In this document: one piece after another, positions 1-64,000 of the stretch
Numbering within the stretch: the stretch's first letter is position 1
Layout of the letters: every line of letters starts with the position of its first letter
Assembly: GCF_011044495.1 (NCBI RefSeq)
Contig: NZ_CP049143.1
Location: 186,001-250,000 of the forward strand
DNA: 64,000 nt
Origin: Roseimicrobium sp. ORNL1
Lineage (GTDB): Bacteria; Verrucomicrobiota; Verrucomicrobiia; Verrucomicrobiales; Verrucomicrobiaceae
Direction of reading: 5' to 3'
Notes under the pieces: generated by a model
What the model was told of the DNA's origin: nothing
The model's input: only the letters and a program-made list of their open reading frames with translations
The model's database searches: none
Made by a program: the position numbers and the translations under genes

Positions 1-662
1 TTGTGCAGGGCTTCTCGCGTGTGAAGGAAAGCGCGTGCGACATCGCCGATTTCATCGTTGCGCGAAGCTTCGGGCAGGTTGAGCGGGCCCGGAGAATCGA
101 TGTCTGGAAGGCGGCGAGCAAGATGGCGCAGCGGCATCACTAGGCCGCGCGCCAGCACCCAGCCGAAGGCCAGCGCAAAAAACCAGAAGGTCGCCAGCAG
201 TGCCAGTGTCCGGGGGTGGCGCAGTGTGGCGTAGAGTGGGGGACTGGGCTTGGCCAGCACAAGATCGCGCATGTCATCCAGGGGCACCGCCACCGCGTCG
301 AACCGTCCGATTTCATGAGACATGCCATCGGGTGCGAGCTGCTTTGCCAGTGCTTCTCGTAGCATCGGGTCTGGCATGGCGGGAGTGGTCAGCCCAGTGT
401 CCCGATGCCTGAAGTACACCTCCACCCCGAGCACCTCGCCCAACTGGGAGGCCATGCGCTCGCTGGAGGGCAGCGTCATGCGCCGGAGGAATTCCGCATT
501 CGTCTGTGCCAGCCGCGCAAAATCCTGCCGCTCATCCTGCTGGATGTTCCACCACTGGAGCGCCACGAGCAGGATCGACCCCGCCAGCACGAATGCGGCG
601 AAGGGCAGCGAGATGCGCCAGGAAAGACGATTGGGTGACACTGGCCGGAGTGTGGAACGCAC
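1..662 (-). CDS. Membrane sensor protein with HAMP domain, N-terminal part
   Basis: I translated this frame by hand from the minus strand. It runs off the left edge, so only the N-terminal part is present. After a short basic stretch there is a hydrophobic segment (AAFVLAGSILLVAL), then about 110 residues of probable periplasmic sensor region, then a second membrane segment (TLALLATFWFFALAFGWVLA), followed at once by a HAMP-like region ending RNDEIGDVARAF. This is the usual architecture of a sensor histidine kinase or chemoreceptor-like protein; the output domain lies outside the window. No ATG is available in frame. I chose the GTG at 662, and another GTG lies at 641. The open frame continues upstream into the IS630-type element, where it stops, so the natural 5' end may have been cut off or separated from its promoter by that insertion. 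Confidence 0.72.
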   Translation of the reverse strand, partial: MRSTLRPVSPNRLSWRISLPFAAFVLAGSILLVALQWWNIQQDERQDFARLAQTNAEFLRRMTLPSSERMASQLGEVLGVEVYFRHRDTGLTTPAMPDPMLREALAKQLAPDGMSHEIGRFDAVAVPLDDMRDLVLAKPSPPLYATLRHPRTLALLATFWFFALAFGWVLARGLVMPLRHLARRLPDIDSPGPLNLPEASRNDEIGDVARAFLHTREALH

Positions 663-742
663 GCCCCATATGCGCGAGAATTTTCGCCGTGTCCCTGCGC
701 GTAGCAGACATGGCTTGTCCCTGGGAAAATGAGAGGTGGCTA

Positions 743-768
743 GAGCATTTTCTATTTAATTTGTCGCA
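743..768 (+). repeat. Left terminal inverted repeat of the IS630 element
   Basis: This end begins GAGCATTTTCTATTTAATTT and matches the right end except at two positions (A for G). The preceding TA at 741-742 is the target duplication. The stop codon of the DDE frame (756-758) lies inside the repeat. Confidence 0.9.
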
Positions 769-1322
769 TAATTGGCATGGCGGAAGAAATTGGCGCAGTG
801 TTCTGGTGAGAACATGTCCAGAGCTTGCGCGACGGCGGCTTCCAAGCCCTCAAAGGTGCGCTGTGCTGCATGGCGCACATGTGCTTTGAGTTTGGCAAAA
901 GCCATTTCAATGGGATTGAGGTCGGGGCTGTACGCAGGCAGGTAAATCAAGCGTGCGCCTCGTGCTTCGATCGCCTGTGCCACGCCGCTGACCTTGTGAC
1001 TGGCAAGATTGTCGCAGATGACAATGTCACCGGGTGTGAGTTGCGGAGCCAAGAACTGTTCGATGTAGGCTAGGAATGCAGACCCGTTCATGGGTCCATC
1101 CAGCACACACGGAGCACAAAGGCGATCCTGACGCAGCGCCACCACCAAAGTCGCCGTGTGCCAATGTCCAAAGGGCACCGCACAACGGCAGCGCTGCCCA
1201 CTGGCCGAACGTCCATACAACCGGCTCATTTTGGTATTGAGTCCCGTCTCGTCCAAGAAGACCAAGTGACGGCCTTCCCATTGGCTTTGCTGCTCACGCC
1301 AGAGCTGGCGAGCCGCTTGCAA
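756..1322 (-). CDS. IS630-family transposase, C-terminal DDE catalytic frame
   Basis: This frame encodes the catalytic half of the transposase. The three acidic residues are visible: the first Asp in FLDETGLNT, the second in IVICDNLASHK, and the Glu in the signature PAYSPDLNPIEMAFAKLK. It has no ATG; the given 5' limit is a TTG, but the protein is more likely made as a fusion with the upstream helix-turn-helix frame through the A8 tract. The true coding part of this frame therefore extends back to about 1360. It ends inside the left terminal repeat. Confidence 0.88.
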   Translation of the reverse strand: MQAARQLWREQQSQWEGRHLVFLDETGLNTKMSRLYGRSASGQRCRCAVPFGHWHTATLVVALRQDRLCAPCVLDGPMNGSAFLAYIEQFLAPQLTPGDIVICDNLASHKVSGVAQAIEARGARLIYLPAYSPDLNPIEMAFAKLKAHVRHAAQRTFEGLEAAVAQALDMFSPEHCANFFRHANYATN

Positions 1323-1323
1323 G

Positions 1324-1698
1324 TCAGGCCGCTCTTGCTCGGCGGCGTGCAGCGTTTTTTTTATAGCTCAAGCCCAGCTTCTCCAGCCGATGCCACAGGG
1401 CGGTGGTGCCGATGTTGATGTCCAACTGCTTGTTCAAACGCTCGCTCATCTCCTCCAGGCTCAAATCAGGTTGCTGGGAGATCCATTGATGCAACAGCTC
1501 ATCATGTCCTTCCAGGCGGGAGCGGCGGTAACCACCTCGTTGCTTGGGTTCCACCGTGCCCTCCTCCAAGTGACGCTTCCAGAAGCGTTCGACGCTGCGT
1601 TTGGAAACCCCAAAGAGTCGCGCGAGTTCCTCGGCGCTTTGTCCCCGTCGCCGACCGGCCACCAGTCGCTTACGCAGATCCATGCTGAAGCTCTTCAT
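1324..1698 (-). CDS. IS630-family transposase, N-terminal DNA-binding frame
   Basis: This 124-residue frame carries the helix-turn-helix region of an IS630 transposase (RLFGVSKRSVERFWKRHLEE at about 27-46), followed by a winged-helix-like segment. It ends shortly after SYKKN, encoded over a run of eight A (T run at 1355-1362 on the plus strand). The catalytic part continues in another frame. Moving from this frame to the catalytic one requires skipping one base, which is equivalent to one A fewer in the run. This could be programmed frameshifting, transcriptional slippage on the A8 tract, or a disabling mutation. Related elements are known to express a fused protein this way. Confidence 0.88.
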   Translation of the reverse strand: MKSFSMDLRKRLVAGRRRGQSAEELARLFGVSKRSVERFWKRHLEEGTVEPKQRGGYRRSRLEGHDELLHQWISQQPDLSLEEMSERLNKQLDINIGTTALWHRLEKLGLSYKKNAARRRARAA

Positions 1699-1724
1699 GA
1701 GCTACTCTAGCATCATTCTCAGTT

Positions 1725-1750
1725 TGCGACAAATTAAACAGAAAACGCTC
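1725..1750 (-). repeat. Right terminal inverted repeat of the IS630 element
   Basis: Read on the minus strand this end begins GAGCGTTTTCTGTTTAATTT, and it is followed outward by TA at 1751-1752. It lies just upstream of the transposase start at 1698, where the element's promoter would be expected. Confidence 0.9.
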
Positions 1751-1976
1751 TAAATCTACATGGTCAATTTGTGTCCATGCACTCCGATTGGAGGGTCAAA
1801 TTTGCTCCGAAGGCGAATTTGCCCGGAATGAATTGCGCGTAAACTATTCATCATGAGATTAATGTGATTGGAAGGCATGTCGGGGCGTGATCCGCAATTG
1901 GAGATCATTGTGATCGCAAAAGACGGTCTTCTTCCGCCATCATCGGCGCGCTCAACGCACAACCTATCAACCAAAC

Positions 1977-2897
1977 ATGACAAACCGACTCTTCACCTGG
2001 CTGCCCGCCGCTCTGCTGGCTGCCACCACCCTGCCGACTGCATTCGCTGCTGACGCTGCTCCTGCCGCCGACGCCGCTGCCACGAAGAAGGAACTCCCAC
2101 CTATCTACGTGCATGCGAATGACTCCGCGGTTGTTTCTGAGAACGACCGCGTGGGCCCCTACAACCAGCCCGAGTGGACCACCGCCCGCCGCTTCCCCAC
2201 GACTCGCGTGTACATCCAGCGCGCTCCTGGCGAGGTCGCCTTTGAGCAGTGGTGGCGTGCCCGCACGTATGATGACGCCCCAACCAAGCACCTCTTCATC
2301 GAAGAGCTTGAGTTCGGCCTGCCGAATCGCATGCAGCTCGACCTGTACTACGAGTGGGTGCATGAAGAAGGCGAGACCTCCTTCAAGGACTTCGCCGTGG
2401 AACTGCGCTATGCCCTCGCTGACTGGGGTGTGATTCCTCTCAACCCCACGCTGTACGCTGAGTACAAGTTCGTCGATCCCGACCACGGTGATGACGTCGT
2501 GGAATTCAAGATCCTCCTCGGTGACGAAATCACGCCGAAGCTGCACTACGGCCTGAACTTTGTGTACGAGCGTGAAATCGGCGGTGCCCTCACCAATGAG
2601 TTCGTGGTCGCCCAGGGTCTCGGTTACACCGTCATTGACCGCCTCCTCTCCGTCGGCCTTGAAATGCGCTATGTGTACGAGGACGAAGCCTCCAACCGCG
2701 GCTCTGGTGAGCAGAAGTTCAACATCGGACCTTCCGTCCAGTGGCGCCTCTCCAACCAGGCTCACCTCGATCTCGTGTGCCTCTTCGGCTGCACGAACGA
2801 ATCGCCTGAAACCGAATCCTACGTGGTGTTCGGCTGGGACTTCGGCGGCCCCTCCAAGGAGAGCCACTACAAGCCCACCAGCGGCACCCGTCTGTAA
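1977..2897 (+). CDS. Outer-membrane beta-barrel-like protein, function unknown
   Basis: The protein has 306 residues. A signal peptide is clear (LLAATTLPTAFA, cleavage near residue 24), followed by an Ala/Asp-rich linker. The rest alternates polar and aromatic or hydrophobic residues in strand-like blocks (for example MQLDLYYEWVHEE, LHYGLNFVYEREIG, LSVGLEMRYVYEDE) and ends near a strand-like segment YVVFGWDFGG. This pattern is typical of transmembrane beta-barrels. I do not recognise a named family. It lies 358 bp upstream of a TonB-dependent receptor in the same direction, which could mean a joint role at the outer membrane, but the large gap argues for separate transcription. The start has no Shine-Dalgarno sequence. 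The region between it and the IS element (1753-1976) holds no gene I can support. Confidence 0.75.
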   Translation: MTNRLFTWLPAALLAATTLPTAFAADAAPAADAAATKKELPPIYVHANDSAVVSENDRVGPYNQPEWTTARRFPTTRVYIQRAPGEVAFEQWWRARTYDDAPTKHLFIEELEFGLPNRMQLDLYYEWVHEEGETSFKDFAVELRYALADWGVIPLNPTLYAEYKFVDPDHGDDVVEFKILLGDEITPKLHYGLNFVYEREIGGALTNEFVVAQGLGYTVIDRLLSVGLEMRYVYEDEASNRGSGEQKFNIGPSVQWRLSNQAHLDLVCLFGCTNESPETESYVVFGWDFGGPSKESHYKPTSGTRL

Positions 2898-3255
2898 GGC
2901 ATTCTCAAGTTAGTAGTTAATCCATCCATTTCTGTTCCGGCTGTAGAGGGCTGGAGAAGGGGCTTCCGGGCATGCAGTGTTGTCCGGAGGCTCCGCAGAA
3001 TGGAAATCAGAGAAATTCTCCGCCATTGAAGGTCGGAGATGGCGCGACCACCCGAGGTGGGTGAATAGCTGGCGTTCATTGCCGCCTTTTCCCGGGGATA
3101 AAAATTGCCCAGAGAGGTGGTAATCCCGCAATGCGGGATCGGTGAGTTTTTTCCACTGCCATTTTCACTTTCGACGTCCGGAATCGGCGTTGCTCAGGAT
3201 GACAGCGGTGTGATGCACCCTGCAAGGGGATGCGTGACACCAGCTCACTCATCCC
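2898..3255 (+). other. Intergenic leader upstream of the TonB receptor, with hairpins
   Basis: No gene is supported in these 358 bases. An imperfect stem pairs about 2957-2967 with 2983-2993. A perfect 7-bp hairpin (ATCCCGC, loop AAT, GCGGGAT) occupies 3123-3139 and is followed after eight bases by six T (3148-3153 approximately). The second hairpin could be a weak terminator for the barrel gene or part of a regulatory leader of the receptor. I see no riboswitch consensus that I can name. Confidence 0.4.
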
Positions 3256-5448
3256 ATGAAACTCACGACCTCACTCCCAACGTTGCTCGGAGGCTTGCTC
3301 GCCTCCGGTGCACTCTACCCCCAAGCGCCACCACCCGCATCCACGCAAACTCTGGAACCCGTGATCGTCACGGCCACGCTCTCGGAGGAAGCCGCGGATA
3401 ACGTGCCCTACTCCGTCACCGTCATTGACGAGAAGCGCATCCAGGAACTCAACGTCGCCAGCTTTCCCGAAGTCTTCAAGGAAACGCCGGGCGTGTTGTT
3501 CCAACAAACGGCGAACGGACAAGGCTCCCCTTTCATCCGTGGCTTCACCGGCTTCCGCAACCTTGCGCTCATCGACGGCATCCGCCTGAACAACTCGGTC
3601 TTCCGCGAGGGCCCCAACCAGTACTGGAGTACGATCGATCTGCTCAGCCTTTCGAGTGTGGAACTCGTGAAGGGCCAGGGCTCGGTGCTGTATGGCAGCG
3701 ACTCCATCGGTGGCACCGTGAATGCTCTTACCAAAGGCCCGGCCTATCGCCCGTCACCCTCACCGGCCACCATATCCGGCAAGCAGGGCAAAGGCGCCAA
3801 GCTCGTGCAGCCGGTGTCCCAACCCGTGGGTCTCGGCCCGTATGTGACCGGTATGGGCTATGTGCGCTACGCCACCGGTGAAGACTCCTGGACGGGTCGT
3901 CTCGAAGGCAGCGTCAGCGAGTGGGAAAAATACGGCGTCTTCGTCGGCATCACGGGGCGCAGCTTTGGCAACATCGAGGCCGCTGACCTCGGCGAGCTTC
4001 TCTTCACGGGTTATGATGATCTGGGCATCGACGGAAAGGTGGAGATCTTCCTCGACCCGGATACGAAGCTCACCATCGCGCACAACCAGATGCACCAGTA
4101 CGATGTGTGGCGCACGCACCGCACGGTGCACGCGGTTCCCTTCGCTGGCAGCAGCGTGGGCACGGACCTGCAGCATTACTTCGACCAGGATCGCTACCTG
4201 AGCTACATCCGACTGGAGGGCAATCCTACCGGTGGTTTTGTGGACCGCTACGACTTCACCTTCTCCCATCACTTCCAGGGTGAAGACCGCTACCGTCTGC
4301 GCACTGGCGATCGGTATGACGAAGAAGGCTTCGATGTACACACGTGGGGTTTCGCGCTCAACATGCAGAGCGAAACGTCCATCGGTCTGCTGAGCTATGG
4401 CGCGAACTATTACCTCGACCAGGTGGACTCCTATCGCCGCAGCTATCAAGGTGGTGACCTCGACAGCGTGGGTCTCCAGGGCCCGGTGGGTGATGATGCG
4501 AACTATCACCTCGCCGGTGTGTACCTGCAGGATGAAGTCGACCTGAGCGATCGCTTCAAGGTGATCCTTGGGGTGCGCTACACTTATGCGGATGCCGACA
4601 TCGGCCGTGCGCAGGATCCGGACACCGGCAACGCCATCTCCATCAATGACCACTGGCACAACGTCAGCGGCAGCGCCCGCGTCCTCTACAGCGTGGATGA
4701 TGACAAGAAGCTCAAGCTCTTCACCGGCATCTCCCAAGGCTTCCGCGCACCGAACCTGAGTGACTTGTCTCGATTCGATATCGCCCGCTCGGGTGAACTC
4801 GAAGTGCCCTCACCTGGCCTCGATCCGGAGGAGTTCATCCTCACGGAAGCCGGTGTGCGCTGGGATTCGGACACGCTCTCCACGAGCCTCGCGTATTTCT
4901 ACACAGACATCTCCGACATGATCGTGCGCGCTCCGACGGGCCGCATCATCGATGGCAGCGCCGAAGTGGAAAAGAAGAACGCGGGTGACGGTTATGTGCA
5001 GGGCATCGAGTTCGCGCTGAACTGGCAGTTCACGCCCGACTGGAGTGTCTATGGCAATGTGGCCTGGCAGGACGGCGAAGTGGATGGCTTCCCCACCTCT
5101 TCTCCGAAGTCCGTCAAGGAACCCGTCAGCCGCCTGCTTCCCTTCACCGGTCTCGTGGGTGTACGCTATGACAATCCCTCCCGCCGCTGGTGGGCAGAGG
5201 CGAATGTGCAGATCACCGATCGGGCCGACCGTCTCAGCGCGGGCGACAAGGCAGACACCCAGCGTATTCCTCCTGGTGGTACCCCCGGCTATACCCTCGC
5301 CACGGTGCGTGGCGGCTGGCGTGCCACGGATAACCTCACGCTCACCATGGCGGTGGAGAATGTCTTCGATGAAGACTACCGCATTCACGGCTCCGGCCAG
5401 AATGAGCCCGGCGTGAATTTCGTTTTCGGTGCAGAGATGCGCTTCTAG
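3256..5448 (+). CDS. TonB-dependent outer-membrane receptor, heme/hemoglobin-receptor type
   Basis: The protein has 730 residues and a short signal sequence. An N-terminal plug domain starts with LEPVIVTATLSEEAADNVP, includes PGVLFQQTANGQGSPFIRGF, and ends with VLYGSDSIGGTVNALTKGP. A long beta-barrel follows and ends with the aromatic C-terminal strand GVNFVFGAEMRF. The FRAP box (GFRAPNLSDLSR at about residues 495-506), followed shortly by PSPGLDPEEF, resembles the FRAP/NPNL region of heme and hemoglobin receptors. The ligand is therefore probably heme or an iron complex, but sequence alone does not fix it. No TonB, ExbB or ExbD gene is near. A strong terminator follows the gene. The start is ATG after a pyrimidine-rich leader with no Shine-Dalgarno sequence. 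Confidence 0.9.
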   Translation: MKLTTSLPTLLGGLLASGALYPQAPPPASTQTLEPVIVTATLSEEAADNVPYSVTVIDEKRIQELNVASFPEVFKETPGVLFQQTANGQGSPFIRGFTGFRNLALIDGIRLNNSVFREGPNQYWSTIDLLSLSSVELVKGQGSVLYGSDSIGGTVNALTKGPAYRPSPSPATISGKQGKGAKLVQPVSQPVGLGPYVTGMGYVRYATGEDSWTGRLEGSVSEWEKYGVFVGITGRSFGNIEAADLGELLFTGYDDLGIDGKVEIFLDPDTKLTIAHNQMHQYDVWRTHRTVHAVPFAGSSVGTDLQHYFDQDRYLSYIRLEGNPTGGFVDRYDFTFSHHFQGEDRYRLRTGDRYDEEGFDVHTWGFALNMQSETSIGLLSYGANYYLDQVDSYRRSYQGGDLDSVGLQGPVGDDANYHLAGVYLQDEVDLSDRFKVILGVRYTYADADIGRAQDPDTGNAISINDHWHNVSGSARVLYSVDDDKKLKLFTGISQGFRAPNLSDLSRFDIARSGELEVPSPGLDPEEFILTEAGVRWDSDTLSTSLAYFYTDISDMIVRAPTGRIIDGSAEVEKKNAGDGYVQGIEFALNWQFTPDWSVYGNVAWQDGEVDGFPTSSPKSVKEPVSRLLPFTGLVGVRYDNPSRRWWAEANVQITDRADRLSAGDKADTQRIPPGGTPGYTLATVRGGWRATDNLTLTMAVENVFDEDYRIHGSGQNEPGVNFVFGAEMRF

Positions 5449-5490
5449 CACCGGTTTCGTTCAGAAGCAGTAGTTAGTGTCGGTTGGTCG

Positions 5491-5536
5491 TCACCGCGCG
5501 TTGGAGAGGGAAACCCTCCGGCGCGCGGTGATTTTT
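5491..5536 (+). terminator. Rho-independent terminator after the TonB receptor gene
   Basis: A perfect 10-bp stem (TCACCGCGCG at 5491-5500 with its complement at 5522-5531) encloses a second GGAGG/CCTCC stem around an AAA loop, and five T follow at 5532-5536. It lies 43 bases after the receptor stop codon. Confidence 0.85.
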
Positions 5537-5610
5537 GTTGGGTGTCGAGCAAGGGGGGCGTCGCTACCGTGGTGAGCCGGGTGATCGTGGGCGAGTTTGA
5601 GTGCAGGGTG

Positions 5611-5792
5611 TTCAACGCAGAGACACAGAGACGCAGAGAAACTTCGGAGACTGAGGGATTCCGCATGAGAACCATGGAACCTGCAGCCCGGCAGGAAAGG
5701 TCTGTGGCATGCCCTGAGAGAACCCGCATTCCTGCTGCCGGTGTATTTGTATTCTCCGAAGTTCATCTGCGTCTCTGTGTCTCTGCGTTGAA
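5611..5792. repeat. Long inverted repeat element A (40-bp arms, about 100-bp spacer)
   Basis: The arm at 5611-5650 begins TTCAACGCAGAGACACAGAG and ends ACTTCGGAGA. The arm at 5753-5792 is its reverse complement with 2 mismatches in 40. The arms are themselves made of the quasi-repeat CGCAGAGACACAGAGACGCA. The spacer holds a small hairpin (CCTGC, GCAGG near 5680-5696). It sits between the convergent receptor and methyltransferase genes and carries no open frame of its own, so it looks like a small non-autonomous repeat rather than a gene. Confidence 0.85.
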
Positions 5793-5858
5793 TCCAATGC
5801 AGGTGACTACACCCAGGTCCCTTCTGCCAGAACTCACCTCGCTTGTGTGTGGGAACTG

Positions 5859-6668
5859 CTACCGCTTCCTTAGCACCAGCACGATGTCGCTGTAGCTGTC
5901 ATCCAGTTTGCGCTCTTCATCGACTTCATACAGGAAGTCATGACACGCGACCAATTCGAACTGCGGCGCGGTCGCGAGCAGTTTCTTCATCTGTGCGGCA
6001 TTGTACGTGCGGAACTGCCACTTGGTCTCCTGCGTCCACGTGCGTCGTTCCCGCGTGATGCGCAGTTCCGTGCGGAGATCCTCCGTGCGAGCACGGCGAT
6101 TCGGCGGGTCCGTGTGGGTGTTGCACGTGACCCTGATGCCATCACGCTTGCCTTCCCAACTTTCGTGCTGGGGGCTGGCATCGGCATAATCCGTGAGATG
6201 CACGCCAAGCACATAGAGGCCACCTTGATACAGGCTGTCCGCCACGCGTTGCAGATGTGACTGCGCGCCCTCCTCTTCCCGCACATACTTGAAGGTGCTC
6301 ACCAGACAATGCGCGAGATCGAAGCGCTTGCGCCCAGGGACACGGAAATCCTCCAGACGATCCTGCCAGAGCTTCACATCCAGGTCGGTTCCATTGAGAC
6401 GCTCACGGGAGTAGTCGAGCATGTTCTCATTCAAGTCGAAGCCGCTCACTTGGTGGCCGCGCTTCGCCAAAGCAGCGACCAGTCTGCCTGACCCGCATGC
6501 AGGCTCCAGGATTCTAAGCGGGCCACTGCGCGTCTTCTTCACCTGCCCGTGACGGACCATCATCATCTCCAGAAAGTCCGCCTCCTTCTCCGTGTCCGCG
6601 TCAAAGATGATGTCGTAGTAAAGCGGCGTGTCGTACCAGTCGCGGGATTCGGAAGCGGAGTGGGGCAT
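5859..6668 (-). CDS. Class I SAM-dependent methyltransferase
   Basis: The protein has 269 residues. The SAM-binding motif I is LRILEPACGSGRLVAALAKR at about residues 51-70, followed by the acidic end of strand 2 in VSGFDLNENML and motif IV-like DLAHCLVSTFKYV. This matches the methyltransferase domain found in many small-molecule methyltransferases. The N-terminal WYDTPLYYDIIFD resembles a group of bacterial SAM methyltransferases of unknown substrate. The gene converges on the TonB receptor and is separated from queA upstream by an inverted repeat, so it is probably monocistronic. The substrate cannot be inferred. Confidence 0.82.
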   Translation of the reverse strand: MPHSASESRDWYDTPLYYDIIFDADTEKEADFLEMMMVRHGQVKKTRSGPLRILEPACGSGRLVAALAKRGHQVSGFDLNENMLDYSRERLNGTDLDVKLWQDRLEDFRVPGRKRFDLAHCLVSTFKYVREEEGAQSHLQRVADSLYQGGLYVLGVHLTDYADASPQHESWEGKRDGIRVTCNTHTDPPNRRARTEDLRTELRITRERRTWTQETKWQFRTYNAAQMKKLLATAPQFELVACHDFLYEVDEERKLDDSYSDIVLVLRKR

Positions 6669-6685
6669 GATGGGAGGGAAATTTT

Positions 6686-6788
6686 GGACCGCTAATGGGC
6701 GCTAACAAACGCTAATAGAAAATCCGAACAGCGGCGAAACACACAAAGGCGGAAATAATTAGCGTTCATTAGCGCCTGTTAGCGGTCC
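6686..6788. repeat. Inverted repeat element B built on GCTAA units (31-bp arms)
   Basis: The arm at 6686-6716 (GGACCGCTAATGGGCGCTAA followed by CAAACGCTAAT) pairs with 6758-6788 as its reverse complement with 4 mismatches in 31, across a spacer of 41 bases. Each arm contains three copies of a GCTAA core spaced about ten bases apart. The mismatches are two TG/CA exchanges. It fills the gap between queA and the downstream methyltransferase gene. It has no reading frame and no T-run, so it is more like a REP or MITE-type element than a terminator, though an RNA hairpin at this place could also protect or end transcripts. Confidence 0.85.
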
Positions 6789-6800
6789 CGTCGATGCTCT

Positions 6801-7775
6801 TCACACAATCAGCATGCAGTCCCCATAGCTGTAGAACCGGTACCGCTCGCGAATCGCCTCTTCATACGCTCGCAGCATCAGCTCACGTCCCGCAAAGGCG
6901 CTCACGAGCATGAGCAGGGTGGACTTGGGCAGGTGGAAATTCGTGAGCAAGGCGCCCACCACACGGAGCTGATACGGCGGATGAATGAAGATGCTTGTCT
7001 CGCCGCTTTCCGCGACGACCTTGCCATGCTTCGCGGCGATGCTCTCCAGCACTCGCGTGGCCGTGGTGCCCACCGCAAGCACGCGCTTCGCTTCCGCAAT
7101 CTTCGACGCAGTGTCCTCACTCAGGGAATAGCGCTCCGCGTGCATCACGTGATCCTTCACATCATCCACCTTCACCGGCTGGAACGTGCCCACGCCTACG
7201 TGCAACGTGACAAACGCATGTGGCAGCTTCGCCAGCACCTCCGGAGTGAAATGCAGTCCCGCCGTCGGCGCGGCGATGGAACCTTCTTCGCGGGCGAACA
7301 CAGTCTGGTAGCGCTCCTTGTCGTCCTCGCGATCCTGCCGGTGCATGTAGGGCGGCAGGGCGAGGTGTCCGTGGGACTTCTCGTCCACCACACGATCAAA
7401 CTCAATCAAGCGGTCGCCATTCTCATAAATCTCCCGCACCGTGCCTGTGGCTTCGCCGATGGCAATCGTATTGCCCAGGCGCAGCTTGCGCCCTGGCTTC
7501 ACCATGCAGCGCCACTTCGTGGGTGAGAAAGCCTGTAGGCGTAGCAGCTCCTTCGATCCATCATCCGAGAAGAACCTCGCTGGTACTACCCGCGTGTCAT
7601 TGAGCACCACGAGGTCCCCTTCGCGCAGGTACTCCGGCAGGTCACGAAAGCTGCGATGCTCAATGCGTCCTTCCTCCCGATGCACCACCATCATGCGCGA
7701 CGCCGCCCGGTCCGCGAGCGGTTCGCTGGCGATGAGCTCTTCAGGAAGATGGTAATCGAAGTCGGCGGTGAGCAT
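6801..7775 (-). CDS. queA: S-adenosylmethionine:tRNA ribosyltransferase-isomerase
   Basis: QueA transfers and rearranges the ribose of S-adenosylmethionine onto 7-aminomethyl-deazaguanine in tRNA, making epoxyqueuosine. The protein is about 324 residues, usual for the family. Conserved segments are visible: FDYHLPEELIASEPLADRAA at the start, GDLVVLNDTRVVPARF, IAAPTAGLHFTPEVLAKL, HVGVGTFQPVKVD, and the C-terminal NFHLPKSTLLMLVSAF and YRFYSYGDCMLIV. I chose the start MLTADFDYHLPEE because it aligns with the family; the open frame extends 15 codons further upstream. The gene lies 10 bp downstream of the zinc-ribbon membrane protein gene, probably in one transcript. No other queuosine gene is in the window. 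Confidence 0.96.
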   Translation of the reverse strand: MLTADFDYHLPEELIASEPLADRAASRMMVVHREEGRIEHRSFRDLPEYLREGDLVVLNDTRVVPARFFSDDGSKELLRLQAFSPTKWRCMVKPGRKLRLGNTIAIGEATGTVREIYENGDRLIEFDRVVDEKSHGHLALPPYMHRQDREDDKERYQTVFAREEGSIAAPTAGLHFTPEVLAKLPHAFVTLHVGVGTFQPVKVDDVKDHVMHAERYSLSEDTASKIAEAKRVLAVGTTATRVLESIAAKHGKVVAESGETSIFIHPPYQLRVVGALLTNFHLPKSTLLMLVSAFAGRELMLRAYEEAIRERYRFYSYGDCMLIV

Positions 7776-7785
7776 GGAAAGGGGT

Positions 7786-9060
7786 TTAATGGATGGCCTT
7801 CTCCTCCTGGCCAAGGTCATCTTGAAGGATCACGTTCAGACAGTTTTCGCAACGCCCCGTCGTGGCAGTCAGGCGGAGCAGACCCTCAGGGTCACGTTTG
7901 CAGACAGGACACGTTTTCAGAAGAGGATCAGAGGCAGTGGTGCCTTCCTTCGGTGGTTTCCGACGCTTGATCACAAAACTCTCCAAAAGGATGATTCCAG
8001 CAACATACCAAACCAACGGCACAACCAGAACGGCACGACCTTTTAAGAGCAGGATCGAGCCAACCAGGACCGCAAGAGAGCTGCTAAGCCAGAAGACTAT
8101 CCATTTGCGATCCCTGGGCAAAGCTGCCTGCTTCGCGTCTTTTCCCGCACGACTGAGTTCCATGAACCGGGAGCGTGGCCAGGGCGGGGCTCCAGAAGGC
8201 TGTGTGTTCAGCTGCACGGAGGAGGGAGTTCCACCATAAGAACTGGATCTGGTGACGTGGGGTGAATCTCCACGCGTTTCAAGCACCTGCACTGCGCAAT
8301 GACCGCATCTGCCCGTTACGGTGACGGTCATGTGGTCCCAGAAGTGTTGCCATGTGGCATGGCAGTGGGGACAGCTTGGGAACGGATTGCCTCCAAACAA
8401 CCAACGCGACAACTTGAGCCAAAGTGCTGGCGACAGACATGACCATGCGACAAGCAGCGCAACAAACTGTCTGCTCGGAAGGATGGATTGGTGTGCTGCC
8501 GAATAAAGGTGCCACAGAAAAGGAGATAACCCTGCGAGGTAAAGAACCGCGAAGGTCACAATGCGCCACCCATCCCGCTTGCGCGCTGGGCGCGACCTGG
8601 CGATGAAATCTTCCGGTGCAAGCTTCTTGAACTCCTTCGATGGAGGCATGGCGCTGATAGCAGGTTCCAGGCATTCCTCGCGTTCCAGAACCTCGTGTCC
8701 GCACCAGCCACATCTCCCTGTGGCGAGAATGCAGGTGGCATTGGAGCCCTTGATCGCTTCGCTACGGCAGTTGGGACATTTGCTGAGGGCTCGGTGGGGT
8801 CTCTCAAAGTAATACAAGAGCGCCAGGATTGGCCCCATGATGAACACGAAGCTGCCGGCTTGGAATGTGTATTCGATCCATCCTTTGCCCTCGACTAGCT
8901 TCACCAACCTCACATACAGCGCAAAGCTGCCGATGCCCCAGGCGGAAGCCGCGGTCGTGACCATGAGGAGAGACAGCAGGCTCCTCTCCCTCTTTGTCTT
9001 TTTGGCGACAACCGCGCTGAACTCAGCGCGGCTGAATTTTGCAGGTACAGCAGCAGGCAT
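7786..9060 (-). CDS. Membrane protein with three repeated two-helix plus zinc-ribbon units
   Basis: The protein has 424 residues and is not one I recognise. It contains three similar modules. Each has two hydrophobic segments followed by a Cys-pair motif, CPNC or CPHC or CPVC, and then, about 20 residues later, a second pair in the pattern TGRCGxC: CPNC with TGRCGWCGHEVL (about 95-125), CPHC with TGRCGHCAVQVL (about 233-260), and CPVC with TGRCENCLNVIL (about 385-410). Each module thus looks like a zinc ribbon attached to a membrane hairpin. Loops between units are basic or proline-rich. It is co-oriented with queA 10 bp downstream. Membrane location and zinc binding are inferred from sequence; no function is assigned. 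Confidence 0.75.
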   Translation of the reverse strand: MPAAVPAKFSRAEFSAVVAKKTKRERSLLSLLMVTTAASAWGIGSFALYVRLVKLVEGKGWIEYTFQAGSFVFIMGPILALLYYFERPHRALSKCPNCRSEAIKGSNATCILATGRCGWCGHEVLEREECLEPAISAMPPSKEFKKLAPEDFIARSRPARKRDGWRIVTFAVLYLAGLSPFLWHLYSAAHQSILPSRQFVALLVAWSCLSPALWLKLSRWLFGGNPFPSCPHCHATWQHFWDHMTVTVTGRCGHCAVQVLETRGDSPHVTRSSSYGGTPSSVQLNTQPSGAPPWPRSRFMELSRAGKDAKQAALPRDRKWIVFWLSSSLAVLVGSILLLKGRAVLVVPLVWYVAGIILLESFVIKRRKPPKEGTTASDPLLKTCPVCKRDPEGLLRLTATTGRCENCLNVILQDDLGQEEKAIH

Positions 9061-9135
9061 TTAGATCCTAGACTTCACCATAGGGGAAGCCAACGGCGCG
9101 TCAAATCGTCGTCGCCGCGCACCGACTGGTGGGCC

Positions 9136-9909
9136 TTAAATCGTCATCGCCGAATACCCGCCATCCACCACGAGCTCGTGTCCCGTGATGAAAGAGCCGG
9201 CGCCATTCGCAGCGAGGAGGAGGGCGGCACCCACGAGTTCCTTGGCTTCGCCGAAGCGGGCCATGGGGGTGTGGGCCATGATCTTGGCCACGCGCTCGGG
9301 CACGAGCACTTTCTTGTTCTGCTCGGCGGGGAAGAAGCCGGGCACGAGGGTATTCACGCGGATGCCCAGAGGCGCCCACTCGCGGGCGAGGTTGCGGCTC
9401 AGGTTGTGCACCGCACCCTTGCTCATGGAGTAGGTGAAGACGCGGCTCAGCGGGATGAGGCCTGACATGGAGCCGAGATTGATGATGCTCGCGGCAATCT
9501 TGTTGTCCACGAAGTAGCGGCCGAACACCTGGCACGCGAGGAAGGTGGCCTTCGTGTTGATGTTCATGATGCGGTCGTACTCCTCCTCTGTGATGTCGAG
9601 GAAGGGGGTGGGGGAGTTCACGCCCGCGCCGTTCACCAGGACGTCGACCTTGCCGCTGCGCTCAATGACTTCGTTCAGCAGGGATTCCAGGCCAGCCTTC
9701 TGTCCCACGTCGCAGGCTACGAAGTAGCCCTTGCCGCCCGCATCCTTGATGCGGTCCAGCCGGGTCTGCGCCTTGGTCGCGTCACGACCCACCAGCACCA
9801 CTTCGGCGCCGGCAGCGGCGTAACCTTCGGCAATGGCGCCGCACAATTCCCCGGTACCGCCAATGACCACGGCGGTCTGGCCCTTCAATGAAAACAACTC
9901 CTGGCTCAT
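9136..9909 (-). CDS. Short-chain dehydrogenase/reductase (SDR), sugar-acid type likely
   Basis: This is a classical SDR of 257 residues. The cofactor motif is [20 protein letters not shown], the NAG region is [11 protein letters not shown], the catalytic Tyr and Lys are in [13 protein letters not shown], the Ser is in INLGSMSG, and it ends [15 protein letters not shown]. The general pattern resembles gluconate 5-dehydrogenase and D-mannonate oxidoreductase-like SDRs, but the substrate is uncertain. Its ATG overlaps the lnt stop codon (ATGA at 9906-9909), so it is translationally coupled to lnt although the two have no obvious shared pathway. Confidence 0.85.
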
Positions 9910-11261
9910 GTGCCGCTCTTCTTAGCAGCAGCGCCGGGAAGGAGCAAGGCGATCCACCAGACCACGGCCGCTCCTAGCATGAACCATGGGGCCAGCCAGC
10001 CGAAGCGGGTGTAGAAGGTCATGCGCGTGCTGCGCTGGAGCACGCCGGTGAGCACCCCCTCCTTCAAGGGGGGCAGGCTGGCGTGTACGTGCCCATTCGG
10101 GTCGATGATCTGGGTGATCCCTGAGCTGGAGGCCACAAGCATCCAGCGTGCGTTCTCCGCGGCGCGGATGCGGAAGAGCTCCGCATGCTGGAGGCGCTGC
10201 CAGGCACCCCAGCGGGCGGCATCCATGGAGGGTACCATGAAGGTCTCCGCGCTGGCTCCGGTCATGCGCCGCACCACACTGGCGAAGTCGCAGTCAAAGC
10301 ACACTGGCGTGCCCACATTTCCCTTCCGTGTGGGTACTGGCAGCGAGGTATCGCCCGGGGTGCCGTCGTCGAAGAAATGGACGGGATGCACCTTGTGGTG
10401 CTCGCCACGCACGCCCAGGCCATCCAGCGTGAGCGCGGTATTGAACCAGCCTTCCTTGTCTTTGAACTGGGTATGCGTGCCCAGGGTGAGGGTGATGTCC
10501 TCCTCCTTGCAGAAATTGGTGAGCAGGTTCCACTCGGCGGCGTGCGCCCGCACATCATAGGGGAGGGCATGCTCGGGCCACACGACATGCTGGATTTCCT
10601 TGGGCAATTCGCGTGTGGCTTGAATCAGGTCGGAGAGGGAGGCACCTTCGCGCTGGATGGCAGCGACACGGATGGATTGCGGTCCATTTTTGTCCGGCAT
10701 GGGTACGGGTCCCTGCACAAAGGTGAGCGCCGCCAGCGCGCCCAACGTCGTGAGCCCGGGGAACCAGCGGCGTCCTACCAGCAGGGAGGCTCCTAGCACC
10801 AGGGCCGCGCCAGCTCCATACACGCCCACGCGGGGGAGCAGGGCATTCGGACCCAGGGCCAGACCCGCGGTCATCCACGGGAAACGCAGCGGGAACAACT
10901 CCGCGCGAATGAACTCCCACGCGGCCCAGTTCACCATGGTGAAGAGAGCCAGCTGCCATCCGCGCAATCCCATGGCCATCGCGCGGCCCTGCGCCACGGC
11001 GAACGCACCGGGGAAGAGGGCCAGTATCCCCCATAAGGCAATCGCGCTTACGCCGAAGAGATGCCACAGCCAGGTAAGGCCCAGGCCGAAGGCCACCATG
11101 CCATGCAGGAAGCCCACGTAAAATGCCGGACGCCCGCGCAGGCCGCGCACGGCCAGCAGCAGCCCCATGATGCCGGGAAGAATCAACCAGCTCCCCTTTA
11201 CCGGTGGGAAGGACAGCGCATAAAACACCCCGGAGAGCGCTGCGAGGAAGCAGCGGGGCAT
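9906..11261 (-). CDS. lnt: Apolipoprotein N-acyltransferase
   Basis: Lnt adds the third acyl chain to the N-terminal cysteine of lipoproteins in the inner membrane. The N-terminal half has six or so hydrophobic segments (from [17 protein letters not shown]), and the C-terminal half is a nitrilase domain. The catalytic triad is visible: Glu in [11 protein letters not shown] (about residue 229), Lys in [19 protein letters not shown], and Cys in [10 protein letters not shown] (about residue 320). A last membrane segment ([20 protein letters not shown]) closes the protein. It is about 452 residues from the chosen start, shorter than the 512 of Escherichia coli. Upstream ATG codons at 11282, 11297 and 11321 are in frame; I chose 11261 because it places the first membrane helix at the N-terminus as in relatives. 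Confidence 0.9.
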
Positions 11262-11427
11262 GAGTGGGGGGGATTCACGCATGGGCGGGGACGCCATTAT
11301 GCCAAGCCACGCCCGTGGCAAGGGGCGGATGGCGAAAATAATTCATGGGTATCTCAGTATGGGCTCATTCACTGGCTTACATGCAGGTCACGTGCCGGGA
11401 ATGGAAGGCTACGGAGAAAACTTTGCC

Positions 11428-12180
11428 CTAGGTTTGCACTGCCGTCGAGGGGTAGATTCCCATGGCTTGCCTGAGAGAGCTGCCCCAGTTCCCCCAGCGG
11501 CTGGAGTACGGGCGCGCCGGGCGCAGGACCTGCCAGCGGTGCTCCTTCCCGATGGCTTCCAGGGCTGGGCTCGGGTGGATGAGCATGGCGTTTCCCGCGA
11601 ACTTGAGGAGGGGCAGGTCGGCGGAACTGTCAGAGTAGGACCAGGAGTCTTCCAGTTCCTCCTTCGTGGCGGCGGCCACCTCGGGCACGGCCTGTTTCAT
11701 GTGCACGAGCTTGGCCTCGCGCTTGTTGTTCAAGCCCACCACCTCGGGCATCACGTTCACCTTCTCCGGGATGATCACCTTGGTGGCGATGCTGTAGTCA
11801 AAGCCCAGCACCTCGCCAATCATCGGGGCGTAGTAGTCCGGGCTGGCGGTATTCAGGATGAGCATGCGCCCGGCACGCCGGTGCTCGGCCATGATCTCCA
11901 TCAGTTCCGGATACACCCAGCGTCTGACCTCGGTCTCGGCGAACTCCTTCGCGTAGGCGAAGAGGGTCTCCCGCTTCATGCCTGCATAGAGGCTCATGAA
12001 GGCACGCTTCGTCGTCACCGTCTTCGCCAGACCCACGGCCCGCATGACGGCCACGGGGGCAATGCCTGCCAGCAGACCCGTGCGCCAGCGCTCACGACGC
12101 AGCACGAAGTTCGCAAACAGCGTCTGCGTGTCGAAGGGCAGCAGGGTGTGATCGAGGTCAAAAAACGCGAAGCTGGGCAT
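11428..12180 (-). CDS. HAD-superfamily phosphatase, SerB-like (subfamily IB)
   Basis: This is a haloacid dehalogenase-type hydrolase. Motif I is FAFFDLDHTLLPFDT right at the N-terminus with the two catalytic Asp, motif II is near ILNTASPDYYAP, and motif III is SYSDSSADLPLL. The cap region between motifs I and II is helical, as in the HAD-IB group (phosphoserine phosphatase-like and similar small-molecule phosphatases). The protein is about 250 residues from the start MPSFAFFD; the frame is open for 12 more codons upstream but these lack homology-like character. The substrate is unknown. It is co-oriented with lnt, with a gap of about 165 bp. Confidence 0.85.
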   Translation of the reverse strand: MPSFAFFDLDHTLLPFDTQTLFANFVLRRERWRTGLLAGIAPVAVMRAVGLAKTVTTKRAFMSLYAGMKRETLFAYAKEFAETEVRRWVYPELMEIMAEHRRAGRMLILNTASPDYYAPMIGEVLGFDYSIATKVIIPEKVNVMPEVVGLNNKREAKLVHMKQAVPEVAAATKEELEDSWSYSDSSADLPLLKFAGNAMLIHPSPALEAIGKEHRWQVLRPARPYSSRWGNWGSSLRQAMGIYPSTAVQT

Positions 12181-12259
12181 GCCGCCACAGGGTGCGGCAT
12201 TCACGCGGCGAGTCAAAAGCTACTGTGCTGCAAAATGGTGGGCGCGTTCGCTTGCCTGC

Positions 12260-13243
12260 CTAGCTGCCGGCCTTTTTCTCGTGCCGGAGGATGCCTTCAT
12301 AGGTGCAGCGCACGAACATCTCCGGCGTCATGAAGCCCTTGCCCAGCTTCTCGTCATAGGACTTGCTGGGCAGGGTGGATACCGCCTCCTCCAGCGTGTG
12401 GCCGTCGGAATGCAGATTGTGCAGGCGCTCGTACATGGCTTCGAGGAAGGCGAGGTAGTCCTTCAGGTTCTGCTGGGTCGCGAGCGCGCCGTGACCGGGG
12501 ATGATGCGCGTTTTTTCATCCGTGTACTCCAGCGCCGTGCGCACCGCGGCGGCCACACCACCGAGCCAGCCGTTGCTGGAGTAGTCGATGAAGGGATAGG
12601 TCTCGTGGAAGAACACGTCGCCCAGGTGCAGCACATTGGCCTTCTCCAGATGCACCAGCACATCGCCATCCGTGTGCGCGGGGGCCACGGGGACGAGGCG
12701 GATGACTTCTCCGTTGAGGTGGAGTTGCGTCTCGTCCTGGATGGCGATGACCGGTCGTGCCTTCGGCGGCAGCGCGGGCATGTCCTTTTTGAAGAATTCG
12801 TTCACCTGATCCTTGGACACACGGGCGAGACAGTTCAGGGAGGCGATGATGCGTGCGCCACCTTTCGCCAGGCTGCCATTGCCGCCCACGTGATCGAAAT
12901 GCCAGTGCGTGTTCACCAGCAGGCTCGCGGGGCCACCTGCCGCACGAATGATTTCCGCAGTCACGCCGAGGGCGGCGTTTTCGAGACCGCTGTCGACCAC
13001 CACGACACCGTCCTCACCACCGAAGGCGAGGATATTTCCACCGGCGCCGGAGATCATGGCGAGCTTATCGCCGAGGGATTCTGCTTTGATCGGCTGGGCG
13101 GGAGCGGCGGTGGGGTCCGGCTGTTTCTTTTCCTCAGCAGACACCTGCGATCCGAAGGCCGCGCCTCCCAGGGCAAGCGCCAGAGAGCGCAAGGAATCAC
13201 GACGGGAAAGCAGGGACGTGAGCGGCAGCGACGGGTTCTTCAT
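12260..13243 (-). CDS. Exported metallo-beta-lactamase-fold hydrolase
   Basis: The 327-residue protein has an N-terminal export signal with two arginines (LSRRDSLRSLALALGGAAFG, residues 13-32), possibly of the Tat type. The metal-binding motif of the MBL fold is NTHWHFDHVGGNG (HxHxDH), followed by further ligands near VAPAHTDGDVLVHL and RIIPGHGALATQQ. This is typical of the class B-like hydrolases that include cyclases and SoxH/quinoprotein-relay relatives; true beta-lactamase activity is not implied. I chose the start at MKNPSLPL; 46 further codons are open upstream but would precede the signal peptide. Confidence 0.87.
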   Translation of the reverse strand: MKNPSLPLTSLLSRRDSLRSLALALGGAAFGSQVSAEEKKQPDPTAAPAQPIKAESLGDKLAMISGAGGNILAFGGEDGVVVVDSGLENAALGVTAEIIRAAGGPASLLVNTHWHFDHVGGNGSLAKGGARIIASLNCLARVSKDQVNEFFKKDMPALPPKARPVIAIQDETQLHLNGEVIRLVPVAPAHTDGDVLVHLEKANVLHLGDVFFHETYPFIDYSSNGWLGGVAAAVRTALEYTDEKTRIIPGHGALATQQNLKDYLAFLEAMYERLHNLHSDGHTLEEAVSTLPSKSYDEKLGKGFMTPEMFVRCTYEGILRHEKKAGS

Positions 13244-13328
13244 GGTGGCAGTGTTTGTGCGGGTGCTGGATTTGCCAAGTGTAAAAAGGTGGCGATGCAG
13301 TGATGTGCAACGAACGCAGGCATAGAAA

Positions 13329-13489
13329 GGAGCGCGGACACTCTTGTCCGCTATCCCTGACATACGATCTCCACCCGTCATCGCATGCGCGGTCGTGTGC
13401 CATCAGCAGCACTTCGCAGATCCCTTGCACGTGCTACGTCGGCGAGGCATGGCGTGCCATAGAACGGCGGACAGGAGTGTCCACGCTCC
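13329..13489. repeat. Inverted repeat element C (22-bp arms)
   Basis: The arm GGAGCGCGGACACTCTTGTC plus CG at 13329-13350 is matched by its reverse complement at 13468-13489 with 2 mismatches in 22. Each arm is itself nearly palindromic (GGACA...TGTCC), so each can also form its own small hairpin. The spacer is 117 bp. The element sits between the MBL hydrolase and ilvC genes. The remaining intergenic sequence (13244-13628) contains the ilvC terminator and no gene. Confidence 0.8.
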
Positions 13490-13530
13490 TTTCATGAGCC
13501 CGCTTCCGCGGCTCCGAGATCTGAGGCAAC

Positions 13531-13560
13531 AAAAACGCGGACCAGTTTCCCGGTCCGCGT
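13531..13560 (-). terminator. Rho-independent terminator downstream of ilvC
   Basis: On the minus strand a perfect 9-bp stem (ACGCGGACC, loop of eight bases, GGTCCGCGT) is followed by a run of T (A5 at 13531-13535 on the plus strand). It lies about 70 bases after the ilvC stop. A second perfect 8-bp hairpin without T-run (AAGGCTTC, TGGA loop, GAAGCCTT at 13595-13614) lies between the stop and this terminator. Confidence 0.85.
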
Positions 13561-13628
13561 GGATGATTGATTGTCTCGCGATGTGAGAAAGAGCAAGGCT
13601 TCTGGAGAAGCCTTCTACTCCACTTATC

Positions 13629-14657
13629 TCACTCGTAGCTCGCCTGGGAGCCGCCGATTTCGCGCTTCTTCACCCAGCTCATGAGGCTGCGGAGGCGGCT
13701 GCCGACTTCTTCAATCGGGTGCGCCTTGCTCTCTTCACGGAGGCGGTTGAAGTTGGGCTGGCCGTTGTTGAACTCATCGGTCCACTCCTTCGCGAACTCG
13801 CCGCTCTGGATGCGCTTGAGCTGGGCCTGCATGTTCTTCTTCACGTGGTCGTCGATGATCTTCGGACCCACGCTCACGTCGCCGTACTCAGCGGTCTCGG
13901 AGATGGAGAAGCGCATGCCAGCGATGCCGGCTTCGAACATGAGGTCCACGATGAGCTTGAGCTCATGGAGGCACTCGAAGTAGGCCATCTCGGGCTGATA
14001 GCCGGCTTCCACCAGCGTCTCGAAGCCAGCCTTCACCAGGGCGGTGGTACCGCCGCAAAGCACAACCTGCTCACCGAAGAGGTCGGTTTCAGTTTCTTCC
14101 TTGAAGGTGGTCTCGAACACACCGCCGCGGGTGCCGCCGATGCCCTTGGCCCAGGCGAGAGCGATGTCCTTGGCGTTGCCGCTCTTGTCCTGATAGATGG
14201 CGATGAGCGTAGGAACGCCCTTGCCTTCGGTGTACTGACGGCGCACGAGGTGGCCAGGTCCCTTGGGGGCGACCATGATCACGTTCACGTTTTCCGGGGG
14301 CGTGATGGTCTTGAAGTGGACGGCGAAACCGTGGCTGAAGAGCAGGGTCTTGCCTTCGGTCAGGTTGGGGGCGATGTCGGCGTTGTACACCTTGGGGATC
14401 ACGGTGTCAGGCACGGCGACCATGATCACATCTGCTTCCTTCACAGCTTCGGCGGTGTCCACCACCTTGAAGCCGCGTTCTTCAGCCACCTTGCGGGACT
14501 TGGAGGTGGGATAGAGACCCACGATGACATTCACGCCGCTTTCCTTGAGGTTGAGGGCGTGGGCGTGGCCTTGCGAGCCGAAGCCGATGACCGCGCAGGT
14601 CTTGCCGCGCAAGGGTTCGAGGCTGGCGTCGTTTTCCGTATAAATAGTGGCTGCCAT
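13629..14657 (-). CDS. ilvC: Ketol-acid reductoisomerase
   Basis: IlvC catalyses the second step of valine, leucine and isoleucine synthesis, an alkyl migration and NADPH-dependent reduction of acetohydroxy acids. The protein is about 342 residues (class I length). The nucleotide-binding motif is [20 protein letters not shown], and the metal and substrate-binding segments include [32 protein letters not shown], and a C-terminal domain with [20 protein letters not shown]. The start [10 protein letters not shown] was chosen because it aligns with the family; the leader upstream is pyrimidine-rich on the coding strand. No other branched-chain gene is adjacent. A strong terminator follows. Confidence 0.97.
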
Positions 14658-14661
14658 GAGA

Positions 14662-14714
14662 GGGTCGTGGGTTTGGGTTAGAAGGGCGGGCAGTTTGGGG
14701 CAGGGGGCAGGGGG
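14662..14714 (+). other. G-run tract just upstream of ilvC
   Basis: Eight runs of three to five G occur in 53 bases of the plus strand, separated by 1 to 6 bases, starting five bases beyond the ilvC start codon. Such a sequence can in principle form a G-quadruplex in the template strand of the ilvC leader, or give a C-rich untranslated leader in the mRNA. The rest of the 144-bp gap up to 14801 contains nothing else I can name. Confidence 0.5.
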
Positions 14715-14801
14715 CGTCAAGGAAAACGCGGAACTCGCCGGGCCGCCTGCGTGGGCGGCTCCGCGAAATGGGAGACTGGTGAAGTCGTTAGGTGCTGAGG
14801 C

Positions 14802-15482
14802 TCAGGGGACTGAGAGGGACTTACCATTGTCATTCTTCCCTAACTTCATGAGGTAGGGGACCGCTCTTTTGGCCCATTCGCCGGCCTTGGGATAGCCCGA
14901 GGCGTCTCCGCCGAAACAACTTTGGAGCATCTCGGTGTCGATGATGCCGGGGTTCAGGGCCACCACGGCGACGTCTCCGCCGGTCTCCTGCGCCACTGCC
15001 TGGCTCAGGCCTTCCACGGCATACTTCGTGGCGCAGTAGGGGGCGACTTCCGGGGACGTGCTGCGGCCCCAGCCTGACGAGAAATTCACAATCACGCCCG
15101 AGCCGCGCTTCATCATTGGCTGGATGAGATGGCGCATCATGGAGGCGGTGCCTTTGATGTTCACATCGATCACGTCGCTGAATTCTTTTGCGGACACCTG
15201 CCAGATGGGGTTGCTGTGATTGATGAGCGCCGCGTTGTTCAACAAGAGATCCGGCGGACCAAGGCGCTTCAGCACTTCCGCGCAGAAGTTCATCACGTCC
15301 TCCTCGTCCGCGACATTGGCGCTTTGGAAATAGTGAGGCGCAGGAAAGGCAGCGCGCAGCGCGCTGATGGCTTCCGTGCTGCGTCCACATCCCGCCACGG
15401 TCCAACCTGCGGCGGCAAATTCAGCGACCATGCCGCGACCGAGACCGCGCGTGCAACCCGTGATGACAACGTATTTCGACAT
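14802..15482 (-). CDS. Short-chain dehydrogenase/reductase
   Basis: A classical SDR of about 226 residues. The cofactor motif is VVITGCTRGLGRGMVAEFAA, the NAG motif appears as LLLNNAALINHSNP, the Ser is in VNFSSGWGRSTSPEVAP, and the catalytic Tyr and Lys are in YCATKYAVEGLSQAV. The length is short because the C-terminal part after NPGIIDTEML is reduced. The substrate is unknown. I chose the ATG at 15482 because the cofactor strand follows at once; the frame remains open for 53 more codons upstream without family character. It is divergent from the M29-like peptidase gene. Confidence 0.88.
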   Translation of the reverse strand: MSKYVVITGCTRGLGRGMVAEFAAAGWTVAGCGRSTEAISALRAAFPAPHYFQSANVADEEDVMNFCAEVLKRLGPPDLLLNNAALINHSNPIWQVSAKEFSDVIDVNIKGTASMMRHLIQPMMKRGSGVIVNFSSGWGRSTSPEVAPYCATKYAVEGLSQAVAQETGGDVAVVALNPGIIDTEMLQSCFGGDASGYPKAGEWAKRAVPYLMKLGKNDNGKSLSVP

Positions 15483-15667
15483 GGCAGTGAGCAGCGGGTT
15501 TAAACGCAAAGCAGCGGAGCAGCAAAGGGGAAAAATGTAATCGCATGCTCGTGGCGATTCGGTCTTATCGACCCGTCTGCGCTGGATCTTTGACGAGCAG
15601 AAGTTTCTCAATCCAGTCCGATGGGTCTGGCGTAAAACCATTTACACCCAAACCATTTGCTCCCACC

Positions 15668-16843
15668 ATGTCCTCCATGACCACTGTGCAGACCGCCGCC
15701 ACCGGACGCAAGTTCCCGAAGTTTGACCTCGCCCGCCTCCTTGGGACGGTGTTTGAGCCCACCTTCGGCCGCCGTGTGTGCATCCTGATTGATCTTCCCG
15801 ACCTCGCTGAGGCGAAAGGCATGGCCTTCCTGAAAAATCCGGAGCGCAAGGTGCAGCGCAAGGCCCATGAGGCCTTCTATCAGGGACTGCACGGCGGCGT
15901 CATGGAAGAGCTGGCGATGAAGGGTGGTGAGATTTTTGCCTATGAGCAAACTGGCGGCAGTAATCTGGATTTGCCCGACCGATGTGTGGACATGGAAGGC
16001 AATGAGCTGAGCCTGGAAAAAGACATTTATTCCAAGTACGACATCATCCTGTGCATCTCCACCTTCAGCGCCACGGCCCCGCTCACGGCCTTCGCGAAGC
16101 AGTACGGATTCCGCGGTGCGACGCTGCACGGCTTGAATGATGTGATTCTCAGCACCGGTCTCGCGGTGGATTACAATGATGTGAGCCGCGATGCAGAAAA
16201 GCTCCGCCTCGCCATGACGAAGTCGGATTGGGTGGAAATCGATTTCACGGTGGAAGGCCACGAAGAAATGACCGTGCGCCTCGAACTGAACCGCCAGGAG
16301 GCGCAGAAGAGCCACGGCCTCTGCCAGGGCGATGCGCCGGATGTGGCAAACCTCCCCGCGGGTGAAGTGTACTTCGTGCCCACGGGCGCGGAAGGCCAGT
16401 TCCCGCTGAAGTATGAAGACGGCACGCTGGGCCGACTGACCGTCACCGGTGGCCGCATCATCAAGGCGGAACTCATCGAAGGCGAACAGGCCACCATTGA
16501 TGCGCACAATCAGAAGCTGCAGGACGATCCCATGACGGGCGTGCTCGGTGAGCTCGGCTTCGGTACGCAGGTGCTTCCTGTTTCGGGCGCGGACATCCAG
16601 GATGAAAAGGTCCTCGGCACCTGCCACCTCGCTACCGGTCGTGACGATCATCTGGGTGGCCACATCACGCCGGATCAATTCAAGCGCCGCCAGAATGCGA
16701 CGCATGATGACATCCTCTTTGCCCCGCACAAGACGCCGAACTTCGACATCAAGCAGGCGCGCATGCACCGCGATGGCAAGACCACCGTGTTGATTGAGCA
16801 CTTCCAGCCCGCAGCCTATCTGGTGGCGGCATTGGAGGGTTGA
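15668..16843 (+). CDS. M29-like aminopeptidase family protein
   Basis: The protein is about 392 residues. It resembles the thermophilic-type M29 aminopeptidase fold: a segment HDDILFAPHKTPNFDI near the C-terminus contains an HxD metal-ligand-like pattern, preceded by GTCHLATGRDDHLGGHITPD and by a conserved-looking region WVEIDFTVEGHEEMTVRLEL. The assignment as an exopeptidase-like metalloprotein is moderate, because I judge it by pattern and not by a search. The start MSSMTTVQ was chosen after a pyrimidine-rich leader; the frame is open 41 codons further upstream. It is followed, in the same direction, by hairpins and a hydroxylase-like gene. Confidence 0.6.
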   Translation: MSSMTTVQTAATGRKFPKFDLARLLGTVFEPTFGRRVCILIDLPDLAEAKGMAFLKNPERKVQRKAHEAFYQGLHGGVMEELAMKGGEIFAYEQTGGSNLDLPDRCVDMEGNELSLEKDIYSKYDIILCISTFSATAPLTAFAKQYGFRGATLHGLNDVILSTGLAVDYNDVSRDAEKLRLAMTKSDWVEIDFTVEGHEEMTVRLELNRQEAQKSHGLCQGDAPDVANLPAGEVYFVPTGAEGQFPLKYEDGTLGRLTVTGGRIIKAELIEGEQATIDAHNQKLQDDPMTGVLGELGFGTQVLPVSGADIQDEKVLGTCHLATGRDDHLGGHITPDQFKRRQNATHDDILFAPHKTPNFDIKQARMHRDGKTTVLIEHFQPAAYLVAALEG

Positions 16844-16874
16844 ACTGGAAAGCGAGAGGTGGCGGAAATGGCCG

Positions 16875-16917
16875 GGATCGTGCATTTCGAAGGCACGATC
16901 CGGCGAATTCGCCTTTT
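16875..16917 (+). terminator. Double hairpin, possible terminator after the M29-like gene
   Basis: A perfect 9-bp stem (GGATCGTGC at 16875-16883, complement at 16893-16901) is followed directly by the palindrome GGCGAATTCGCC (16902-16913) and four T. It starts 32 bases after the M29-like stop codon and ends 33 bases before the next start, so it could end transcription or attenuate it. Confidence 0.45.
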
Positions 16918-16950
16918 CGGTTTCAGGGAAATGAGCAATTCTGGGCAGTC

Positions 16951-17892
16951 ATGTCTTTCGTGTCCCGTGTGACGGATTACCTGCTTTGGCCGGCGCTCTT
17001 CATTGGTGCCCTCATTCCCACTGGCTACGGCATGGCACGTGGGCACGGTCCCCTGGCCTTCAACGTGACCTACCTGACGCTCGCGACGGTCCTGTTTGTA
17101 TTGGAGAAGGTCCGGCCGCATGAGGATGCCTGGCTGGAGTCCGATGGGCAGGCAGTGCCTGACCTGGCCCATACGCTCTTCACCAAGATTGCCGTGCAGG
17201 TGGCGGTGGTTTCTCTGACCAACCTCGGCATTTCGGAGGGCATGGGTGATCGGGGCAGCAGCGGCATTTGGCCGTCGCACTGGCCGATGTTCCTACAGGT
17301 GGCGCTGGGGCTTGTCGTGGCAGAGTTCGGCCTGTACTGGGCACACCGGCTGGCCCACGAATGGATGCCTCTGTGGAGATTCCACGCGGTGCATCACAGC
17401 TCGAAGAAGCTCTGGTTCTTCAACACGGGCAGGTTCCACTTCGTGGACACCATCAAGAGCATGGTCTTCGCCACGCCGTTCATCGCCCTGACAGGCGCGC
17501 CGGGAGCAGTCTTCATCTGGGGCAGCGCCATCACGGCGTATATCGGCATCCTGACGCACTGCAATGTGCGGATGCGTTTCGGCTGGCTGAACTACATCTT
17601 CAACACCCCGGGCCTGCATCGCTGGCACCACAGCATGGACCTGCGCGAGGGGAACAAAAACTACGGGGAGAATCTCGTGCTGTGGGACCTTCTCTTTGGC
17701 ACCTACTTCGACGATGCCACACGCCGGCCTCCCCAGAAAATTGGCATCAAGGAAGCGATGCCCAAAGGCTTCTTCGGACAGCTCGCAGCGCCTTTCGTGT
17801 GGAAGCGGTATCAGGCGCGGATGAAAGCCGAGCGGCTGGCGGAGGAGGCGGCAGTGCAGGAAACGCCACTCCAAACTGTGGAGCGGGCCTGA
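16951..17892 (+). CDS. Sterol desaturase/fatty-acid hydroxylase superfamily membrane protein
   Basis: The protein is about 313 residues with several hydrophobic segments. The histidine clusters of non-heme di-iron membrane oxygenases are present in order: HRLAHEWM (HxxxH, about 134), FHAVHHSS (HxxHH), and HRWHHSMDLREGNKNYG (HxxHH). This superfamily hydroxylates or desaturates lipids in membranes. The substrate is unknown and could be a sterol-like, fatty acyl or hopanoid molecule. The gene is followed after about 70 bp by a methyltransferase gene in the same direction, but I see no biochemical link. The chosen start MSFVSRVTDYL precedes the first membrane helix. Confidence 0.88.
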   Translation: MSFVSRVTDYLLWPALFIGALIPTGYGMARGHGPLAFNVTYLTLATVLFVLEKVRPHEDAWLESDGQAVPDLAHTLFTKIAVQVAVVSLTNLGISEGMGDRGSSGIWPSHWPMFLQVALGLVVAEFGLYWAHRLAHEWMPLWRFHAVHHSSKKLWFFNTGRFHFVDTIKSMVFATPFIALTGAPGAVFIWGSAITAYIGILTHCNVRMRFGWLNYIFNTPGLHRWHHSMDLREGNKNYGENLVLWDLLFGTYFDDATRRPPQKIGIKEAMPKGFFGQLAAPFVWKRYQARMKAERLAEEAAVQETPLQTVERA

Positions 17893-17960
17893 CTCCGCAC
17901 TACCTCCTCAACTGAACTGCCTGTTGCCATGCAGCGGGTTCACGTTCTACGCTTTGCGTG

Positions 17961-18695
17961 ATGAACATATACGAGACGGATCGCCTCCTCAATGAGTACC
18001 TCCTCTTCCACTACGGAAGCGCTGCGGAAGTGCTGCCGTGGGATTTTGGCCCTGCGGAGGCGCTGGGATTTGCCGAGCGCAGTGTGACCGTCCTCCTGGA
18101 CCTTCCTCTCGTGCCCTCGGAAGGCGCCACCGCGCTGGATCTGGGATGTGCCGTGGGGCGCTCCTGCTATGAACTGGCCCATGGGTGCGAACGCGTGATC
18201 GGCATCGATTACTCCCAGTCCTTTGTGAATGCCGCAGAGAAGGTGCGCGATTCCGGCGAGATGCCCTATCGGCAACACATCGAAGGGCGCGACATCCGCG
18301 ACCTCATCGCGAAGCGCCCTGAGAATGCAGATGCTTCGCGCATCTCCTTCGAGCAGGGAGATGCCATGAATCTCCGTGCCGACCTCGGCAGCTTTGAGGT
18401 CGTGCACGCTGCCAATCTCCTCTGCCGTCTCCCGGAGCCGCAGAAGCTGATCCAGCGTTTGCCCGACTTGGTGAAGTCCGGAGGCCAACTCCTGCTTACT
18501 ACGCCGTGCACCTGGCTGGAGGAATTCACTCCGGCGCAGAACTGGCCGCAGGGCAGCACGTTTGAGTGGCTGAAGGAAAGCCTCTCCGGCAGCTTCGAAC
18601 TCGCCGAGCAGGTGGATCTGCCTTTCCTCATTCGCGAGCACGCGCGGAAATATCAGTGGAGCGTGGCGCTCGGCACGCGATGGATACGGTTGTGA
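17961..18695 (+). CDS. Putative 4-mercaptohistidine N1-methyltransferase (OvoA C-terminal type), free-standing
   Basis: The 244-residue protein begins MNIYETDRLLNEYLLFHYG, a pattern I recognise from the C-terminal methyltransferase domain of OvoA, which methylates 4-mercaptohistidine (5-histidine thiol) to ovothiol. The SAM motif I is ATALDLGCAVGRSCYELAHG at about residues 57-76 with VIGIDYSQSF following, and the product-side segment HAANLLCRLPEPQ is in place. In many bacteria the sulfoxide synthase and this domain are fused; here the methyltransferase stands alone and no synthase is in the window. A GTG precedes the ATG in frame; I used the ATG. Confidence 0.78.
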   Translation: MNIYETDRLLNEYLLFHYGSAAEVLPWDFGPAEALGFAERSVTVLLDLPLVPSEGATALDLGCAVGRSCYELAHGCERVIGIDYSQSFVNAAEKVRDSGEMPYRQHIEGRDIRDLIAKRPENADASRISFEQGDAMNLRADLGSFEVVHAANLLCRLPEPQKLIQRLPDLVKSGGQLLLTTPCTWLEEFTPAQNWPQGSTFEWLKESLSGSFELAEQVDLPFLIREHARKYQWSVALGTRWIRL

Positions 18696-18712
18696 GCCAT
18701 GGGCTCCGTTGC

Positions 18713-19486
18713 ATGAGAAGTCTGCTGTTTGTTTTCCTCTGGGTTGTCGGTTTCACCGGGACGCATCTGCACGCCCAGTGGCGCGTTGCCGGGCAGTCGG
18801 AGTCGGTGGCTCTCGCGGGCGGGGCAACTCATGTGCGGCGTGAGGTGAGTGGTCCGGCGGAGGTGGAACTGAAGCTGGTGTTCTTCGACGCGACGAAAAG
18901 CGATCTCCGCATCATCGACCAGCCGCAACGTTCCAGTGCCGGCTCGCTCGGTGACGCCATGCGCTCGGACAATTTCATTGCGGGATGCAATGCAGGTTAC
19001 TTCAGCCCCGACTTTGCTCCGTTGGGGCTGGTTATTTCCAATGGCACGCGTGTGGGGAGCTTTCAGAAATCCTCGCTGCTCGGCGGGGTGGTGCTGGTGC
19101 GTAAAGGCCGGCCTATGCTGCTGTGGCGTGATGAGTTTACGGAACAGAAGGGTATCACGGAACTCGTGCAGGCGGGGCCGCGCCTGGTGAATGGCGGCAG
19201 GCCGGTGGCAGGACTGGAGTCGACGAAGCGGCGTGCGCGCACTTTCATCCTCACCGACTGCGCCGGGAAGTGGGCCATCGGCATCTGTGACCGGGCCAGC
19301 CTGCGGGAGCTTTCGGACATCCTGGCGACGCCCGCGCTCTTCCCGGAGATGGAAGTGGAGCGCGCCCTGAACTTTGATGGCGGCAGCTCCACTGGGCTCT
19401 GGTTCCGCCGCGCCGATGGCACGGAGAGCTACAGCCGGGAGTTTGCCACCGTGCGGAACTTTCTGGCTGTCCTGCCCCGGAAATGA
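18713..19486 (+). CDS. Secreted phosphodiester glycosidase (NAGPA-like) family protein
   Basis: The protein is about 257 residues with a signal peptide (LLFVFLWVVGFTGTHLHA). The phosphodiester glycosidase domain shows its characteristic segments: IAGCNAGYFSPDFAPLGLVI, VQAGPRLVNGGRPVAG, and NFDGGSSTGLWFR near the C-terminus. Relatives remove GlcNAc from phosphodiesters or act on exopolysaccharide; the actual substrate is unknown. I chose the ATG that begins the signal peptide, 17 bp after the methyltransferase stop; an upstream in-frame ATG at 18680 would overlap that gene and lose the signal at the N-terminus. Confidence 0.85.
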   Translation: MRSLLFVFLWVVGFTGTHLHAQWRVAGQSESVALAGGATHVRREVSGPAEVELKLVFFDATKSDLRIIDQPQRSSAGSLGDAMRSDNFIAGCNAGYFSPDFAPLGLVISNGTRVGSFQKSSLLGGVVLVRKGRPMLLWRDEFTEQKGITELVQAGPRLVNGGRPVAGLESTKRRARTFILTDCAGKWAIGICDRASLRELSDILATPALFPEMEVERALNFDGGSSTGLWFRRADGTESYSREFATVRNFLAVLPRK

Positions 19487-19545
19487 TATTTCACACAAAA
19501 CCCGTCCCTCGGGCGTAGTCCCTTTCATCTCACCTCCTGCCAGCC

Positions 19546-20625
19546 ATGCTTGACCCCAACGCCAAGAATTTCCTCATCGATCTCCTCAGCACCCCGAGCC
19601 CGACCGGATTTGAATGGCGCGGCCAGAAGAAGTGGGCCGACTACACCCGGCAGTACGCGGACAAGGTGGAGAACGACGCCTACGGGACCGCTTGGGCTAC
19701 GCTGGAAGGCTCGGGCAAAAAGCCCCGCCGCATCATGCTTGAGTCCCATGCGGATGAGATCGGCTTCATGATCAAGCAGATCAATGGCGAGGGCTTCCTG
19801 CGCCTGGATCGGGTGGGTGGCTCGGATGTGGCCACCGCACGTGGTCGGCGCCTCGATATCCTCGGAGACAAAGGCGTGGTGCGCGGCATCATCGGGAACA
19901 CCGCGATTCACATCCGTGATCGTGAAAACGAAAAGGTGCCGAAGGTGCACGAATTGTATGTGGACGTTGGCGCGAAGAATCCCAAGGAAGTCGCCGCACT
20001 GGGCCTCCGTGTGGGGCACGTAGCCGTGTACGCGGACCTGCCTGAGTTCATCGGCGACAAATACATCGTAGGCCGTGCGCTCGACAACCGCCTCGGTGGC
20101 TTCATCATCGCGCAGGTCATGCGTCGCCTGAAGGAGCGGAAGAAGCGCGTCAGCGCCACGGTGCTCGCGGTGAATGCCGTGCAGGAAGAGGTGGGCGGTC
20201 ACGGGGCCAAGATGGTCACGCACCGCCTCATGCCCGATGTGGCCATCTGCCTGGACGTTACCCACGCCACGGACACGCCGAGCATCGATCGTGCGCAACA
20301 CGGTGAGGTGAAACTCGGGGATGGCCCCAGCGTCACCCATGGCACCTGCAATCACCCCAAGGTCGTCGAGCGCCTGCTCAAGGCCGCGGACAAGGTGAAG
20401 GTGAAAATCCAGCACGAGTCCTCCTCCCGCTACAGCGGCACGGACACGGATGAAATCTTCCGCGTGCAGGATGGCGTGCCCAGCGGTCTCATTTCCCTGC
20501 CCCTGCGCTACATGCACTCCGTGGTGGAAATGGCGAATCTCAAGGACGTGGAGCAGGTCATCCAGACCCTCGTGGCCTTTGTCGAGAGCGTGGAGGACAA
20601 GGATGAGTTTGGGATCAAGTTGTGA
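19546..20625 (+). CDS. M42 family metallopeptidase (TET/FrvX-type aminopeptidase)
   Basis: The protein has 359 residues, normal for M42 co-catalytic zinc aminopeptidases, which form large tetrahedral particles that cleave short peptides. Metal and catalytic residues are visible in order: His in MLESHADEIGFMI, Asp in VGRALDNRLGGFI, Glu-Glu in VNAVQEEVGGHGA, Asp in CLDVTHATD, and His in LPLRYMHSVVEM. The region HESSSRYSGTDTDEIFRVQD is also typical. It is preceded by a short non-coding gap after the glycosidase gene. Confidence 0.93.
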   Translation: MLDPNAKNFLIDLLSTPSPTGFEWRGQKKWADYTRQYADKVENDAYGTAWATLEGSGKKPRRIMLESHADEIGFMIKQINGEGFLRLDRVGGSDVATARGRRLDILGDKGVVRGIIGNTAIHIRDRENEKVPKVHELYVDVGAKNPKEVAALGLRVGHVAVYADLPEFIGDKYIVGRALDNRLGGFIIAQVMRRLKERKKRVSATVLAVNAVQEEVGGHGAKMVTHRLMPDVAICLDVTHATDTPSIDRAQHGEVKLGDGPSVTHGTCNHPKVVERLLKAADKVKVKIQHESSSRYSGTDTDEIFRVQDGVPSGLISLPLRYMHSVVEMANLKDVEQVIQTLVAFVESVEDKDEFGIKL

Positions 20626-20789
20626 GGAAACCGCCTCTCGGAGATGGAGCGAGAGTACGCAGTAGGTCAGTATACGGCAGTCAGAAATGACAGGCTGGCG
20701 GAGTCGTGGGCGCCATTTTCCCAAGACAAAGATCTTCCTCGATAGCCCACTGATTACGGACCTACTGAATACTGTTTACTGGTATTCCC

Positions 20790-21368
20790 ATGCAACCCCT
20801 CGCCCGCCTCACCAACGGCCAATCTGTCTTGCTGCGTATATTCACGCCGGCGGATCGGGAGGCGGTGCGGGAGGCGTTCCGCAGGCTTTCGTCGGAGTCG
20901 CGTTATCATCGCTTCTGGGACACCCAGAAGGAGATTCCCGACTCGGTGCTCAACCGGTTCCTGAATCCCAAGCCGGGGCTGCACGAGACCTGGGCGGCAC
21001 AGCATCCGGATGCGCCGGACGAGCCCGGCTATGGGGGTGCCTCTTTCTGGAGGAATGAGGATGAGCCGTGGCGGGCGGAAATTTCCGTGACCGTGGCAGA
21101 CGAGGCGCACCACACCGGGGTGGGCACCGTGCTCATGGCGGCGCTGTGGACTCGTGCGAAACGCGCGGGCATCACGGAGTTTTTCGGGCACGTGCTGCCG
21201 GACAACTACGCCATGCTGGACTGGGTGCGCTCCCTTGGAGCCACGCCCCGCCTGGAGCGCGGGCAGTATGTCTTCCGGCTGGAGCTGGACGAGGCCAAAC
21301 TCCGGGCCACCCCCACGGGAGACCGGCTGAAAGCCCGGCTGCGCGAGGCGGAGCAGTGGGGTTTGTAG
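20790..21368 (+). CDS. GNAT-family N-acetyltransferase
   Basis: A 192-residue protein with one acetyltransferase domain. The acetyl-CoA pocket is in ISVTVADEAHHTGVGTVLMA (about residues 97-116), with the later strand FGHVLPDNYAMLDWVRSLG. The N-terminal part RLTNGQSVLLRIFTPADREA resembles GNAT proteins fused in some bacteria to CoA-ligase-like enzymes, but here it stands alone. The substrate is unknown. The start is preceded by a short hairpin (GAATAC and GTATTC) and has no Shine-Dalgarno sequence. The 164 bp upstream contain no gene. Confidence 0.85.
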   Translation: MQPLARLTNGQSVLLRIFTPADREAVREAFRRLSSESRYHRFWDTQKEIPDSVLNRFLNPKPGLHETWAAQHPDAPDEPGYGGASFWRNEDEPWRAEISVTVADEAHHTGVGTVLMAALWTRAKRAGITEFFGHVLPDNYAMLDWVRSLGATPRLERGQYVFRLELDEAKLRATPTGDRLKARLREAEQWGL

Positions 21369-21462
21369 GAGGCCTGGCAAAATCGGGTGCCCGGACCGGC
21401 TTTCATTCCGCTTGCGGGCGGGGTCGCGCGCGGCATGGTAGACGGCTCCCCCGGTACGATCG

Positions 21463-21843
21463 ATGTCCGAAGAAGAACGCCAACCCGATGAACTGAGTTT
21501 TGAAGATGCGATGGAATCGCTCGAATCCATCGTGTCCTCCCTTGAGGGTGAACGCCTGCCTCTTGAGGAGATGCTGCAGAGCTATGAGCGGGGAGTGAAG
21601 CTCCTCCGCGTGTGCCGCAGCCGCATTGAGACCGCCCGTCAGCGGGTGGAAATCATCACCGCGGATCTTGAAGGGCGAGGCAAGGCGACGTTGAGCGATT
21701 TCAGCGCTCTTGAGGTGCCTGAAGCCGCTTCCTCCTCCGGAGGGGAAGAGTCCTCTGCGAAGCGCCCCGTTCGCAAAAAGCCTGCTGCACCGGAACCGCC
21801 GTCCGGAAATGGCAGCCCAGACGAAGATATTCGTCTCTTCTAG
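21463..21843 (+). CDS. xseB: Exodeoxyribonuclease VII small subunit, extended C-terminus
   Basis: XseB together with XseA degrades single-stranded DNA into oligonucleotides. The first 75 residues match the family well: LSFEDAMESLESIVSSLEGE, LPLEEMLQSYERGVKLLRVC, and RIETARQRVEIITAD form the two long helices. The family is usually about 80 residues. Here a further 50-residue tail rich in Ser, Pro, Lys and Glu follows, ending DEDIRLF. The gene lies directly before dxs, a pairing seen in many bacteria; xseA is not in the window. Confidence 0.93.
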   Translation: MSEEERQPDELSFEDAMESLESIVSSLEGERLPLEEMLQSYERGVKLLRVCRSRIETARQRVEIITADLEGRGKATLSDFSALEVPEAASSSGGEESSAKRPVRKKPAAPEPPSGNGSPDEDIRLF

Positions 21844-21895
21844 TCTCGCCATCGACAGATCGCCCTTTCCCCGCGCACGCTTTTCCGTTTTTCCA

Positions 21896-23782
21896 ATGCC
21901 TGATCTTCCTGCCATTAAATCCGCTGCCGATCTCAAGAATCTGCCCCCGGAGCAGCTTCCCGAGCTTGCGGAAAAGATTCGTGAAATTCTCATCAAGACG
22001 CTGGCGGAAACAGGTGGCCACCTGGGCCCCAATCTGGGCGTGGTGGAGCTGAGCATTGCCCTGCATTCGGTTTTTGACACGCCGAAGGACAAGTTTGTCT
22101 GGGATGTGGCGCACCAGGCCTATGTGCACAAGATGCTCACCGGTCGCTGGGATCGCATCCACACCATCCGCCAGTATGAGGGACTGAATGGCTTCGCCCT
22201 GCGCTCGGAGAGCGAGCACGATTGCTACGGCGCAGGCCATGCCGGCACAGCGGTGTCTGCCGCATTGGGTTTCGCCGTCGGACGCGATCTGAAGGGCAGT
22301 GACGAGCACGTGGTATGCGTGGCTGGTGATGCCGCCTTCACCTGTGGGGTGACCTTTGAGGCTCTCAACAACGCCGCTGCCCAGACGAAGCGCCTCATTC
22401 TGGTGCTCAATGACAACGAGTGGAGCATCGACCGCAACGTCGGCGCCATCGCGAAATACTTCAATCACATCGCCACCCATCCCACCTACGCCACGCTGCA
22501 CCAGACTGCGGCGGGCCTTCTGGAGAAGATTGGAGGCAAGACCATCCGCCGCCTCGCCGGCAAGGTGGAGGAGAGTGCCAAGGGCCTCTTCCTCACCACC
22601 TCCGCCCAGCCGAGCCCGACGACCTCGGTGATTTTCGAGGAGTTCGGCTTCCGCTACTACGGCCCCATCGATGGCCATGACATCCCGCTGCTCATCAAGA
22701 CCTTTGAGTTCCTGAAGACGCAGAATGAGCCCGTCATCCTCCACATCATCACGGAGAAGGGCCGCGGCTACAAACCCGCGCTGGAAGACCCCGGCAAGTT
22801 CCACGGACTGGGCAAGTACAGCATCGAGACCGGTGAAACTCCTTCGACCGGTACGCCCACGTACTCCGCCATCTTTGCCCGCAGCGTCACGGACTTTGCC
22901 AAGACCGACGAGAAGATTGTGGCCATCACCGGCGCGATGCCTGGCGGCACGGGATTGAGCGTCTTCAAGAAGGAGATCCCTGAGCGCTACTATGATGTGG
23001 GCATCGCGGAGGAGCATGCTGCGCTCTTCGCGTGCGGCCTGGCGGCGCAGGGTTTGAAGCCCTTCCTCACCATCTATTCCACCTTCATGCAACGCGCCTA
23101 TGACATGATCATTCATGACATGGCGATTCAGAACCTGCCTGTGCGCCTGTGCATGGACCGAGGTGGCCTGAGCGGGGATGACGGCCCCACGCACCACGGC
23201 CTCTTTGACATCGGCTACCTCCGTCCCGTGCCCAATCTGGTGCACATGCAGCCCAAGGACGAAGACGAGCACGTGGACATGCTGTGGACCATGGCCAACT
23301 ACGACAAGGGCCCGATCGCGATTCGTTACCCGCGTGGTTCCGGCACCGGTGTGAAGCCCAAGGACAAGCCCGTGCTCCTGGAGATCGGCAAGGCCGAGGT
23401 CGTGGAGCCGAATGGTGAAGTGGCCCTCGTCGGCCTCGGCTCCATGTTCGAGATGGCCGTGGAGACGCGCGACCTTCTTGCCAAGCGGGGCATCACCGCC
23501 GCGCTGATCAATCCGCGCTGGATCAAGCCGCTCGACGGCGAGGTCCTGGAGCGTTTTGCGAAGCAGTGCAAGGTGGTCTGCACCTTTGAAGACCACGTGC
23601 TGCACAACGGCTTCGGCTGCGGCGTGATTGAGCACCTGAACGACGCGGGTCTCAAGACCCCGGTGGTGCGCATTGGCTGGCCGGATGAATTCATCGAGCA
23701 TGGCAACGTACCTGCTCTCCGCAAGAAGCACGGCCTCACGGCGGAGGCCGCGGTCGAGAAGATTCTCGCGGCTTTGAAGTAG
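21896..23782 (+). CDS. dxs: 1-Deoxy-D-xylulose-5-phosphate synthase
   Basis: Dxs condenses pyruvate and glyceraldehyde 3-phosphate, using thiamine diphosphate, in the first step of the MEP isoprenoid pathway. The protein has 628 residues. The family segments GGHLGPNLGVVELSIALH, GFALRSESEHDCYGAGHAGT, NDNEWSIDRNVG, DVGIAEEHAALFACGLAAQG and DRGGLSGDDGPTHHG are present. The thiamine motif reads AGDAAFTCGVTFEALNN, with Ala146 in place of the usual Gly of GDG; from memory, chlamydial Dxs shows a similar GDA, which supports a PVC-group origin. The ATG follows a T-rich pyrimidine leader with no Shine-Dalgarno sequence, 52 bp after xseB. Confidence 0.96.
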   Translation: MPDLPAIKSAADLKNLPPEQLPELAEKIREILIKTLAETGGHLGPNLGVVELSIALHSVFDTPKDKFVWDVAHQAYVHKMLTGRWDRIHTIRQYEGLNGFALRSESEHDCYGAGHAGTAVSAALGFAVGRDLKGSDEHVVCVAGDAAFTCGVTFEALNNAAAQTKRLILVLNDNEWSIDRNVGAIAKYFNHIATHPTYATLHQTAAGLLEKIGGKTIRRLAGKVEESAKGLFLTTSAQPSPTTSVIFEEFGFRYYGPIDGHDIPLLIKTFEFLKTQNEPVILHIITEKGRGYKPALEDPGKFHGLGKYSIETGETPSTGTPTYSAIFARSVTDFAKTDEKIVAITGAMPGGTGLSVFKKEIPERYYDVGIAEEHAALFACGLAAQGLKPFLTIYSTFMQRAYDMIIHDMAIQNLPVRLCMDRGGLSGDDGPTHHGLFDIGYLRPVPNLVHMQPKDEDEHVDMLWTMANYDKGPIAIRYPRGSGTGVKPKDKPVLLEIGKAEVVEPNGEVALVGLGSMFEMAVETRDLLAKRGITAALINPRWIKPLDGEVLERFAKQCKVVCTFEDHVLHNGFGCGVIEHLNDAGLKTPVVRIGWPDEFIEHGNVPALRKKHGLTAEAAVEKILAALK

Positions 23783-23809
23783 CCAGCTCGCCAATTCTCC
23801 CTCGCAACG

Positions 23810-24205
23810 ATGTCAGACGGCACCTCTCCCACAGGAACCCCGCGTCCGGATCTCAATGGGCGGAGGATCAAGCATCCTGACAAGGGAGCGGTGTTTCTGG
23901 TGGATACAGGTTTCAAGCGTCTTGTCTCCACCCCGCAGATCTACAATCGCCTGTTCGTGGATTGGAAGTCCATCGAGCCGGTGAAGGATATCGAATCCAT
24001 TCCCAACGGCCCGCCGCTGAGCGATGGCGCGGTGCTTGTGTTCGCCGAAGGCGGAGACAAGCTGTACCTGGTGGACCGCGGGGTGCGCCGACTCATCGGC
24101 TCCGATGAGCTGTTCGAGAAGTACGGCTTCAGCCGCAAAAAGGTCGCCGTGGTGCCTCCGCTGGTGCTGGAGAGCGTGCCGGCGGGTAGACCGCTTTCAC
24201 CTTGA
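23810..24205 (+). CDS. Small protein with two tandem VDxGxxRL repeats, function unknown
   Basis: I do not recognise this 131-residue protein. It contains two similar halves. The first runs from HPDKGAVFLVDTGFKRLVST through YNRLFVDWKSIEPVKDIESI to PNGPPLSD. The second runs from GDKLYLVDRGVRRLIGSDEL through FEKYGFSRKKVAVVPPLVLE to VPAGRPLSP. Each half has a short strand pair (xxYLVDxGVRRL) followed by an acidic or aromatic helix. Repeats of this kind occur in secreted proteins of other bacteria, but this one has no signal peptide. It lies 27 bp after dxs in the same direction and converges with a glycosyltransferase gene 12 bp away. Confidence 0.68.
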   Translation: MSDGTSPTGTPRPDLNGRRIKHPDKGAVFLVDTGFKRLVSTPQIYNRLFVDWKSIEPVKDIESIPNGPPLSDGAVLVFAEGGDKLYLVDRGVRRLIGSDELFEKYGFSRKKVAVVPPLVLESVPAGRPLSP

Positions 24206-24217
24206 GTGTTGTTGTCG

Positions 24218-25690
24218 CTACTTCGCCGCCTTCGAGGCGTGCGTGAAGGTGATCTGAAAAACAGGCAGGCCCAGAAGGCGGCTGTCTTTCTTTTCTTCCG
24301 AAGCTGCTGCTGGAGCGCAGGTGATGGAGAGAATCTGGCCTTGCTTGTCCTTGAAGAGGCTCTTCTTCAGGCGGAAGGCGAGCCGCCCATGCCCGGCGTT
24401 GCCAGAGACGCGTTTGAGCGGACGACCATTCCAGAATAGCTGGACGCTTTCACGGCGAGGATGGAGCAATCCGCCTACGTCGAGCGAGACTGTCATGTCA
24501 TTCCGTGGAAGGTCGACACGGATGGAAGCGGCGACCGACGTCCAGCGGAAGCGCCGTGTCTCCCATGCTTCGGCAGGATAGAATCCGTCCAACAGGTGGC
24601 GTGGCAAATCTGCGGGAAGCAGGATGCCATCCGCACCTAGAGGAGCAGCCGATTGGGAGGATGGACTGCCGGAGTTCTCAGCGAGGAGTTCTTCGAGGGC
24701 GAGGTCGCTGAAGCGCTGCCAGGATACTTGGAAGCGCTGGTACATTGTCTCCACATTGTTGCCGGAAAGCGCGAGTTGCAATCGCGAGAGGTAATAGCGC
24801 CATCGCGTCTTCGTGAGAGGTGATGGACCTGGCAGGATGCTCTTCAGCAACGGAAAGGCAGCTTGCCCGCTTCCTGGGCGCCATGTTCGCAAGGACTTCC
24901 AGGCAGCGCGCCGTGTGGCCTTCTGAAGTGCTGCATCGGGATGTGCTTCCGCAAGTACGCCTTCGACATCGATGTCCGGATGATTGCGCAGGTGGAGTTG
25001 CTCATTCCGCCGATACTCCCTGGCGTAGTCAAAGGTCTCCTCGAGATCTTTTGCATTGTGATGGGTGACCACGGCGTCGGCAGTATGCCCCAGGCGAAAT
25101 CCACCATCGCGCAATCGTGCGCCCACGGGAATCACGGAGTAGCGATGGTAACGCGCGTCCAGGCCGCCGACGGTTTCATAGGCACTGCGGCGTAGAAGAA
25201 AGCCTCGCTTCGTGAACTTCCGCCAGTCACACTCGTCACTCAGGATCTTGAAGTCATCCTCGTACATACGGGCCTCGATTCTCTGAGCCCACTGTGTGTC
25301 CGTACTCGGAAGCGTCTTCACGCAGGAGCCGTCCAGGCCGCGTGCTTGCACATCGTTCAACAGTTTCTCCACTGTGTCGGGAGCGGCAATCACGTGGGCC
25401 TCGGTGAAGAGGAGCCAGGTGCCGCGGGCATGCTGGGCTGAGTGCGCATACATGGCGGCCTCGTTGTCCGTGGCCACATGCAGGAACTGATCACGCTCGC
25501 CCAAGGCCTGCTTCACCTGCTGCTCCAGCACGGGGTCTTTACCATTGCCCGTGATGATGAGTTCGATCTGCTCCCGCGGAAGTGTCTGCTGATTGCCCCA
25601 GCTTTCGATGCACGTCAGGACCTGGCCACGCGGGAACATCAGCGTGAACACTACGGAGACGAGGGGCTCGGGCGTCGCTGTAGCAGGCAT
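24218..25690 (-). CDS. Family 2 glycosyltransferase with C-terminal accessory domain
   Basis: The protein is about 490 residues. The N-terminal nucleotide-sugar-binding domain starts VSVVFTLMFPRGQVLTCIES, and continues with LIITGNGKDP and the loop GTWLLFTEAHVIAAPDTVEK in the place of the DxD region (TEAHV rather than a clear DxD). A second segment FLLRRSAYETVGGLDARYHR is typical of GT2 acceptors. The last 130 residues form a separate beta-rich domain (SLDVGGLLHPRRESVQLFWN). The family uses nucleotide sugars to build glycans. The alternative start is at 25729. It is divergent from the dioxygenase gene with which it may share a regulatory gap. Confidence 0.82.
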   Translation of the reverse strand: MPATATPEPLVSVVFTLMFPRGQVLTCIESWGNQQTLPREQIELIITGNGKDPVLEQQVKQALGERDQFLHVATDNEAAMYAHSAQHARGTWLLFTEAHVIAAPDTVEKLLNDVQARGLDGSCVKTLPSTDTQWAQRIEARMYEDDFKILSDECDWRKFTKRGFLLRRSAYETVGGLDARYHRYSVIPVGARLRDGGFRLGHTADAVVTHHNAKDLEETFDYAREYRRNEQLHLRNHPDIDVEGVLAEAHPDAALQKATRRAAWKSLRTWRPGSGQAAFPLLKSILPGPSPLTKTRWRYYLSRLQLALSGNNVETMYQRFQVSWQRFSDLALEELLAENSGSPSSQSAAPLGADGILLPADLPRHLLDGFYPAEAWETRRFRWTSVAASIRVDLPRNDMTVSLDVGGLLHPRRESVQLFWNGRPLKRVSGNAGHGRLAFRLKKSLFKDKQGQILSITCAPAAASEEKKDSRLLGLPVFQITFTHASKAAK

Positions 25691-25796
25691 GGGGGTGCCG
25701 CAAGACAGCACGGATCCCGATGATGACAACCCTCAAGAAAATGCCGGGCCACACTGTCACCTTGACCTGGGTGGCATCACGATCGATCACAGCCTC

Positions 25797-26762
25797 ATGG
25801 ATGCGGAGACTCCCGGACAAAATTTTGAGATCACCATCTCAGAGAAGGAGCGCGAGCAGGGCGCCCTTTTTCCGGAAACACTTCGCCTGGCCACGCTGCT
25901 GGTGCACACGCGTGGCTATGTCATCCTTCGTGGAGGCATGCCGATTGGGGTGGCGCATGAGGCGGCAGAGCGGTTTCGCCAGATCCATGCGGACTGTATG
26001 GCCAGTCGTGAAGGTGATGGCTGGTGGCAGGTGGCGCGGGATACCAGGGCCGTCTTCTGGGAGCGCAATCATCGCTGGCGCATCTTCCCCAAGCTGGCCG
26101 AAGTCTTTGCGAATCCCTGGGTGATTGCGAATCCCCTCGCCATGGAGGTGCTGGGGGAGCTTTTGGGTTCTGAAATCCACTGCAAGTTTGTCTCCAGCGA
26201 CACCTGCATGAAAGGCACCACGCTTCAGTCACCGCATCGCGAGATGGGCGGGGGCAACACGTGGGAGGCGCAGTCATTCATCGTGAATGTACCGCTGGGT
26301 GTGTGTGGCTTGCACAATGGCCCCCTTGAAGTGTGGCCGGGTGGCAGCCATCTCTGGCGCAATGAACTACTGCGTCGCCTGCAGGTGAATGACGATGTGC
26401 AGGACGGCCGCAATGCGGAGTTCGAATGGTTCGCCACGCTCTTCCCCTCGCGCAAGGTGGAGTTGCATCCTGGGGACGTGCTGATTCGGGATCCCGGTCT
26501 CATGCACCGGGGCACCGTCAATGAAAGCGATGATCCCAGAAGCATGCTCACCGTTTGCTATTTCCGCGACGGCTTCGTGCATGACTATGGAAGCCCGGAG
26601 CACAATCTTGATCGTGCATTGTGGGTGAAGCTGGAACCTTCCGTGAAGCGACTGTTCTCTTATGTGTTCGAAGGCAGCAACGCAGCGAAGCCTGCGCCGG
26701 CAGCAGCAGCCACACCTCAAAACGTCAACACGCCGGCAGTCAGTCCCTTGTGGGAGGACTGA
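25797..26762 (+). CDS. PhyH-like Fe(II)/2-oxoglutarate-type dioxygenase
   Basis: The core shows the double-stranded beta-helix of the phytanoyl-CoA dioxygenase group. The first iron ligands fit SPHREMGGG as HxE instead of the usual HxD, the sequence EVWPGGSHLWR follows, and the distal His is in DPGLMHRGTVNESDDPRSML, with Arg as the probable 2-oxoglutarate anchor. It ends with an Ala/Pro-rich tail. Substrates in this family range from lipids to sugars; with glycosyltransferases on both sides, a role in glycan or lipid modification is possible but unproven. The start at 25797 is a choice; another in-frame ATG is at 25689. The stop codon abuts the stop of the next minus-strand gene with no gap. 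Confidence 0.78.
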   Translation: MDAETPGQNFEITISEKEREQGALFPETLRLATLLVHTRGYVILRGGMPIGVAHEAAERFRQIHADCMASREGDGWWQVARDTRAVFWERNHRWRIFPKLAEVFANPWVIANPLAMEVLGELLGSEIHCKFVSSDTCMKGTTLQSPHREMGGGNTWEAQSFIVNVPLGVCGLHNGPLEVWPGGSHLWRNELLRRLQVNDDVQDGRNAEFEWFATLFPSRKVELHPGDVLIRDPGLMHRGTVNESDDPRSMLTVCYFRDGFVHDYGSPEHNLDRALWVKLEPSVKRLFSYVFEGSNAAKPAPAAAATPQNVNTPAVSPLWED

Positions 26763-27749
26763 CTAGATGGCTGGCTCGCGCTCCGCATCCTTTCCTTTGA
26801 GGAGACGTAGTGCTCCCTCAATGAAGCCGAGGGCATGATGATAGCGGATGAGCCACGCGGGACGCGTGGCGGAGCCGAAGAGGTATTCCTGCGGCATGCG
26901 GGCCAGCACGCGTGCCATTTCTTGAAGTGCCCACTTCAAGCTGCGCTTGCGGTTCTGTGGAGTAAGGGGATCATGGTGGGACAGCAGCCGCAGGTAGCCC
27001 TCCACCAGGCCGAAGCCGTGATGCAGGCAGCACTGGTAACTCAGGGTCGTGCGCGCCTTCGAGATCACATGGAGCAGTCGGAGGCCCGGGCAATACCAAA
27101 CCTCCCAACCAGCATTGCGCACAAAGAACACCATCTCAGAATCCTCCCCTGCATGCACATCGCGGGGTCCCCTGCCGACGAGGCGCCCCTTGCTCAGGAA
27201 GCCGCTGCCAATCAAAGCAGCCCGGTTGAGCACGAGACCCGCACCGCAGGGTGCGGGCCGTCCCTGATCAGGCAGGCGCCGGACCTCTTCGCCAAAGTCC
27301 TGCGCCGCGAGGCTGGCCGCGTGATCCAGACACCAGCCAGGTGTGCCGGAAGGCCAGGCGAGCTCATTGCGTCCCGCGAAAGCTCCGGCATAGGGCTGTA
27401 GCTCGGCGAAGCTACAGGCCTGCTGTACCCAATCAGGTGCCAGCAGGCAGTCATCATCCACCATGGCCACCCACGTGGCATCGCTGTGGCTCACACCGGT
27501 GCAGCGCGCGTACGCGACACCCGGACGGGGCTCGTCGATGATGCGCAGATTGGGAATGCGCGGGTCATTCGCGTAGCGTGTGGCGACTGCCGAGGTCTCA
27601 TCCGTGCAGGCATTGGCGACCACCAGAACGTCCCAATAAATGCCGGGTGCTTGCTGGAGCGCGATGGCTTCCAGCGTCGCTGCCAGGGGCTCGGCGCGGT
27701 TGTGCGTGCAGATGATCAGCGTGAGCTGTGTAACGTGCCCCTCGGCCAT
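26763..27749 (-). CDS. Family 2 glycosyltransferase
   Basis: The 328-residue protein has a GT-A domain: LTLIICTHNRAEPLAATLEA at the N-terminus, VLVVANACTDETS, the metal-binding region MVDDDCLLAPDWVQQACSFA with DDD, and the segment GAGLVLNRAALIGSGFLSKG. The C-terminal 100 residues are helical and basic, typical of rhamnosyltransferase-like GT2 enzymes. Donor and acceptor are unknown. It is the minus-strand neighbour of the polysaccharide cluster and faces away from the large membrane protein gene. Confidence 0.88.
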   Translation of the reverse strand: MAEGHVTQLTLIICTHNRAEPLAATLEAIALQQAPGIYWDVLVVANACTDETSAVATRYANDPRIPNLRIIDEPRPGVAYARCTGVSHSDATWVAMVDDDCLLAPDWVQQACSFAELQPYAGAFAGRNELAWPSGTPGWCLDHAASLAAQDFGEEVRRLPDQGRPAPCGAGLVLNRAALIGSGFLSKGRLVGRGPRDVHAGEDSEMVFFVRNAGWEVWYCPGLRLLHVISKARTTLSYQCCLHHGFGLVEGYLRLLSHHDPLTPQNRKRSLKWALQEMARVLARMPQEYLFGSATRPAWLIRYHHALGFIEGALRLLKGKDAEREPAI

Positions 27750-28204
27750 GCTGAAGGCAGCATGGCATTGTCACTGGGGGTGTGCGAGAAAATCTGTGGC
27801 AGAAGAGGATGGGGATTGAGCTTCGAGGGGGCGTGACCGTGACGGGTTCATAACAAAGCCGCGCCAGTTCATAGGACAGGATCGGGGCTTACGCGATGGG
27901 CGCTCTATGGACGAACTTCACCACGTCGCGCTCTTGAGGCAGGGAGGTTGACTATCCTCCCTCGCGGATATCCAACGAACGGGAACACGATTCTGAAGCG
28001 CCATTCATGCAAACGTTGCCAAGCCAAAGGGATTGAAGCGACAGGCTGGCCATGTTCCTGCTTTCCAGATGACCATGAGAGAGGACATGGACGCGTGTTT
28101 GGAGAAAAGCACCCCCGACCCCCAGTCCCGGGATCTATTTGCTTGCGGAGGACGTTCGGCCACGGAAACGATGGCTGCCCGTAGATTCTCGGGCTGACCT
28201 CTTC
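27750..28204. other. 455-bp divergent intergenic region upstream of the heptose cluster
   Basis: No gene is supported here. It contains a perfect 7-bp hairpin AGGGAGG/CCTCCCT around TTGACTAT (27941-27962). Because the glycosyltransferase (minus) and the long plus-strand run both start from it, promoters for both are expected here. I cannot assign -10 and -35 boxes with confidence. Confidence 0.5.
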
Positions 28205-30934
28205 ATGATGAAGCTGCATTACTATCTTGGCATCCTTCCTCTGCTCTACTTTTTGTTCTTGCTGGTACTCGGCAGGGCCTTCTTTGCAGTGACCAAAGTG
28301 CGCATGAAGGGGATGGCCCTGTGGTACCTCTCGCCTGCCATGGGCCTCGCGGTATTTGGCTTCATCATTGGCTGGCAGAATCAAATCGGCACGCCCATCA
28401 AATCCTTTGGCATGGAAACGGTGGTGGTGCTGTCACTGGCGTCGATTGGAGTTTTGATATGGAAAAAATGCCGGGTGCCGTGGAAAAAGCTGACTATCCC
28501 GGTGATTCTGGCGGTGCTGTTTCTTGGAGTGGCCGGTTATCCCTCGTTTCGTTATGGGACTGATTGGGTCTCCTATTTGAACAACGACTATGCGAACTAC
28601 TGCGTGGGTGCAACGAGGTTGCTGAACCATGGCTTTTTTGACTTGCCCTCACAGGAGCAACTGCTGAGCGGTGATCCGTCCCACGTCTATTGGGTGATGC
28701 ATGTGGGTTTTGGGGCCAGGCCTGTGACAGATTTCGTCCTGGCGGCGTTCAGTGACGTCAGTCGCATCTCGCCGAGAGAGGCGTACATGCCTGTCATTCT
28801 CATGTTTGCCCTGCTGCAGGCTTGGGCTTTGGCCGGAGTAGTGTCGATTCGTTCACGCTCACAGCATCTGGCGATTCCGGCGATGGTTTTTCTCTTCCTT
28901 ACACCGCTTTTCGTCCTTGGCGTGTACTCCCAGCTACTGGCACAAGTGGCGGGACTGGCGTTGATGTTGCTGGCCTATGCCCTGTTGGTGAAGCCTACGC
29001 GCGACCGTCCCTGGAAGGAGAGCCTGCTTCGATTGCTTCCATGCGCTGCTGCTGTGGGAGGACTGCTGTGGTTTTATCCTGAAAGTGCGCCCTTTGGATT
29101 GCTGGCGGCGGGTCTCGTCCTGCTGTGGCGGTGGGCTAAGCGTCCTGCTGAGAGGCGCGCGAGCATGACGGCTCTCGGGATTGCGGCATGCATCACGCTC
29201 CTGCTTCTGAACATCAACCTCGCCATGATCTTCAAGTTCCTGCTGATGCAGGCGACTCACCAAGGTGCGGCAGATGTGTTTCCTTACTTTACCGGAGCAA
29301 GCGGATGGCCGCGGTTGCTGGGATGGGTCCCCTTCTTTGGCAAACCGATGTGGTGGATGCCTTGGGGAGCTCTGGCGGTGGCGCTGTTGCTTCTGGCAGC
29401 GCCCATCAGGAAGCACCGCATCATCGTTCCCATCGCAGTGGTGATGGTACTGGTCGCTCTACGCTTGTATACCAGCCACGGCGAGTTTGGCCTGTTCAAG
29501 TTGGCGATGTTCGCCCAGCCCGTTCTGGCGGTAGGTGCGGCTGTTATCTGGTGCTGGCCCTGGCCTTCGATCATGAAGCCAGTTTTGCTGGCGGGATGGC
29601 TCGCGGTGACGCTCCCTACGACCTGGGTCTACTACAAATTCGCGATCGGGCAGCCCGGAGGCCCCTGTGAAGGGCCCTATGTCACGGAACTGGGTTTCCC
29701 CAGAAAGCCAAAAGACAAAGGCGCGTGTGACCTGATAAACATGGGACCTGGGATGGAGAAGCTGGTGATGCTCCACGTGCCCCACCTGTCGACTGAAACA
29801 CTGCCAGTGTCCTTTTCAGGAATGTATTGGGGCAAAGAGCGCTTCCGCAATGCTGCAACGGAGTTCCTTCCTTATATCCAACCCGTAGAGAAGTCCTTTC
29901 AGAATCGCTATGTGTACTGGGAGTTCCCCCGCAATCCGAAGGCCTCGAAAGTGAAGTATGTGGTCGAGCCACATCCCTTGCTCAGTCCTTTGAACCGGAT
30001 GTACAGACCTGTGTCATCCAAGGACTGGTTTTCCATGGACCGGCGGGACAAGGTGGTTAACCGGCTGGCTCTTTGCCCGTCTGCCCTGCCAGACAGTGAG
30101 AACCCCATGGGCGAAGCGATGGTTGAGCATTTCAATGGTCTCCCCGCAGAACAAGACCCCAGCGCTACAGCAGGCGAAAAGCGGGGAATGACGGGTATGG
30201 AGCGTCATCTCCTCTTTGAGGTGATCAATCCGACCGAGGAAATTTGGGTGAGAATCAGCTTCACCCGCTCTTCCATACCCAAGGGCAAGAACCAGTTGTC
30301 TCGAAATGCGGTGATCATTGGAGCTGAAGAGACGCCTGTGGGCTTTGTAGGCAATGGAAGCGCGAATGTCATTGTTGGACCGTTGAAGCCTTTGATGGTC
30401 GACGGCAGAGCCATGATTGCCTTTGATTGGGTAGATCCTGTCTTCAAAGTCGCAGACAATGATAAACGGAAGCTCTCAGGCTGGATCCGGGACATCTCAG
30501 TGCTCTCCACAGAGCAACGCCGTGCGCTGCGACCACCGCAACTGCTTCTGTTGGACACTCCCCAGGGACTGGTTGGCAATCCCTCACTGGAGTACTCGGG
30601 CATCGCTGAAGACAGCATTCTGGCCAAGGATTCCTGGGCGGTATTCGAATCCAAGCCAGGGGTACGAAATGCGTTGCGAATCGAGGGCATCATCCCTGGA
30701 TTGCCGGGCCTCGATAAAGGCAATACGGTCACTGTGTCACTGAACGGAGTGGAGTTTCGCACAGCCGAGGTGGAACCTGGAGCCTTCGAAATGTTGTTCG
30801 AGCTGCCACCTCAGGAGACAGCCAAGCCGATCAAGGTGTCCCTTTCGTGGAAGAACTCGGCCATCCTACCGGGTGCCGATGGCAGAGAAGCGTCTGCCAT
30901 GCTGAAGAAATTGGGCATCATCACCATTCATTGA
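28205..30934 (+). CDS. Large polytopic membrane protein with C-terminal soluble domain, GT-C-like
   Basis: The protein is about 909 residues. The first 480 contain about 11 hydrophobic segments (for example LGILPLLYFLFLLVLGRAFF at residues 8-27 and MPVILMFALLQAWALAGVV), and the remaining 430 form one or more soluble, beta-rich regions with motifs such as HLLFEVINPTEEIWVRISF and LLLDTPQGLVGNPSLE. Conserved-looking acidic and Trp residues between helices (YGTDWVSYLNNDYANYCVGA) are consistent with GT-C-type glycosyltransferases, which use polyprenyl-phosphate sugars, but I cannot name a family. It heads the plus-strand polysaccharide run, 39 bp before a dolichyl-phosphate-mannose-synthase-like gene. 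The start MMKLHYYLG was chosen just before the first helix. Confidence 0.65.
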   Translation: MMKLHYYLGILPLLYFLFLLVLGRAFFAVTKVRMKGMALWYLSPAMGLAVFGFIIGWQNQIGTPIKSFGMETVVVLSLASIGVLIWKKCRVPWKKLTIPVILAVLFLGVAGYPSFRYGTDWVSYLNNDYANYCVGATRLLNHGFFDLPSQEQLLSGDPSHVYWVMHVGFGARPVTDFVLAAFSDVSRISPREAYMPVILMFALLQAWALAGVVSIRSRSQHLAIPAMVFLFLTPLFVLGVYSQLLAQVAGLALMLLAYALLVKPTRDRPWKESLLRLLPCAAAVGGLLWFYPESAPFGLLAAGLVLLWRWAKRPAERRASMTALGIAACITLLLLNINLAMIFKFLLMQATHQGAADVFPYFTGASGWPRLLGWVPFFGKPMWWMPWGALAVALLLLAAPIRKHRIIVPIAVVMVLVALRLYTSHGEFGLFKLAMFAQPVLAVGAAVIWCWPWPSIMKPVLLAGWLAVTLPTTWVYYKFAIGQPGGPCEGPYVTELGFPRKPKDKGACDLINMGPGMEKLVMLHVPHLSTETLPVSFSGMYWGKERFRNAATEFLPYIQPVEKSFQNRYVYWEFPRNPKASKVKYVVEPHPLLSPLNRMYRPVSSKDWFSMDRRDKVVNRLALCPSALPDSENPMGEAMVEHFNGLPAEQDPSATAGEKRGMTGMERHLLFEVINPTEEIWVRISFTRSSIPKGKNQLSRNAVIIGAEETPVGFVGNGSANVIVGPLKPLMVDGRAMIAFDWVDPVFKVADNDKRKLSGWIRDISVLSTEQRRALRPPQLLLLDTPQGLVGNPSLEYSGIAEDSILAKDSWAVFESKPGVRNALRIEGIIPGLPGLDKGNTVTVSLNGVEFRTAEVEPGAFEMLFELPPQETAKPIKVSLSWKNSAILPGADGREASAMLKKLGIITIH

Positions 30935-30973
30935 AGAGTTACTTGCCTTGATGCACCGCAAAACCCGCGAAAG

Positions 30974-31948
30974 ATGACAGCAATGGAGCGAACCGTAAGC
31001 CTTATCAGTGTCGTCGTGCCAGTCTACAAAGAGGAGGGCAACATAGGGCCCTTCCTCGAGCGTGTGGTGTCGGTACTGGAACGCGTGGCCTCCGACTACG
31101 AAATCATTTTCTGTCTGGATCCCTGCCCTGATCGAACCGAGGAAATCATCCTGGAGCATCGCGAAAAGAATCAACGCGTGAAGCTGTTGCGCTTCTCACG
31201 GCGCGTGGGCCAGCCGATGGCCACGCTGGCAGGACTTTCCTATTCATGCGGTGATGTGGTGGTTCCTATTGATGTGGATCTGCAGGATCCACCGGAACTG
31301 ATCGAGCAGATGGTGGCGAAGTGGAGTGAAGGCTATGATGTGGTGATTCCCCAGAGGGTGAGCCGCACCGGTGAGACAGTGGTAAAGAAGGTGGTGTCCC
31401 ATGTGGGCTACCGCGTGATCAATCGCATCGCGGATGTGGAGATTCCTCCGAATACCGGTGACTTCCGGCTTTTGAGCCGCCGAGTTGTGAAGGAACTGGT
31501 CAGGCTGCGGGAATGCCATGGCTTCCTGCGGGGCATGGTGGCGCTCGTGGGATTCAAGCAGATCACCATTCCCTTTGAGCGTCCGCCACGGCATGCAGGC
31601 ATGGGCAACTACAACCGGTTCCTTGGATCGTTGCGGATTGGGTTCAATGGCATCTTCTGCTTTTCCAACTATGCTCTCGGGTTGAGCACGTGGCTGGGAT
31701 TCCTCACAGCTGGATTTTCCCTATTGCTCACCGCCATCTATTTCGTTCTGAAATTGCTGGGCCGCGAGATCCTCTGGGGCAATCCCACCACAGTGATCCT
31801 CATCACTTTCCTGGGTGGGGTGCAGCTGATCACCACCGGAATCTTGGGTGAGTATATCGGTCGAATCTATGAAGAGGTGAAGCAGCGTCCCAAGTTCATT
31901 GTGGATCGCGCGGAAGGGGTGCAGCAACAAACGATGGATCCTCAATGA
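30974..31948 (+). CDS. Family 2 polyprenyl-phosphate glycosyltransferase (GtrB/DPM-like)
   Basis: The protein has 324 residues. The GT2 domain starts LISVVVPVYKEEGNIGPFLE, with the second-strand segment YEIIFCLDPCPDRTEEIILE, and the catalytic DxD is in VVVPIDVDLQDPPELIEQMV. The acceptor helix NTGDFRLLSRRVVKELVRLR is typical. Two membrane segments follow at the C-terminus (WLGFLTAGFSLLLTAIYFVL and TVILITFLGGVQLITTGILG), then a short basic tail. This arrangement is that of enzymes which charge polyprenyl-phosphate with a sugar at the cytoplasmic face. The large GT-C-like protein upstream could use such a donor. It overlaps the next methyltransferase gene by ATGA. Confidence 0.9.
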   Translation: MTAMERTVSLISVVVPVYKEEGNIGPFLERVVSVLERVASDYEIIFCLDPCPDRTEEIILEHREKNQRVKLLRFSRRVGQPMATLAGLSYSCGDVVVPIDVDLQDPPELIEQMVAKWSEGYDVVIPQRVSRTGETVVKKVVSHVGYRVINRIADVEIPPNTGDFRLLSRRVVKELVRLRECHGFLRGMVALVGFKQITIPFERPPRHAGMGNYNRFLGSLRIGFNGIFCFSNYALGLSTWLGFLTAGFSLLLTAIYFVLKLLGREILWGNPTTVILITFLGGVQLITTGILGEYIGRIYEEVKQRPKFIVDRAEGVQQQTMDPQ

Positions 31949-32847
31949 CCTCCAGCCTGCTCCAGAATTTTCCCTGGCCCAAGCCAGCCCGCAGCCAGTC
32001 CGCTTCCTCTTGGACGGGCTGCGGCTTCGACGACGGGAGTGGAAAGCTGGAACCGATTTTGTACTTCTATCCTCCGAGCAGCGGCTGGAGTGACGAGCTC
32101 ACTCATTTCCACGAGGAGAACGCTGGCGAGGCTCATCCCATTGACCTCGCCTCAAGGCGATACGCGCTGGATAGCTTGCGGCGGTTGCCAGATGCTGAAC
32201 CGGGGCCTGTGGTGCTCGACGCAGGATGTTCCTCGGGACATTTGATTGATGACGTGGTGCGCGAGCTGCCTCGGGTGCAGGTCATCGGATCCGACTTCAT
32301 TGCCTCGCCTCTCCACTCTCTCGCGAAGCGGCATCCGACCGTCCCCCTGCTGCAGTTCGATCTCCGTGCGTGTCCGCTGCAGGACGCCTCCATGGATGCA
32401 GTCGTGTTGCTCAATGTGCTGGAGCACATCGATGACGATGAGCAGGCGCTTCGCGAGGTGGCCCGAATTCTGAAGCCGGGTGGTCTGGCGCACATCGAGG
32501 TGCCCGCAAATCCGGACTGCTATGACATCTACGATGAGCATCTGATGCATTATCGCCGTTACCGGATGACGGAGCTATTGGACAAGGCGTCGAAGGCGGG
32601 GCTGGAAAAGATATCTGCCACGCATCTGGGATTTTTCCTCTATCCGCCATTCCTTGTGGCAAAGAGGAGGGGGAGGAAAATGCTGTCTCTCCCTCCGGAA
32701 GAAAAGGCGAAAATCGTGGCTGGCCAGATTCAGCAGACTCGCGGCAACGTGATCTTCAAGTGGGCCGTGGGTTTAGAAACCGTCTTGGGCAACTTTTTCT
32801 CCTATCCATGCGGCATTCGGTGTGTAGTTCGTTTTCGAAAGCCGTGA
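31945..32847 (+). CDS. Class I SAM-dependent methyltransferase
   Basis: A 300-residue protein with the methyltransferase motifs VVLDAGCSSGHLIDDVVREL (motif I), IGSDFIASPLHSL, MDAVVLLNVLEHIDDDEQAL (motif IV region) and ILKPGGLAHIEVPANPDCYD. The first 75 residues are a separate region (TDCGFDDG-type start). Its start overlaps the stop of the upstream glycosyltransferase (ATGA), so the two are probably coupled. The substrate is probably a sugar or lipid of the cluster, but this is only context. Confidence 0.85.
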   Translation: MTSSLLQNFPWPKPARSQSASSWTGCGFDDGSGKLEPILYFYPPSSGWSDELTHFHEENAGEAHPIDLASRRYALDSLRRLPDAEPGPVVLDAGCSSGHLIDDVVRELPRVQVIGSDFIASPLHSLAKRHPTVPLLQFDLRACPLQDASMDAVVLLNVLEHIDDDEQALREVARILKPGGLAHIEVPANPDCYDIYDEHLMHYRRYRMTELLDKASKAGLEKISATHLGFFLYPPFLVAKRRGRKMLSLPPEEKAKIVAGQIQQTRGNVIFKWAVGLETVLGNFFSYPCGIRCVVRFRKP

Positions 32848-32915
32848 ATGATTTTAGCGAATCCGCCCGGACCGCATTGCCCATACTCCCTCAAGCCTGT
32901 TCCCTGTAGTCCTCT

Positions 32916-33659
32916 ATGCCTGCTCTATCCTCCCAAGAAAAGTGGCCCAAAGTACTTCCACCCCTTACGGAAGAACAGCAACGCATCAGCCATGCTTTTA
33001 TGAAGCTGTGGCACGAGGAATTGCCCAAGAAGTACTCGTCGATCGAACGGTTCAACCACCAGTTTCCAGTCAAGTTCTCCGAGCCTGGCTTTGGAGCTAC
33101 TCTGGAAATTGGTGCAGGACTGGGAGAGCATATTGAGTATGAAAAGCTGTCGGCAGAGCAGCGACGCAATTACCACGCGTTGGAACTGCGCTCAAACATG
33201 GCAGACGTCATCCGTGAGAAGTTCCCGGATATACAGGTGATTGAAGGTGATTGCCAGGCCCGCTTGGACTTCCCCGATGGGGCGTTCGATCGCGTGCTGG
33301 CGGTGCATGTGCTGGAGCACCTGCCTAATCTTCCCGCGTGCATCCGGGAGATGCACCGGCTGTTGAACAAGGAAACCGGCCAGTTCCTAGTAGTCATTCC
33401 CACGGAAGGCAGTCCGGCTTATTCACTCGCGAGGAAAATTTCCGCAGAGCGCATCTACAAGAAGCGTTTCGGCGGGGACTATTCGTGGTTCTACAAAAGA
33501 GAGCACATCAACCTCCCGCATGAAATCCGGGAAGAGCTGGATGTCTATTTCGAGACGACCGAGGTTCAGTGGTTTCCATTCAACGTTGTGCCGTTCCTGT
33601 TCTGCAATCTCTGTATCGGGCTCTCGCTCCGTCCACGAAAGGACGTAATCCGTGACTGA
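32916..33659 (+). CDS. Class I SAM-dependent methyltransferase
   Basis: A 247-residue methyltransferase. Motif I is ATLEIGAGLGEHIEYEKL, then DVIREKFPDIQVIEGDCQAR, and the post-motif region DRVLAVHVLEHLPNLPACIR with LVVIPTEGSPAYSLARKIS at the product-binding side. It ends in a short hydrophobic segment (VVPFLFCNLCIGLSL). It lies between the previous methyltransferase and the epimerase genes, all in the same direction, and so probably modifies a sugar or lipid intermediate of the cluster. Confidence 0.85.
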   Translation: MPALSSQEKWPKVLPPLTEEQQRISHAFMKLWHEELPKKYSSIERFNHQFPVKFSEPGFGATLEIGAGLGEHIEYEKLSAEQRRNYHALELRSNMADVIREKFPDIQVIEGDCQARLDFPDGAFDRVLAVHVLEHLPNLPACIREMHRLLNKETGQFLVVIPTEGSPAYSLARKISAERIYKKRFGGDYSWFYKREHINLPHEIREELDVYFETTEVQWFPFNVVPFLFCNLCIGLSLRPRKDVIRD

Positions 33660-33727
33660 CCCCAGTGAAGTGACTCGTCGAAAAGACCTTGCCCAATGCT
33701 GAATTTGAGTCCTTGGATGTCCCGCCC

Positions 33728-34729
33728 ATGAGAAAAATATTTGTTACAGGAGTCGCAGGTTTTATCGGCAGCAGTCTGGCGGATCGGTTGCTGGCGGACG
33801 GGTTGCAGGTGGTGGGGTGGGATGATTTCTCTACTGGTCAGGAGCGGTTTCTTGAGGGTGCCCGCAAACATTCGAACTTCGAACTGAAGCGCGGGGACAA
33901 CCTGGACCTGGAGGCACTCACCACCGCGATGCATGGCTGCGATATGGTGGTGCACCTGGCGGCGAATGCGGATGTGCGATTTGGACTGCAACATCCCCGG
34001 AAGGATCTGGAGCAGAATACGATTGCCACCTTCAATGTGCTTGAGGCGATGCGGACGAATGGCATCAAGAAAATCGCGTTCTCGTCCACGGGGTCTGTCT
34101 ACGGTGAGGCGGTGGTGATCCCTACGCCTGAGGACGCAGCGTTTCCTGTGCAAACGTCGCTGTATGGAGCGTCGAAGGTGGCGGGGGAGAACTTGATCCA
34201 GGCGTACTGCGAAGGATTCGGGTTCGAAGGTTACATCTTCCGCTTCGTCTCGATTCTGGGAGAGCGCTACACACACGGGCATGTGTTTGACTTTTACGGC
34301 CAGTTGCTGGACCACCCGGAGAGACTTCGGGTGCTCGGAGATGGCACTCAGCGCAAATCATACCTGCACGTGCAGGACTGCATTGATGCCATCCTTCACG
34401 TGACGCGGGCGGACCTGGCGCAGAACGAGAAGCATCGTGTGTGCGTCTTCAATCTGGGCGCGCCGGAGTACTGCCGGGTGACAGACTCCATCGGATGGAT
34501 TTGCCGGCATTTGGGACTGGAGCCCAAGTTTGAGTTCACGGGCGGCGATCGCGGATGGGTGGGGGACAATCCCTTCATCTTTCTGGATACGGTCAAGATT
34601 CAGGCCACCGGATGGCGCGCGAAGTACACCATCGAGCAGGGCATTGTCTCGACGTTGAAGTGGCTGCAGGCGAATCAGTGGGTGCTGGAAGCGCGCGCCG
34701 TCCATGACGCGAAGGGGGGCAAGGCGTGA
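33728..34729 (+). CDS. NAD-dependent nucleotide-sugar epimerase/dehydratase
   Basis: An extended SDR of about 333 residues. The Rossmann motif is FVTGVAGFIGSSLADRLLAD, the YxxxK catalytic pair is in SLYGASKVAGENLIQAYCEG with Ser/Thr in AFSSTGSVYGEA, and the C-terminal half binds the nucleotide sugar (RVLGDGTQRKSYLHVQDCID). The pattern is that of UDP-glucose or UDP-glucuronate 4-epimerases and related enzymes. In this locus it probably acts on a nucleotide sugar of the glycan. It overlaps the next gene by GTGA. The start MRKIFVTG follows the family; an upstream ATG at 33689 is in frame. Confidence 0.9.
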   Translation: MRKIFVTGVAGFIGSSLADRLLADGLQVVGWDDFSTGQERFLEGARKHSNFELKRGDNLDLEALTTAMHGCDMVVHLAANADVRFGLQHPRKDLEQNTIATFNVLEAMRTNGIKKIAFSSTGSVYGEAVVIPTPEDAAFPVQTSLYGASKVAGENLIQAYCEGFGFEGYIFRFVSILGERYTHGHVFDFYGQLLDHPERLRVLGDGTQRKSYLHVQDCIDAILHVTRADLAQNEKHRVCVFNLGAPEYCRVTDSIGWICRHLGLEPKFEFTGGDRGWVGDNPFIFLDTVKIQATGWRAKYTIEQGIVSTLKWLQANQWVLEARAVHDAKGGKA

Positions 34730-36006
34730 AGATTGCCGTTCTCGGGTTGTGGCATTTGGGAAGTGTCACTGCAGCGTGCTGCGCTGAGCACTTTTCCGTG
34801 ACGGGCCTGGATTTTGATGAGGATCTGATTGCGGGACTGAAGGCGGGCCGTGCTCCCATCATGGAGCCGGGCCTGGACGCCCTTCTGCAGGAAGGTATTC
34901 GCGAGGGGCGGCTTGCATTCACCACGGATGAACGACAGGCCTGCCAGGACGCGGACATCTTGTGGATATGTGATGATACACCCGTGGACGCCGATGACGT
35001 CGCGGATACGCAGTATGTGTTGACGCGTGTGCGGCGTGCCGCACAGCATCTGCCGTCAGGTGCGGTGTTGATCGTGTCCTCACAGATGCCGGTGGGGACA
35101 TGTGGCAAGTTGCAGGAGGAGTTTCCCGAATTGCACGTCGTATGCTGTCCTGAGAACCTGCGTCTGGGAAAGGCGCTGGAGGTATTCCGCAGCCCGGAGA
35201 GAATCGTGCTCGGTGTGCGTGATGCGGAGACAAAGGCGAGACTGGAACCGGTGTTCGGCAAGTGGAGCCAGAACCTTCTATGGATGAGTCCCGAGTCCGC
35301 GGAGATGACGAAGCATGGCATCAATACCTTCCTCGCCATGTCCGTGACGTTCATGAATGAACTCGCGAAGCTGTGCGAAAAGACAGGAGCGAATGCCCGG
35401 GAGGTGGAGCTGGGGCTGAAGAGCGAGAGCCGCATCGGTCCACGCGCTTTCTTGCGCGCCGGTGGAGCCTTCGCCGGCGGCACGCTGGCCCGCGATGTGG
35501 TGGCGCTGACCCGGATCGCCGCAGAGAAATCCGAACCGCTGCGACTCATTCCCTGCATCAAGGAGAGCAACGATCAGCACAAGCTTTGGGCGTTGCAACG
35601 CTTGAAGGAAGAACTGGGTGACTTGAAGGGTAGGCCCGTTGCTATCTTGGGCCTCACGTACAAGCCGGGTACGGACACGCTGAGACGGAGCCTCGCAGTG
35701 GAGCTGTGTCACGCGCTCTTGAATGAAGGTGTGGACGTGCGCGCCTATGACCCTGTCATTCACTCACAACCCGCGGAGATCGGCAGTGCGGTGTGGCATG
35801 CCAGCATGGCAGACGCGGTCGCTGGGACGGATGCTGTCGTGGTCTGCACGGGGTGGCCTGAGATTCGCGATGCGGACTGGGGAATGCTTCTTGGCAAGAT
35901 GCACCGTCCGCTTATTCTCGATGCGGACGGCTTCATCTCATCCCCGCCGAGTGGCGCCAGGCACCTGAGTGTCGGCCGGCCTGCTCAAAGCCCGTCTGTT
36001 CATTGA
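34726..36006 (+). CDS. UDP-glucose/GDP-mannose dehydrogenase family protein lacking the catalytic cysteine
   Basis: The protein has 426 residues in three domains. The N-terminal Rossmann motif is IAVLGLWHLGSVTAACCAE, the central helix has the substrate-side motif TKHGINTFLAMSVTFMNELA, and the C-terminal domain has ILGLTYKPGTDTLRRSLAVE. In the family's active-site loop (GFGGSCFPKD in active enzymes), the sequence here is AFAGGTLARD: the cysteine aligned with the catalytic one is Thr253. Known dehydrogenases need that cysteine for the second oxidation, from aldehyde to acid. The rest of the protein is intact. The function is therefore uncertain: it may stop at the aldehyde, catalyse a different redox step, or be regulatory. 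The start is GTG, overlapping the epimerase stop. Confidence 0.85.
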   Translation: MKIAVLGLWHLGSVTAACCAEHFSVTGLDFDEDLIAGLKAGRAPIMEPGLDALLQEGIREGRLAFTTDERQACQDADILWICDDTPVDADDVADTQYVLTRVRRAAQHLPSGAVLIVSSQMPVGTCGKLQEEFPELHVVCCPENLRLGKALEVFRSPERIVLGVRDAETKARLEPVFGKWSQNLLWMSPESAEMTKHGINTFLAMSVTFMNELAKLCEKTGANAREVELGLKSESRIGPRAFLRAGGAFAGGTLARDVVALTRIAAEKSEPLRLIPCIKESNDQHKLWALQRLKEELGDLKGRPVAILGLTYKPGTDTLRRSLAVELCHALLNEGVDVRAYDPVIHSQPAEIGSAVWHASMADAVAGTDAVVVCTGWPEIRDADWGMLLGKMHRPLILDADGFISSPPSGARHLSVGRPAQSPSVH

Positions 36007-36028
36007 TTTGTAAGAGAAGAGATTTTTC

Positions 36029-36895
36029 ATGAAGCTTCACCAGCAGAACGCAGTCATCACCGGAGGTACGCAGGGGCTTGGTCAGGCCATCGTGCGTGAG
36101 TTTCTTGCAGAGGGAGCGAATGTGCTTCTTTGCTCCCGCAACGGAGCGGAAGCTGCCTCACTCGCCGCAGAATTGAGCAAGGACTTGCCTCCCGGCCAAA
36201 AGGTCGTTGGCGTGGCTGCGGATGTTTCCTCCGAAGAAGAGGTGAAGCACCTGTTTGATACAGCAACCAAGGAATTTGGCGAGCTTCACATCCTGGTGAA
36301 CAACGCGGGCATCTATGGACCCAAGGGTCCTAGCGAAGAAGTGGATTGGGAGGAGTGGAAGCGGGCCATGGAAATCAATCTCTACGGCACCATGCTGCCA
36401 TGCCGTGCGGTCATCCCGCTGTTCAGGGCCTCGGGCCGTGGCAAAATCGTGAATCTCTCCGGGGGTGGTGCGACGAATCCGCTGCCGCGTTTCTCCGCCT
36501 ATGCCGCAAGCAAAGCCGCGGTGGTCCGCCTCACAGAGACCCTGGCTGTGGAACTCGCGCCTGACCACATTGACGTGAATGCAGTTGCTCCCGGTGCGCT
36601 CAACACGCGTCTGCTGGATGAAGTGCTGGAAGCCGGACCGGAGGTGGTGGGAGCCTCATTTTTTGAGAAGGCGCAGCAGCAGGCCCAAAAAGGAGGCGTG
36701 CCACTGGAAAAGGGAGCTCGCCTCTGTGTCTACCTCGCCTCACGCGACAGCGATGGCGTGACGGGCAAGCTGATCAGTGCTCAATGGGATCCGTGGGACA
36801 CCCTGCATGACCGGCTTGGAGAGATTTCAGGCAATGACATCTATACATTGCGGCGCATCGTGCCCGCGGATCGTGGACTTTCCTGGGGCGGCTGA
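36029..36895 (+). CDS. Short-chain dehydrogenase/reductase
   Basis: A 288-residue SDR. The cofactor motif is AVITGGTQGLGQAIVREFLA, the NAG motif is LVNNAGIYGPKGP, and the catalytic Tyr and Lys are in FSAYAASKAAVVRLTETLA. The usual Ser is shifted: the segment IVNLSGGGATNPLPRFSAY has Gly where the Ser is expected and Ser one residue earlier. The C-terminus is longer than in classical SDRs, with WDTLHDRLGEISGNDIYTLR. It sits with a Gfo/Idh oxidoreductase and the heptose genes, so oxidoreduction of a sugar intermediate is plausible but not shown. Confidence 0.88.
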   Translation: MKLHQQNAVITGGTQGLGQAIVREFLAEGANVLLCSRNGAEAASLAAELSKDLPPGQKVVGVAADVSSEEEVKHLFDTATKEFGELHILVNNAGIYGPKGPSEEVDWEEWKRAMEINLYGTMLPCRAVIPLFRASGRGKIVNLSGGGATNPLPRFSAYAASKAAVVRLTETLAVELAPDHIDVNAVAPGALNTRLLDEVLEAGPEVVGASFFEKAQQQAQKGGVPLEKGARLCVYLASRDSDGVTGKLISAQWDPWDTLHDRLGEISGNDIYTLRRIVPADRGLSWGG

Positions 36896-36907
36896 GGAGA
36901 AATGGCG

Positions 36908-37906
36908 ATGAAGAAAGACATTCGATATGCCATCATCGGCTGCGGTTTGATTGGCCGGAAACGCCTGGCTTGCCTGCAGAAAGGCCAGCTCGCCGTGGCG
37001 TGTGACGTGCAGCGTGAGCGTGCCGAGCAACTCGTGGCACAAGCAGGTGCCGGTGTGACGATGACGGACTACCGTGAAGCCGTGACTTCACCCGATGTGG
37101 ATGCGGTGATTGTGTGCACCCTGAATTCCCAACTGGCGCCGATCACACTCGAAGCGATTCGCGCTGGCAAGCATGTGCTTGTGGAGAAACCCGGCGCGAT
37201 TTCACTGCAGGAGATGGATGCGCTCATCGCGGCGCAGAACGAGAAAAAGGTGGCGGTTCGTGTGGGCTTCAATCATCGATACCATCCCGCGCTGCAGCGA
37301 GCCCGGGAGCTGGTGAATGCAGGTGAGTGTGGTCCGCTCATGTTTATTCGCGCCCGTTACGGCCACGGTGGACGAGTGGGCTATGACCGGGAATGGCGTG
37401 CCGATCCGGCACAGTCTGGCGGTGGTGAACTTATCGATCAGGGAGTCCATCTGATCGATCTGTCCCGTTGGTTCCTGGGCGAATTCACCTCCGTGGAAGG
37501 TCATGCCGTCACCAGCTTTTGGGACATGCCCGTAGATGACAATGCGTTCCTCAATCTCCGCACGGAACAAGGACAGACGGCGTTCCTGCATGTGAGCTGC
37601 ACGGAGTGGAAAAATCTCTTCTCCTTCGAGATATACGGACGCAATGCAAAGCTGCACATCGAAGGGCTCGGCGGCTCCTACGGCATGGAGAAGCTGCACT
37701 TCTACAAAATGCTTCCGGAAATGGGGCCTCCCGAAACTACCGCGTGGGAGTATCCGCGGGGGGACCAGTCCTGGGCTATGGAGTTGCGCCTCTTCGAAGA
37801 GGATATCCGCCAGGGCAGAACTCCGGATGCCGGACTCGCGGAAGCCCGCGCCGCCCTGGATGTGGTGAACACAATCTATCGCAAAAGCGGCTATCCCACT
37901 CTCTGA
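36908..37906 (+). CDS. Gfo/Idh/MocA-family oxidoreductase
   Basis: The 332-residue protein has an N-terminal Rossmann domain (YAIIGCGLIGRKRLACLQKG), the characteristic EKP loop in HVLVEKPGAISLQEM, and a C-terminal alpha/beta domain beginning VRVGFNHRYHPALQRARELV, with GGGELIDQGVHLIDLSRWFL at the catalytic site. It is a sugar or sugar-nucleotide oxidoreductase using NAD(P). The start is at the second ATG, because a GAGGAG Shine-Dalgarno sequence at 36894-36899 is 8 bp from it; the first ATG at 36902 is too close. It is co-directional with the heptose genes. Confidence 0.9.
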   Translation: MKKDIRYAIIGCGLIGRKRLACLQKGQLAVACDVQRERAEQLVAQAGAGVTMTDYREAVTSPDVDAVIVCTLNSQLAPITLEAIRAGKHVLVEKPGAISLQEMDALIAAQNEKKVAVRVGFNHRYHPALQRARELVNAGECGPLMFIRARYGHGGRVGYDREWRADPAQSGGGELIDQGVHLIDLSRWFLGEFTSVEGHAVTSFWDMPVDDNAFLNLRTEQGQTAFLHVSCTEWKNLFSFEIYGRNAKLHIEGLGGSYGMEKLHFYKMLPEMGPPETTAWEYPRGDQSWAMELRLFEEDIRQGRTPDAGLAEARAALDVVNTIYRKSGYPTL

Positions 37907-37912
37907 ATTTTC

Positions 37913-38896
37913 ATGATCATCACACGTTCTCCATTGCGCGTATCTCTGGGAGGTGGCGGCACCGATTTGCCCTCCTACTACCGTGAGCATGGCGGCTTCC
38001 TGATTGCCGGAGCGATCGACAAGTATGTCTACATCGCGCTGCACCGTACGTTCGTGCATGATCTCATCATCAAGTACTCCAAGATGGAGCGGGTCACCGA
38101 GGTGGATGCCATTGAGCATCCCATCATTCGCGAGGCGTTCCGGCTTCTTGGTGTGCCTGCAAGCGGGCTCGAGATGGCTTCCATGGCAGATATTCCGGCG
38201 GGTACCGGACTGGGTTCGTCGGGCAGCTTCACCACGGCTCTGCTAAAGGCGTTGCATGCCTATAAGAAGCATCACATCCACCCGCATGATCTGGCCGCAC
38301 AGGCCTGCCACATCGAACTGGAACTCCTGGGCGAGCCCATTGGCAAGCAGGACCAATACATCGCGGCTTTCGGTGGGCTTACCTGTTTTGAGTTCGGGAA
38401 AGATGACAGCGTGAGAGCCTGGCCACTTAAGGTCAGTGAGGAGACGATTTTTAATCTCGAGGACAACCTGCTGCTGTTTTTCACCGGTTACTCAAGGTCG
38501 GCCTCCAGCATTCTCAAGGAGCAGGACGACAAGAGCCGCAAGAGCGATACGGCGATGGTGGACAACCTCCACTTTGTCAAAGACCTCGGGTTCCAGAATC
38601 AGCGTGCTCTGGAAAGCGGGCGGCTTGATGAGTTCGGGCGTCTCATGGACGTGCACTGGAAGCACAAGAAGCAGCGCTCCAGTGGCATGAGCAATCCCCG
38701 GATAGATGCGTGGTATGAGTGCGCCATGAAGAATGGAGCGCTGGGTGGGAAGATCATCGGCGCCGGCGGTGGGGGATTCCTCATGTTCTACGCGGAAGAC
38801 AAGGCGCGGCTGCGTCATGCCCTGCACGAAGAGGGATTGAAGGAGGTGCGCTTCCGTTTTGACTTCGAAGGCACGCGCATGGTGACCCATGACTGA
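37913..38896 (+). CDS. hddA: GHMP kinase, D-glycero-D-manno-heptose 7-phosphate kinase (alpha) type
   Basis: HddA phosphorylates D-glycero-D-manno-heptose 7-phosphate to the alpha-1,7-bisphosphate. The 327-residue protein has the GHMP motifs: LRVSLGGGGTDLPSYYREHG at the N-terminus, the phosphate-binding motif DIPAGTGLGSSGSFTTALLK at about residue 90, and the third motif GKIIGAGGGGFLMFYAEDKA. ILE or HELG-type adjacent helices (HIELELLGEPIGKQDQYIAA) match the family. The genomic neighbours (hddC, gmhA, gmhB) support this specificity over the fucokinase or galactokinase relatives. The stop codon overlaps the start of hddC by eight bases. Confidence 0.93.
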   Translation: MIITRSPLRVSLGGGGTDLPSYYREHGGFLIAGAIDKYVYIALHRTFVHDLIIKYSKMERVTEVDAIEHPIIREAFRLLGVPASGLEMASMADIPAGTGLGSSGSFTTALLKALHAYKKHHIHPHDLAAQACHIELELLGEPIGKQDQYIAAFGGLTCFEFGKDDSVRAWPLKVSEETIFNLEDNLLLFFTGYSRSASSILKEQDDKSRKSDTAMVDNLHFVKDLGFQNQRALESGRLDEFGRLMDVHWKHKKQRSSGMSNPRIDAWYECAMKNGALGGKIIGAGGGGFLMFYAEDKARLRHALHEEGLKEVRFRFDFEGTRMVTHD

Positions 38897-39596
38897 GTTT
38901 CCTCCATCGTTCCCCGTCGCGATTCTCGCGGGGGGATTGGCCACCCGCCTGAAGCCGGTCACGGAGCGCATCCCAAAGGCTCTCGTGGAGGTGGCCGGGC
39001 GGCCGTTCCTGGAGCACCAGATCGAGTTGCTGAAGCGCAATGGGATCACGAAGCTGGTGCTGTGTGTCGGACACCTCGGCCACATGATCCGTGAGATGTA
39101 TGGAGATGGCAGTGGCCTGGGTGTGGAGATCCTTTACAGCGAAGACGGAGACCGGCTCCTGGGAACCGGTGGTGCGCTGCGCAAGGCGCTGCCGCTCCTC
39201 GGTGAATCTTTCTTTGTGCTGTATGGAGACTCTTACCTCCCCATTCCTTATCAGCCGGTGGCACAGGCCTTCATCAACTCAGGCAAGGAAGGTCTCATGA
39301 CGGTGTATCAAAACGAAGGCCAGTGGGACACCAGCAATGTGATTTATGCGGATGACCACATCGTGCTCTACGACAAGCACACGCGGGATCCGCGGATGCG
39401 GCACATCGACTATGGATTGAGTGTACTCTCTGCTCGTGCCGTAAGCCGGTTGCCGGAGAATGAACCCTCGGATCTCGCGAATTTACTGATCGAGCTGGTT
39501 GCTAAAAATGAACTGGCCGGATATGAAGTGACACAGCGGTTCTACGAAATCGGTTCCCATGCAGGGCTGGCCGAGTTGAACGCATTGCTGAGCTGA
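38889..39596 (+). CDS. hddC: D-glycero-alpha-D-manno-heptose 1-phosphate guanylyltransferase-type nucleotidyltransferase
   Basis: HddC uses GTP to activate D-glycero-alpha-D-manno-heptose 1-phosphate. The 235-residue protein has the nucleotidyltransferase signature FPVAILAGGLATRLKPVTER with IPKALVEVAGRPFLEHQIEL, GTGGALRKALPLLGESFFVL, and the metal-binding VLYGDSYLPIPYQPVAQAF. Its size, context between hddA and gmhA, and overall pattern favour the heptose enzyme; closely related families include glucose 1-phosphate and mannose 1-phosphate nucleotidyltransferases, so nucleotide and sugar specificity need test. Confidence 0.85.
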   Translation: MTEFPPSFPVAILAGGLATRLKPVTERIPKALVEVAGRPFLEHQIELLKRNGITKLVLCVGHLGHMIREMYGDGSGLGVEILYSEDGDRLLGTGGALRKALPLLGESFFVLYGDSYLPIPYQPVAQAFINSGKEGLMTVYQNEGQWDTSNVIYADDHIVLYDKHTRDPRMRHIDYGLSVLSARAVSRLPENEPSDLANLLIELVAKNELAGYEVTQRFYEIGSHAGLAELNALLS

Positions 39597-39617
39597 GCAT
39601 CGACAGCTTTTTTCTCC

Positions 39618-40217
39618 ATGAGCACCTACGCCGAACAGCACCTCCGCGAAACCCAGGAAATCATCTCACGTCTCCAGCCTGAAGTACTCGAGGATGTCGT
39701 GGACAAGCTGGCGGCATTGCGCGCCAGAAATGGAAGACTCTTCATCCTGGGAGTCGGCGGCAGCGCGGCGAATGCATCGCATGCGGTGAATGACTTCCGC
39801 AAGATCACGGGCATGGAATGCTATGCTCCCACAGACAATGTTTCTGAGCTCACGGCGCGCACCAATGATGAAGGCTGGGCGACCGTGTTCTCCACGTGGC
39901 TGCAAGGCAGCAGGCTGAACAGCAATGATGGTCTGCTGGTATTCTCCGTGGGAGGCGGCAATCTGGAAAAGAATGTGAGTCCCAATCTGGTCGAGGCGCT
40001 CAAGGTCGCGCAGCAGGTGGGGGCGATGGTCTTGGGCATTGTCGGCCGGGACGGTGGCTACACCGCTCAGGTGGCGGACGCATGTGTCATCGTGCCCACG
40101 GTGAATCCAGAAAATGTGACTCCGCATTCGGAGGCGTTTCAGGCGGTTTTGTGGCATCTTTTTGTCTCCCATCCCAAACTGAAATCTGCGCAGACGAAAT
40201 GGGAGAGCACCAAGTAG
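39618..40217 (+). CDS. gmhA: Phosphoheptose isomerase (SIS domain)
   Basis: GmhA converts sedoheptulose 7-phosphate to D-glycero-D-manno-heptose 7-phosphate. The 199-residue protein consists of one SIS domain: LFILGVGGSAANASHAVNDF at about residues 41-60, then DGLLVFSVGGGNLEKNVSPN (sugar-phosphate loop), and SEAFQAVLWHLFVSHP with the C-terminal His. The motif HAVNDFRK is like that of the capsule-type isomerases I remember from Campylobacter, and differs from the HFAEELTG of the lipopolysaccharide enzyme. The start has an unusual T-rich leader (ttttttctcc). The gene overlaps gmhB by 19 bases. Confidence 0.9.
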   Translation: MSTYAEQHLRETQEIISRLQPEVLEDVVDKLAALRARNGRLFILGVGGSAANASHAVNDFRKITGMECYAPTDNVSELTARTNDEGWATVFSTWLQGSRLNSNDGLLVFSVGGGNLEKNVSPNLVEALKVAQQVGAMVLGIVGRDGGYTAQVADACVIVPTVNPENVTPHSEAFQAVLWHLFVSHPKLKSAQTKWESTK

Positions 40218-40765
40218 CGGAATCGGCGCCACACCGGGCTGTGTTCCTGGACCGCGACGGCGTGCTGAACCGCTCGCTGATGCGCAACGGCAGGCCCCAT
40301 CCACCGGACACGGTGGAGGAATTCGAGCTGCTGCCCGGGGTTGCGGAGGCGTGCGCCCTGCTGAAGGATGCAGGGTTCCTGCTGGTGGTGGTGACCAACC
40401 AGCCGGATGTAGGTCGCGGAACGCAATCGCTTGAGGTCGTGGAAGCCATGCACCGGAAGTTGGAGAGTCTTCTTCCTCTCGATAGGATCGAGACTTGCTA
40501 CGATCCGGGAGGTGCACCTTCCGAAAGGCGCAAGCCCGCGCCCGGTATGCTTCTGTCCGCCAGTCGGGAACTAAACATTAATCTTAGAGAATCTTACCTC
40601 GTCGGGGACCGCTGGCGCGATATTGATGCGGGCGCGGCGGCCGGGTGCGCGGCCACGTTTTTCATTGATTATGGCTATGAAGAGGAACTTAGGACCTTGC
40701 CCGACTATAAGGTTGCCAGCCTGCTGCAAGCAGCCAAGATGATCGTGAATATTGAAGAGGCATAA
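40199..40765 (+). CDS. gmhB: HAD phosphatase, heptose 1,7-bisphosphate phosphatase-like, without the zinc loop
   Basis: GmhB removes the 7-phosphate of heptose 1,7-bisphosphate. The 188-residue protein has HAD-IIIA motifs: AVFLDRDGVLNRSLM (nucleophile Asp), FLLVVVTNQPDVGRGTQS (motif II Thr), RRKPAPGMLLSASREL (motif III Lys), and YLVGDRWRDIDAGAAAGC (motif IV). The loop before motif III is short: CYDPGGAPSERRKPAPGM has one Cys, whereas the Escherichia coli protein has a four-ligand zinc site there. The start codon overlaps the end of gmhA. Confidence 0.88.
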   Translation: MGEHQVAESAPHRAVFLDRDGVLNRSLMRNGRPHPPDTVEEFELLPGVAEACALLKDAGFLLVVVTNQPDVGRGTQSLEVVEAMHRKLESLLPLDRIETCYDPGGAPSERRKPAPGMLLSASRELNINLRESYLVGDRWRDIDAGAAAGCAATFFIDYGYEEELRTLPDYKVASLLQAAKMIVNIEEA

Positions 40766-40788
40766 CTCAATCGCCCCTTACTCCCCGC

Positions 40789-41508
40789 ATGACCGACTTG
40801 AACAATCTCCGGGTGAAAATATACGCGGATGGCGCTGATGTGGCAGGCATGCTGAGGCTGAACGCCGATCCTCTCATCAAAGGAATGACCACCAATCCCA
40901 CCTTGATGAACAAGGCAGGTATCCGGGATTATTCAGCCTTTGCAGAGGAGGTGCTTCAGACCATCCGTGAGAAGCCCATCTCCTTTGAAGTGTTCTCAGA
41001 CGACTTTCCCTCGATGAGGCGTGAGGCCCTGAAGATTCACCGCTGGCAGGAGAATGTTTATGTGAAGATTCCCGTGACCAACTCGCACGGTGACTCGTCC
41101 ATTCCTCTGGTGCGGGAGCTGGCCCAGGAGGGCGTGAAGTTGAACGTCACCGCTCTGTTGAGCTTGTCCCAGGTGGAGAAGGTCGTCGAGGCATTGCACC
41201 CTGAGACCGCCTCGGTGGTTTCCGTCTTTGCCGGCCGCATTGCTGACACCGGGCGAGATCCCGTTCCCATCATGCAGGAAAGCCTGAAGATGATGGCCAA
41301 CCTGCCCCGCGCCGAGTTGCTGTGGGCCAGTGTCCGGGAAGTACTGAACATCTGGCAGGCGGATGCGAGCGGCTGTGGCATCGTCACGGTGCAGCATGAC
41401 ATCCTGGCGAAGGCGCTGAAACTTTGCGCCATGGATTTGGAAGCGCTTTCCCTGGACACCGTGAAAATGTTCCGGAACGACGCCGTGTCCGCTGGATTTG
41501 TTCTTTAA
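40789..41508 (+). CDS. tal: Small transaldolase-family enzyme (MipB/TalC size)
   Basis: The 239-residue protein is a transaldolase of the short type. Its N-terminus KIYADGADVAGMLRLNADPL and GMTTNPTLMNKAGIRDYSAF match, and the Schiff-base Lys is in ENVYVKIPVTNSHGDSS (about residue 90). It also shows LNVTALLSLSQVEKVVEALH and WASVREVLNIWQADASGCG. Transaldolase interconverts fructose 6-phosphate plus erythrose 4-phosphate with sedoheptulose 7-phosphate plus glyceraldehyde 3-phosphate. Its place directly after the heptose genes suggests supply of sedoheptulose 7-phosphate to GmhA; some relatives instead act on fructose 6-phosphate and other aldehydes. Confidence 0.9.
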   Translation: MTDLNNLRVKIYADGADVAGMLRLNADPLIKGMTTNPTLMNKAGIRDYSAFAEEVLQTIREKPISFEVFSDDFPSMRREALKIHRWQENVYVKIPVTNSHGDSSIPLVRELAQEGVKLNVTALLSLSQVEKVVEALHPETASVVSVFAGRIADTGRDPVPIMQESLKMMANLPRAELLWASVREVLNIWQADASGCGIVTVQHDILAKALKLCAMDLEALSLDTVKMFRNDAVSAGFVL

Positions 41509-41602
41509 GTCAACCGCACCTTCCATGACTCCCACGACCTGCCCTCAAGGCGCACACACGCAGACTGAAGGCCCATAGCGTCATCAGTCTCGTACAACAC
41601 CA

Positions 41603-42793
41603 GTGAACATTCTTTTTGCCAACTACGGCCAGTCTGACAACAACAGCGCATATCATATCGCCGGTTTTGCGGGCGGTCTGGCAGCACGTGGGCATGATGT
41701 TTGTGTGGCAGTAGCGAAGTCCGTCCCCGACGGGAAGTTTGAGTCCGTGGACGGGTTCCGCATGGCATCACATCGCACGGCCCTGAAGACGGGCGTATCC
41801 TTTGCAGATGGCCGCCCTGCAGATGTGCTGCACGTGTGGACCCCGCGGGAGACCATGAGGCAGTTCGCCATGTCGCACGCCGCGGCATGGGGGCATGCCG
41901 CACTGCTGGTGCATCTGGAGGACAACGAGGAGGCCATCTTTGAGAGATTTACCGGCTGCTCGCTGGAGAAGGCCTGCACCTTGGATCAGCCCTGGCCCAA
42001 GGGATTGATTCATCCCGTGCATTTCAAGCCGTTCCTTCAGTCGGCGAAGGGCGTCACCATGGTGCACCGGTGCCTGGAGCCGCTGGTGCCGGTGGGTCTT
42101 CCCCGGCAGGAGATCGTGCCGGTGATGAACTTCCGTTTCTTTGCGAGTGGACCGCAGAATCAAAACCTTCGTAGCGAGTTGGGCCTTGCCCCCACCACGC
42201 GTGTCGTGGTCTTCAATGGCAATGATCATGCGGCGGCCGCCATGGATATCCGCCAGCTTTATGAAGCGGTGGACACCTTGATTGAGAGGGGCATGGATGT
42301 TGCATTCGTGCGGACGGGACATGTTCTTCCAGCCAACTACGATGGGCTGCACTTCCGTCCGGGGCATCGCTGCATCGAGCTGGGTTATGTCGAGCGAAGC
42401 AGCATTCCCGACATCATGCGGCTCGCTGATGTGGTGGTCCAACCTGGAGATGGCGACTACTTCAACGCGCACCGCCTTCCTGCCAAGGTCCCGGAATACC
42501 TCACCATGGGCAAACCTCTCATCATGGGCGAGACAAACATCGGTCGTGAACTCGCCATGGCAGATGCGGCACTGGTACTCCCAGGGATGTCACCTGCGCA
42601 CATGGCGGAGGCCATCGCCAGCCTGCTGAATGCGCCTGATGAAGCCGCGGCCATGGCAGCGCGAGGCCGCGAGTTTGCCCGGAGCCGGTTCTCGGGTGAG
42701 GTGGTCATCCCTCTGCTGGAATCTTTTTATCGCAGTTGTATTCCGGCGGCCGTGTCACGGCCACCGGCCAAGTCCTGCGAACTCCGCCACTGA
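41603..42793 (+). CDS. Family 1/4 (GT-B) glycosyltransferase
   Basis: A 396-residue GT-B fold enzyme. The start is GTG, and the frame begins NILFANYGQSDNNSAYHIAG. It has the two Rossmann-like halves: VHLEDNEEAIFERFTGCSLE and VVVFNGNDHAAAAMDIRQLY, then LGYVERSSIPDIMRLADVVV and the nucleotide-sugar-binding loop GDGDYFNAHRLPAKVPEYLT in place of the EAFG-type loop. Donor and acceptor are unknown. It follows the heptose operon after a gap of 94 bp and precedes the tandem fusion proteins. Confidence 0.87.
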   Translation: MNILFANYGQSDNNSAYHIAGFAGGLAARGHDVCVAVAKSVPDGKFESVDGFRMASHRTALKTGVSFADGRPADVLHVWTPRETMRQFAMSHAAAWGHAALLVHLEDNEEAIFERFTGCSLEKACTLDQPWPKGLIHPVHFKPFLQSAKGVTMVHRCLEPLVPVGLPRQEIVPVMNFRFFASGPQNQNLRSELGLAPTTRVVVFNGNDHAAAAMDIRQLYEAVDTLIERGMDVAFVRTGHVLPANYDGLHFRPGHRCIELGYVERSSIPDIMRLADVVVQPGDGDYFNAHRLPAKVPEYLTMGKPLIMGETNIGRELAMADAALVLPGMSPAHMAEAIASLLNAPDEAAAMAARGREFARSRFSGEVVIPLLESFYRSCIPAAVSRPPAKSCELRH

Positions 42794-42856
42794 GTGGCCG
42801 CCCGGCCAGCCTTCCTCACTCAGTTCATCTGGAATTTTACGAAAGCACCGCCCGAC

Positions 42857-45076
42857 ATGTCCCGGCCTCGCTTCAGTGTTCTAGTGCCCACGCGCAATGC
42901 GGAGGGCACTTTGGGAGCCACGTTACGCACCTGTTTGGAGCAGGAGTTCGACGATTATGAGATCGTTGTTTCCGACAACAGCTCCACGAAAGCAACCGAG
43001 GAACTGATCGCCAGCATTCACTCGCCCAGGATTCGGAGGCTACGCCCGGAGAAGACGCTCGCCATGCAGGAGAACTGGGAGTTCGCCGTGGCGCACAGCC
43101 AGGGGGAGTATATTTTGGTGCTGGGCAGTGATGATGGTCTCCTGCTCCATTCCCTCAAGGAACTGGATCGGCTGCTGCGCATGCTGGACACCAAGCTCCT
43201 GCGCTGGGATCCGGTATGCTACAACTGGCCCAACATGCCTGTGCAGGCGCATGCTGTTTCCAATACGCTGCTGCTGCCTCTCAAGCAGGAGGACTACTAT
43301 CATCCCATCCACTGGAGGGACTCGCGGCACATGATCCTGGAAGTGGTGCGCGGTCGGCGCAGCTATGCAGAGCTGCCCTCGGTCTACCAGTCCGCCGTGC
43401 ACCGCAGCCTGCTTGAGACATTGAAGCAGCGCACCGGAAGGGTGTTCCACGGTGATTGTCCGGATGTGTACAGCGGCTTTGCGCTGGCCCATCTGACGAA
43501 GCGCTACTGCTCGCTGGATGCACCCCTGTCCATCAGCGGACTTTCCGGCGCGAGCAATGGCGTGGCCACGATTTTTTTGAAGGACCGCTCACCTGTCGCC
43601 GAGGACTTCAAAACACTGAACCAAAGCTGTGCTGGCCGCCATTGGCCGTCGTGGATTCCGGAGCTGTCCTTGCTTACCACGTGCACGGCTCATTCCTTCC
43701 AATGTGCCAGGGAGGCGCTGTTCCCAGATGATGCGGAACTCGTGGTGGATCGCCGTCAACTCACCCGCAGTGTGATGAGCGAGTACCACTCTGCGGACGA
43801 GCAGGAGTGGCAGAAGTTGCGGGATACCGTGCGCAGCACCCTGGTTGATGATCGTGCGCTCCTTGAATGGTTCGATGCGGAGTATGGCGGCAAATCACTG
43901 GCCACCTGTCCTCCAGCGGTCGCGCCCAAGTTGAAGAAGTATGGCGGGCCGTACATGCAACTCGATGCTGCGGAGTTCGGAGTGACGGATGTCTGGGAAG
44001 CGGCGCTCCTCTGCGAAAAACTGCTGGGTTACAAGCGGGATGGACTGAATGCACACCTGCAGCGTCCCCATGACATGTCCCACACGCCGTCGATGGCGGC
44101 GAGCAATGGCCATGGTGCGCTTGCAGAAAAGACGGCCGCCCCGCGTGAAGGTCTCTACCAGCAGGAGACCGAGGTGGCCATGCTGAAGATCCTGGCGGGC
44201 AAGGTAAAGAGGAAGACTTTTCTGGATGTGGGCGCGGAGAAAGGGTCGTTCGCCAGGGAGTTGATGGCGCTGGGATTTTCGGGCGTGTTGTTTGAGCCCT
44301 TTGCCGAGCATCTGCCAGCGCTGAACAAACTGGTGGAAGGCACCGGTTCACGAGTGCTGTCCTGTGCCGTGGATGCAACAGATCACGAGGGGCGGCTGCA
44401 CATCGCCAAGGATGAAGAAGGCCGGCCGCTGGAGTATTTTCATTCGCTGCAGGCAGCGCCCTCGGCAACGAACTTTCAGCATGATGAAGAAGGCGTGCCG
44501 GTGGCGTGCCGTTCTCTGGACAGCCTCGCCAGGGAAGGCGCGATAGAGGCGCGAGTGGGCATCCTCAAGGTCGATACCGAGGGCAACGATCTGCGTGTGC
44601 TGGAAGGGATGGGGCCGGTGAGAGCGGAGGTCCTGATGTGTGAGTTTGTAACGCCCCGTTTGTATCCAGACTGGATTTGCTCGTTCCCGGAAGGCTTGAT
44701 GGCAGCGGCCAAGGCGATGGGCTATGAGCACTGCCTCGCGGTAAGCCGCTTTGATGAGCACGAAATCGTGGAGGTGGATCCCATCCATTTTGTGGACGGA
44801 GAGTGGGGTAATCTCATCTTCACGTCGAAGGAACTACTGGACGCCGCGTACGGCGAGATGGGGGGGCTTAAGCAGCATGTTCATCGCAGGCACGTGGAGG
44901 CCTGCATGAAGGATCACCAGATGCTTCTGGAAAAGGAGGCAAGAATCCAGGAGCAGGCGGTGGTGTGTCTGGACCAGCAAAGGCGCCTCGACGAACGGAG
45001 AACCAAGATCGAGGAGCTAAAGGAAAAAGTGTCCGTGCTGAGGGAGAAAAACGAGAAACTCCGAGCGCGACACTGA
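42857..45076 (+). CDS. GT2-FkbM methyltransferase fusion with C-terminal coiled coil (copy 1)
   Basis: The 739-residue protein has three parts. Residues 1-220 or so are a GT2 domain: FSVLVPTRNAEGTLGATLRT, then IVVSDNSSTKATEELI, with the acidic pair in ILVLGSDDGLLLHSLKEL. Residues 220-430 continue with a helical region of unclear function. Residues 432-680 are an FkbM-type methyltransferase: FLDVGAEKGSFARELMALGF, GILKVDTEGNDLRVLEGMG, and LMCEFVTPRLYPDWICSFPE. The last 50 residues are charged and heptad-like (EELKEKVSVLREKNEKLRAR). The gene is one of two tandem copies. A glycosyl transfer followed by O-methylation by the same protein is a reasonable inference. I chose the ATG at 42857; a GTG at 42794 is in frame. 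Confidence 0.85.
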   Translation: MSRPRFSVLVPTRNAEGTLGATLRTCLEQEFDDYEIVVSDNSSTKATEELIASIHSPRIRRLRPEKTLAMQENWEFAVAHSQGEYILVLGSDDGLLLHSLKELDRLLRMLDTKLLRWDPVCYNWPNMPVQAHAVSNTLLLPLKQEDYYHPIHWRDSRHMILEVVRGRRSYAELPSVYQSAVHRSLLETLKQRTGRVFHGDCPDVYSGFALAHLTKRYCSLDAPLSISGLSGASNGVATIFLKDRSPVAEDFKTLNQSCAGRHWPSWIPELSLLTTCTAHSFQCAREALFPDDAELVVDRRQLTRSVMSEYHSADEQEWQKLRDTVRSTLVDDRALLEWFDAEYGGKSLATCPPAVAPKLKKYGGPYMQLDAAEFGVTDVWEAALLCEKLLGYKRDGLNAHLQRPHDMSHTPSMAASNGHGALAEKTAAPREGLYQQETEVAMLKILAGKVKRKTFLDVGAEKGSFARELMALGFSGVLFEPFAEHLPALNKLVEGTGSRVLSCAVDATDHEGRLHIAKDEEGRPLEYFHSLQAAPSATNFQHDEEGVPVACRSLDSLAREGAIEARVGILKVDTEGNDLRVLEGMGPVRAEVLMCEFVTPRLYPDWICSFPEGLMAAAKAMGYEHCLAVSRFDEHEIVEVDPIHFVDGEWGNLIFTSKELLDAAYGEMGGLKQHVHRRHVEACMKDHQMLLEKEARIQEQAVVCLDQQRRLDERRTKIEELKEKVSVLREKNEKLRARH

Positions 45077-45185
45077 TGATGAAATTCGCCGGGGTGTTTC
45101 CAGCGGAGTGAACTTCATGTTTGCGGACCTGCCCACATCACGTATCTGAACTTCGAGTTACGTATTTCCAAAAGATCCGCCGCAC

Positions 45186-47504
45186 ATGAGCCGACCGCGT
45201 TTCAGCGTGGTGATTCCCACACGCAATGCTGAGAAGACCCTGAAGGCCACGCTGCGCACCTGTGTGGAACAGGAGTTTGAGGATTACGAGATTGTCGTTT
45301 CGGACAACAGTTCCACTCCGGCCACAGAGGCATTGCTCGCAGACATGGGTTCGCCCAGGATCCGGCGGGTGCGTCCAGAGAGGACCCTGCCCATGCAGGA
45401 GAACTGGGAGTTCGCCGTGGAGCAGGCGCAGGGCGAATACATCCTGGTGGTGGGCAGTGACGATGGCCTCCTGCCGCATGCACTGAAGGAACTGGATCGG
45501 ATCCTGCGCATGCTGAACGTGAAGCTGCTGCGCTGGACTCAAGTGTGCTACAACTGGCCGGACATGCCGGTGCAGGAGCAGCTTGCTCCCAACACGCTGC
45601 TGCTGCCGCTCAAGCAGACTCATTTTTACCATCCCATCCGCTGGCAAGACTCGCGGCACATGATGCTGGAGGTGGTGAATGGCGCAGTTAATTATGCTGA
45701 GCTTCCCATGGTGTATGCGTCCGCAGTGCATCGTGATTTGTTCGCGGCCTTGAGACGGAGTACCGGAAGGGTCTTCCACAGTGATTGTCCGGATATCTAC
45801 AGCGGCTTTGCCCTCGCCCACTTGTTGAAGCGTTATTGCACGCTGGATGCACCGATATCCATCAGCGGCCTTTCCGGGGTGAGCAATGGTGTGGCCACGA
45901 TATTTTTGAAGGAGCGCTCGCCCATTGCAGAGGACTTCAAGAAACTGAACCTGCAACAACGTTCTGGCAGGGATTGGCCGGAGTGGATTCCGGATGTGCC
46001 ATTGCTTTCCACCTGTACCGCCCATTCCTTTCAATGTGCCAGGGCGGCGCTCTTTCCTGATGACACGGAGCTCGTGGTGGATCGCCGGCATCTCACGCGT
46101 GCGGTGATGAGTGAGTACCGCTCTGAAGACGAGCCGGAGTGGCAGAGGCTGCGGGATCGTGTGCGCCGCACTTTGATGGATGATCTTGCGCTTCTGGAGT
46201 GGTTCGATGCGGAGTATGGTGACAAGTCGCTGGCCACATGCCCTCCGGCGCCGGTGCCCCAGATGAGGCGTTATGGCGGGCCCTACATGCAGCTTGATGC
46301 CGCGGAGTTTGGTGTGGCGGACGTGTGGGGAGCGGCTTTGCTGTGTGAAAAGCTGCTGGGTTACAAACGGGATGGGCTCAACGCGCACCTGCAGCCTGGA
46401 CAGTCAGCATTGACGGCGGCTGGCAGCACAGTTCCCCACGAATCTGCATCTACCACCGTGATGGCTGCACCGCGCGACGGTCTCTACCAGCAGGAGACCG
46501 AGGTGGCCGTGCTGAAGATCCTGGCGGGCAAGGTGAAGAGGAAGACCTTTCTGGATGTGGGCGCGGAGAAGGGGTCGTTCGCCAGGGAGTTGATGGTGCT
46601 GGGATTTTCGGGCGTGTTGTTTGAGCCCTTTACCGGGCATCTGCCAGCACTGAATAAACTGGTGGAAGGCACCGATTCACGGGTGCTTTCCTGTGCCGTG
46701 GATGCGACGGACCACGAGGGACGGCTGCACATCGCCAAGGATGAAGAGGGCCAGCCGCTGGAGTATTTCCATTCGCTGCAGGCGGCACCCTCAGCGACGA
46801 ACTTCCGGCATGATGCAGAGGGTGTGCCAGTGGCGTGCCGCTCCCTGGAGAGCCTCGCCAGGGAAGGCACGATAGAAGCGCAAGTGGGCATCCTCAAGGT
46901 CGATACCGAGGGCAACGACCTGCGTGTGCTGGAAGGGATGGGGCCGGTGAGAGCGGAGGTCTTGATGTGTGAGTTTGTAACGCCCCGTTTGTATCCGGAC
47001 TGGATATGCTCGTTCCCGGAAGGCTTGATGGCAGCAGCCAAGGCGATGGGCTATGGGCATTGCCTGGCAGTGAGCCGCTTTGATGAACACGAGATCGTGG
47101 AGGTGGATCCGGTCCACTTTGTGGACGGAGAGTGGGGCAACCTCATCTTCACTTCCAAAGGGCTTCTCGACGATGCTCGCGCTGAACTGGACGCTCTTCG
47201 CGCAAAGGTGCAGGCCCAGCACGTGCGGACCTGTCTGAAAGGACACCGGGAGCTCCTTGAGAAGGAGGCTATGATCCAGCAGCAGGCCGTTCAACTGTTG
47301 GAAAAGGAAGCGATGATCCAGCAGCAGGCGCGTACTGGTGAGGCGATGCGTACGATACTCGATAAGAACGCATCCAATGTTCAAGCGCTTCAGAACAAGA
47401 TCACCGCGCTCAAAGAGAAGGTGGAGGGCCTCAAAGGAAAGCTGGAAGAGCAGAAGGAAAAGAACCTCAAGCTACGCGGGCGTTCCAAGCAGGTGAGCTC
47501 TTGA
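45186..47504 (+). CDS. GT2-FkbM methyltransferase fusion with C-terminal coiled coil (copy 2)
   Basis: The 772-residue protein is a paralogue of the preceding gene with the same order of parts. GT2 begins FSVVIPTRNAEKTLKATLRT and the acidic pair is in ILVVGSDDGLLPHALKELDR. The FkbM domain (432-680 approximately) differs from copy 1 at only about 15 positions (visual count), whereas the GT2 half differs much more. The C-terminal coiled coil is longer, with the 14-residue block LLEKEAMIQQQAVQ repeated twice in tandem. The start ATG lies 109 bp after copy 1, with no clear hairpin terminator between, so they could be co-transcribed. Confidence 0.85.
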   Translation: MSRPRFSVVIPTRNAEKTLKATLRTCVEQEFEDYEIVVSDNSSTPATEALLADMGSPRIRRVRPERTLPMQENWEFAVEQAQGEYILVVGSDDGLLPHALKELDRILRMLNVKLLRWTQVCYNWPDMPVQEQLAPNTLLLPLKQTHFYHPIRWQDSRHMMLEVVNGAVNYAELPMVYASAVHRDLFAALRRSTGRVFHSDCPDIYSGFALAHLLKRYCTLDAPISISGLSGVSNGVATIFLKERSPIAEDFKKLNLQQRSGRDWPEWIPDVPLLSTCTAHSFQCARAALFPDDTELVVDRRHLTRAVMSEYRSEDEPEWQRLRDRVRRTLMDDLALLEWFDAEYGDKSLATCPPAPVPQMRRYGGPYMQLDAAEFGVADVWGAALLCEKLLGYKRDGLNAHLQPGQSALTAAGSTVPHESASTTVMAAPRDGLYQQETEVAVLKILAGKVKRKTFLDVGAEKGSFARELMVLGFSGVLFEPFTGHLPALNKLVEGTDSRVLSCAVDATDHEGRLHIAKDEEGQPLEYFHSLQAAPSATNFRHDAEGVPVACRSLESLAREGTIEAQVGILKVDTEGNDLRVLEGMGPVRAEVLMCEFVTPRLYPDWICSFPEGLMAAAKAMGYGHCLAVSRFDEHEIVEVDPVHFVDGEWGNLIFTSKGLLDDARAELDALRAKVQAQHVRTCLKGHRELLEKEAMIQQQAVQLLEKEAMIQQQARTGEAMRTILDKNASNVQALQNKITALKEKVEGLKGKLEEQKEKNLKLRGRSKQVSS

Positions 47505-47526
47505 AGACCTGCAGGCCTTCAACCCA

Positions 47527-48855
47527 TCACCAGCGGATGCCCCACCGCAGGAGACGGTCGCACCACGCGGCATTCGCCTGGAAAAGCACGACGTGGTGGC
47601 CGAGCCGTTCCTCACTGAAGGAGGCACCCAGTTCACGCAAACGCAGCCTCGCCATTTCCGCAAAGCCCGTGGTGGTAATTTCCGCGCTGGACTTCTGAAG
47701 GTCATGCACGCGGAAGCAGCCAAGGAACCACGGAAGGCGCTTGATGTTTGCGCCAGCCTTCTGGAAGCGGAGCAGCAGATCCCAGTCGAAGGCGAACTTG
47801 AAGCTCTCATCGAGATGGCCCCCGCACTTTTCCCACAGGCTGCGCCGCCAGAAGAGTGTTTCCTGGGGGATGTAGTCACCCCATAGTAACATCTCGCCAT
47901 TGTGGCGCGGCAGCACCCAGCGGCCCACCTGCCAGTCCTGTTCGTTGATGATGAGACGGTGACCGTAGACGGCATCCACCTCGGGGTGGGTGGCGAAATA
48001 GTGCGCCACATAGTGCAGGGTTCCCGGAGTGATCAGGTCATCCGAGTTCAGCCACGCCATGATCTCGCCGTTGGAGCGTGCAAACCCCTTGTTGATGGCA
48101 TTGGCGGGACCGGTGTCGCGTTCACTTCCCCAAGAGGTCAGCTTTTCGGCATGCTTCTGGATGATGTCCGCTGAGCCATCCGTGCTGCCTCCATCCCAGA
48201 CATGATAATCAAGCCGGGGGTAGCCTTGACCCAGGATGCTGGACAGGGTCCGCGGAAGAAACGACGCCTGCTGATAGGATGGCGTCACGATGCTGATCAG
48301 CGGCCACGACTCCTGAGGTCCGGGTGGCGATACCTTGGGGAGACGGTCCAGGTCGAGAGGTTTGGGATCATGCTGGCGTAGCACGCCCAGGCGCATTTGC
48401 GTCCTCCACACCTTGTCCTTCAGGCGCATGAATTTGGTGACCCGGCTGGGATCCTCCAGGACCGGGGCCACGATGCATCCACGACGGGTGAGACCACGGT
48501 GGATGACCTCCTCGTAGGAACGGAGGTCGGAGCGCATCAAGCGGTAGCGTGTCTCCCAGTTCCAGGCCTCATGTCTGTCATGCCGCGCTTGTACCTTCGT
48601 CTGCTTGAGTTCGCGTTTGAGCTGGACGACGCGTTTGCGGAGTTCCTTGTGGCGGACATTCCGCTTCTCCGTCGTCTCTTTGATGCGCTGCATCAGTTCC
48701 GTCTGCTGCGCGGCATGGGTTTGCAGGGCCTGGAGTTCGATCGGGCTCAGCGAAGCGGCGCTGCTGTTGCCATTGTCATGCCCATTGGCGCCGTTGCTCC
48801 GACTGGCGGCGCGTCGCAGCAGCCACCGTGCAAGGAGATCATCAAGGCGTGCCAT
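47527..48855 (-). CDS. Family 2 glycosyltransferase with N-terminal coiled-coil
   Basis: The 442-residue protein starts with a basic, glutamine- and lysine-rich helical stretch of about 100 residues (HAAQQTELMQRIKETTEKRN and similar) that is predicted coiled coil. The GT2 domain follows at about residue 185: LISIVTPSYQQASFLPRTLS, then HVWDGGSTDGSADIIQKHAE, and the acceptor side GEIMAWLNSDDLITPGTLHY with the SDD metal site. It ends CFRVHDLQKSS-type then a helical tail. Similar N-terminal coils may tether it to other components. It is convergent with the tandem fusions (22-bp gap) and is part of the cluster at its right end. Confidence 0.87.
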   Translation of the reverse strand: MARLDDLLARWLLRRAASRSNGANGHDNGNSSAASLSPIELQALQTHAAQQTELMQRIKETTEKRNVRHKELRKRVVQLKRELKQTKVQARHDRHEAWNWETRYRLMRSDLRSYEEVIHRGLTRRGCIVAPVLEDPSRVTKFMRLKDKVWRTQMRLGVLRQHDPKPLDLDRLPKVSPPGPQESWPLISIVTPSYQQASFLPRTLSSILGQGYPRLDYHVWDGGSTDGSADIIQKHAEKLTSWGSERDTGPANAINKGFARSNGEIMAWLNSDDLITPGTLHYVAHYFATHPEVDAVYGHRLIINEQDWQVGRWVLPRHNGEMLLWGDYIPQETLFWRRSLWEKCGGHLDESFKFAFDWDLLLRFQKAGANIKRLPWFLGCFRVHDLQKSSAEITTTGFAEMARLRLRELGASFSEERLGHHVVLFQANAAWCDRLLRWGIRW

Positions 48856-48872
48856 TGGGGGGGAACCTGTTC

Positions 48873-49457
48873 CTAGCGGCGACGACGAAGCACCGCAAGG
48901 TGCTTGTCCACGAACTTGCCAGGAGTCAGCAATTTGCGGGAATCTTCATTGTGATGGGTGAGCACAAGCTCGGCACCGAGCTTCTCCAGCGCTTCCAGGG
49001 CCAGCTGGTGCTCCTTGTCGAAATAGCTCGTGATCACCAGAAGCCCATCGTCACCTGTCTTGGTCAGGCCTTCTTCAAAGATGCGCTTCCAGAGTTCAGG
49101 TCCGTGCCAGTAGTTCTGGTGGCGCAGCAGCACCATGTCGAAGTTCTCACCCAGTTCCTTGTGCTGAGAAAGTTTGGTCGCGTCCTCCAGCAGAAACTCC
49201 GCGGGAAGATGGGCGTGATTTTCGCGCGCTTGCAGAATCTCGCGGATGCGGATGTCCGCGCCGATCAACTTCACATCCCCTTCGGTCTGCGCTTTGGCGA
49301 AGTTCACCAGGGTCTCCGCTTCATCGCACTGACCGCAGGCGATGTTCAGAAGGCGCAGATCCTTTCCCGCAGCTCCCACCAGATGTGGTGACACCTTTTC
49401 GCGCAGCAGCGCGTCCAGCGTCCGCATGTCCTTGGCGATGGGATGACTGGCAGGCAT
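48873..49457 (-). CDS. Class I SAM-dependent methyltransferase
   Basis: A 194-residue methyltransferase with motif I LRLLNIACGQCDEAETLVNF at about residues 34-53, an acidic strand-2 end in LIGADIRIREIL, and motif IV-like NFDMVLLRHQNYWHGPELW. The arrangement LLRHQNYWHGP suggests a specific subgroup that I cannot name. It lies 17 bp upstream of the coiled-coil glycosyltransferase and 12 bp downstream of trpB, all on the minus strand, so it could be in one transcript with either. The substrate is unknown. Confidence 0.82.
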   Translation of the reverse strand: MPASHPIAKDMRTLDALLREKVSPHLVGAAGKDLRLLNIACGQCDEAETLVNFAKAQTEGDVKLIGADIRIREILQARENHAHLPAEFLLEDATKLSQHKELGENFDMVLLRHQNYWHGPELWKRIFEEGLTKTGDDGLLVITSYFDKEHQLALEALEKLGAELVLTHHNEDSRKLLTPGKFVDKHLAVLRRRR

Positions 49458-49469
49458 GAGCGTCGCGCA

Positions 49470-50687
<1,218 letters not shown>

Positions 50688-50751
50688 GGGGGCGATAGCA
50701 AAGCACAAAGGACCGCTGGCTCAAAGGACTTCTGCATCCCCCGATGCCGCT

Positions 50752-51795
50752 TCACGCCTCCAGCCGGAAGGCGGTCTCCGCGAGGAGGGCATTCAGGGCG
50801 CGGCGGTAGGGGCTGGGCATGGGCAGATTCGCCAAATCATCGTGCGGAATGACCCTGGCGGCCTTCTCTTGCTGAAGGGGTTTGCCCTTTCGGGCGGGGG
50901 GAGCCTCGTGCACCCAAAGGGTGACCCGGTAGCGGGTGATGGTGTATCGGGATTTGTGAAGCACCGCAGGCAGCTGCTCAACCTCCGGAAGCGCCGGCAG
51001 CTTCCACAAGCCGGTGCGGCGGGCGCCGGTCTCCTGTTGCAGGAGCACGCCCTCCTCCGTCCGCTGGAAGAACACCCGCTCCGTCACCTCGGTCACCGTG
51101 GCGCGCGCGCCTTTCACCGGCAGGGACGCTGGCTCCTTGGCGAGGCAATATTCCTGCACCGGGCACTGCCCGCAGGTGGGGGATGAGACACGGCAGACCG
51201 TCTGGCCCAGCTCCATGAGCGCACTGTTGTGAGCACGGGCGCTCGGGGCAGCCTGCACGAGCAGCTCCGCCCTTTCCCAGAGCTTCGCCTGGCCTTCCGT
51301 GGAGTCCACCGGCGTGGCGTCATCGCAGAGTCGCGCGAGCACCCGGGCCACATTGCCATCCACGATGGGCGCGGCCCTGTCATACGCGAAACTCATCACA
51401 GCGCCTGCCGTGTAGCGTCCCACGCCCGGCAGGGCATGGATGTCCTCCAGCTTCTCTGGAAACGCACCACCGTGCCTCTCCATCACCGTGCGGGCCATCT
51501 GCTGCAGGAACCGGGCGCGGCGATAGTAGCCCAGGCCCTCCCACGTGCGCAGCACCTCGGCTTCCTCTGCTTGCGCCAGCGTCTGCACATTGGGGAAACG
51601 CTCCATCCACCGCGTGTAGTAGCCGCGCCCCAGCACCGTGGGGATCTGCGTCTGCTGCAGCATCATCTCAGACACCAGGATGGCATACGGGTCCGTGGTG
51701 CGCCGCCAGGGATAGTCCTTCGCATGGGTCGCGAACCACGCGCCCAGGGTCGTGGCAAAAGCCTCAGGGCGCTGCAGCGGCGATTGTTTTGGCAT
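50752..51795 (-). CDS. mutY: A/G-specific adenine glycosylase
   Basis: MutY removes adenine mispaired with 8-oxoguanine. The 347-residue protein has the catalytic Glu43 in VSEMMLQQTQIPTV, the helix-hairpin-helix LPGVGRYTAGAVMSFAY, the Asp in PIVDGNVARVLARL, and the four-cysteine iron-sulfur cluster loop CRVSSPTCGQCPVQEYC (spacing C-x6-C-x2-C-x5-C). The C-terminal Nudix-like domain (residues 220-347) starts after VKGARATVTEVTERVFFQRT. It is divergent from rnhC, with 82 bp between the starts. Confidence 0.95.
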   Translation of the reverse strand: MPKQSPLQRPEAFATTLGAWFATHAKDYPWRRTTDPYAILVSEMMLQQTQIPTVLGRGYYTRWMERFPNVQTLAQAEEAEVLRTWEGLGYYRRARFLQQMARTVMERHGGAFPEKLEDIHALPGVGRYTAGAVMSFAYDRAAPIVDGNVARVLARLCDDATPVDSTEGQAKLWERAELLVQAAPSARAHNSALMELGQTVCRVSSPTCGQCPVQEYCLAKEPASLPVKGARATVTEVTERVFFQRTEEGVLLQQETGARRTGLWKLPALPEVEQLPAVLHKSRYTITRYRVTLWVHEAPPARKGKPLQQEKAARVIPHDDLANLPMPSPYRRALNALLAETAFRLEA

Positions 51796-51877
51796 GACGG
51801 GAAGTGACAGATGACGATTTCCAGTGGACTGATAAACGTCCGACGAGCGCCTTCAGCTTGCAAGCGCCAACCTCCTC

Positions 51878-52810
51878 ATGCCAGCACCCGCACTCACCAC
51901 CTATACCAAGGTCATCACCGAATTGCAGGCCGCGAAACTTCGCTCCATTTTGGAGGACAAGGGCTGGCTGTTCGAAGCCAAGCCCTACACCCTCTACGCA
52001 GCGGCCGGTCCCAAAGTGAATGTCGCGGTGTATGAAAAAGGTCCCAAGGTGGTGCTGCAGGGGAAGGGGATTGAGGACTTCATCAAGTTCACCCTTGAGC
52101 CTGAAGTGCTGGGTACCGCGGAACTGGGCTATGAGGAAGTGACCAATCCCGCCATGTTCACCCCTCACATCGGGGTGGATGAGAGCGGAAAGGGTGACTT
52201 CTTTGGCCCGCTGGTCGTTGCTGGTGCCTATGTGGATCCAGACATGGCCCGTACCCTGCGCGACCTCGGCGCGGTGGACAGCAAACGCATCGGCTCAGAT
52301 GCGCGCATCTATGAACTGGCGCGGGACATGCGGAAGGCGCAGGTGATCCACGAGACGATCGTGATCAGTCCGCAGCGTTACAATGAGCTGTACGCCAAAT
52401 TTGGAAACCTCAACAAGCTCCTCGCCTGGGGGCATGCCAAGGTGATCGAGAACATGCTTGAGCGCGTGCCCGATTGCCCACGCGCTCTGTCTGACCAGTT
52501 TGCCAATCCTCGCGTGCTCCAACAGGCGCTTCAAGAAAAGGGGCGCAGCATCATTTTGGAACAGCGTACCAAGGCCGAAAGTGACCCTGCCGTGGCGGCC
52601 GCTTCCATCTTCGCACGGGAGAAATTCGTGCAATGGCTCGACCAAAACGGGCCTAAAGCGGGATTCATTCTTGGAAAGGGCGTTTCGGCCACGGTAAAAG
52701 CCACGGCGGTGAAAATTGTGCAAAAGCTTGGAAACGAAGGGCTTGCGAAGTTTGCAAAAATGCACTTCAAAACCGCACAAGAGGTATCTGCCGCATCCTC
52801 AAGCACATAG
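51878..52810 (+). CDS. rnhC: Ribonuclease HIII
   Basis: RNase HIII cuts RNA in RNA-DNA hybrids and usually occurs in organisms that lack one of the other RNase H types. The 310-residue protein has the N-terminal TBP-like domain (residues 1-85: LTTYTKVITELQAAKLRSIL) and the catalytic domain starting at residue 94 with IGVDESGKGDFFGPLVVAGA, where the first Asp-Glu pair is located. The further Asp is in LGAVDSKRIGSDARIYELA, and the last acidic residue falls in QRTKAESDPAVAAASIFARE. Its presence instead of a clear type 2 enzyme in this window is consistent with some Verrucomicrobia. Confidence 0.92.
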   Translation: MPAPALTTYTKVITELQAAKLRSILEDKGWLFEAKPYTLYAAAGPKVNVAVYEKGPKVVLQGKGIEDFIKFTLEPEVLGTAELGYEEVTNPAMFTPHIGVDESGKGDFFGPLVVAGAYVDPDMARTLRDLGAVDSKRIGSDARIYELARDMRKAQVIHETIVISPQRYNELYAKFGNLNKLLAWGHAKVIENMLERVPDCPRALSDQFANPRVLQQALQEKGRSIILEQRTKAESDPAVAAASIFAREKFVQWLDQNGPKAGFILGKGVSATVKATAVKIVQKLGNEGLAKFAKMHFKTAQEVSAASSST

Positions 52811-52831
52811 AGATAACTTTAGACGATCTTT

Positions 52832-52861
52832 TTGTACACGGGGCGCGTTGTTTGCTACATT
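52832..52861 (+). promoter_or_regulatory. Candidate sigma-70 promoter for the HU-like gene
   Basis: TTGTAC (52832-52837) and TACATT (52856-52861) are 18 bp apart, about 62 bp before the HU start. Each box matches the consensus only partly (3 of 6 and 4 of 6), so this is a guess. Confidence 0.25.
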
Positions 52862-52923
52862 GAGGTGCATTATTCGGTTGGGAAATAGTCCCTTAGCGGC
52901 AACCTCATCCTCCCTCTCATCTC

Positions 52924-53280
52924 ATGGCTACGATCACGAAGCGCGACCTCGTTGTCGAATTGAGCAACCGGACAGGCCTGACGCAAAATCAGGTTTTTGA
53001 CATGCTTCAGCATGTTCTGGATCTCATCACCGAGGAACTCTCGAAGGGGAATGAAGTGACCTTGCGTCGCTTCGGCACGTTTGAAGTGCGCGTGGCGAAA
53101 CCGAAAATTGGGCGAAATCCCAACAAGCCCGGTTCCGAGATGCAGATCCCGCCGCGCTCCGTGGTGCGCTTCAAGCCGGGTAATGAAATGAAGGCTCAAG
53201 TCGCCTCCGTGCTCCCCAAGCTGGTGAGCCACGACGGCGACGGCGACGGCTCGGCTCCTCCGACCGCTGCAGCACTCTAG
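52924..53280 (+). CDS. HU/IHF-family DNA-binding protein with C-terminal tail
   Basis: HU-like proteins bend and pack DNA as dimers. The first 90 residues are the full family fold: MATITKRDLVVELSNRTGLT, then TLRRFGTFEVRVAKPKIGRN, and the signature GRNPNKPGSEMQIPPRSVVR. The remaining 28 residues are an extension ending in an acidic and Gly/Ser/Pro-rich tail (SHDGDGDGSAPPTAAAL), which is beyond the usual 90-95. The leader is pyrimidine-rich (ccctctcatctc) with no Shine-Dalgarno sequence. It is convergent with the next gene, 9 bp away. Confidence 0.94.
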   Translation: MATITKRDLVVELSNRTGLTQNQVFDMLQHVLDLITEELSKGNEVTLRRFGTFEVRVAKPKIGRNPNKPGSEMQIPPRSVVRFKPGNEMKAQVASVLPKLVSHDGDGDGSAPPTAAAL

Positions 53281-53289
53281 CACTGGTCT

Positions 53290-53895
53290 CTAGTCTCGTG
53301 CTGAGGCCGAGTGCCCGGAGCCTGCGGTATTCCCCGCAGTAGCCACATAGACGAACGCTGGAGGGAGATTCCCCCACACGGTGGACGTCGTCGTGAGCTG
53401 ATAGCAACGGCTTGCCAGCAAGTCGCGGAAATGCCTGCCCTTGGGCAGGAGGTGGAAGCCCGTGTAGGCAAAGGTGACAAAGATGCCACCCGGCCTGAGG
53501 TGCGGCATGACATGATCGAGAATGGCTGTCTGCAGACTCTCTGGGAAGGCCGTCCAGGGCAGGCCGCTCACGATGGCGTCCACCGTAGTTCCTTCGCCGG
53601 GCCAGTGATTGAAGTCGAACTCCTGGGCTGGTACCGCCTCAAAGCGCAGCTTGGGAAAGCGCGTTCCCAAGCGCGTCACGAACGTTTCATTGAGCTCCAG
53701 CCCCAGATATTCGCTGTCCTCAGGCAAAGCAGCTGCCACGGCCTCCGTGAGTGCGCCCGTGCCAGGGCCGAGTTCCAGGACTCTCTTGGCGTCATGAATT
53801 TTGGCCGCTTCCGCGATGCGGCGCGCCAAAGCTGGAGAGGAAGGCGCGACAGCCCCCGTAGTCTCCCAGTTGCGTACAAATTCTTTCAAAAACAT
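53290..53895 (-). CDS. Phospholipid N-methyltransferase-like protein (PmtA/OlsG type)
   Basis: The 201-residue protein has the methyltransferase fold: FLKEFVRNWETTGAVAPSSP at the N-terminus, motif I VLELGPGTGALTEAVAAALP (residues 39-58), and IVSGLPWTAFPESLQTAILD near the middle, with LRPGGIFVTFAYTGFHLLPK following. The N-terminal FLKEFVxxxxxTGAVAPSS pattern is what I know from phospholipid and ornithine-lipid N-methyltransferases, which produce methylated phosphatidylethanolamine or ornithine lipids. An rRNA dimethyltransferase-like alternative is possible because both share the core. A start at 53904 is also in frame. Confidence 0.75.
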   Translation of the reverse strand: MFLKEFVRNWETTGAVAPSSPALARRIAEAAKIHDAKRVLELGPGTGALTEAVAAALPEDSEYLGLELNETFVTRLGTRFPKLRFEAVPAQEFDFNHWPGEGTTVDAIVSGLPWTAFPESLQTAILDHVMPHLRPGGIFVTFAYTGFHLLPKGRHFRDLLASRCYQLTTTSTVWGNLPPAFVYVATAGNTAGSGHSASARD

Positions 53896-53971
53896 CCATG
53901 ACATTGATGTGACGCTATCCGCGGTTGCGGGTGCGCGCGAACAGTTTTATGGGAGCGATTCGGGATACGAT

Positions 53972-54193
53972 ATGATTCAACGTTTTTGCTTTGCCCTGGC
54001 CGCGCTGGCAATGCTGGCCTGCACCAGCTGCAGCTCTTCGCACTACAAAATCACGCTGCGCGACGGACGTGAATTCATGACCGCGAGCAAGCCCGAGTAC
54101 AACTCGAAGACGGGGTACTACAAGTTCCGCGCGCTCAATGACAAGGATGCGCTCATTCGCTCGGACGAGATCCTCATGATGAATGAGCTCTAA
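53972..54193 (+). CDS. Small YgdI/YgdR-like lipoprotein
   Basis: The 73-residue protein has a lipoprotein-type signal (MIQRFCFALAALAMLAC, lipobox ending MLAC at about residue 17), then a small domain HYKITLRDGREFMTASKPEY with GYYKFRALNDKDALIRSDEI. This is the pattern of YgdI/YgdR-type lipoproteins, whose function is unclear. It lies close before the Maf gene (10 bp between) and is likely co-transcribed with it. The start at 53972 was chosen because it begins the signal peptide. Confidence 0.8.
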   Translation: MIQRFCFALAALAMLACTSCSSSHYKITLRDGREFMTASKPEYNSKTGYYKFRALNDKDALIRSDEILMMNEL

Positions 54194-54203
54194 GGACAGA
54201 GAT

Positions 54204-54830
54204 ATGAGCACGGAGCACGAAGGAAACGGCAGTGGAAATTTGAAACACGGAGCGACCTCCTTGCCACTAGTGCTGGCCTCGGCCTCACCCCGTCGCGTGG
54301 AACTCATGCAGGAGGCGGGTTACACCTTCGAAGTGCTCGTTCCCCAAGTGGAAGAGGCCCATGATGAGTCCCTCACCTGCGAAGCGCTGACGATCGAGAA
54401 CGCCCGGCTGAAGGCCATGGCCATCGCAACCCAGCGCCCGGACGCCGTGATCGTGGCTGCGGACACCCTGGTCTATCTCGATGACAAGCCCATCGGCAAG
54501 CCGGCCGATCTGGAAGACGCCGCCGGAATGCTGCGTCGCTTGAGCGGCCGCATCCACAAGGTGTGCACGGGGGTCGCGCTCGTGAGTCGTGGCGGGGCGG
54601 AAGAGAAGACCTTCCCCGTCATCAGCGAAGTCACCTTCAAGCCCCTCACGGAAGAAGTGATTCGCGATTACCATTCCCGCATCCAACCTCTCGACAAGGC
54701 CGGCGCCTATGCCGTGCAGGACGAGAGCGCGATGATCATCGAACGCGTGGAAGGCTCATGGTCCAATGTGAAGGGCCTGCCGATGGAGCGGTTGAATGAG
54801 GAACTGAGTCGGTTTTTGAGTGTGAGCTGA
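54204..54830 (+). CDS. maf: Maf-like nucleotide pyrophosphatase
   Basis: Maf proteins hydrolyse non-canonical or selected canonical nucleoside triphosphates and so keep the pool clean. The protein is about 208 residues. The Maf signature is LPLVLASASPRRVELMQEAG, followed by VIVAADTLVYLDDKPIGKPA with the metal-binding Asp, and the C-terminal segment AYAVQDESAMIIERVEGSWS and VKGLPMERL. I used the ATG at 54204 because an AAGGAC Shine-Dalgarno-like sequence lies about 6-8 bp upstream; a start at 54183 would overlap the lipoprotein gene. Confidence 0.92.
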   Translation: MSTEHEGNGSGNLKHGATSLPLVLASASPRRVELMQEAGYTFEVLVPQVEEAHDESLTCEALTIENARLKAMAIATQRPDAVIVAADTLVYLDDKPIGKPADLEDAAGMLRRLSGRIHKVCTGVALVSRGGAEEKTFPVISEVTFKPLTEEVIRDYHSRIQPLDKAGAYAVQDESAMIIERVEGSWSNVKGLPMERLNEELSRFLSVS

Positions 54831-54870
54831 GCTGGGTAGCTTGAGAACTTGAAGTTCCTGCCTCCTCACG

Positions 54871-55293
54871 ATGAAAAAGATCTACATCTTGGAGCCGGAG
54901 GTGCCTGGAGGACTTGGGCCACGCACTCAAATGGACCGTAGTGTTCATCCACCGAGGGTTGAGCTCTTGCATTTCATTTTCGATGGCTGGCTTGGCGACC
55001 AACTCGTCGAGAGCTTCCCCTGTTATTTGATCACGCCGGGCCTGGCCGAATTGCTTGCCGCTGCTGGAGTGACTGGATTCGAACTGGCAGAGGCTGAAAT
55101 CGAGACGAGTGAGCAGTTTAGAGAACTGTATCCAGAACGCGTGCTCCCCCCTTTCAAATGGCTTCAAATCGTGGGCACACCTGCCAAAAGCGACATCTAC
55201 CTTACCTCGGACAATCGCTTGGCCGGTTCTCAAAAGACACTGGATGTGGTCTTGGCTACGAATCCAAAGGGTTTTGAATTTCGCGAAGCATAG
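54871..55293 (+). CDS. Small orphan protein resembling Imm11-type immunity proteins
   Basis: The 140-residue protein is not clearly one I know. Its middle and C-terminus (IETSEQFRELYPERVLPPFK, then DIYLTSDNRLAGSQKTLDVV) resemble the pattern of polymorphic-toxin immunity proteins of the Imm11/DUF1629 sort, in which segments like SEQFxxLYP, xPxFxWL and LxVSxxALxxL occur. No toxin gene is next to it. It is convergent with the antiporter gene (9 bp away). I treat the link as a weak inference. Confidence 0.5.
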   Translation: MKKIYILEPEVPGGLGPRTQMDRSVHPPRVELLHFIFDGWLGDQLVESFPCYLITPGLAELLAAAGVTGFELAEAEIETSEQFRELYPERVLPPFKWLQIVGTPAKSDIYLTSDNRLAGSQKTLDVVLATNPKGFEFREA

Positions 55294-55301
55294 AGCGCTG
55301 C

Positions 55302-57212
55302 TTAGGAGTTTGGTGCGGAGTCCTCCTCCCCCAGCGCCTCCCTCCTCAGTGACTCCGTGTCCCACGCCTCATCCGTGGGACGTTCCCGCACCTCCGCATC
55401 CACCGCGAAGAGCTTCTCCATTTCCGCGATCTGGTCGCGTGCGGCATTCACATATTCATCGCCGTCCTTGTGTTCGAACCACACCTCGGCCATGCAACGA
55501 ATGTTGCCCTCATCAAAATCACGGAACTTCTTCGCAGCATGGTGGGCCTCATGTGCGGGGATGCCCAGGAGGCGCAGTGCCTCGGTGCCGAGGTCCAGCG
55601 AACTGCCCAAGGTCTCGCGGTAAATGTAGTGCGCGCCGCGACGTACCATCTCATACGCGTGAAGGCGCCCCGAAGCCCGCGCGAGGATCGTGAGGTGCGG
55701 GAACTGATGCTTCACGGTCTCAATGATCTTCAGGCTCTTTTCTTCGTCATCAATGGCGAGGATGAAGAGCTTGGCCTTCGCAGCACCGGCACTGTGCAGC
55801 AGGTCCAGGCGACTGGCATCGCCGTAGAAGAGCTTCATGCCCATACGGCGCAGAAAGTCCACCTGCTCCGAATCCAGGTCCAGGACGGTGGATTCGATGC
55901 CATTCACCGCAAGAAGGCGGCCCACGATGTGGCCAAACCTGCCATAGCCTGCGATGAGCACCGGGTTGTCAGTCTCGGGAATCGCATCCGCCTCACGTTC
56001 GTTCTCGCGCTTCTGCAGGCGTGGATGCAGCAACTTCTCGTAAATCAAAAGCAGGATGGGTGTGACTGCCATGCTGAGTGCCACCACGGCGGTGAGCTTG
56101 TTAGCGAGCGCACCGGGAAGCGCGCCACCTGACTGCGCGACGGAGAAAAGCACAAAGCAGAATTCGCCACCCTGCGAGAGCGCACAGGCCATGAGCAGGC
56201 TTTCTGGAAGACACAGCCCACTGAAACGCGCCACGAGGAAAAGCACGATTCCCTTCAGCAGGACCATGCCGGCAATCCACAGCGCAATCTCACCTGGTTG
56301 CGATGCGACAAGCGCGAAGTCGATGCTCGCGCCCACAGCGATGAAGAAGATGCCCAGCAGCAGTCCTTTGAACGGCTCAAGGTCGGACTCCAGTTCATGG
56401 CGGAATTCACTTTCTGCCAGCACCACGCCCGCGAGGAAGGTGCCCAGAGCCGCGCTGAGTCCCACGGCCTGCATCAGCAATGCCGTGCCCACCACCAGAA
56501 GCAGCGCGGTGGCCGTGAACATTTCCCGCAACTGCGTCTTCGCGATGTAGCGGAAGATGGGACGGATGAGATAACGCCCCCCTCCGACAATCAGTGCCAC
56601 CGCTCCAAACGTCAGCAGGGCCTGTTGCCATCCCGGGAGATTCTCAGCGAACCCATGGCCGTGCGCGTGTTCGGCCTCAGGCTTGGCCGCATGACTGGAA
56701 AGCAGTGGCAGCACCGCAAGCAACGGAATGACCGCGAGATCCTGGAAGAGCAGGATGGCGAAGCTGGACTGCCCCGCGTTGGTCTTCATGAGCCCCTTCT
56801 CTGCCAGGCTCTGCAGCGCGATGGCGGTGGAGGACATCGCCAGGATGAGGCCGGCGGCGATGGCCTGTTTGCCGGGATACTGCATGGCCCATCCTGCGAG
56901 AGCGATCACAGCACCAGTACCCAGCACCTGCGCGCCTCCCATGCCAAGCACGGGGCCACGCAGACGCCACAGCAACTTTGGTTGCAACTCCAGACCCACG
57001 AGGAAGAGCATCATCACCACGCCGAACTCGGCGAAGTGCATCACGTCCTGCCCTTCCTTCCCAATGAAACCCATGGCGAAGGGGCCAATCAAGGCGCCGG
57101 CAATCAGGTAGCCGAGCACCGAGCCCATGCCCAGACGCTTGGCCACGGGCACGGACACCACAGCGGCTAGCAGGTAGATGAAAGCTTGGGCGAGGAAGGA
57201 CTCGAGATGCAT
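55302..57212 (-). CDS. CPA2-family cation:proton antiporter with TrkA-N domain (KefB/KefC-like)
   Basis: The 636-residue protein has about 12 membrane segments in the first 390 residues, starting LAQAFIYLLAAVVSVPVAKR, with the antiporter core GAALIGPFAMGFIGK and SFAILLFQDLAVIPLLAVLP, and the charge helix region ALGTFLAGVVLAESEFRHEL. The cytoplasmic TrkA-N domain begins NPVLIAGYGRFGHIVGRLLA (nucleotide-binding GxGxxG) and runs to ILAIDDEEKSLKIIETVKHQ. In relatives this domain controls potassium efflux in response to glutathione adducts. It lies 24 bp downstream of a kefG/kefF-like gene, as in known Kef pairs. Confidence 0.92.
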   Translation of the reverse strand: MHLESFLAQAFIYLLAAVVSVPVAKRLGMGSVLGYLIAGALIGPFAMGFIGKEGQDVMHFAEFGVVMMLFLVGLELQPKLLWRLRGPVLGMGGAQVLGTGAVIALAGWAMQYPGKQAIAAGLILAMSSTAIALQSLAEKGLMKTNAGQSSFAILLFQDLAVIPLLAVLPLLSSHAAKPEAEHAHGHGFAENLPGWQQALLTFGAVALIVGGGRYLIRPIFRYIAKTQLREMFTATALLLVVGTALLMQAVGLSAALGTFLAGVVLAESEFRHELESDLEPFKGLLLGIFFIAVGASIDFALVASQPGEIALWIAGMVLLKGIVLFLVARFSGLCLPESLLMACALSQGGEFCFVLFSVAQSGGALPGALANKLTAVVALSMAVTPILLLIYEKLLHPRLQKRENEREADAIPETDNPVLIAGYGRFGHIVGRLLAVNGIESTVLDLDSEQVDFLRRMGMKLFYGDASRLDLLHSAGAAKAKLFILAIDDEEKSLKIIETVKHQFPHLTILARASGRLHAYEMVRRGAHYIYRETLGSSLDLGTEALRLLGIPAHEAHHAAKKFRDFDEGNIRCMAEVWFEHKDGDEYVNAARDQIAEMEKLFAVDAEVRERPTDEAWDTESLRREALGEEDSAPNS

Positions 57213-57236
57213 GGTCGCTTGGCGGGTGGCTACAGC

Positions 57237-57821
57237 TTACAGCTCAAGGTTTAAGGTGTCTGCTCCCAGCAGATCCGCGGCGGTCAGTTGGCCATCACGC
57301 AGCTTCTGCAGGAGTAACCGATATTGTCGCGCATGCTCGTGCAATTCCAGATCACTGATGCGAAACGAGCTGTGCACCACGAGTGGTGGCAGGAAAGTCA
57401 TGCCGCACAGCATGGCCGTCTGCTCCAGCGGAGCGAGAAGCTGGCGGATGGTGTAGCGATTCTGCCCCGCGCAGCAATACGTCTCAGCGCTGCCGCCGGT
57501 GCTCATCACATGCATCCACCATTTGTCACACAAGGCGGTACCGCCTTGTCCGTAAGCCCAGCCATGTTCGAGCACCAGGTCCTCCCACTGCTTCAGTATC
57601 GCAGGCGTGGAGTACCAGTAGAAGGGATGCTGGCAGATGATGATGTCATGCTGCGCGAGGAGTTCCTGTTCCCGTGGCACGTTGATGTAGAAGTCGGGAT
57701 ACGCCTCGTAGAGATCGTGGAAGGTCACGCCCTCCATATCACGCACGGCATCCGCCAGCGCCCGCTGGATGCGCGAGCGGCGCAGGCGCGGGTGTGCGAA
57801 GAGGACGAGGATGCGTTTCAT
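57237..57821 (-). CDS. Quinone/NAD(P)H oxidoreductase, KefF/KefG-like ancillary protein
   Basis: The protein is about 194 residues. The flavodoxin-like fold is visible: ILVLFAHPRLRRSRIQRALA at the N-terminus (phosphate loop), HDLYEAYPDFYINVPREQEL, IIICQHPFYWYSTPAILKQW (flavin-side WY), and a region GTALCDKWWMHVMSTGGSAE. This is the family that activates Kef antiporters. The gene is directly upstream of the antiporter gene and so supports a two-component Kef system. I chose the ATG at 57821 because it starts the flavodoxin fold; the frame is open 75 codons further upstream. Confidence 0.9.
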   Translation of the reverse strand: MKRILVLFAHPRLRRSRIQRALADAVRDMEGVTFHDLYEAYPDFYINVPREQELLAQHDIIICQHPFYWYSTPAILKQWEDLVLEHGWAYGQGGTALCDKWWMHVMSTGGSAETYCCAGQNRYTIRQLLAPLEQTAMLCGMTFLPPLVVHSSFRISDLELHEHARQYRLLLQKLRDGQLTAADLLGADTLNLEL

Positions 57822-57939
57822 GATGCTGAAGGGACGGGTTACGCGGACGTTTGATGCGTCCAAAACACCGGTGGTGGCCGATCTTCTTGGGCGTTCTTGT
57901 CTCTTGTCAAAGACAAGGCCAATGAGCAAGCTCTGAACC

Positions 57940-58734
57940 ATGAAAACTCGCCACTTCCTCTTCGGGTGCGCCCTTACCGCTGCCCTGTCCGTTTCTGGTA
58001 TGATGAAAGCCCAAGCGGAGATCAAGGAGGGACCGGTGGAATACAAGGCTGGCGATGTCGTCTGTGAAGGCTGGCAGGCCTATGACACGGAGAAGGAGGG
58101 CAAGCGCCCGGCCGTGCTCGTCATCCACCAGTGGACTGGCGTGAGTGATTACGAAAAGATGCGCGCCCGCATGCTGGCGGAACTGGGATACAACGTCTTG
58201 GTGGCGGACATCTATGGCAAGGGCGTGCGTCCGCAGAAGCCGGATGCGGCCAAGGAGGCTGGCAAGTACAAGCAGGACCGCGCGCTCTACCGTGAACGCA
58301 TCAGCGCCGCGCTCGATGTGCTCTTCAAGGATCCCCGCACGGATGACACGCGCGTGGCGGCCATGGGTTACTGCTTCGGCGGCACTGGCGCGCTGGAGGC
58401 TGCCCGCAGCGGCGCTGCCCTGAAAGGTGTCGTGAGTTTCCATGGCAATCTCAACACCCCGACTCCGGATGATGCGAAGAACATCAAGGGCCAGGTGCTC
58501 GTGCTGCACGGCGCGGATGATCCCGTGGTGCCTCCGGCGGAAGTGGAAGGCTTCGAAAAGGAGATGAAGGGCCACAGCGTGAAATACTGGTTCGTCTCCT
58601 ATCCCGGAGCGGTGCACAGCTTCACCCAAAAGGGTGCCGGCAACGACAACTCCAAGGGCTCCGCGTACAATGCGGATGCGGATGAGAAGTCGTGGAAGGA
58701 GATGAAGGACTTCCTCGAGAAGATCCTGAAGTAG
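57940..58734 (+). CDS. Exported dienelactone hydrolase family protein
   Basis: The 264-residue protein has a signal peptide (FLFGCALTAALSVSGMMKAQA). The alpha/beta hydrolase core has PAVLVIHQWTGVSDYEKMRA near the N-terminus, the nucleophile region AAMGYCFGGTGALEAARSGA with Cys in the nucleophile position, the Asp in VLHGADDPVVPPAEVEGFEK, and the His in YPGAVHSFTQKGAG. This is the dienelactone hydrolase pattern. The substrate is unknown and the export signal suggests a periplasmic role. A perfect 6-bp hairpin (CTTGTC, AAA, GACAAG at 57903-57917) lies in its leader. Confidence 0.9.
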   Translation: MKTRHFLFGCALTAALSVSGMMKAQAEIKEGPVEYKAGDVVCEGWQAYDTEKEGKRPAVLVIHQWTGVSDYEKMRARMLAELGYNVLVADIYGKGVRPQKPDAAKEAGKYKQDRALYRERISAALDVLFKDPRTDDTRVAAMGYCFGGTGALEAARSGAALKGVVSFHGNLNTPTPDDAKNIKGQVLVLHGADDPVVPPAEVEGFEKEMKGHSVKYWFVSYPGAVHSFTQKGAGNDNSKGSAYNADADEKSWKEMKDFLEKILK

Positions 58735-58746
58735 CCAATTGTCACG

Positions 58747-59220
58747 TCAACCCACCGTGGGCGGCGGTGGCGGTGGCGGCTGCATGGGTGGTGGCAGTGT
58801 CTTCCATCCATGCGAGAGAAAATACAACCGCGTGGGTGTCTGACACCAAAAGATCAGCAGGACGACGGAAGGTACCAGGCAGCAGGGTAGCCCAAGAATC
58901 AGCACTGCCAGTCCCACGCCCCAGCTGGACGGCTTGGCTTGAATAAAAGCACAGGCGAGCATGAAAATGCCGACCGCTAACAAGAAAACTACGACCCCCC
59001 AGTCACTCTCGTCCACTGGCTCCGTGTCGCCCTCCGGTCTCAGTCCCAGTTTGTAGTCCCAGCCCGTCACTTTGATTAGACCAAACAGGGCCATGAAAAG
59101 GGCGAAGGCGGCGCAAAATCCGGTGAAAATCCTGAAGGCGGTGACGACCCCTGGAGTCCCGTAGGACAGAGGTTGCGGTGGGGCAGGCTGCATCGGCGGC
59201 GGCCAGGAGGACGGTTGCAT
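58747..59220 (-). CDS. Small proline-rich membrane protein, family with the 62061 gene
   Basis: The 157-residue protein has a proline-rich N-terminus (SSWPPPMQPAPPQPLSYG), three or four hydrophobic segments (VVTAFRIFTGFCAAFALFMA, VVVFLLAVGIFMLACAF, and VGLAVLILGLPCCLVPSVVL followed by LLIFWC), and ends with a second proline run (PPPMQPPPPPPPTVG). The last membrane segment with ILGLxxC and LLIFW is similar to that of the gene at 62061-62426, so the two are probably homologous. No function is known. It converges with the hydrolase gene, 12 bp away. Confidence 0.7.
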   Translation of the reverse strand: MQPSSWPPPMQPAPPQPLSYGTPGVVTAFRIFTGFCAAFALFMALFGLIKVTGWDYKLGLRPEGDTEPVDESDWGVVVFLLAVGIFMLACAFIQAKPSSWGVGLAVLILGLPCCLVPSVVLLIFWCQTPTRLYFLSHGWKTLPPPMQPPPPPPPTVG

Positions 59221-59311
59221 GCGCGACTATGAATCACGTCGTTCGCCCGCAACAATAGAAAATGCCTCAAGGAAGGGCGGTGGCCCCATGTTCAATGACA
59301 TGCGGCATGCT

Positions 59312-59866
59312 CTATTTTCCTTTTTCCTTGAAGGCTCCCGATTCCCAGTCCTTCTCCGAGATTTTATCGTCGAATGGGTAGGGAAGCTTGGCCCCATCGA
59401 CGAGCCAGCCCCGGTAGCGCGTCAAAGGCTCCTTGCTCGCGAAGTCGGTGATGGATTCACCATCGCGCTTCAACTCGTCGCCACTCAGGTAGTAGTTACC
59501 CCGTTCTATCCGGGCGTAGCTGGCGACCTTGTCCTTGGTGTCCAGGATCAAGATGAAACAGTGGCCTCTTGCAGGCGGATATTCCGAGCCCTTGGCTGAT
59601 GATCGCAGGAAGAACGCCGTGGCCAGCACATAGCGTTTCCCAAATCGCTCGAGTGAGCCCAGGTAATCGACTGTCTTGAGATGGTAGGAGTATTCCTTTC
59701 CATCTTGGACGCTCTTGTGGGAGGTGAGTTCGTCGATCTCTGACTTCTCAAGCGCTGCTACGATACGGGAAAGCACGCGGGGTTCGTCGAGCATGGTGCC
59801 GGCATCCTCAGCGTGGAGAGGTAGGAGCGGCAGGAGCAGCAGCAAAACAGTGAGGCGGAGGTGCAT
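59312..59866 (-). CDS. Secreted protein of unknown function
   Basis: The 184-residue protein has a signal peptide (LRLTVLLLLLPLLPLHA, cleavage near residue 19). The mature part is mixed alpha/beta, with RGHCFILILDTKDKVASYAR and EPLTRYRGWLVDGAKLPYP as the most distinctive segments. I do not recognise it. It is followed downstream on the same strand by nothing until the proline-rich gene, and the intervening 59221-59311 contains no gene. Confidence 0.68.
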   Translation of the reverse strand: MHLRLTVLLLLLPLLPLHAEDAGTMLDEPRVLSRIVAALEKSEIDELTSHKSVQDGKEYSYHLKTVDYLGSLERFGKRYVLATAFFLRSSAKGSEYPPARGHCFILILDTKDKVASYARIERGNYYLSGDELKRDGESITDFASKEPLTRYRGWLVDGAKLPYPFDDKISEKDWESGAFKEKGK

Positions 59867-59925
59867 GGATTCGGTGAGTCATGCCGGCACCGGGTTCCGT
59901 TCACACTTTCCTCAATGTCACGGCG

Positions 59926-59951
59926 AAAAAACGCCCGCGCTTAGCACGGGC
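59926..59951 (-). terminator. Rho-independent terminator downstream of the HNH-like gene
   Basis: Read on the minus strand, GCCCGTGC and GCGCGGGC form an 8-bp stem with one G-T wobble around a TAA loop (59933-59951), followed after one base by six T (A6 at 59926-59931 on the plus strand). It is 35 bases after the HNH-like stop codon. Confidence 0.85.
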
Positions 59952-59986
59952 ATTCAAGAGCCGGATTCCGGGGAGACTAGACCTGG

Positions 59987-60325
59987 TTAGATCAGCTTTC
60001 TTGAATTCCTCAGCCCATCCGCCGTCACCACGCTGCTGCGTGAGGCGACGAGGAATTCCGCATAATTCTGCCACTGCATCGGGCGCAAGGCAGCCATGCC
60101 GAAGGAGCGCTGGGTGTGGGTGTTGTCCGCGATGTCCCAGCCGAATTCGGTGTTCCGGTTGCGGTAGGCCATGCGGTGAATCCAGGCGCCACGCTCGTCC
60201 TTGCGCCACACAGCGGGGTCGTTGCCAGGAATGACCTGGGCGCCCTGCCATACGCGCTCGACGATGTCGCGCTCGTAGCTTCGTTCCAATGCATTGCTCG
60301 GAGGGGTTTCGAGCTGGGAGGTCAT
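59987..60325 (-). CDS. Degenerate HNH-like small protein
   Basis: The 112-residue protein resembles a small HNH-type group in which relatives carry WRKDKYGxxIKKSDYGNRNSEYGWEIDHI. Here the corresponding part is VWRKDERGAWIHRMAYRNRN followed by TEFGWDIADNTHTQRSFGMA and RPMQWQNYAEFLV. The His of the expected WEIDH is absent (WDIADN), and the later NLQPLHWxxN is present as ALRPMQWQN. If the relationship is right, the nuclease site is lost and the protein is structural or regulatory. I chose the start MTSQLE because of its pyrimidine-rich leader; an upstream ATG at 60349 is in frame. A good terminator follows. Confidence 0.6.
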   Translation of the reverse strand: MTSQLETPPSNALERSYERDIVERVWQGAQVIPGNDPAVWRKDERGAWIHRMAYRNRNTEFGWDIADNTHTQRSFGMAALRPMQWQNYAEFLVASRSSVVTADGLRNSRKLI

Positions 60326-60415
60326 GAGAAAAAGGGAACGGTGGGACATGGCGGGAACAGAAACAGCATAGGTCGTGCCGATCTGCCCCCGCAGATTTTG
60401 TGCAGGGGTTGATGG

Positions 60416-61153
60416 TCAGGCGAGATTCCAGAACTTCTCCCAATCCGGGGGCGTTTCCGGCGTCTCGATGCCGTGTTCAATGCGGCCTTCATTCTCTGGG
60501 AGGAAGACCGTGCTGGTGCCATACACCATGATGAGATCCTGGGAGCTGGCGCTGCGGATGGCATGGGCCACACCGGCAGGAATGACCACGCCCACGTTGT
60601 TTTCGCCGCGCAGGTCATCGCCTTCGATGATGAAGCGCATCTTCTTGCGCGGCATGCCGGCGCGTTCGTCGATGAGGAACATCTCGCAGATGCCCTGGAT
60701 GAAGAACATCACATCCCACTGCTCCTTGTCATAGGGACGCAGCGAGTAGTTCAGCGGGTCCTGCACGAAGAGCCTCTGGAACCAGGCCTCCGGCGTGGTG
60801 CCCTCCGGGATAAAGGGGGGGTGGATGTGAAAGCCCTTGCTGGTACCCGCAGACATCTTGGCCGTGGCCCATTGCTTGGGCCAGAGTTCGATGTCACCTA
60901 CACGGCCCTGCCCCTCACGGGCGAACTCGCTGAAGTAGCCACGGTAGCGCTGATGGAAGACCCTGCGGTGAAAGACTTCCACCCCAGGGATGCCCACTTC
61001 CGGCGGAATGCCGCCCACGAGTTCCTTCGCTTCCACGCGTCCGGTTTGCTGCAGGCGCTCGCCGAGAGAGCCGCCGGAGTAGTCACGCGTTTGCAGGGCG
61101 GCGCGGGCGATGCTGCTGAGGCCGCGCCAGAGGTCTTGGGGAGTGTCTGCCAT
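60416..61153 (-). CDS. RmlC-like cupin protein
   Basis: The 245-residue protein has one cupin fold of the type found in dTDP-4-dehydrorhamnose 3,5-epimerases and relatives. The first strand cluster includes GRVGDIELWPKQWATAKMSA and GFHIHPPFIPEGTTPE, and the second includes WDVMFFIQGICEMFLIDERA and IPAGVAHAIRSASSQDLIMV with two possible metal His. The N-terminal 70 residues (helical, ALQTRDYSGGSLGERLQQTG) are extra. Isomerase or epimerase function is an inference from fold. It is upstream of the HNH-like gene on the same strand and downstream of the clpP terminator. Confidence 0.75.
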   Translation of the reverse strand: MADTPQDLWRGLSSIARAALQTRDYSGGSLGERLQQTGRVEAKELVGGIPPEVGIPGVEVFHRRVFHQRYRGYFSEFAREGQGRVGDIELWPKQWATAKMSAGTSKGFHIHPPFIPEGTTPEAWFQRLFVQDPLNYSLRPYDKEQWDVMFFIQGICEMFLIDERAGMPRKKMRFIIEGDDLRGENNVGVVIPAGVAHAIRSASSQDLIMVYGTSTVFLPENEGRIEHGIETPETPPDWEKFWNLA

Positions 61154-61260
61154 GAGTGTGGGTGAAATGAGGAGGTCGGTGGGATGGATACTTTCCGTGG
61201 CGATCCCGGGGCCTGCAAGCCCGTGTTTATGTGAATCTGGATACGGTCGGAACGCCCATG

Positions 61261-61293
61261 AAAAAGGCAGGATGCATGCACATCCTGCCTTTT
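61261..61293 (-). terminator. Bidirectional terminator after clpP
   Basis: A perfect 13-bp stem (AAAAGGCAGGATG at 61262-61274 with its complement at 61281-61293) surrounds the loop CATGCA. On the minus strand five T close the structure. It lies 35 bases after the clpP stop codon and ends before the cupin gene start, separating the two transcripts. Confidence 0.9.
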
Positions 61294-61327
61294 GAGATTT
61301 GGTTTCCGGGCGCTGCCCGTGGGCGAC

Positions 61328-62017
61328 TTAGGCCGTGGGAGGATTTTCCTTCACCAGCTCCAGGGAGGCGGGGGTGAAGTCCTTCTTGTTATCGAGAACC
61401 TTGTCCACGAGGCCGTAGGCGGCAGCTTCCTCGCCGGTCATGTAGTTGTCGCGGTCGGCATCACGATCCACCTGCTCCACCGGCTTGCCGGTGTGCTTGG
61501 AGAGGATCAGGTTGAGCCGCTTCTTGAGACGGTACATGAACTCGACGGTGCGCTCCACGTCGCTGGCGGTACCCTGGGCGCCGCCGCTCACCTGGTGAAT
61601 CATCACGTGGGAGTTCGGCAGGGCGTAGCGTTTGCCCTTGGTACCTGCGGTGAGGAGCACCGCGCCCATGCTGGCGGCGATGCCCATGCAGTACGTGTTC
61701 ACGTCACAGGTCACGAACTGCATCGTGTCATAGATCGCGAGGCCGGCCGTCACGGAGCCGCCGGGGGAATTGATGTACAGGTTGATGTCCTTCTTCGGGT
61801 CCTGCATCTGCAGGAAAAGAAGCTGGGCGATCACGATGTTGGCCACCTGGTCATCGATCGGCGTGCCGATGAAGATGATCCGGTCCTTGAGGAGGCGCGA
61901 GTAGATGTCGTACGAGCGCTCCACACGGCCCTCGTTTTCAACCACCATCGGGATGACGTAGTTGTTCGGGGTGCGGCTCATCTGGGGAAGCTGGGGAAAG
62001 GGACTGGATAGGGACAT
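61328..62017 (-). CDS. clpP: ATP-dependent Clp protease proteolytic subunit
   Basis: ClpP forms the proteolytic barrel that works with ClpX or ClpA. The 229-residue protein has the catalytic Ser in [20 protein letters not shown], the His in [20 protein letters not shown], and the Asp in [17 protein letters not shown]. The substrate loop [20 protein letters not shown] is also standard. The N-terminus before [13 protein letters not shown] is longer than in many relatives; a start at that inner Met (61981) is also possible. It is monocistronic or grouped with a small membrane protein gene upstream. Confidence 0.97.
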
Positions 62018-62060
62018 AGGGGAAATGAAGTGCGGGGTGTCGGATTGTCCAGAGGGATCG

Positions 62061-62426
62061 TTACTCTTTCCCGTAATACGCTTTTACTTCAGGTTTCAGC
62101 CAGAAAATTAAGAGAGGGACGCACGCCACCACCGCGCAGCTGGACAGGCCGAGGCAGATGATGACAAGGCTGTAGACCCACGACCAGGGACGGGGCGCTG
62201 AAACCAGGGGAGGAACGTGCGCCACCGCAAAGATCACCCCCATGGCCAGCAAGATGGAGCCCAGTACAACCGCTTCCCCCCGCGTCATATCCAGATCCTC
62301 CGGAGACATCAAAAAGAAAACGAGGGAGAGTGCGGCGATCCCAAGGGAATAGGCCACCATGAACCAGCCGTATACCCTGAACCACAGCACAACGCGCGGA
62401 AATACAGTCGTTCTCGCAGGCATCAT
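62061..62426 (-). CDS. Small membrane protein, family with the 58747 gene
   Basis: The 121-residue protein from the chosen start has four hydrophobic segments ([39 protein letters not shown], and [20 protein letters not shown] followed by PLLIFWLKP). The last segment, with LGLSSC and LLIFW, matches the C-terminal helix of the protein encoded at 58747-59220. Function is unknown. Start codons at 62513 and 62495 in the same frame are alternatives. It lies 43 bp upstream of clpP on the same strand. Confidence 0.68.
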
Positions 62427-62551
62427 AGGCGCGCATGTTTCTCCACGGGTCTCAATCCGGCAAGCAAAGAACGTGGCCTGCAATTTCAGGATCATAGCGT
62501 GCGATTCACGCACCGCTTTCTTTTCGCAAATCCCCCTGCTAGTGGTGCCGG

Positions 62552-63157
62552 GTGAAACAGCTCCTCATCTCCACCGGCAACCGCCACAAGACTGAAGAAA
62601 TCCGCTCCATGCTGGGCGAAGGCTGGACGGTCACCGATCTCACTGCGTACCCCGAAATCGCGCCCGCGGAGGAGACGGGTGATACCTTCGATGCCAATGC
62701 GAGGCTCAAGGCCCTGCACCTCAGCGAGGCTCTGCCGGATCTGCTGGTGCTCTCCGACGACTCCGGACTTGAGGTTGATGCGCTTGGCGGTGCGCCCGGA
62801 GTCATCTCTGCGCGCTATGCGGGAGTCGGTGCCACGGATGCGGACAATCGCGAAAAGCTGAAGCAGGCCCTGCGTGAGAGGATGGTGACAGGTGAAGGAC
62901 CGCCCTTCACCGGGCGCTTCCGCTGCTGCATGGTGCTCGCTAGCGGTGGAAAAGAATTGGGCATCTTCAATGGCGCCGTGGAAGGCACGCTTCTACTGGA
63001 AGAGGAAGGAGAGGGGGGCTTCGGTTACGATTCGCTCTTTGTGCCGGAAGGACATGTGCAGAGTTTTGGCGTGCTGCCTTCTGAAGTGAAAAATGGCCTC
63101 AGTCACCGGGCACGCGCGCTGGCACAGGTGAAGGAGTGGCTGCAGAGCCATGATTGA
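62552..63157 (+). CDS. rdgB: dITP/XTP pyrophosphatase (RdgB/HAM1 family)
   Basis: RdgB hydrolyses inosine and xanthosine triphosphates to prevent their incorporation into nucleic acids. The 201-residue protein starts at GTG and has LLISTGNRHKTEEIRSMLGE, the catalytic and metal-binding segment LLVLSDDSGLEVDALGGAPG with VISARYAGVG, and GGFGYDSLFVPEGHVQSFGV with LSHRARALAQVKEW at the C-terminus. The upstream leader is short and pyrimidine-rich. Confidence 0.95.
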   Translation: MKQLLISTGNRHKTEEIRSMLGEGWTVTDLTAYPEIAPAEETGDTFDANARLKALHLSEALPDLLVLSDDSGLEVDALGGAPGVISARYAGVGATDADNREKLKQALRERMVTGEGPPFTGRFRCCMVLASGGKELGIFNGAVEGTLLLEEEGEGGFGYDSLFVPEGHVQSFGVLPSEVKNGLSHRARALAQVKEWLQSHD

Positions 63158-63235
63158 CATTGGCGAAATTGTTACCTGTTCCCGGAGGACGCAAGAACGT
63201 GAGGGTCATGATATAGAAACGGTGCCGAATGCCTT

Positions 63236-63401
63236 GGACTGCGCGCAGCCCTGCTGCCGCTTTCCTCAAGTGCAGCCTGCTGCACGCTACACTGCGACGA
63301 AGTCGCCAAGCCTTTTTAGACACGCCATCTCACGAGCGAGTGTCACCATCGCCACAGCAGGCTGTGGACTCTCAAAGCGGCAGCAGGGCTGCACGCAGTC
63401 C
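63236..63401. repeat. Inverted repeat element D (47-bp arms)
   Basis: The arm at 63236-63282 begins GGACTGCGCGCAGCCCTGCT and the arm at 63355-63401 is its reverse complement. The first 28 bases match except one position, the next nine differ, and the last ten (CAGCCTGCTG) match again. The spacer is 72 bases and contains a further small palindrome (CACGAGCGAGTG). It sits in the 483-bp gap between rdgB and the next gene. The rest of that gap (63158-63235 and 63402-63640) holds no gene I can support. Confidence 0.85.
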
Positions 63402-63640
63402 AAGGACGCTGCGCGTCACAGCATCTGGATCTATCGTGGACGTCGCCTTCTCGATAGATTCACTCGGTTCTCTTAACCTGGCGCTCGTGCGCAGAGCATG
63501 ATGCTGCGCTCCTTCAGGGCCCGGCTGCAGATTCATGACGCCTTCACAAATACACGTCAGGCTAATTTACAGGCCTCAATAGTATAACGCGCCCTTGCCA
63601 TCCCCGACAAAGTCCGCACTCTGTCAGTGCACTCGATTCC

Positions 63641-64000
63641 ATGCCCGCGTCCTCCAACGATTTTGAATGGCTCACGCTCCGTCAACTCAAGGGCGTGGCC
63701 AGTGCCACCCCAGAGCCGTGGTGCATTCGTGTGCAGATTGAGAACCTGTCCGTGCGCGAGGCTTCGAACGGCAAGCCGTACTACGAACTGAAGCTTAATG
63801 ACGGCACCGAGTCGCTCGTGTGGCGTGTGTTCGACAGCAGCCAGGCCTATCTTGAAGTGACCACCTGCAAACGCGGCGGATGGATCGAAGTCGCCGCGCA
63901 CTGGGCGGATGGGAAGTTTGGCCTGGAGCCGCGCAATGCCTCCCTGCGCCCCCTCGCGGAGAATGAAATCCAGATGCTGCTGGCTGGCGATGATGAAACG
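63641..64000 (+). CDS. OB-fold protein, probable YhaM-type 3'-5' exoribonuclease, N-terminal part
   Basis: I translated this frame by hand. It starts MPASSNDFEWLTLRQLKGVA and runs off the right edge after 120 residues. The middle part, PWCIRVQIENLSVREASNGK then PYYELKLNDGTESLVWRVFD, resembles the nucleic-acid-binding OB-fold at the start of YhaM-family enzymes (GKPYxxLxLxDxTG-type). The catalytic HD domain would lie beyond the window, so the identification is tentative; other OB-fold proteins are possible. The start lies 3 bp after a pyrimidine-rich leader and no Shine-Dalgarno sequence is seen. Confidence 0.6.
   Translation, partial: MPASSNDFEWLTLRQLKGVASATPEPWCIRVQIENLSVREASNGKPYYELKLNDGTESLVWRVFDSSQAYLEVTTCKRGGWIEVAAHWADGKFGLEPRNASLRPLAENEIQMLLAGDDET

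Follow-up and report, generated by a model that had tools for sequence, protein, structure and literature searches.

Gene conversion is usually illustrated by rRNA, tuf, PKS/NRPS and surface-antigen genes. In PKS/NRPS clusters, according to PMC4256081 (Medema et al. 2014), internal recombination homogenises some domains and not others, and larger sequence differences reduce recombination. Prokaryotic paralogues within a species can also be more alike than orthologues between species, a state that is long-lasting in the cases covered by PMC6053082. Among polysaccharide enzymes, WbdD and ORF6-O7 each combine a methyltransferase with a coil in one chain, ORF6-O7 carrying GT2 modules as well (PMC11231755). 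Within the part of the literature that was searched, no report joined FkbM with gene conversion, coiled-coil glycosyltransferases or fused glycosyltransferases.

The locus described here lies in a 64-kb stretch of DNA (the window) and contains two head-to-tail neighbouring genes, A and B, whose history is best read as closest in kind to the domain-specific concerted evolution of polyketide synthases. Like the PKS/NRPS systems of PMC4256081, A and B are duplicated multi-domain biosynthetic enzymes with selective domain homogenisation; unlike them, they are two separate tandem GT2-FkbM genes of a glycan locus with no assembly-line modules, and the mosaic splits one domain. They share with the cases of PMC6053082 a greater similarity of paralogues within a species than of orthologues between species, although those cases concern important-pathway genes over very long times, whereas here part of a gene is affected, in one genus and at a glycan locus. 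Compared with WbdD and ORF6-O7 as described in PMC11231755, A and B have an FkbM-type methyltransferase, the GT2 part placed before it, a short coil, no kinase domain found by Pfam and no exporter in the window.

Results

The tandem gene pair and its locus

The pair, its parts and the neighbouring genes are as follows (columns refer to the A/B alignment; primes denote the genes of the sister genome G001).

42857..45076, + strand: copy A, a GT2-linker-FkbM-coil protein of 739 aa; orthologue A' at L041:7632-9833 in the sister genome
42857..44059, + strand: GT2 half of A, GT-A fold (columns 1-402), by PF00535, structure model and PDB matches
44147..44821, + strand: FkbM module of A, the recently homogenised tract (columns 432-656), with 0.919-0.923 nucleotide identity to B and pS 0.257
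44822..45073, + strand: coil-like tail of A, nearest to A' (67%) and unhomogenised with B (40%), by identity and heptad scan
45186..47504, + strand: copy B, a GT2-linker-FkbM-coil protein of 772 aa; orthologue B' at L041:9924-12185
45186..46391, + strand: GT2 half of B, by PF00535
46476..47150, + strand: FkbM module of B, the recently homogenised tract, by identity to A and segment scan
47151..47501, + strand: coil-like tail of B, best match B' (44%; A 40%), by identity and heptad scan
43535..44803, + strand: wider tract in A, GT2 back half plus FkbM (columns 227-650, approximate ends), by change-point and bootstrap
45864..47132, + strand: counterpart of the wider tract in B (columns 227-650), by change-point
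33689..41508, + strand: nucleotide-sugar genes resembling a GDP-heptose route, by Pfam and NCBIfam; not found at the syntenic place in the sister
41603..42793, + strand: group-1 (PF13692) glycosyltransferase directly upstream of A, by Pfam; conserved in the sister
47527..48855, - strand: convergent neighbour, a protein with a coil-like N-terminus and GT2, by Pfam and heptad scan; sister orthologue 83% identical in amino acids

We placed the start of A at the ATG at 42857, which is equivalent to the ATG start of A' in the alignment; the enclosing open frame opens at a GTG at 42794. The stop of B ends at 47504. Pfam identified GT2 (PF00535) and FkbM (PF05050) domains in both proteins, PF05050 scoring 47.0 and 41.4 bits (cut-off 22.7) and TIGR01444 58.9 and 55.0 bits (cut-off 37.7). 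The C-terminal tails, of about 80-115 aa, are coil-like according to a crude heptad scan that is indicative at best, as it also flags a stretch within the GT half of B'. A genome search for a third copy of the FkbM family that could have acted as donor returned two matches, A and B themselves, and a coil search with the tail of B returned A, B and one weak match (E 0.39), with no others.

The nucleotide-sugar genes at 33689-41508 comprise an epimerase/dehydratase, an NDP-sugar dehydrogenase, an SDR, Gfo/Idh, an HddA-like kinase, an NTP transferase, GmhA-like and GmhB-like proteins and a transaldolase. Specific NCBIfam matches were mostly below their cut-offs, those above being the transaldolase and the nucleotide-sugar dehydrogenase. 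At the syntenic place in G001, the one place searched there, these heptose-like genes are absent while A' and B' persist; A and B therefore need not be heptose enzymes. From folds and neighbours, both are predicted to be surface-glycan enzymes, and their FkbM modules putative SAM-dependent O-methyltransferases of the FkbM family.

Divergence along the two proteins

Identity between A and B differed strongly from part to part. It was 0.774 in nucleotides and 0.773 in amino acids over GT2 (401 codons; pS 0.517), 0.919 and 0.943 over FkbM (227 codons; pS 0.257), and 0.560 and 0.444 over the tail (81 codons; pS 0.735). The preliminary description had estimated FkbM identity at about 93% by eye, close to the measured 94.3% in amino acids, and its observation that GT2 is far more divergent in both protein and DNA is borne out by these values, as is its expectation that synonymous divergence would not be uniform along the length. 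Synonymous-codon identity was 179/294 in GT2 and 165/207 in FkbM (Fisher p = 6.5e-6).

A scan that took no account of domains placed the best high-identity segment at columns 433-656, i.e., the FkbM module, with an LLR of 65.8, whereas 100 codon permutations gave at most 12.6. Change-point analysis of A/B identity gave levels of 0.774 (columns 1-405), 0.383 (406-431), 0.923 (432-656) and 0.563 (657-773). In a Sawyer-type runs test on 281 silent polymorphic codons, the sum of squares for A-B was reached in 22 of 10,000 permutations and the longest run in 338 of 10,000; the sums of squares for A-A' (101/10,000) and A'-B' (399/10,000) point to some clustering in those pairs too. Inside FkbM, pS is as low as 0.10-0.14 for the windows that begin at columns 441, 461, 561 and 581. 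Separate sub-tracts were not significant (runs 2604/10,000; CUSUM 708/5000), and we claim none.

Sister genome and quartet analysis

Relatives of the pair were sought in 57 genomes, the organism's own included, of which G001 was the sole other one labelled as the same genus; the comparison covers one sister genome and one genome per species, and no polymorphic tract was seen among them. G001 contains a full-length syntenic pair, A' and B', with flanks conserved on both sides. Counted from its ATG, B' has an uninterrupted frame of 753 codons; a TAA flagged within the B' match appears to result from the match of B overrunning the end of B'. The tail of A is 67% identical to that of A' versus 40% to that of B, the tail of B is 44% identical to that of B' versus 40% to that of A, and one tail segment is common to B and B' and absent from A and A'.

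Quartet-informative sites, given as AB|A'B' / AA'|BB' / AB'|BA', were 80/8/9 for FkbM (amino acids 20/0/0), grouping A with B; 10/22/8 for the tail (amino acids 2/7/0), favouring orthology; and 66/41/20 for GT2. In AU tests, orthology was rejected for FkbM (p 9e-5 for nucleotides, 1.3e-5 for amino acids), and again when the outgroup G628 was added (6e-6). For the tail, nucleotides rejected AB|A'B' (0.028) and retained orthology (0.978), and the protein test left AB|A'B' at p 0.127, not excluded, on a signal of 81 codons. Orthology was likewise rejected by nucleotides for GT codons 201-402 (2.7e-4), where the protein test gave it p 0.114, not excluded; for GT codons 1-200 the nucleotide values were 0.93 versus 0.078, neither topology being rejected. 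The order of the genes, their synteny and the tails favouring orthology indicate that the A/B pair is most likely older than the split of the two species. Homogenisation of FkbM most likely followed that split, in the lineage of the window. The preliminary description had proposed comparing the copies in sister strains, and it is A' and B' in G001 that place the event after the split.

Rooting was performed with the FkbM of G628, which at 55% identity was the nearest outside FkbM found. The rooted AU values for FkbM were 0.68 for a separate A'-B' clade, in which both species have been converted, and 0.35 for a tree with B as donor; these values do not separate conversion in both species from conversion in the window's species alone.

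Extent of the homogenised tract

We defined the A-B excess as A-B identity minus the identity averaged over the four cross-species pairs, with bootstrap intervals. It was 0.009 [-0.022, 0.039] for GT codons 1-200, 0.106 [0.072, 0.138] for GT 201-402, 0.186 [0.154, 0.218] for FkbM and -0.012 [-0.064, 0.038] for the tail. Change-points of the excess fell at columns 227 and 650 (levels 0.010 / 0.152 / -0.009), and the first 200-226 codons of GT2 have no excess A-B similarity. Homogenisation thus spans about columns 227-650; it takes in the second half of GT2 and reaches its peak in FkbM. The methyltransferase half had been described as the homogenised one: this holds insofar as FkbM groups A with B, but the tract is not confined to that half, since it includes GT2 from about codon 227. 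As homogenisation is weaker there, the GT2 part of the tract is presumably older than the FkbM part.

In the sister, the A'-B' excess was 0.051 [0.020, 0.083] for FkbM, 0.030 [-0.000, 0.062] for GT 1-200 and not significant for GT 201-402, and a change-point run on this pair returned no separate segment. Between A and B, FkbM has 11 identity runs of at least 20 nt and GT2 has two, the tail having none; the A'-B' pair has four such runs in GT2 and two in FkbM.

Synonymous control and dating

Across the four cross-species pairs, pS was 0.68-0.70 for FkbM versus 0.61-0.67 for GT2. Synonymous sites of FkbM are therefore not slower between species, and the low A-B value does not come from constraint. 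In A and B, the GT2 and FkbM halves have similar GC3 (0.71-0.74). The sister has somewhat lower values for FkbM, 0.63 and 0.67, than for GT2, 0.72 and 0.71, the FkbM values in the window being 0.71 and 0.74.

At 0.32, the A-B dS of FkbM is exceeded by 20 of 21 orthologous gene pairs picked by hand from the vicinity of the locus (median dS 0.80). The one pair below it is the gene at 13632-14801 (ketol-acid reductoisomerase by Pfam; dS 0.28). These 21 were chosen from 43 rows. Excluded were 16 rows that are probably shadow frames (overlapping or on the opposite strand), the two rows of A and B themselves, the non-orthologous rows 30935 and 36014, and rows 24221 (dS 3.02) and 15491 (dS 0.61, apparently coding); the statement would hold with 24221 or 15491 added. 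Glycan genes at the locus have a raised between-species dS of 1.2-1.5, and sequence imported from other lineages could obscure dating there.

The GT2 half

Between A and B, GT2 has a dN/dS of about 0.17 and FkbM one of about 0.08, so that both are under purifying selection, with no sign of positive selection in GT2 at this level. The preliminary view of a diversifying GT2 half consequently finds no backing here, the more so as GT2 from about codon 227 has also been homogenised, less strongly. In 46 GT columns at least 70% of 19 aligned rows agree, and A and B disagree at just one of these, by the conservative change V10I. D92 and D93, part of a DxD-like motif in A (G90-S-D-D-G94), and D203 are kept in both copies; D203 is a putative catalytic base, by analogy with TarP and RmlT. 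The suggestion that each copy transfers a different sugar is accordingly unsupported. The conserved columns neither prove nor exclude a change of specificity, for which the unconverted front of GT would be the place to look. That A and B methylate in the same way is plausible from their 94% amino acid identity.

A model of the GT half built from 19 rows has a GT-A fold (pLDDT 87.8, pTM 0.89); a whole-protein model from four sequences was discarded (pLDDT 37, pTM 0.24). PDB matches of the GT half model were CgT (5hea), K4CP, TarS, TarP, RmlT and WrtF, which resemble the predicted fold with Z of about 17-21 and rmsd of 2.6-5.8 Å over 213-307 residues. They differ in sequence (14-20% identity), and A and B add a helical C-terminal part and the FkbM fusion. 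Of two scans of genome contigs for relatives, one matched none and the other yielded five loci, each matched in the GT half only. The nearest extra-genus relative of the GT half found, a GT2 protein of Variovorax sp. 770b2 (L051), groups in a clade with 97/97 support, is 39% identical in the best segment and has a coil-like tail by eye; unlike A and B, it has no FkbM domain in a Pfam scan. Scans of seven of the 15 aligned GT-half relatives detected FkbM in none of the seven. Among the relatives seen, the GT2-FkbM fusion thus appears particular to this genus pair.

The FkbM-coil module in other genomes

At E 0.01, a profile of the A/B FkbM hit no sequence in the PDB. This FkbM seems to have few close relatives: with up to 7 candidates scored per genome, they turned up in at least 3 of 386 other genomes of a phylum sample (E 1e-12) and at least 4 of 383 genomes of a class sample (E 1e-15), two samples that overlap (G392 is in both) and in neither of which G001 was matched, presumably because it was not drawn. 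The three strongest outside matches all have coil-like tails and other architectures: FkbM-FkbM-coil in G628 (L075:7185-8906, the second FkbM by BLAST only) and in G244 (L057:6283-7854), and FkbM-coil-GT2 in one chain in G392 (L056:7581-9896). In other lineages the same parts occur fused (G392) or doubled (G628, G244).

The GT2 part of the G392 fusion shares 52% identity over 297 aa with the protein encoded at 47527-48855. As G392 fuses an A/B-like FkbM and coil to that GT2, this suggests that A and B may work together with the 47527-48855 protein.

Discussion

We consider it highly probable that A and B are old tandem paralogues, formed before the species split, with later partial gene conversion over an internal tract. 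At the DNA level, FkbM and GT 201-402 are more alike between A and B than between either copy and its orthologue, the tail favours orthology and GT 1-200 is neutral; synonymous divergence in the tract is low without constraint (0.257 versus 0.68-0.70). This is the pattern of concerted evolution. The process would be RecA-type non-reciprocal recombination between direct repeats about 2.3 kb apart. Tracts would fall mostly in FkbM, where most of the long uninterrupted identity sits, and stop close to the linker and coil, which align poorly. Because each event would restore identity, FkbM would be kept homogeneous while the GT2 front and the coils drift, and positive selection would be unnecessary for the pattern. 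The self-renewing part of this mechanism is visible in the window's species alone, as the long runs of the sister are mainly in GT2. From folds and neighbours, each protein may add one sugar and O-methylate that sugar or an adjacent one in a polysaccharide, and the coil would serve assembly with partner enzymes.

A young duplication of the age of FkbM, followed in one copy by the import of a diverged GT2 half and tail from a different strain or species, would likewise yield a low dS in FkbM and a high dS elsewhere, and the raised dS of the glycan locus is a sign of exchange or fast evolution. However, the sister has the same ordered pair at the same place, its tails favour orthology and B and B' have a segment in common, which makes the pair old; moreover, the GT2 parts of A and B are mutual closest relatives (significantly so on DNA from codon 201), rather than A or B being closest to an outside donor. 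A' and B' largely refute this history, which we regard as very unlikely. Stronger purifying and codon-usage selection on FkbM than on GT2, with no recombination at all, agrees with FkbM being the more constrained by dN in all six pairwise comparisons, but the A-B pS of FkbM is half that of GT2, yet between species FkbM has the higher range, and the two halves of A and B have similar GC3; constraint as the sole cause is refuted by the synonymous control between species and extremely improbable. Partial conversion might instead be maintained by selection, if A and B need the same methyltransferase surface, for example for a common partner or acceptor, and conversion restores the match. The strongest tract is indeed the module that recurs with varied partners in G628, G244 and G392, and the sister has some A'-B' excess in FkbM. 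On the other hand, the wider tract disregards the domain border, local sequence identity alone could set the positions of tracts, and the sister excess is small and lacks a change-point, the rooted AU values being 0.68 versus 0.35; we rate maintenance by selection as rather unlikely.

With respect to function, A and B could be coil-bearing chain-terminating (capping) enzymes like WbdD or ORF6 of K. pneumoniae O7, with the coil as a ruler of glycan length. Catalytic heads followed by a coil fit this, FkbM-coil-GT2 in G392 recalls the MT-coil-GT2-GT2 order of ORF6-O7 given in PMC11231755, and in both G392 and G244 the FkbM gene has putative ABC polysaccharide exporter genes (by eye) nearby. Yet there is no exporter in the window: Wzt_C matches of the genome lie at 6.00 Mb (over the cut-off) and 5.17 Mb (below it), and 0 of 10 genome ABC2_membrane matches fall within the window, so that no Wzm/Wzt pair is linked to A and B. 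In addition, 11 kb around the nearest FkbM relative, in G628, hold no glycan or exporter genes by eye, the tail is short (~80-115 aa by a crude coil scan), Pfam finds no kinase domain in A or B, and their methyltransferase is of FkbM type, for which we claim no kinship to that of WbdD. A capping role is, on these grounds, distinctly unlikely. A more elaborate idea, speculative and quite improbable, treats FkbM-coil as an exchangeable cassette within a glycan-capping complex docked by coils. A, B and the 47527-48855 protein would then assemble through their coils; conversion would keep FkbM alike because the two copies have to match one partner or one chain end, and the GT2 fronts and coils could specialise freely.

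Returning to partial gene conversion between old paralogues, the within-genome gene copying at A/B is clear and of an ordinary kind, domain-selective concerted evolution being already known. The pair adds to the usual examples a clean two-species case: in a two-headed glycan enzyme, a single catalytic module has been homogenised and its flanks have stayed distinct. Domain trees of tandem glycan enzymes can therefore mislead the transfer of function. The distant G392 fusion, in turn, points to a testable partner, the neighbouring GT2, for an uncharacterised FkbM enzyme.

Differences and possible exchange around the glycan locus

The following stretches were compared between the window and its congeneric sister genome (locus L041):
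28139-41508, window: nucleotide-sugar/heptose-like block
L041:2472-6222, sister: counterpart stretch
25593-27749 and 41603-42793, window: glycan-locus orthologues with raised dS, three pairs
L041:12255-16817, sister: NRPS-like protein, 1520 aa

The nucleotide-sugar/heptose-like block was not found at the syntenic place in the sister, which there encodes instead, as judged by eye, a GT2-like protein and a large membrane-like protein. Flanked by conserved sequence on both sides, the two stretches look like a glycan cassette that has been swapped. The three orthologue pairs have window-to-sister dS values of 1.2–1.5, against a median of 0.80 across 21 hand-picked orthologue pairs, which suggests that the glycan locus has undergone exchange or evolves faster.

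In A' and B', the sister's counterparts of the tandem GT2-linker-FkbM-coil genes A and B, identity is 82% over codons 1–124 and 70% over codons 125–402. The front codons are possibly a separate conversion tract in the sister; setting A'–B' against cross-species identity revealed no change-point for codons 1–124. Between B' and the sister's coil-GT2 orthologue lies the NRPS-like gene, whose product resembles, by eye, a nonribosomal peptide synthetase; the gap between B and the coil-GT2 gene of the window is too small for such a gene.

Related genes in other genomes

Two further genes, both on the reverse strand, were considered:
L056:7581-9896, reverse, distant relative G392: FkbM-coil-GT2 protein
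47527-48855, reverse, window: separate coil-GT2 gene

The G392 protein is a single 771-aa chain in which an FkbM resembling that of A/B is joined to a coil and a GT2; its GT2 is 52% identical to that of the window's coil-GT2 gene. This fusion hints at a partnership between the A/B-like FkbM and the coil-GT2 neighbour, parts that are separate in the window.

Adjoining relatives of the A/B GT half also occur in other genomes of the family (loci L016, L017 and L045), with several consecutive genes in G012 and G018, for example. Tandem expansion of A/B-type GTs may thus be common within the family.
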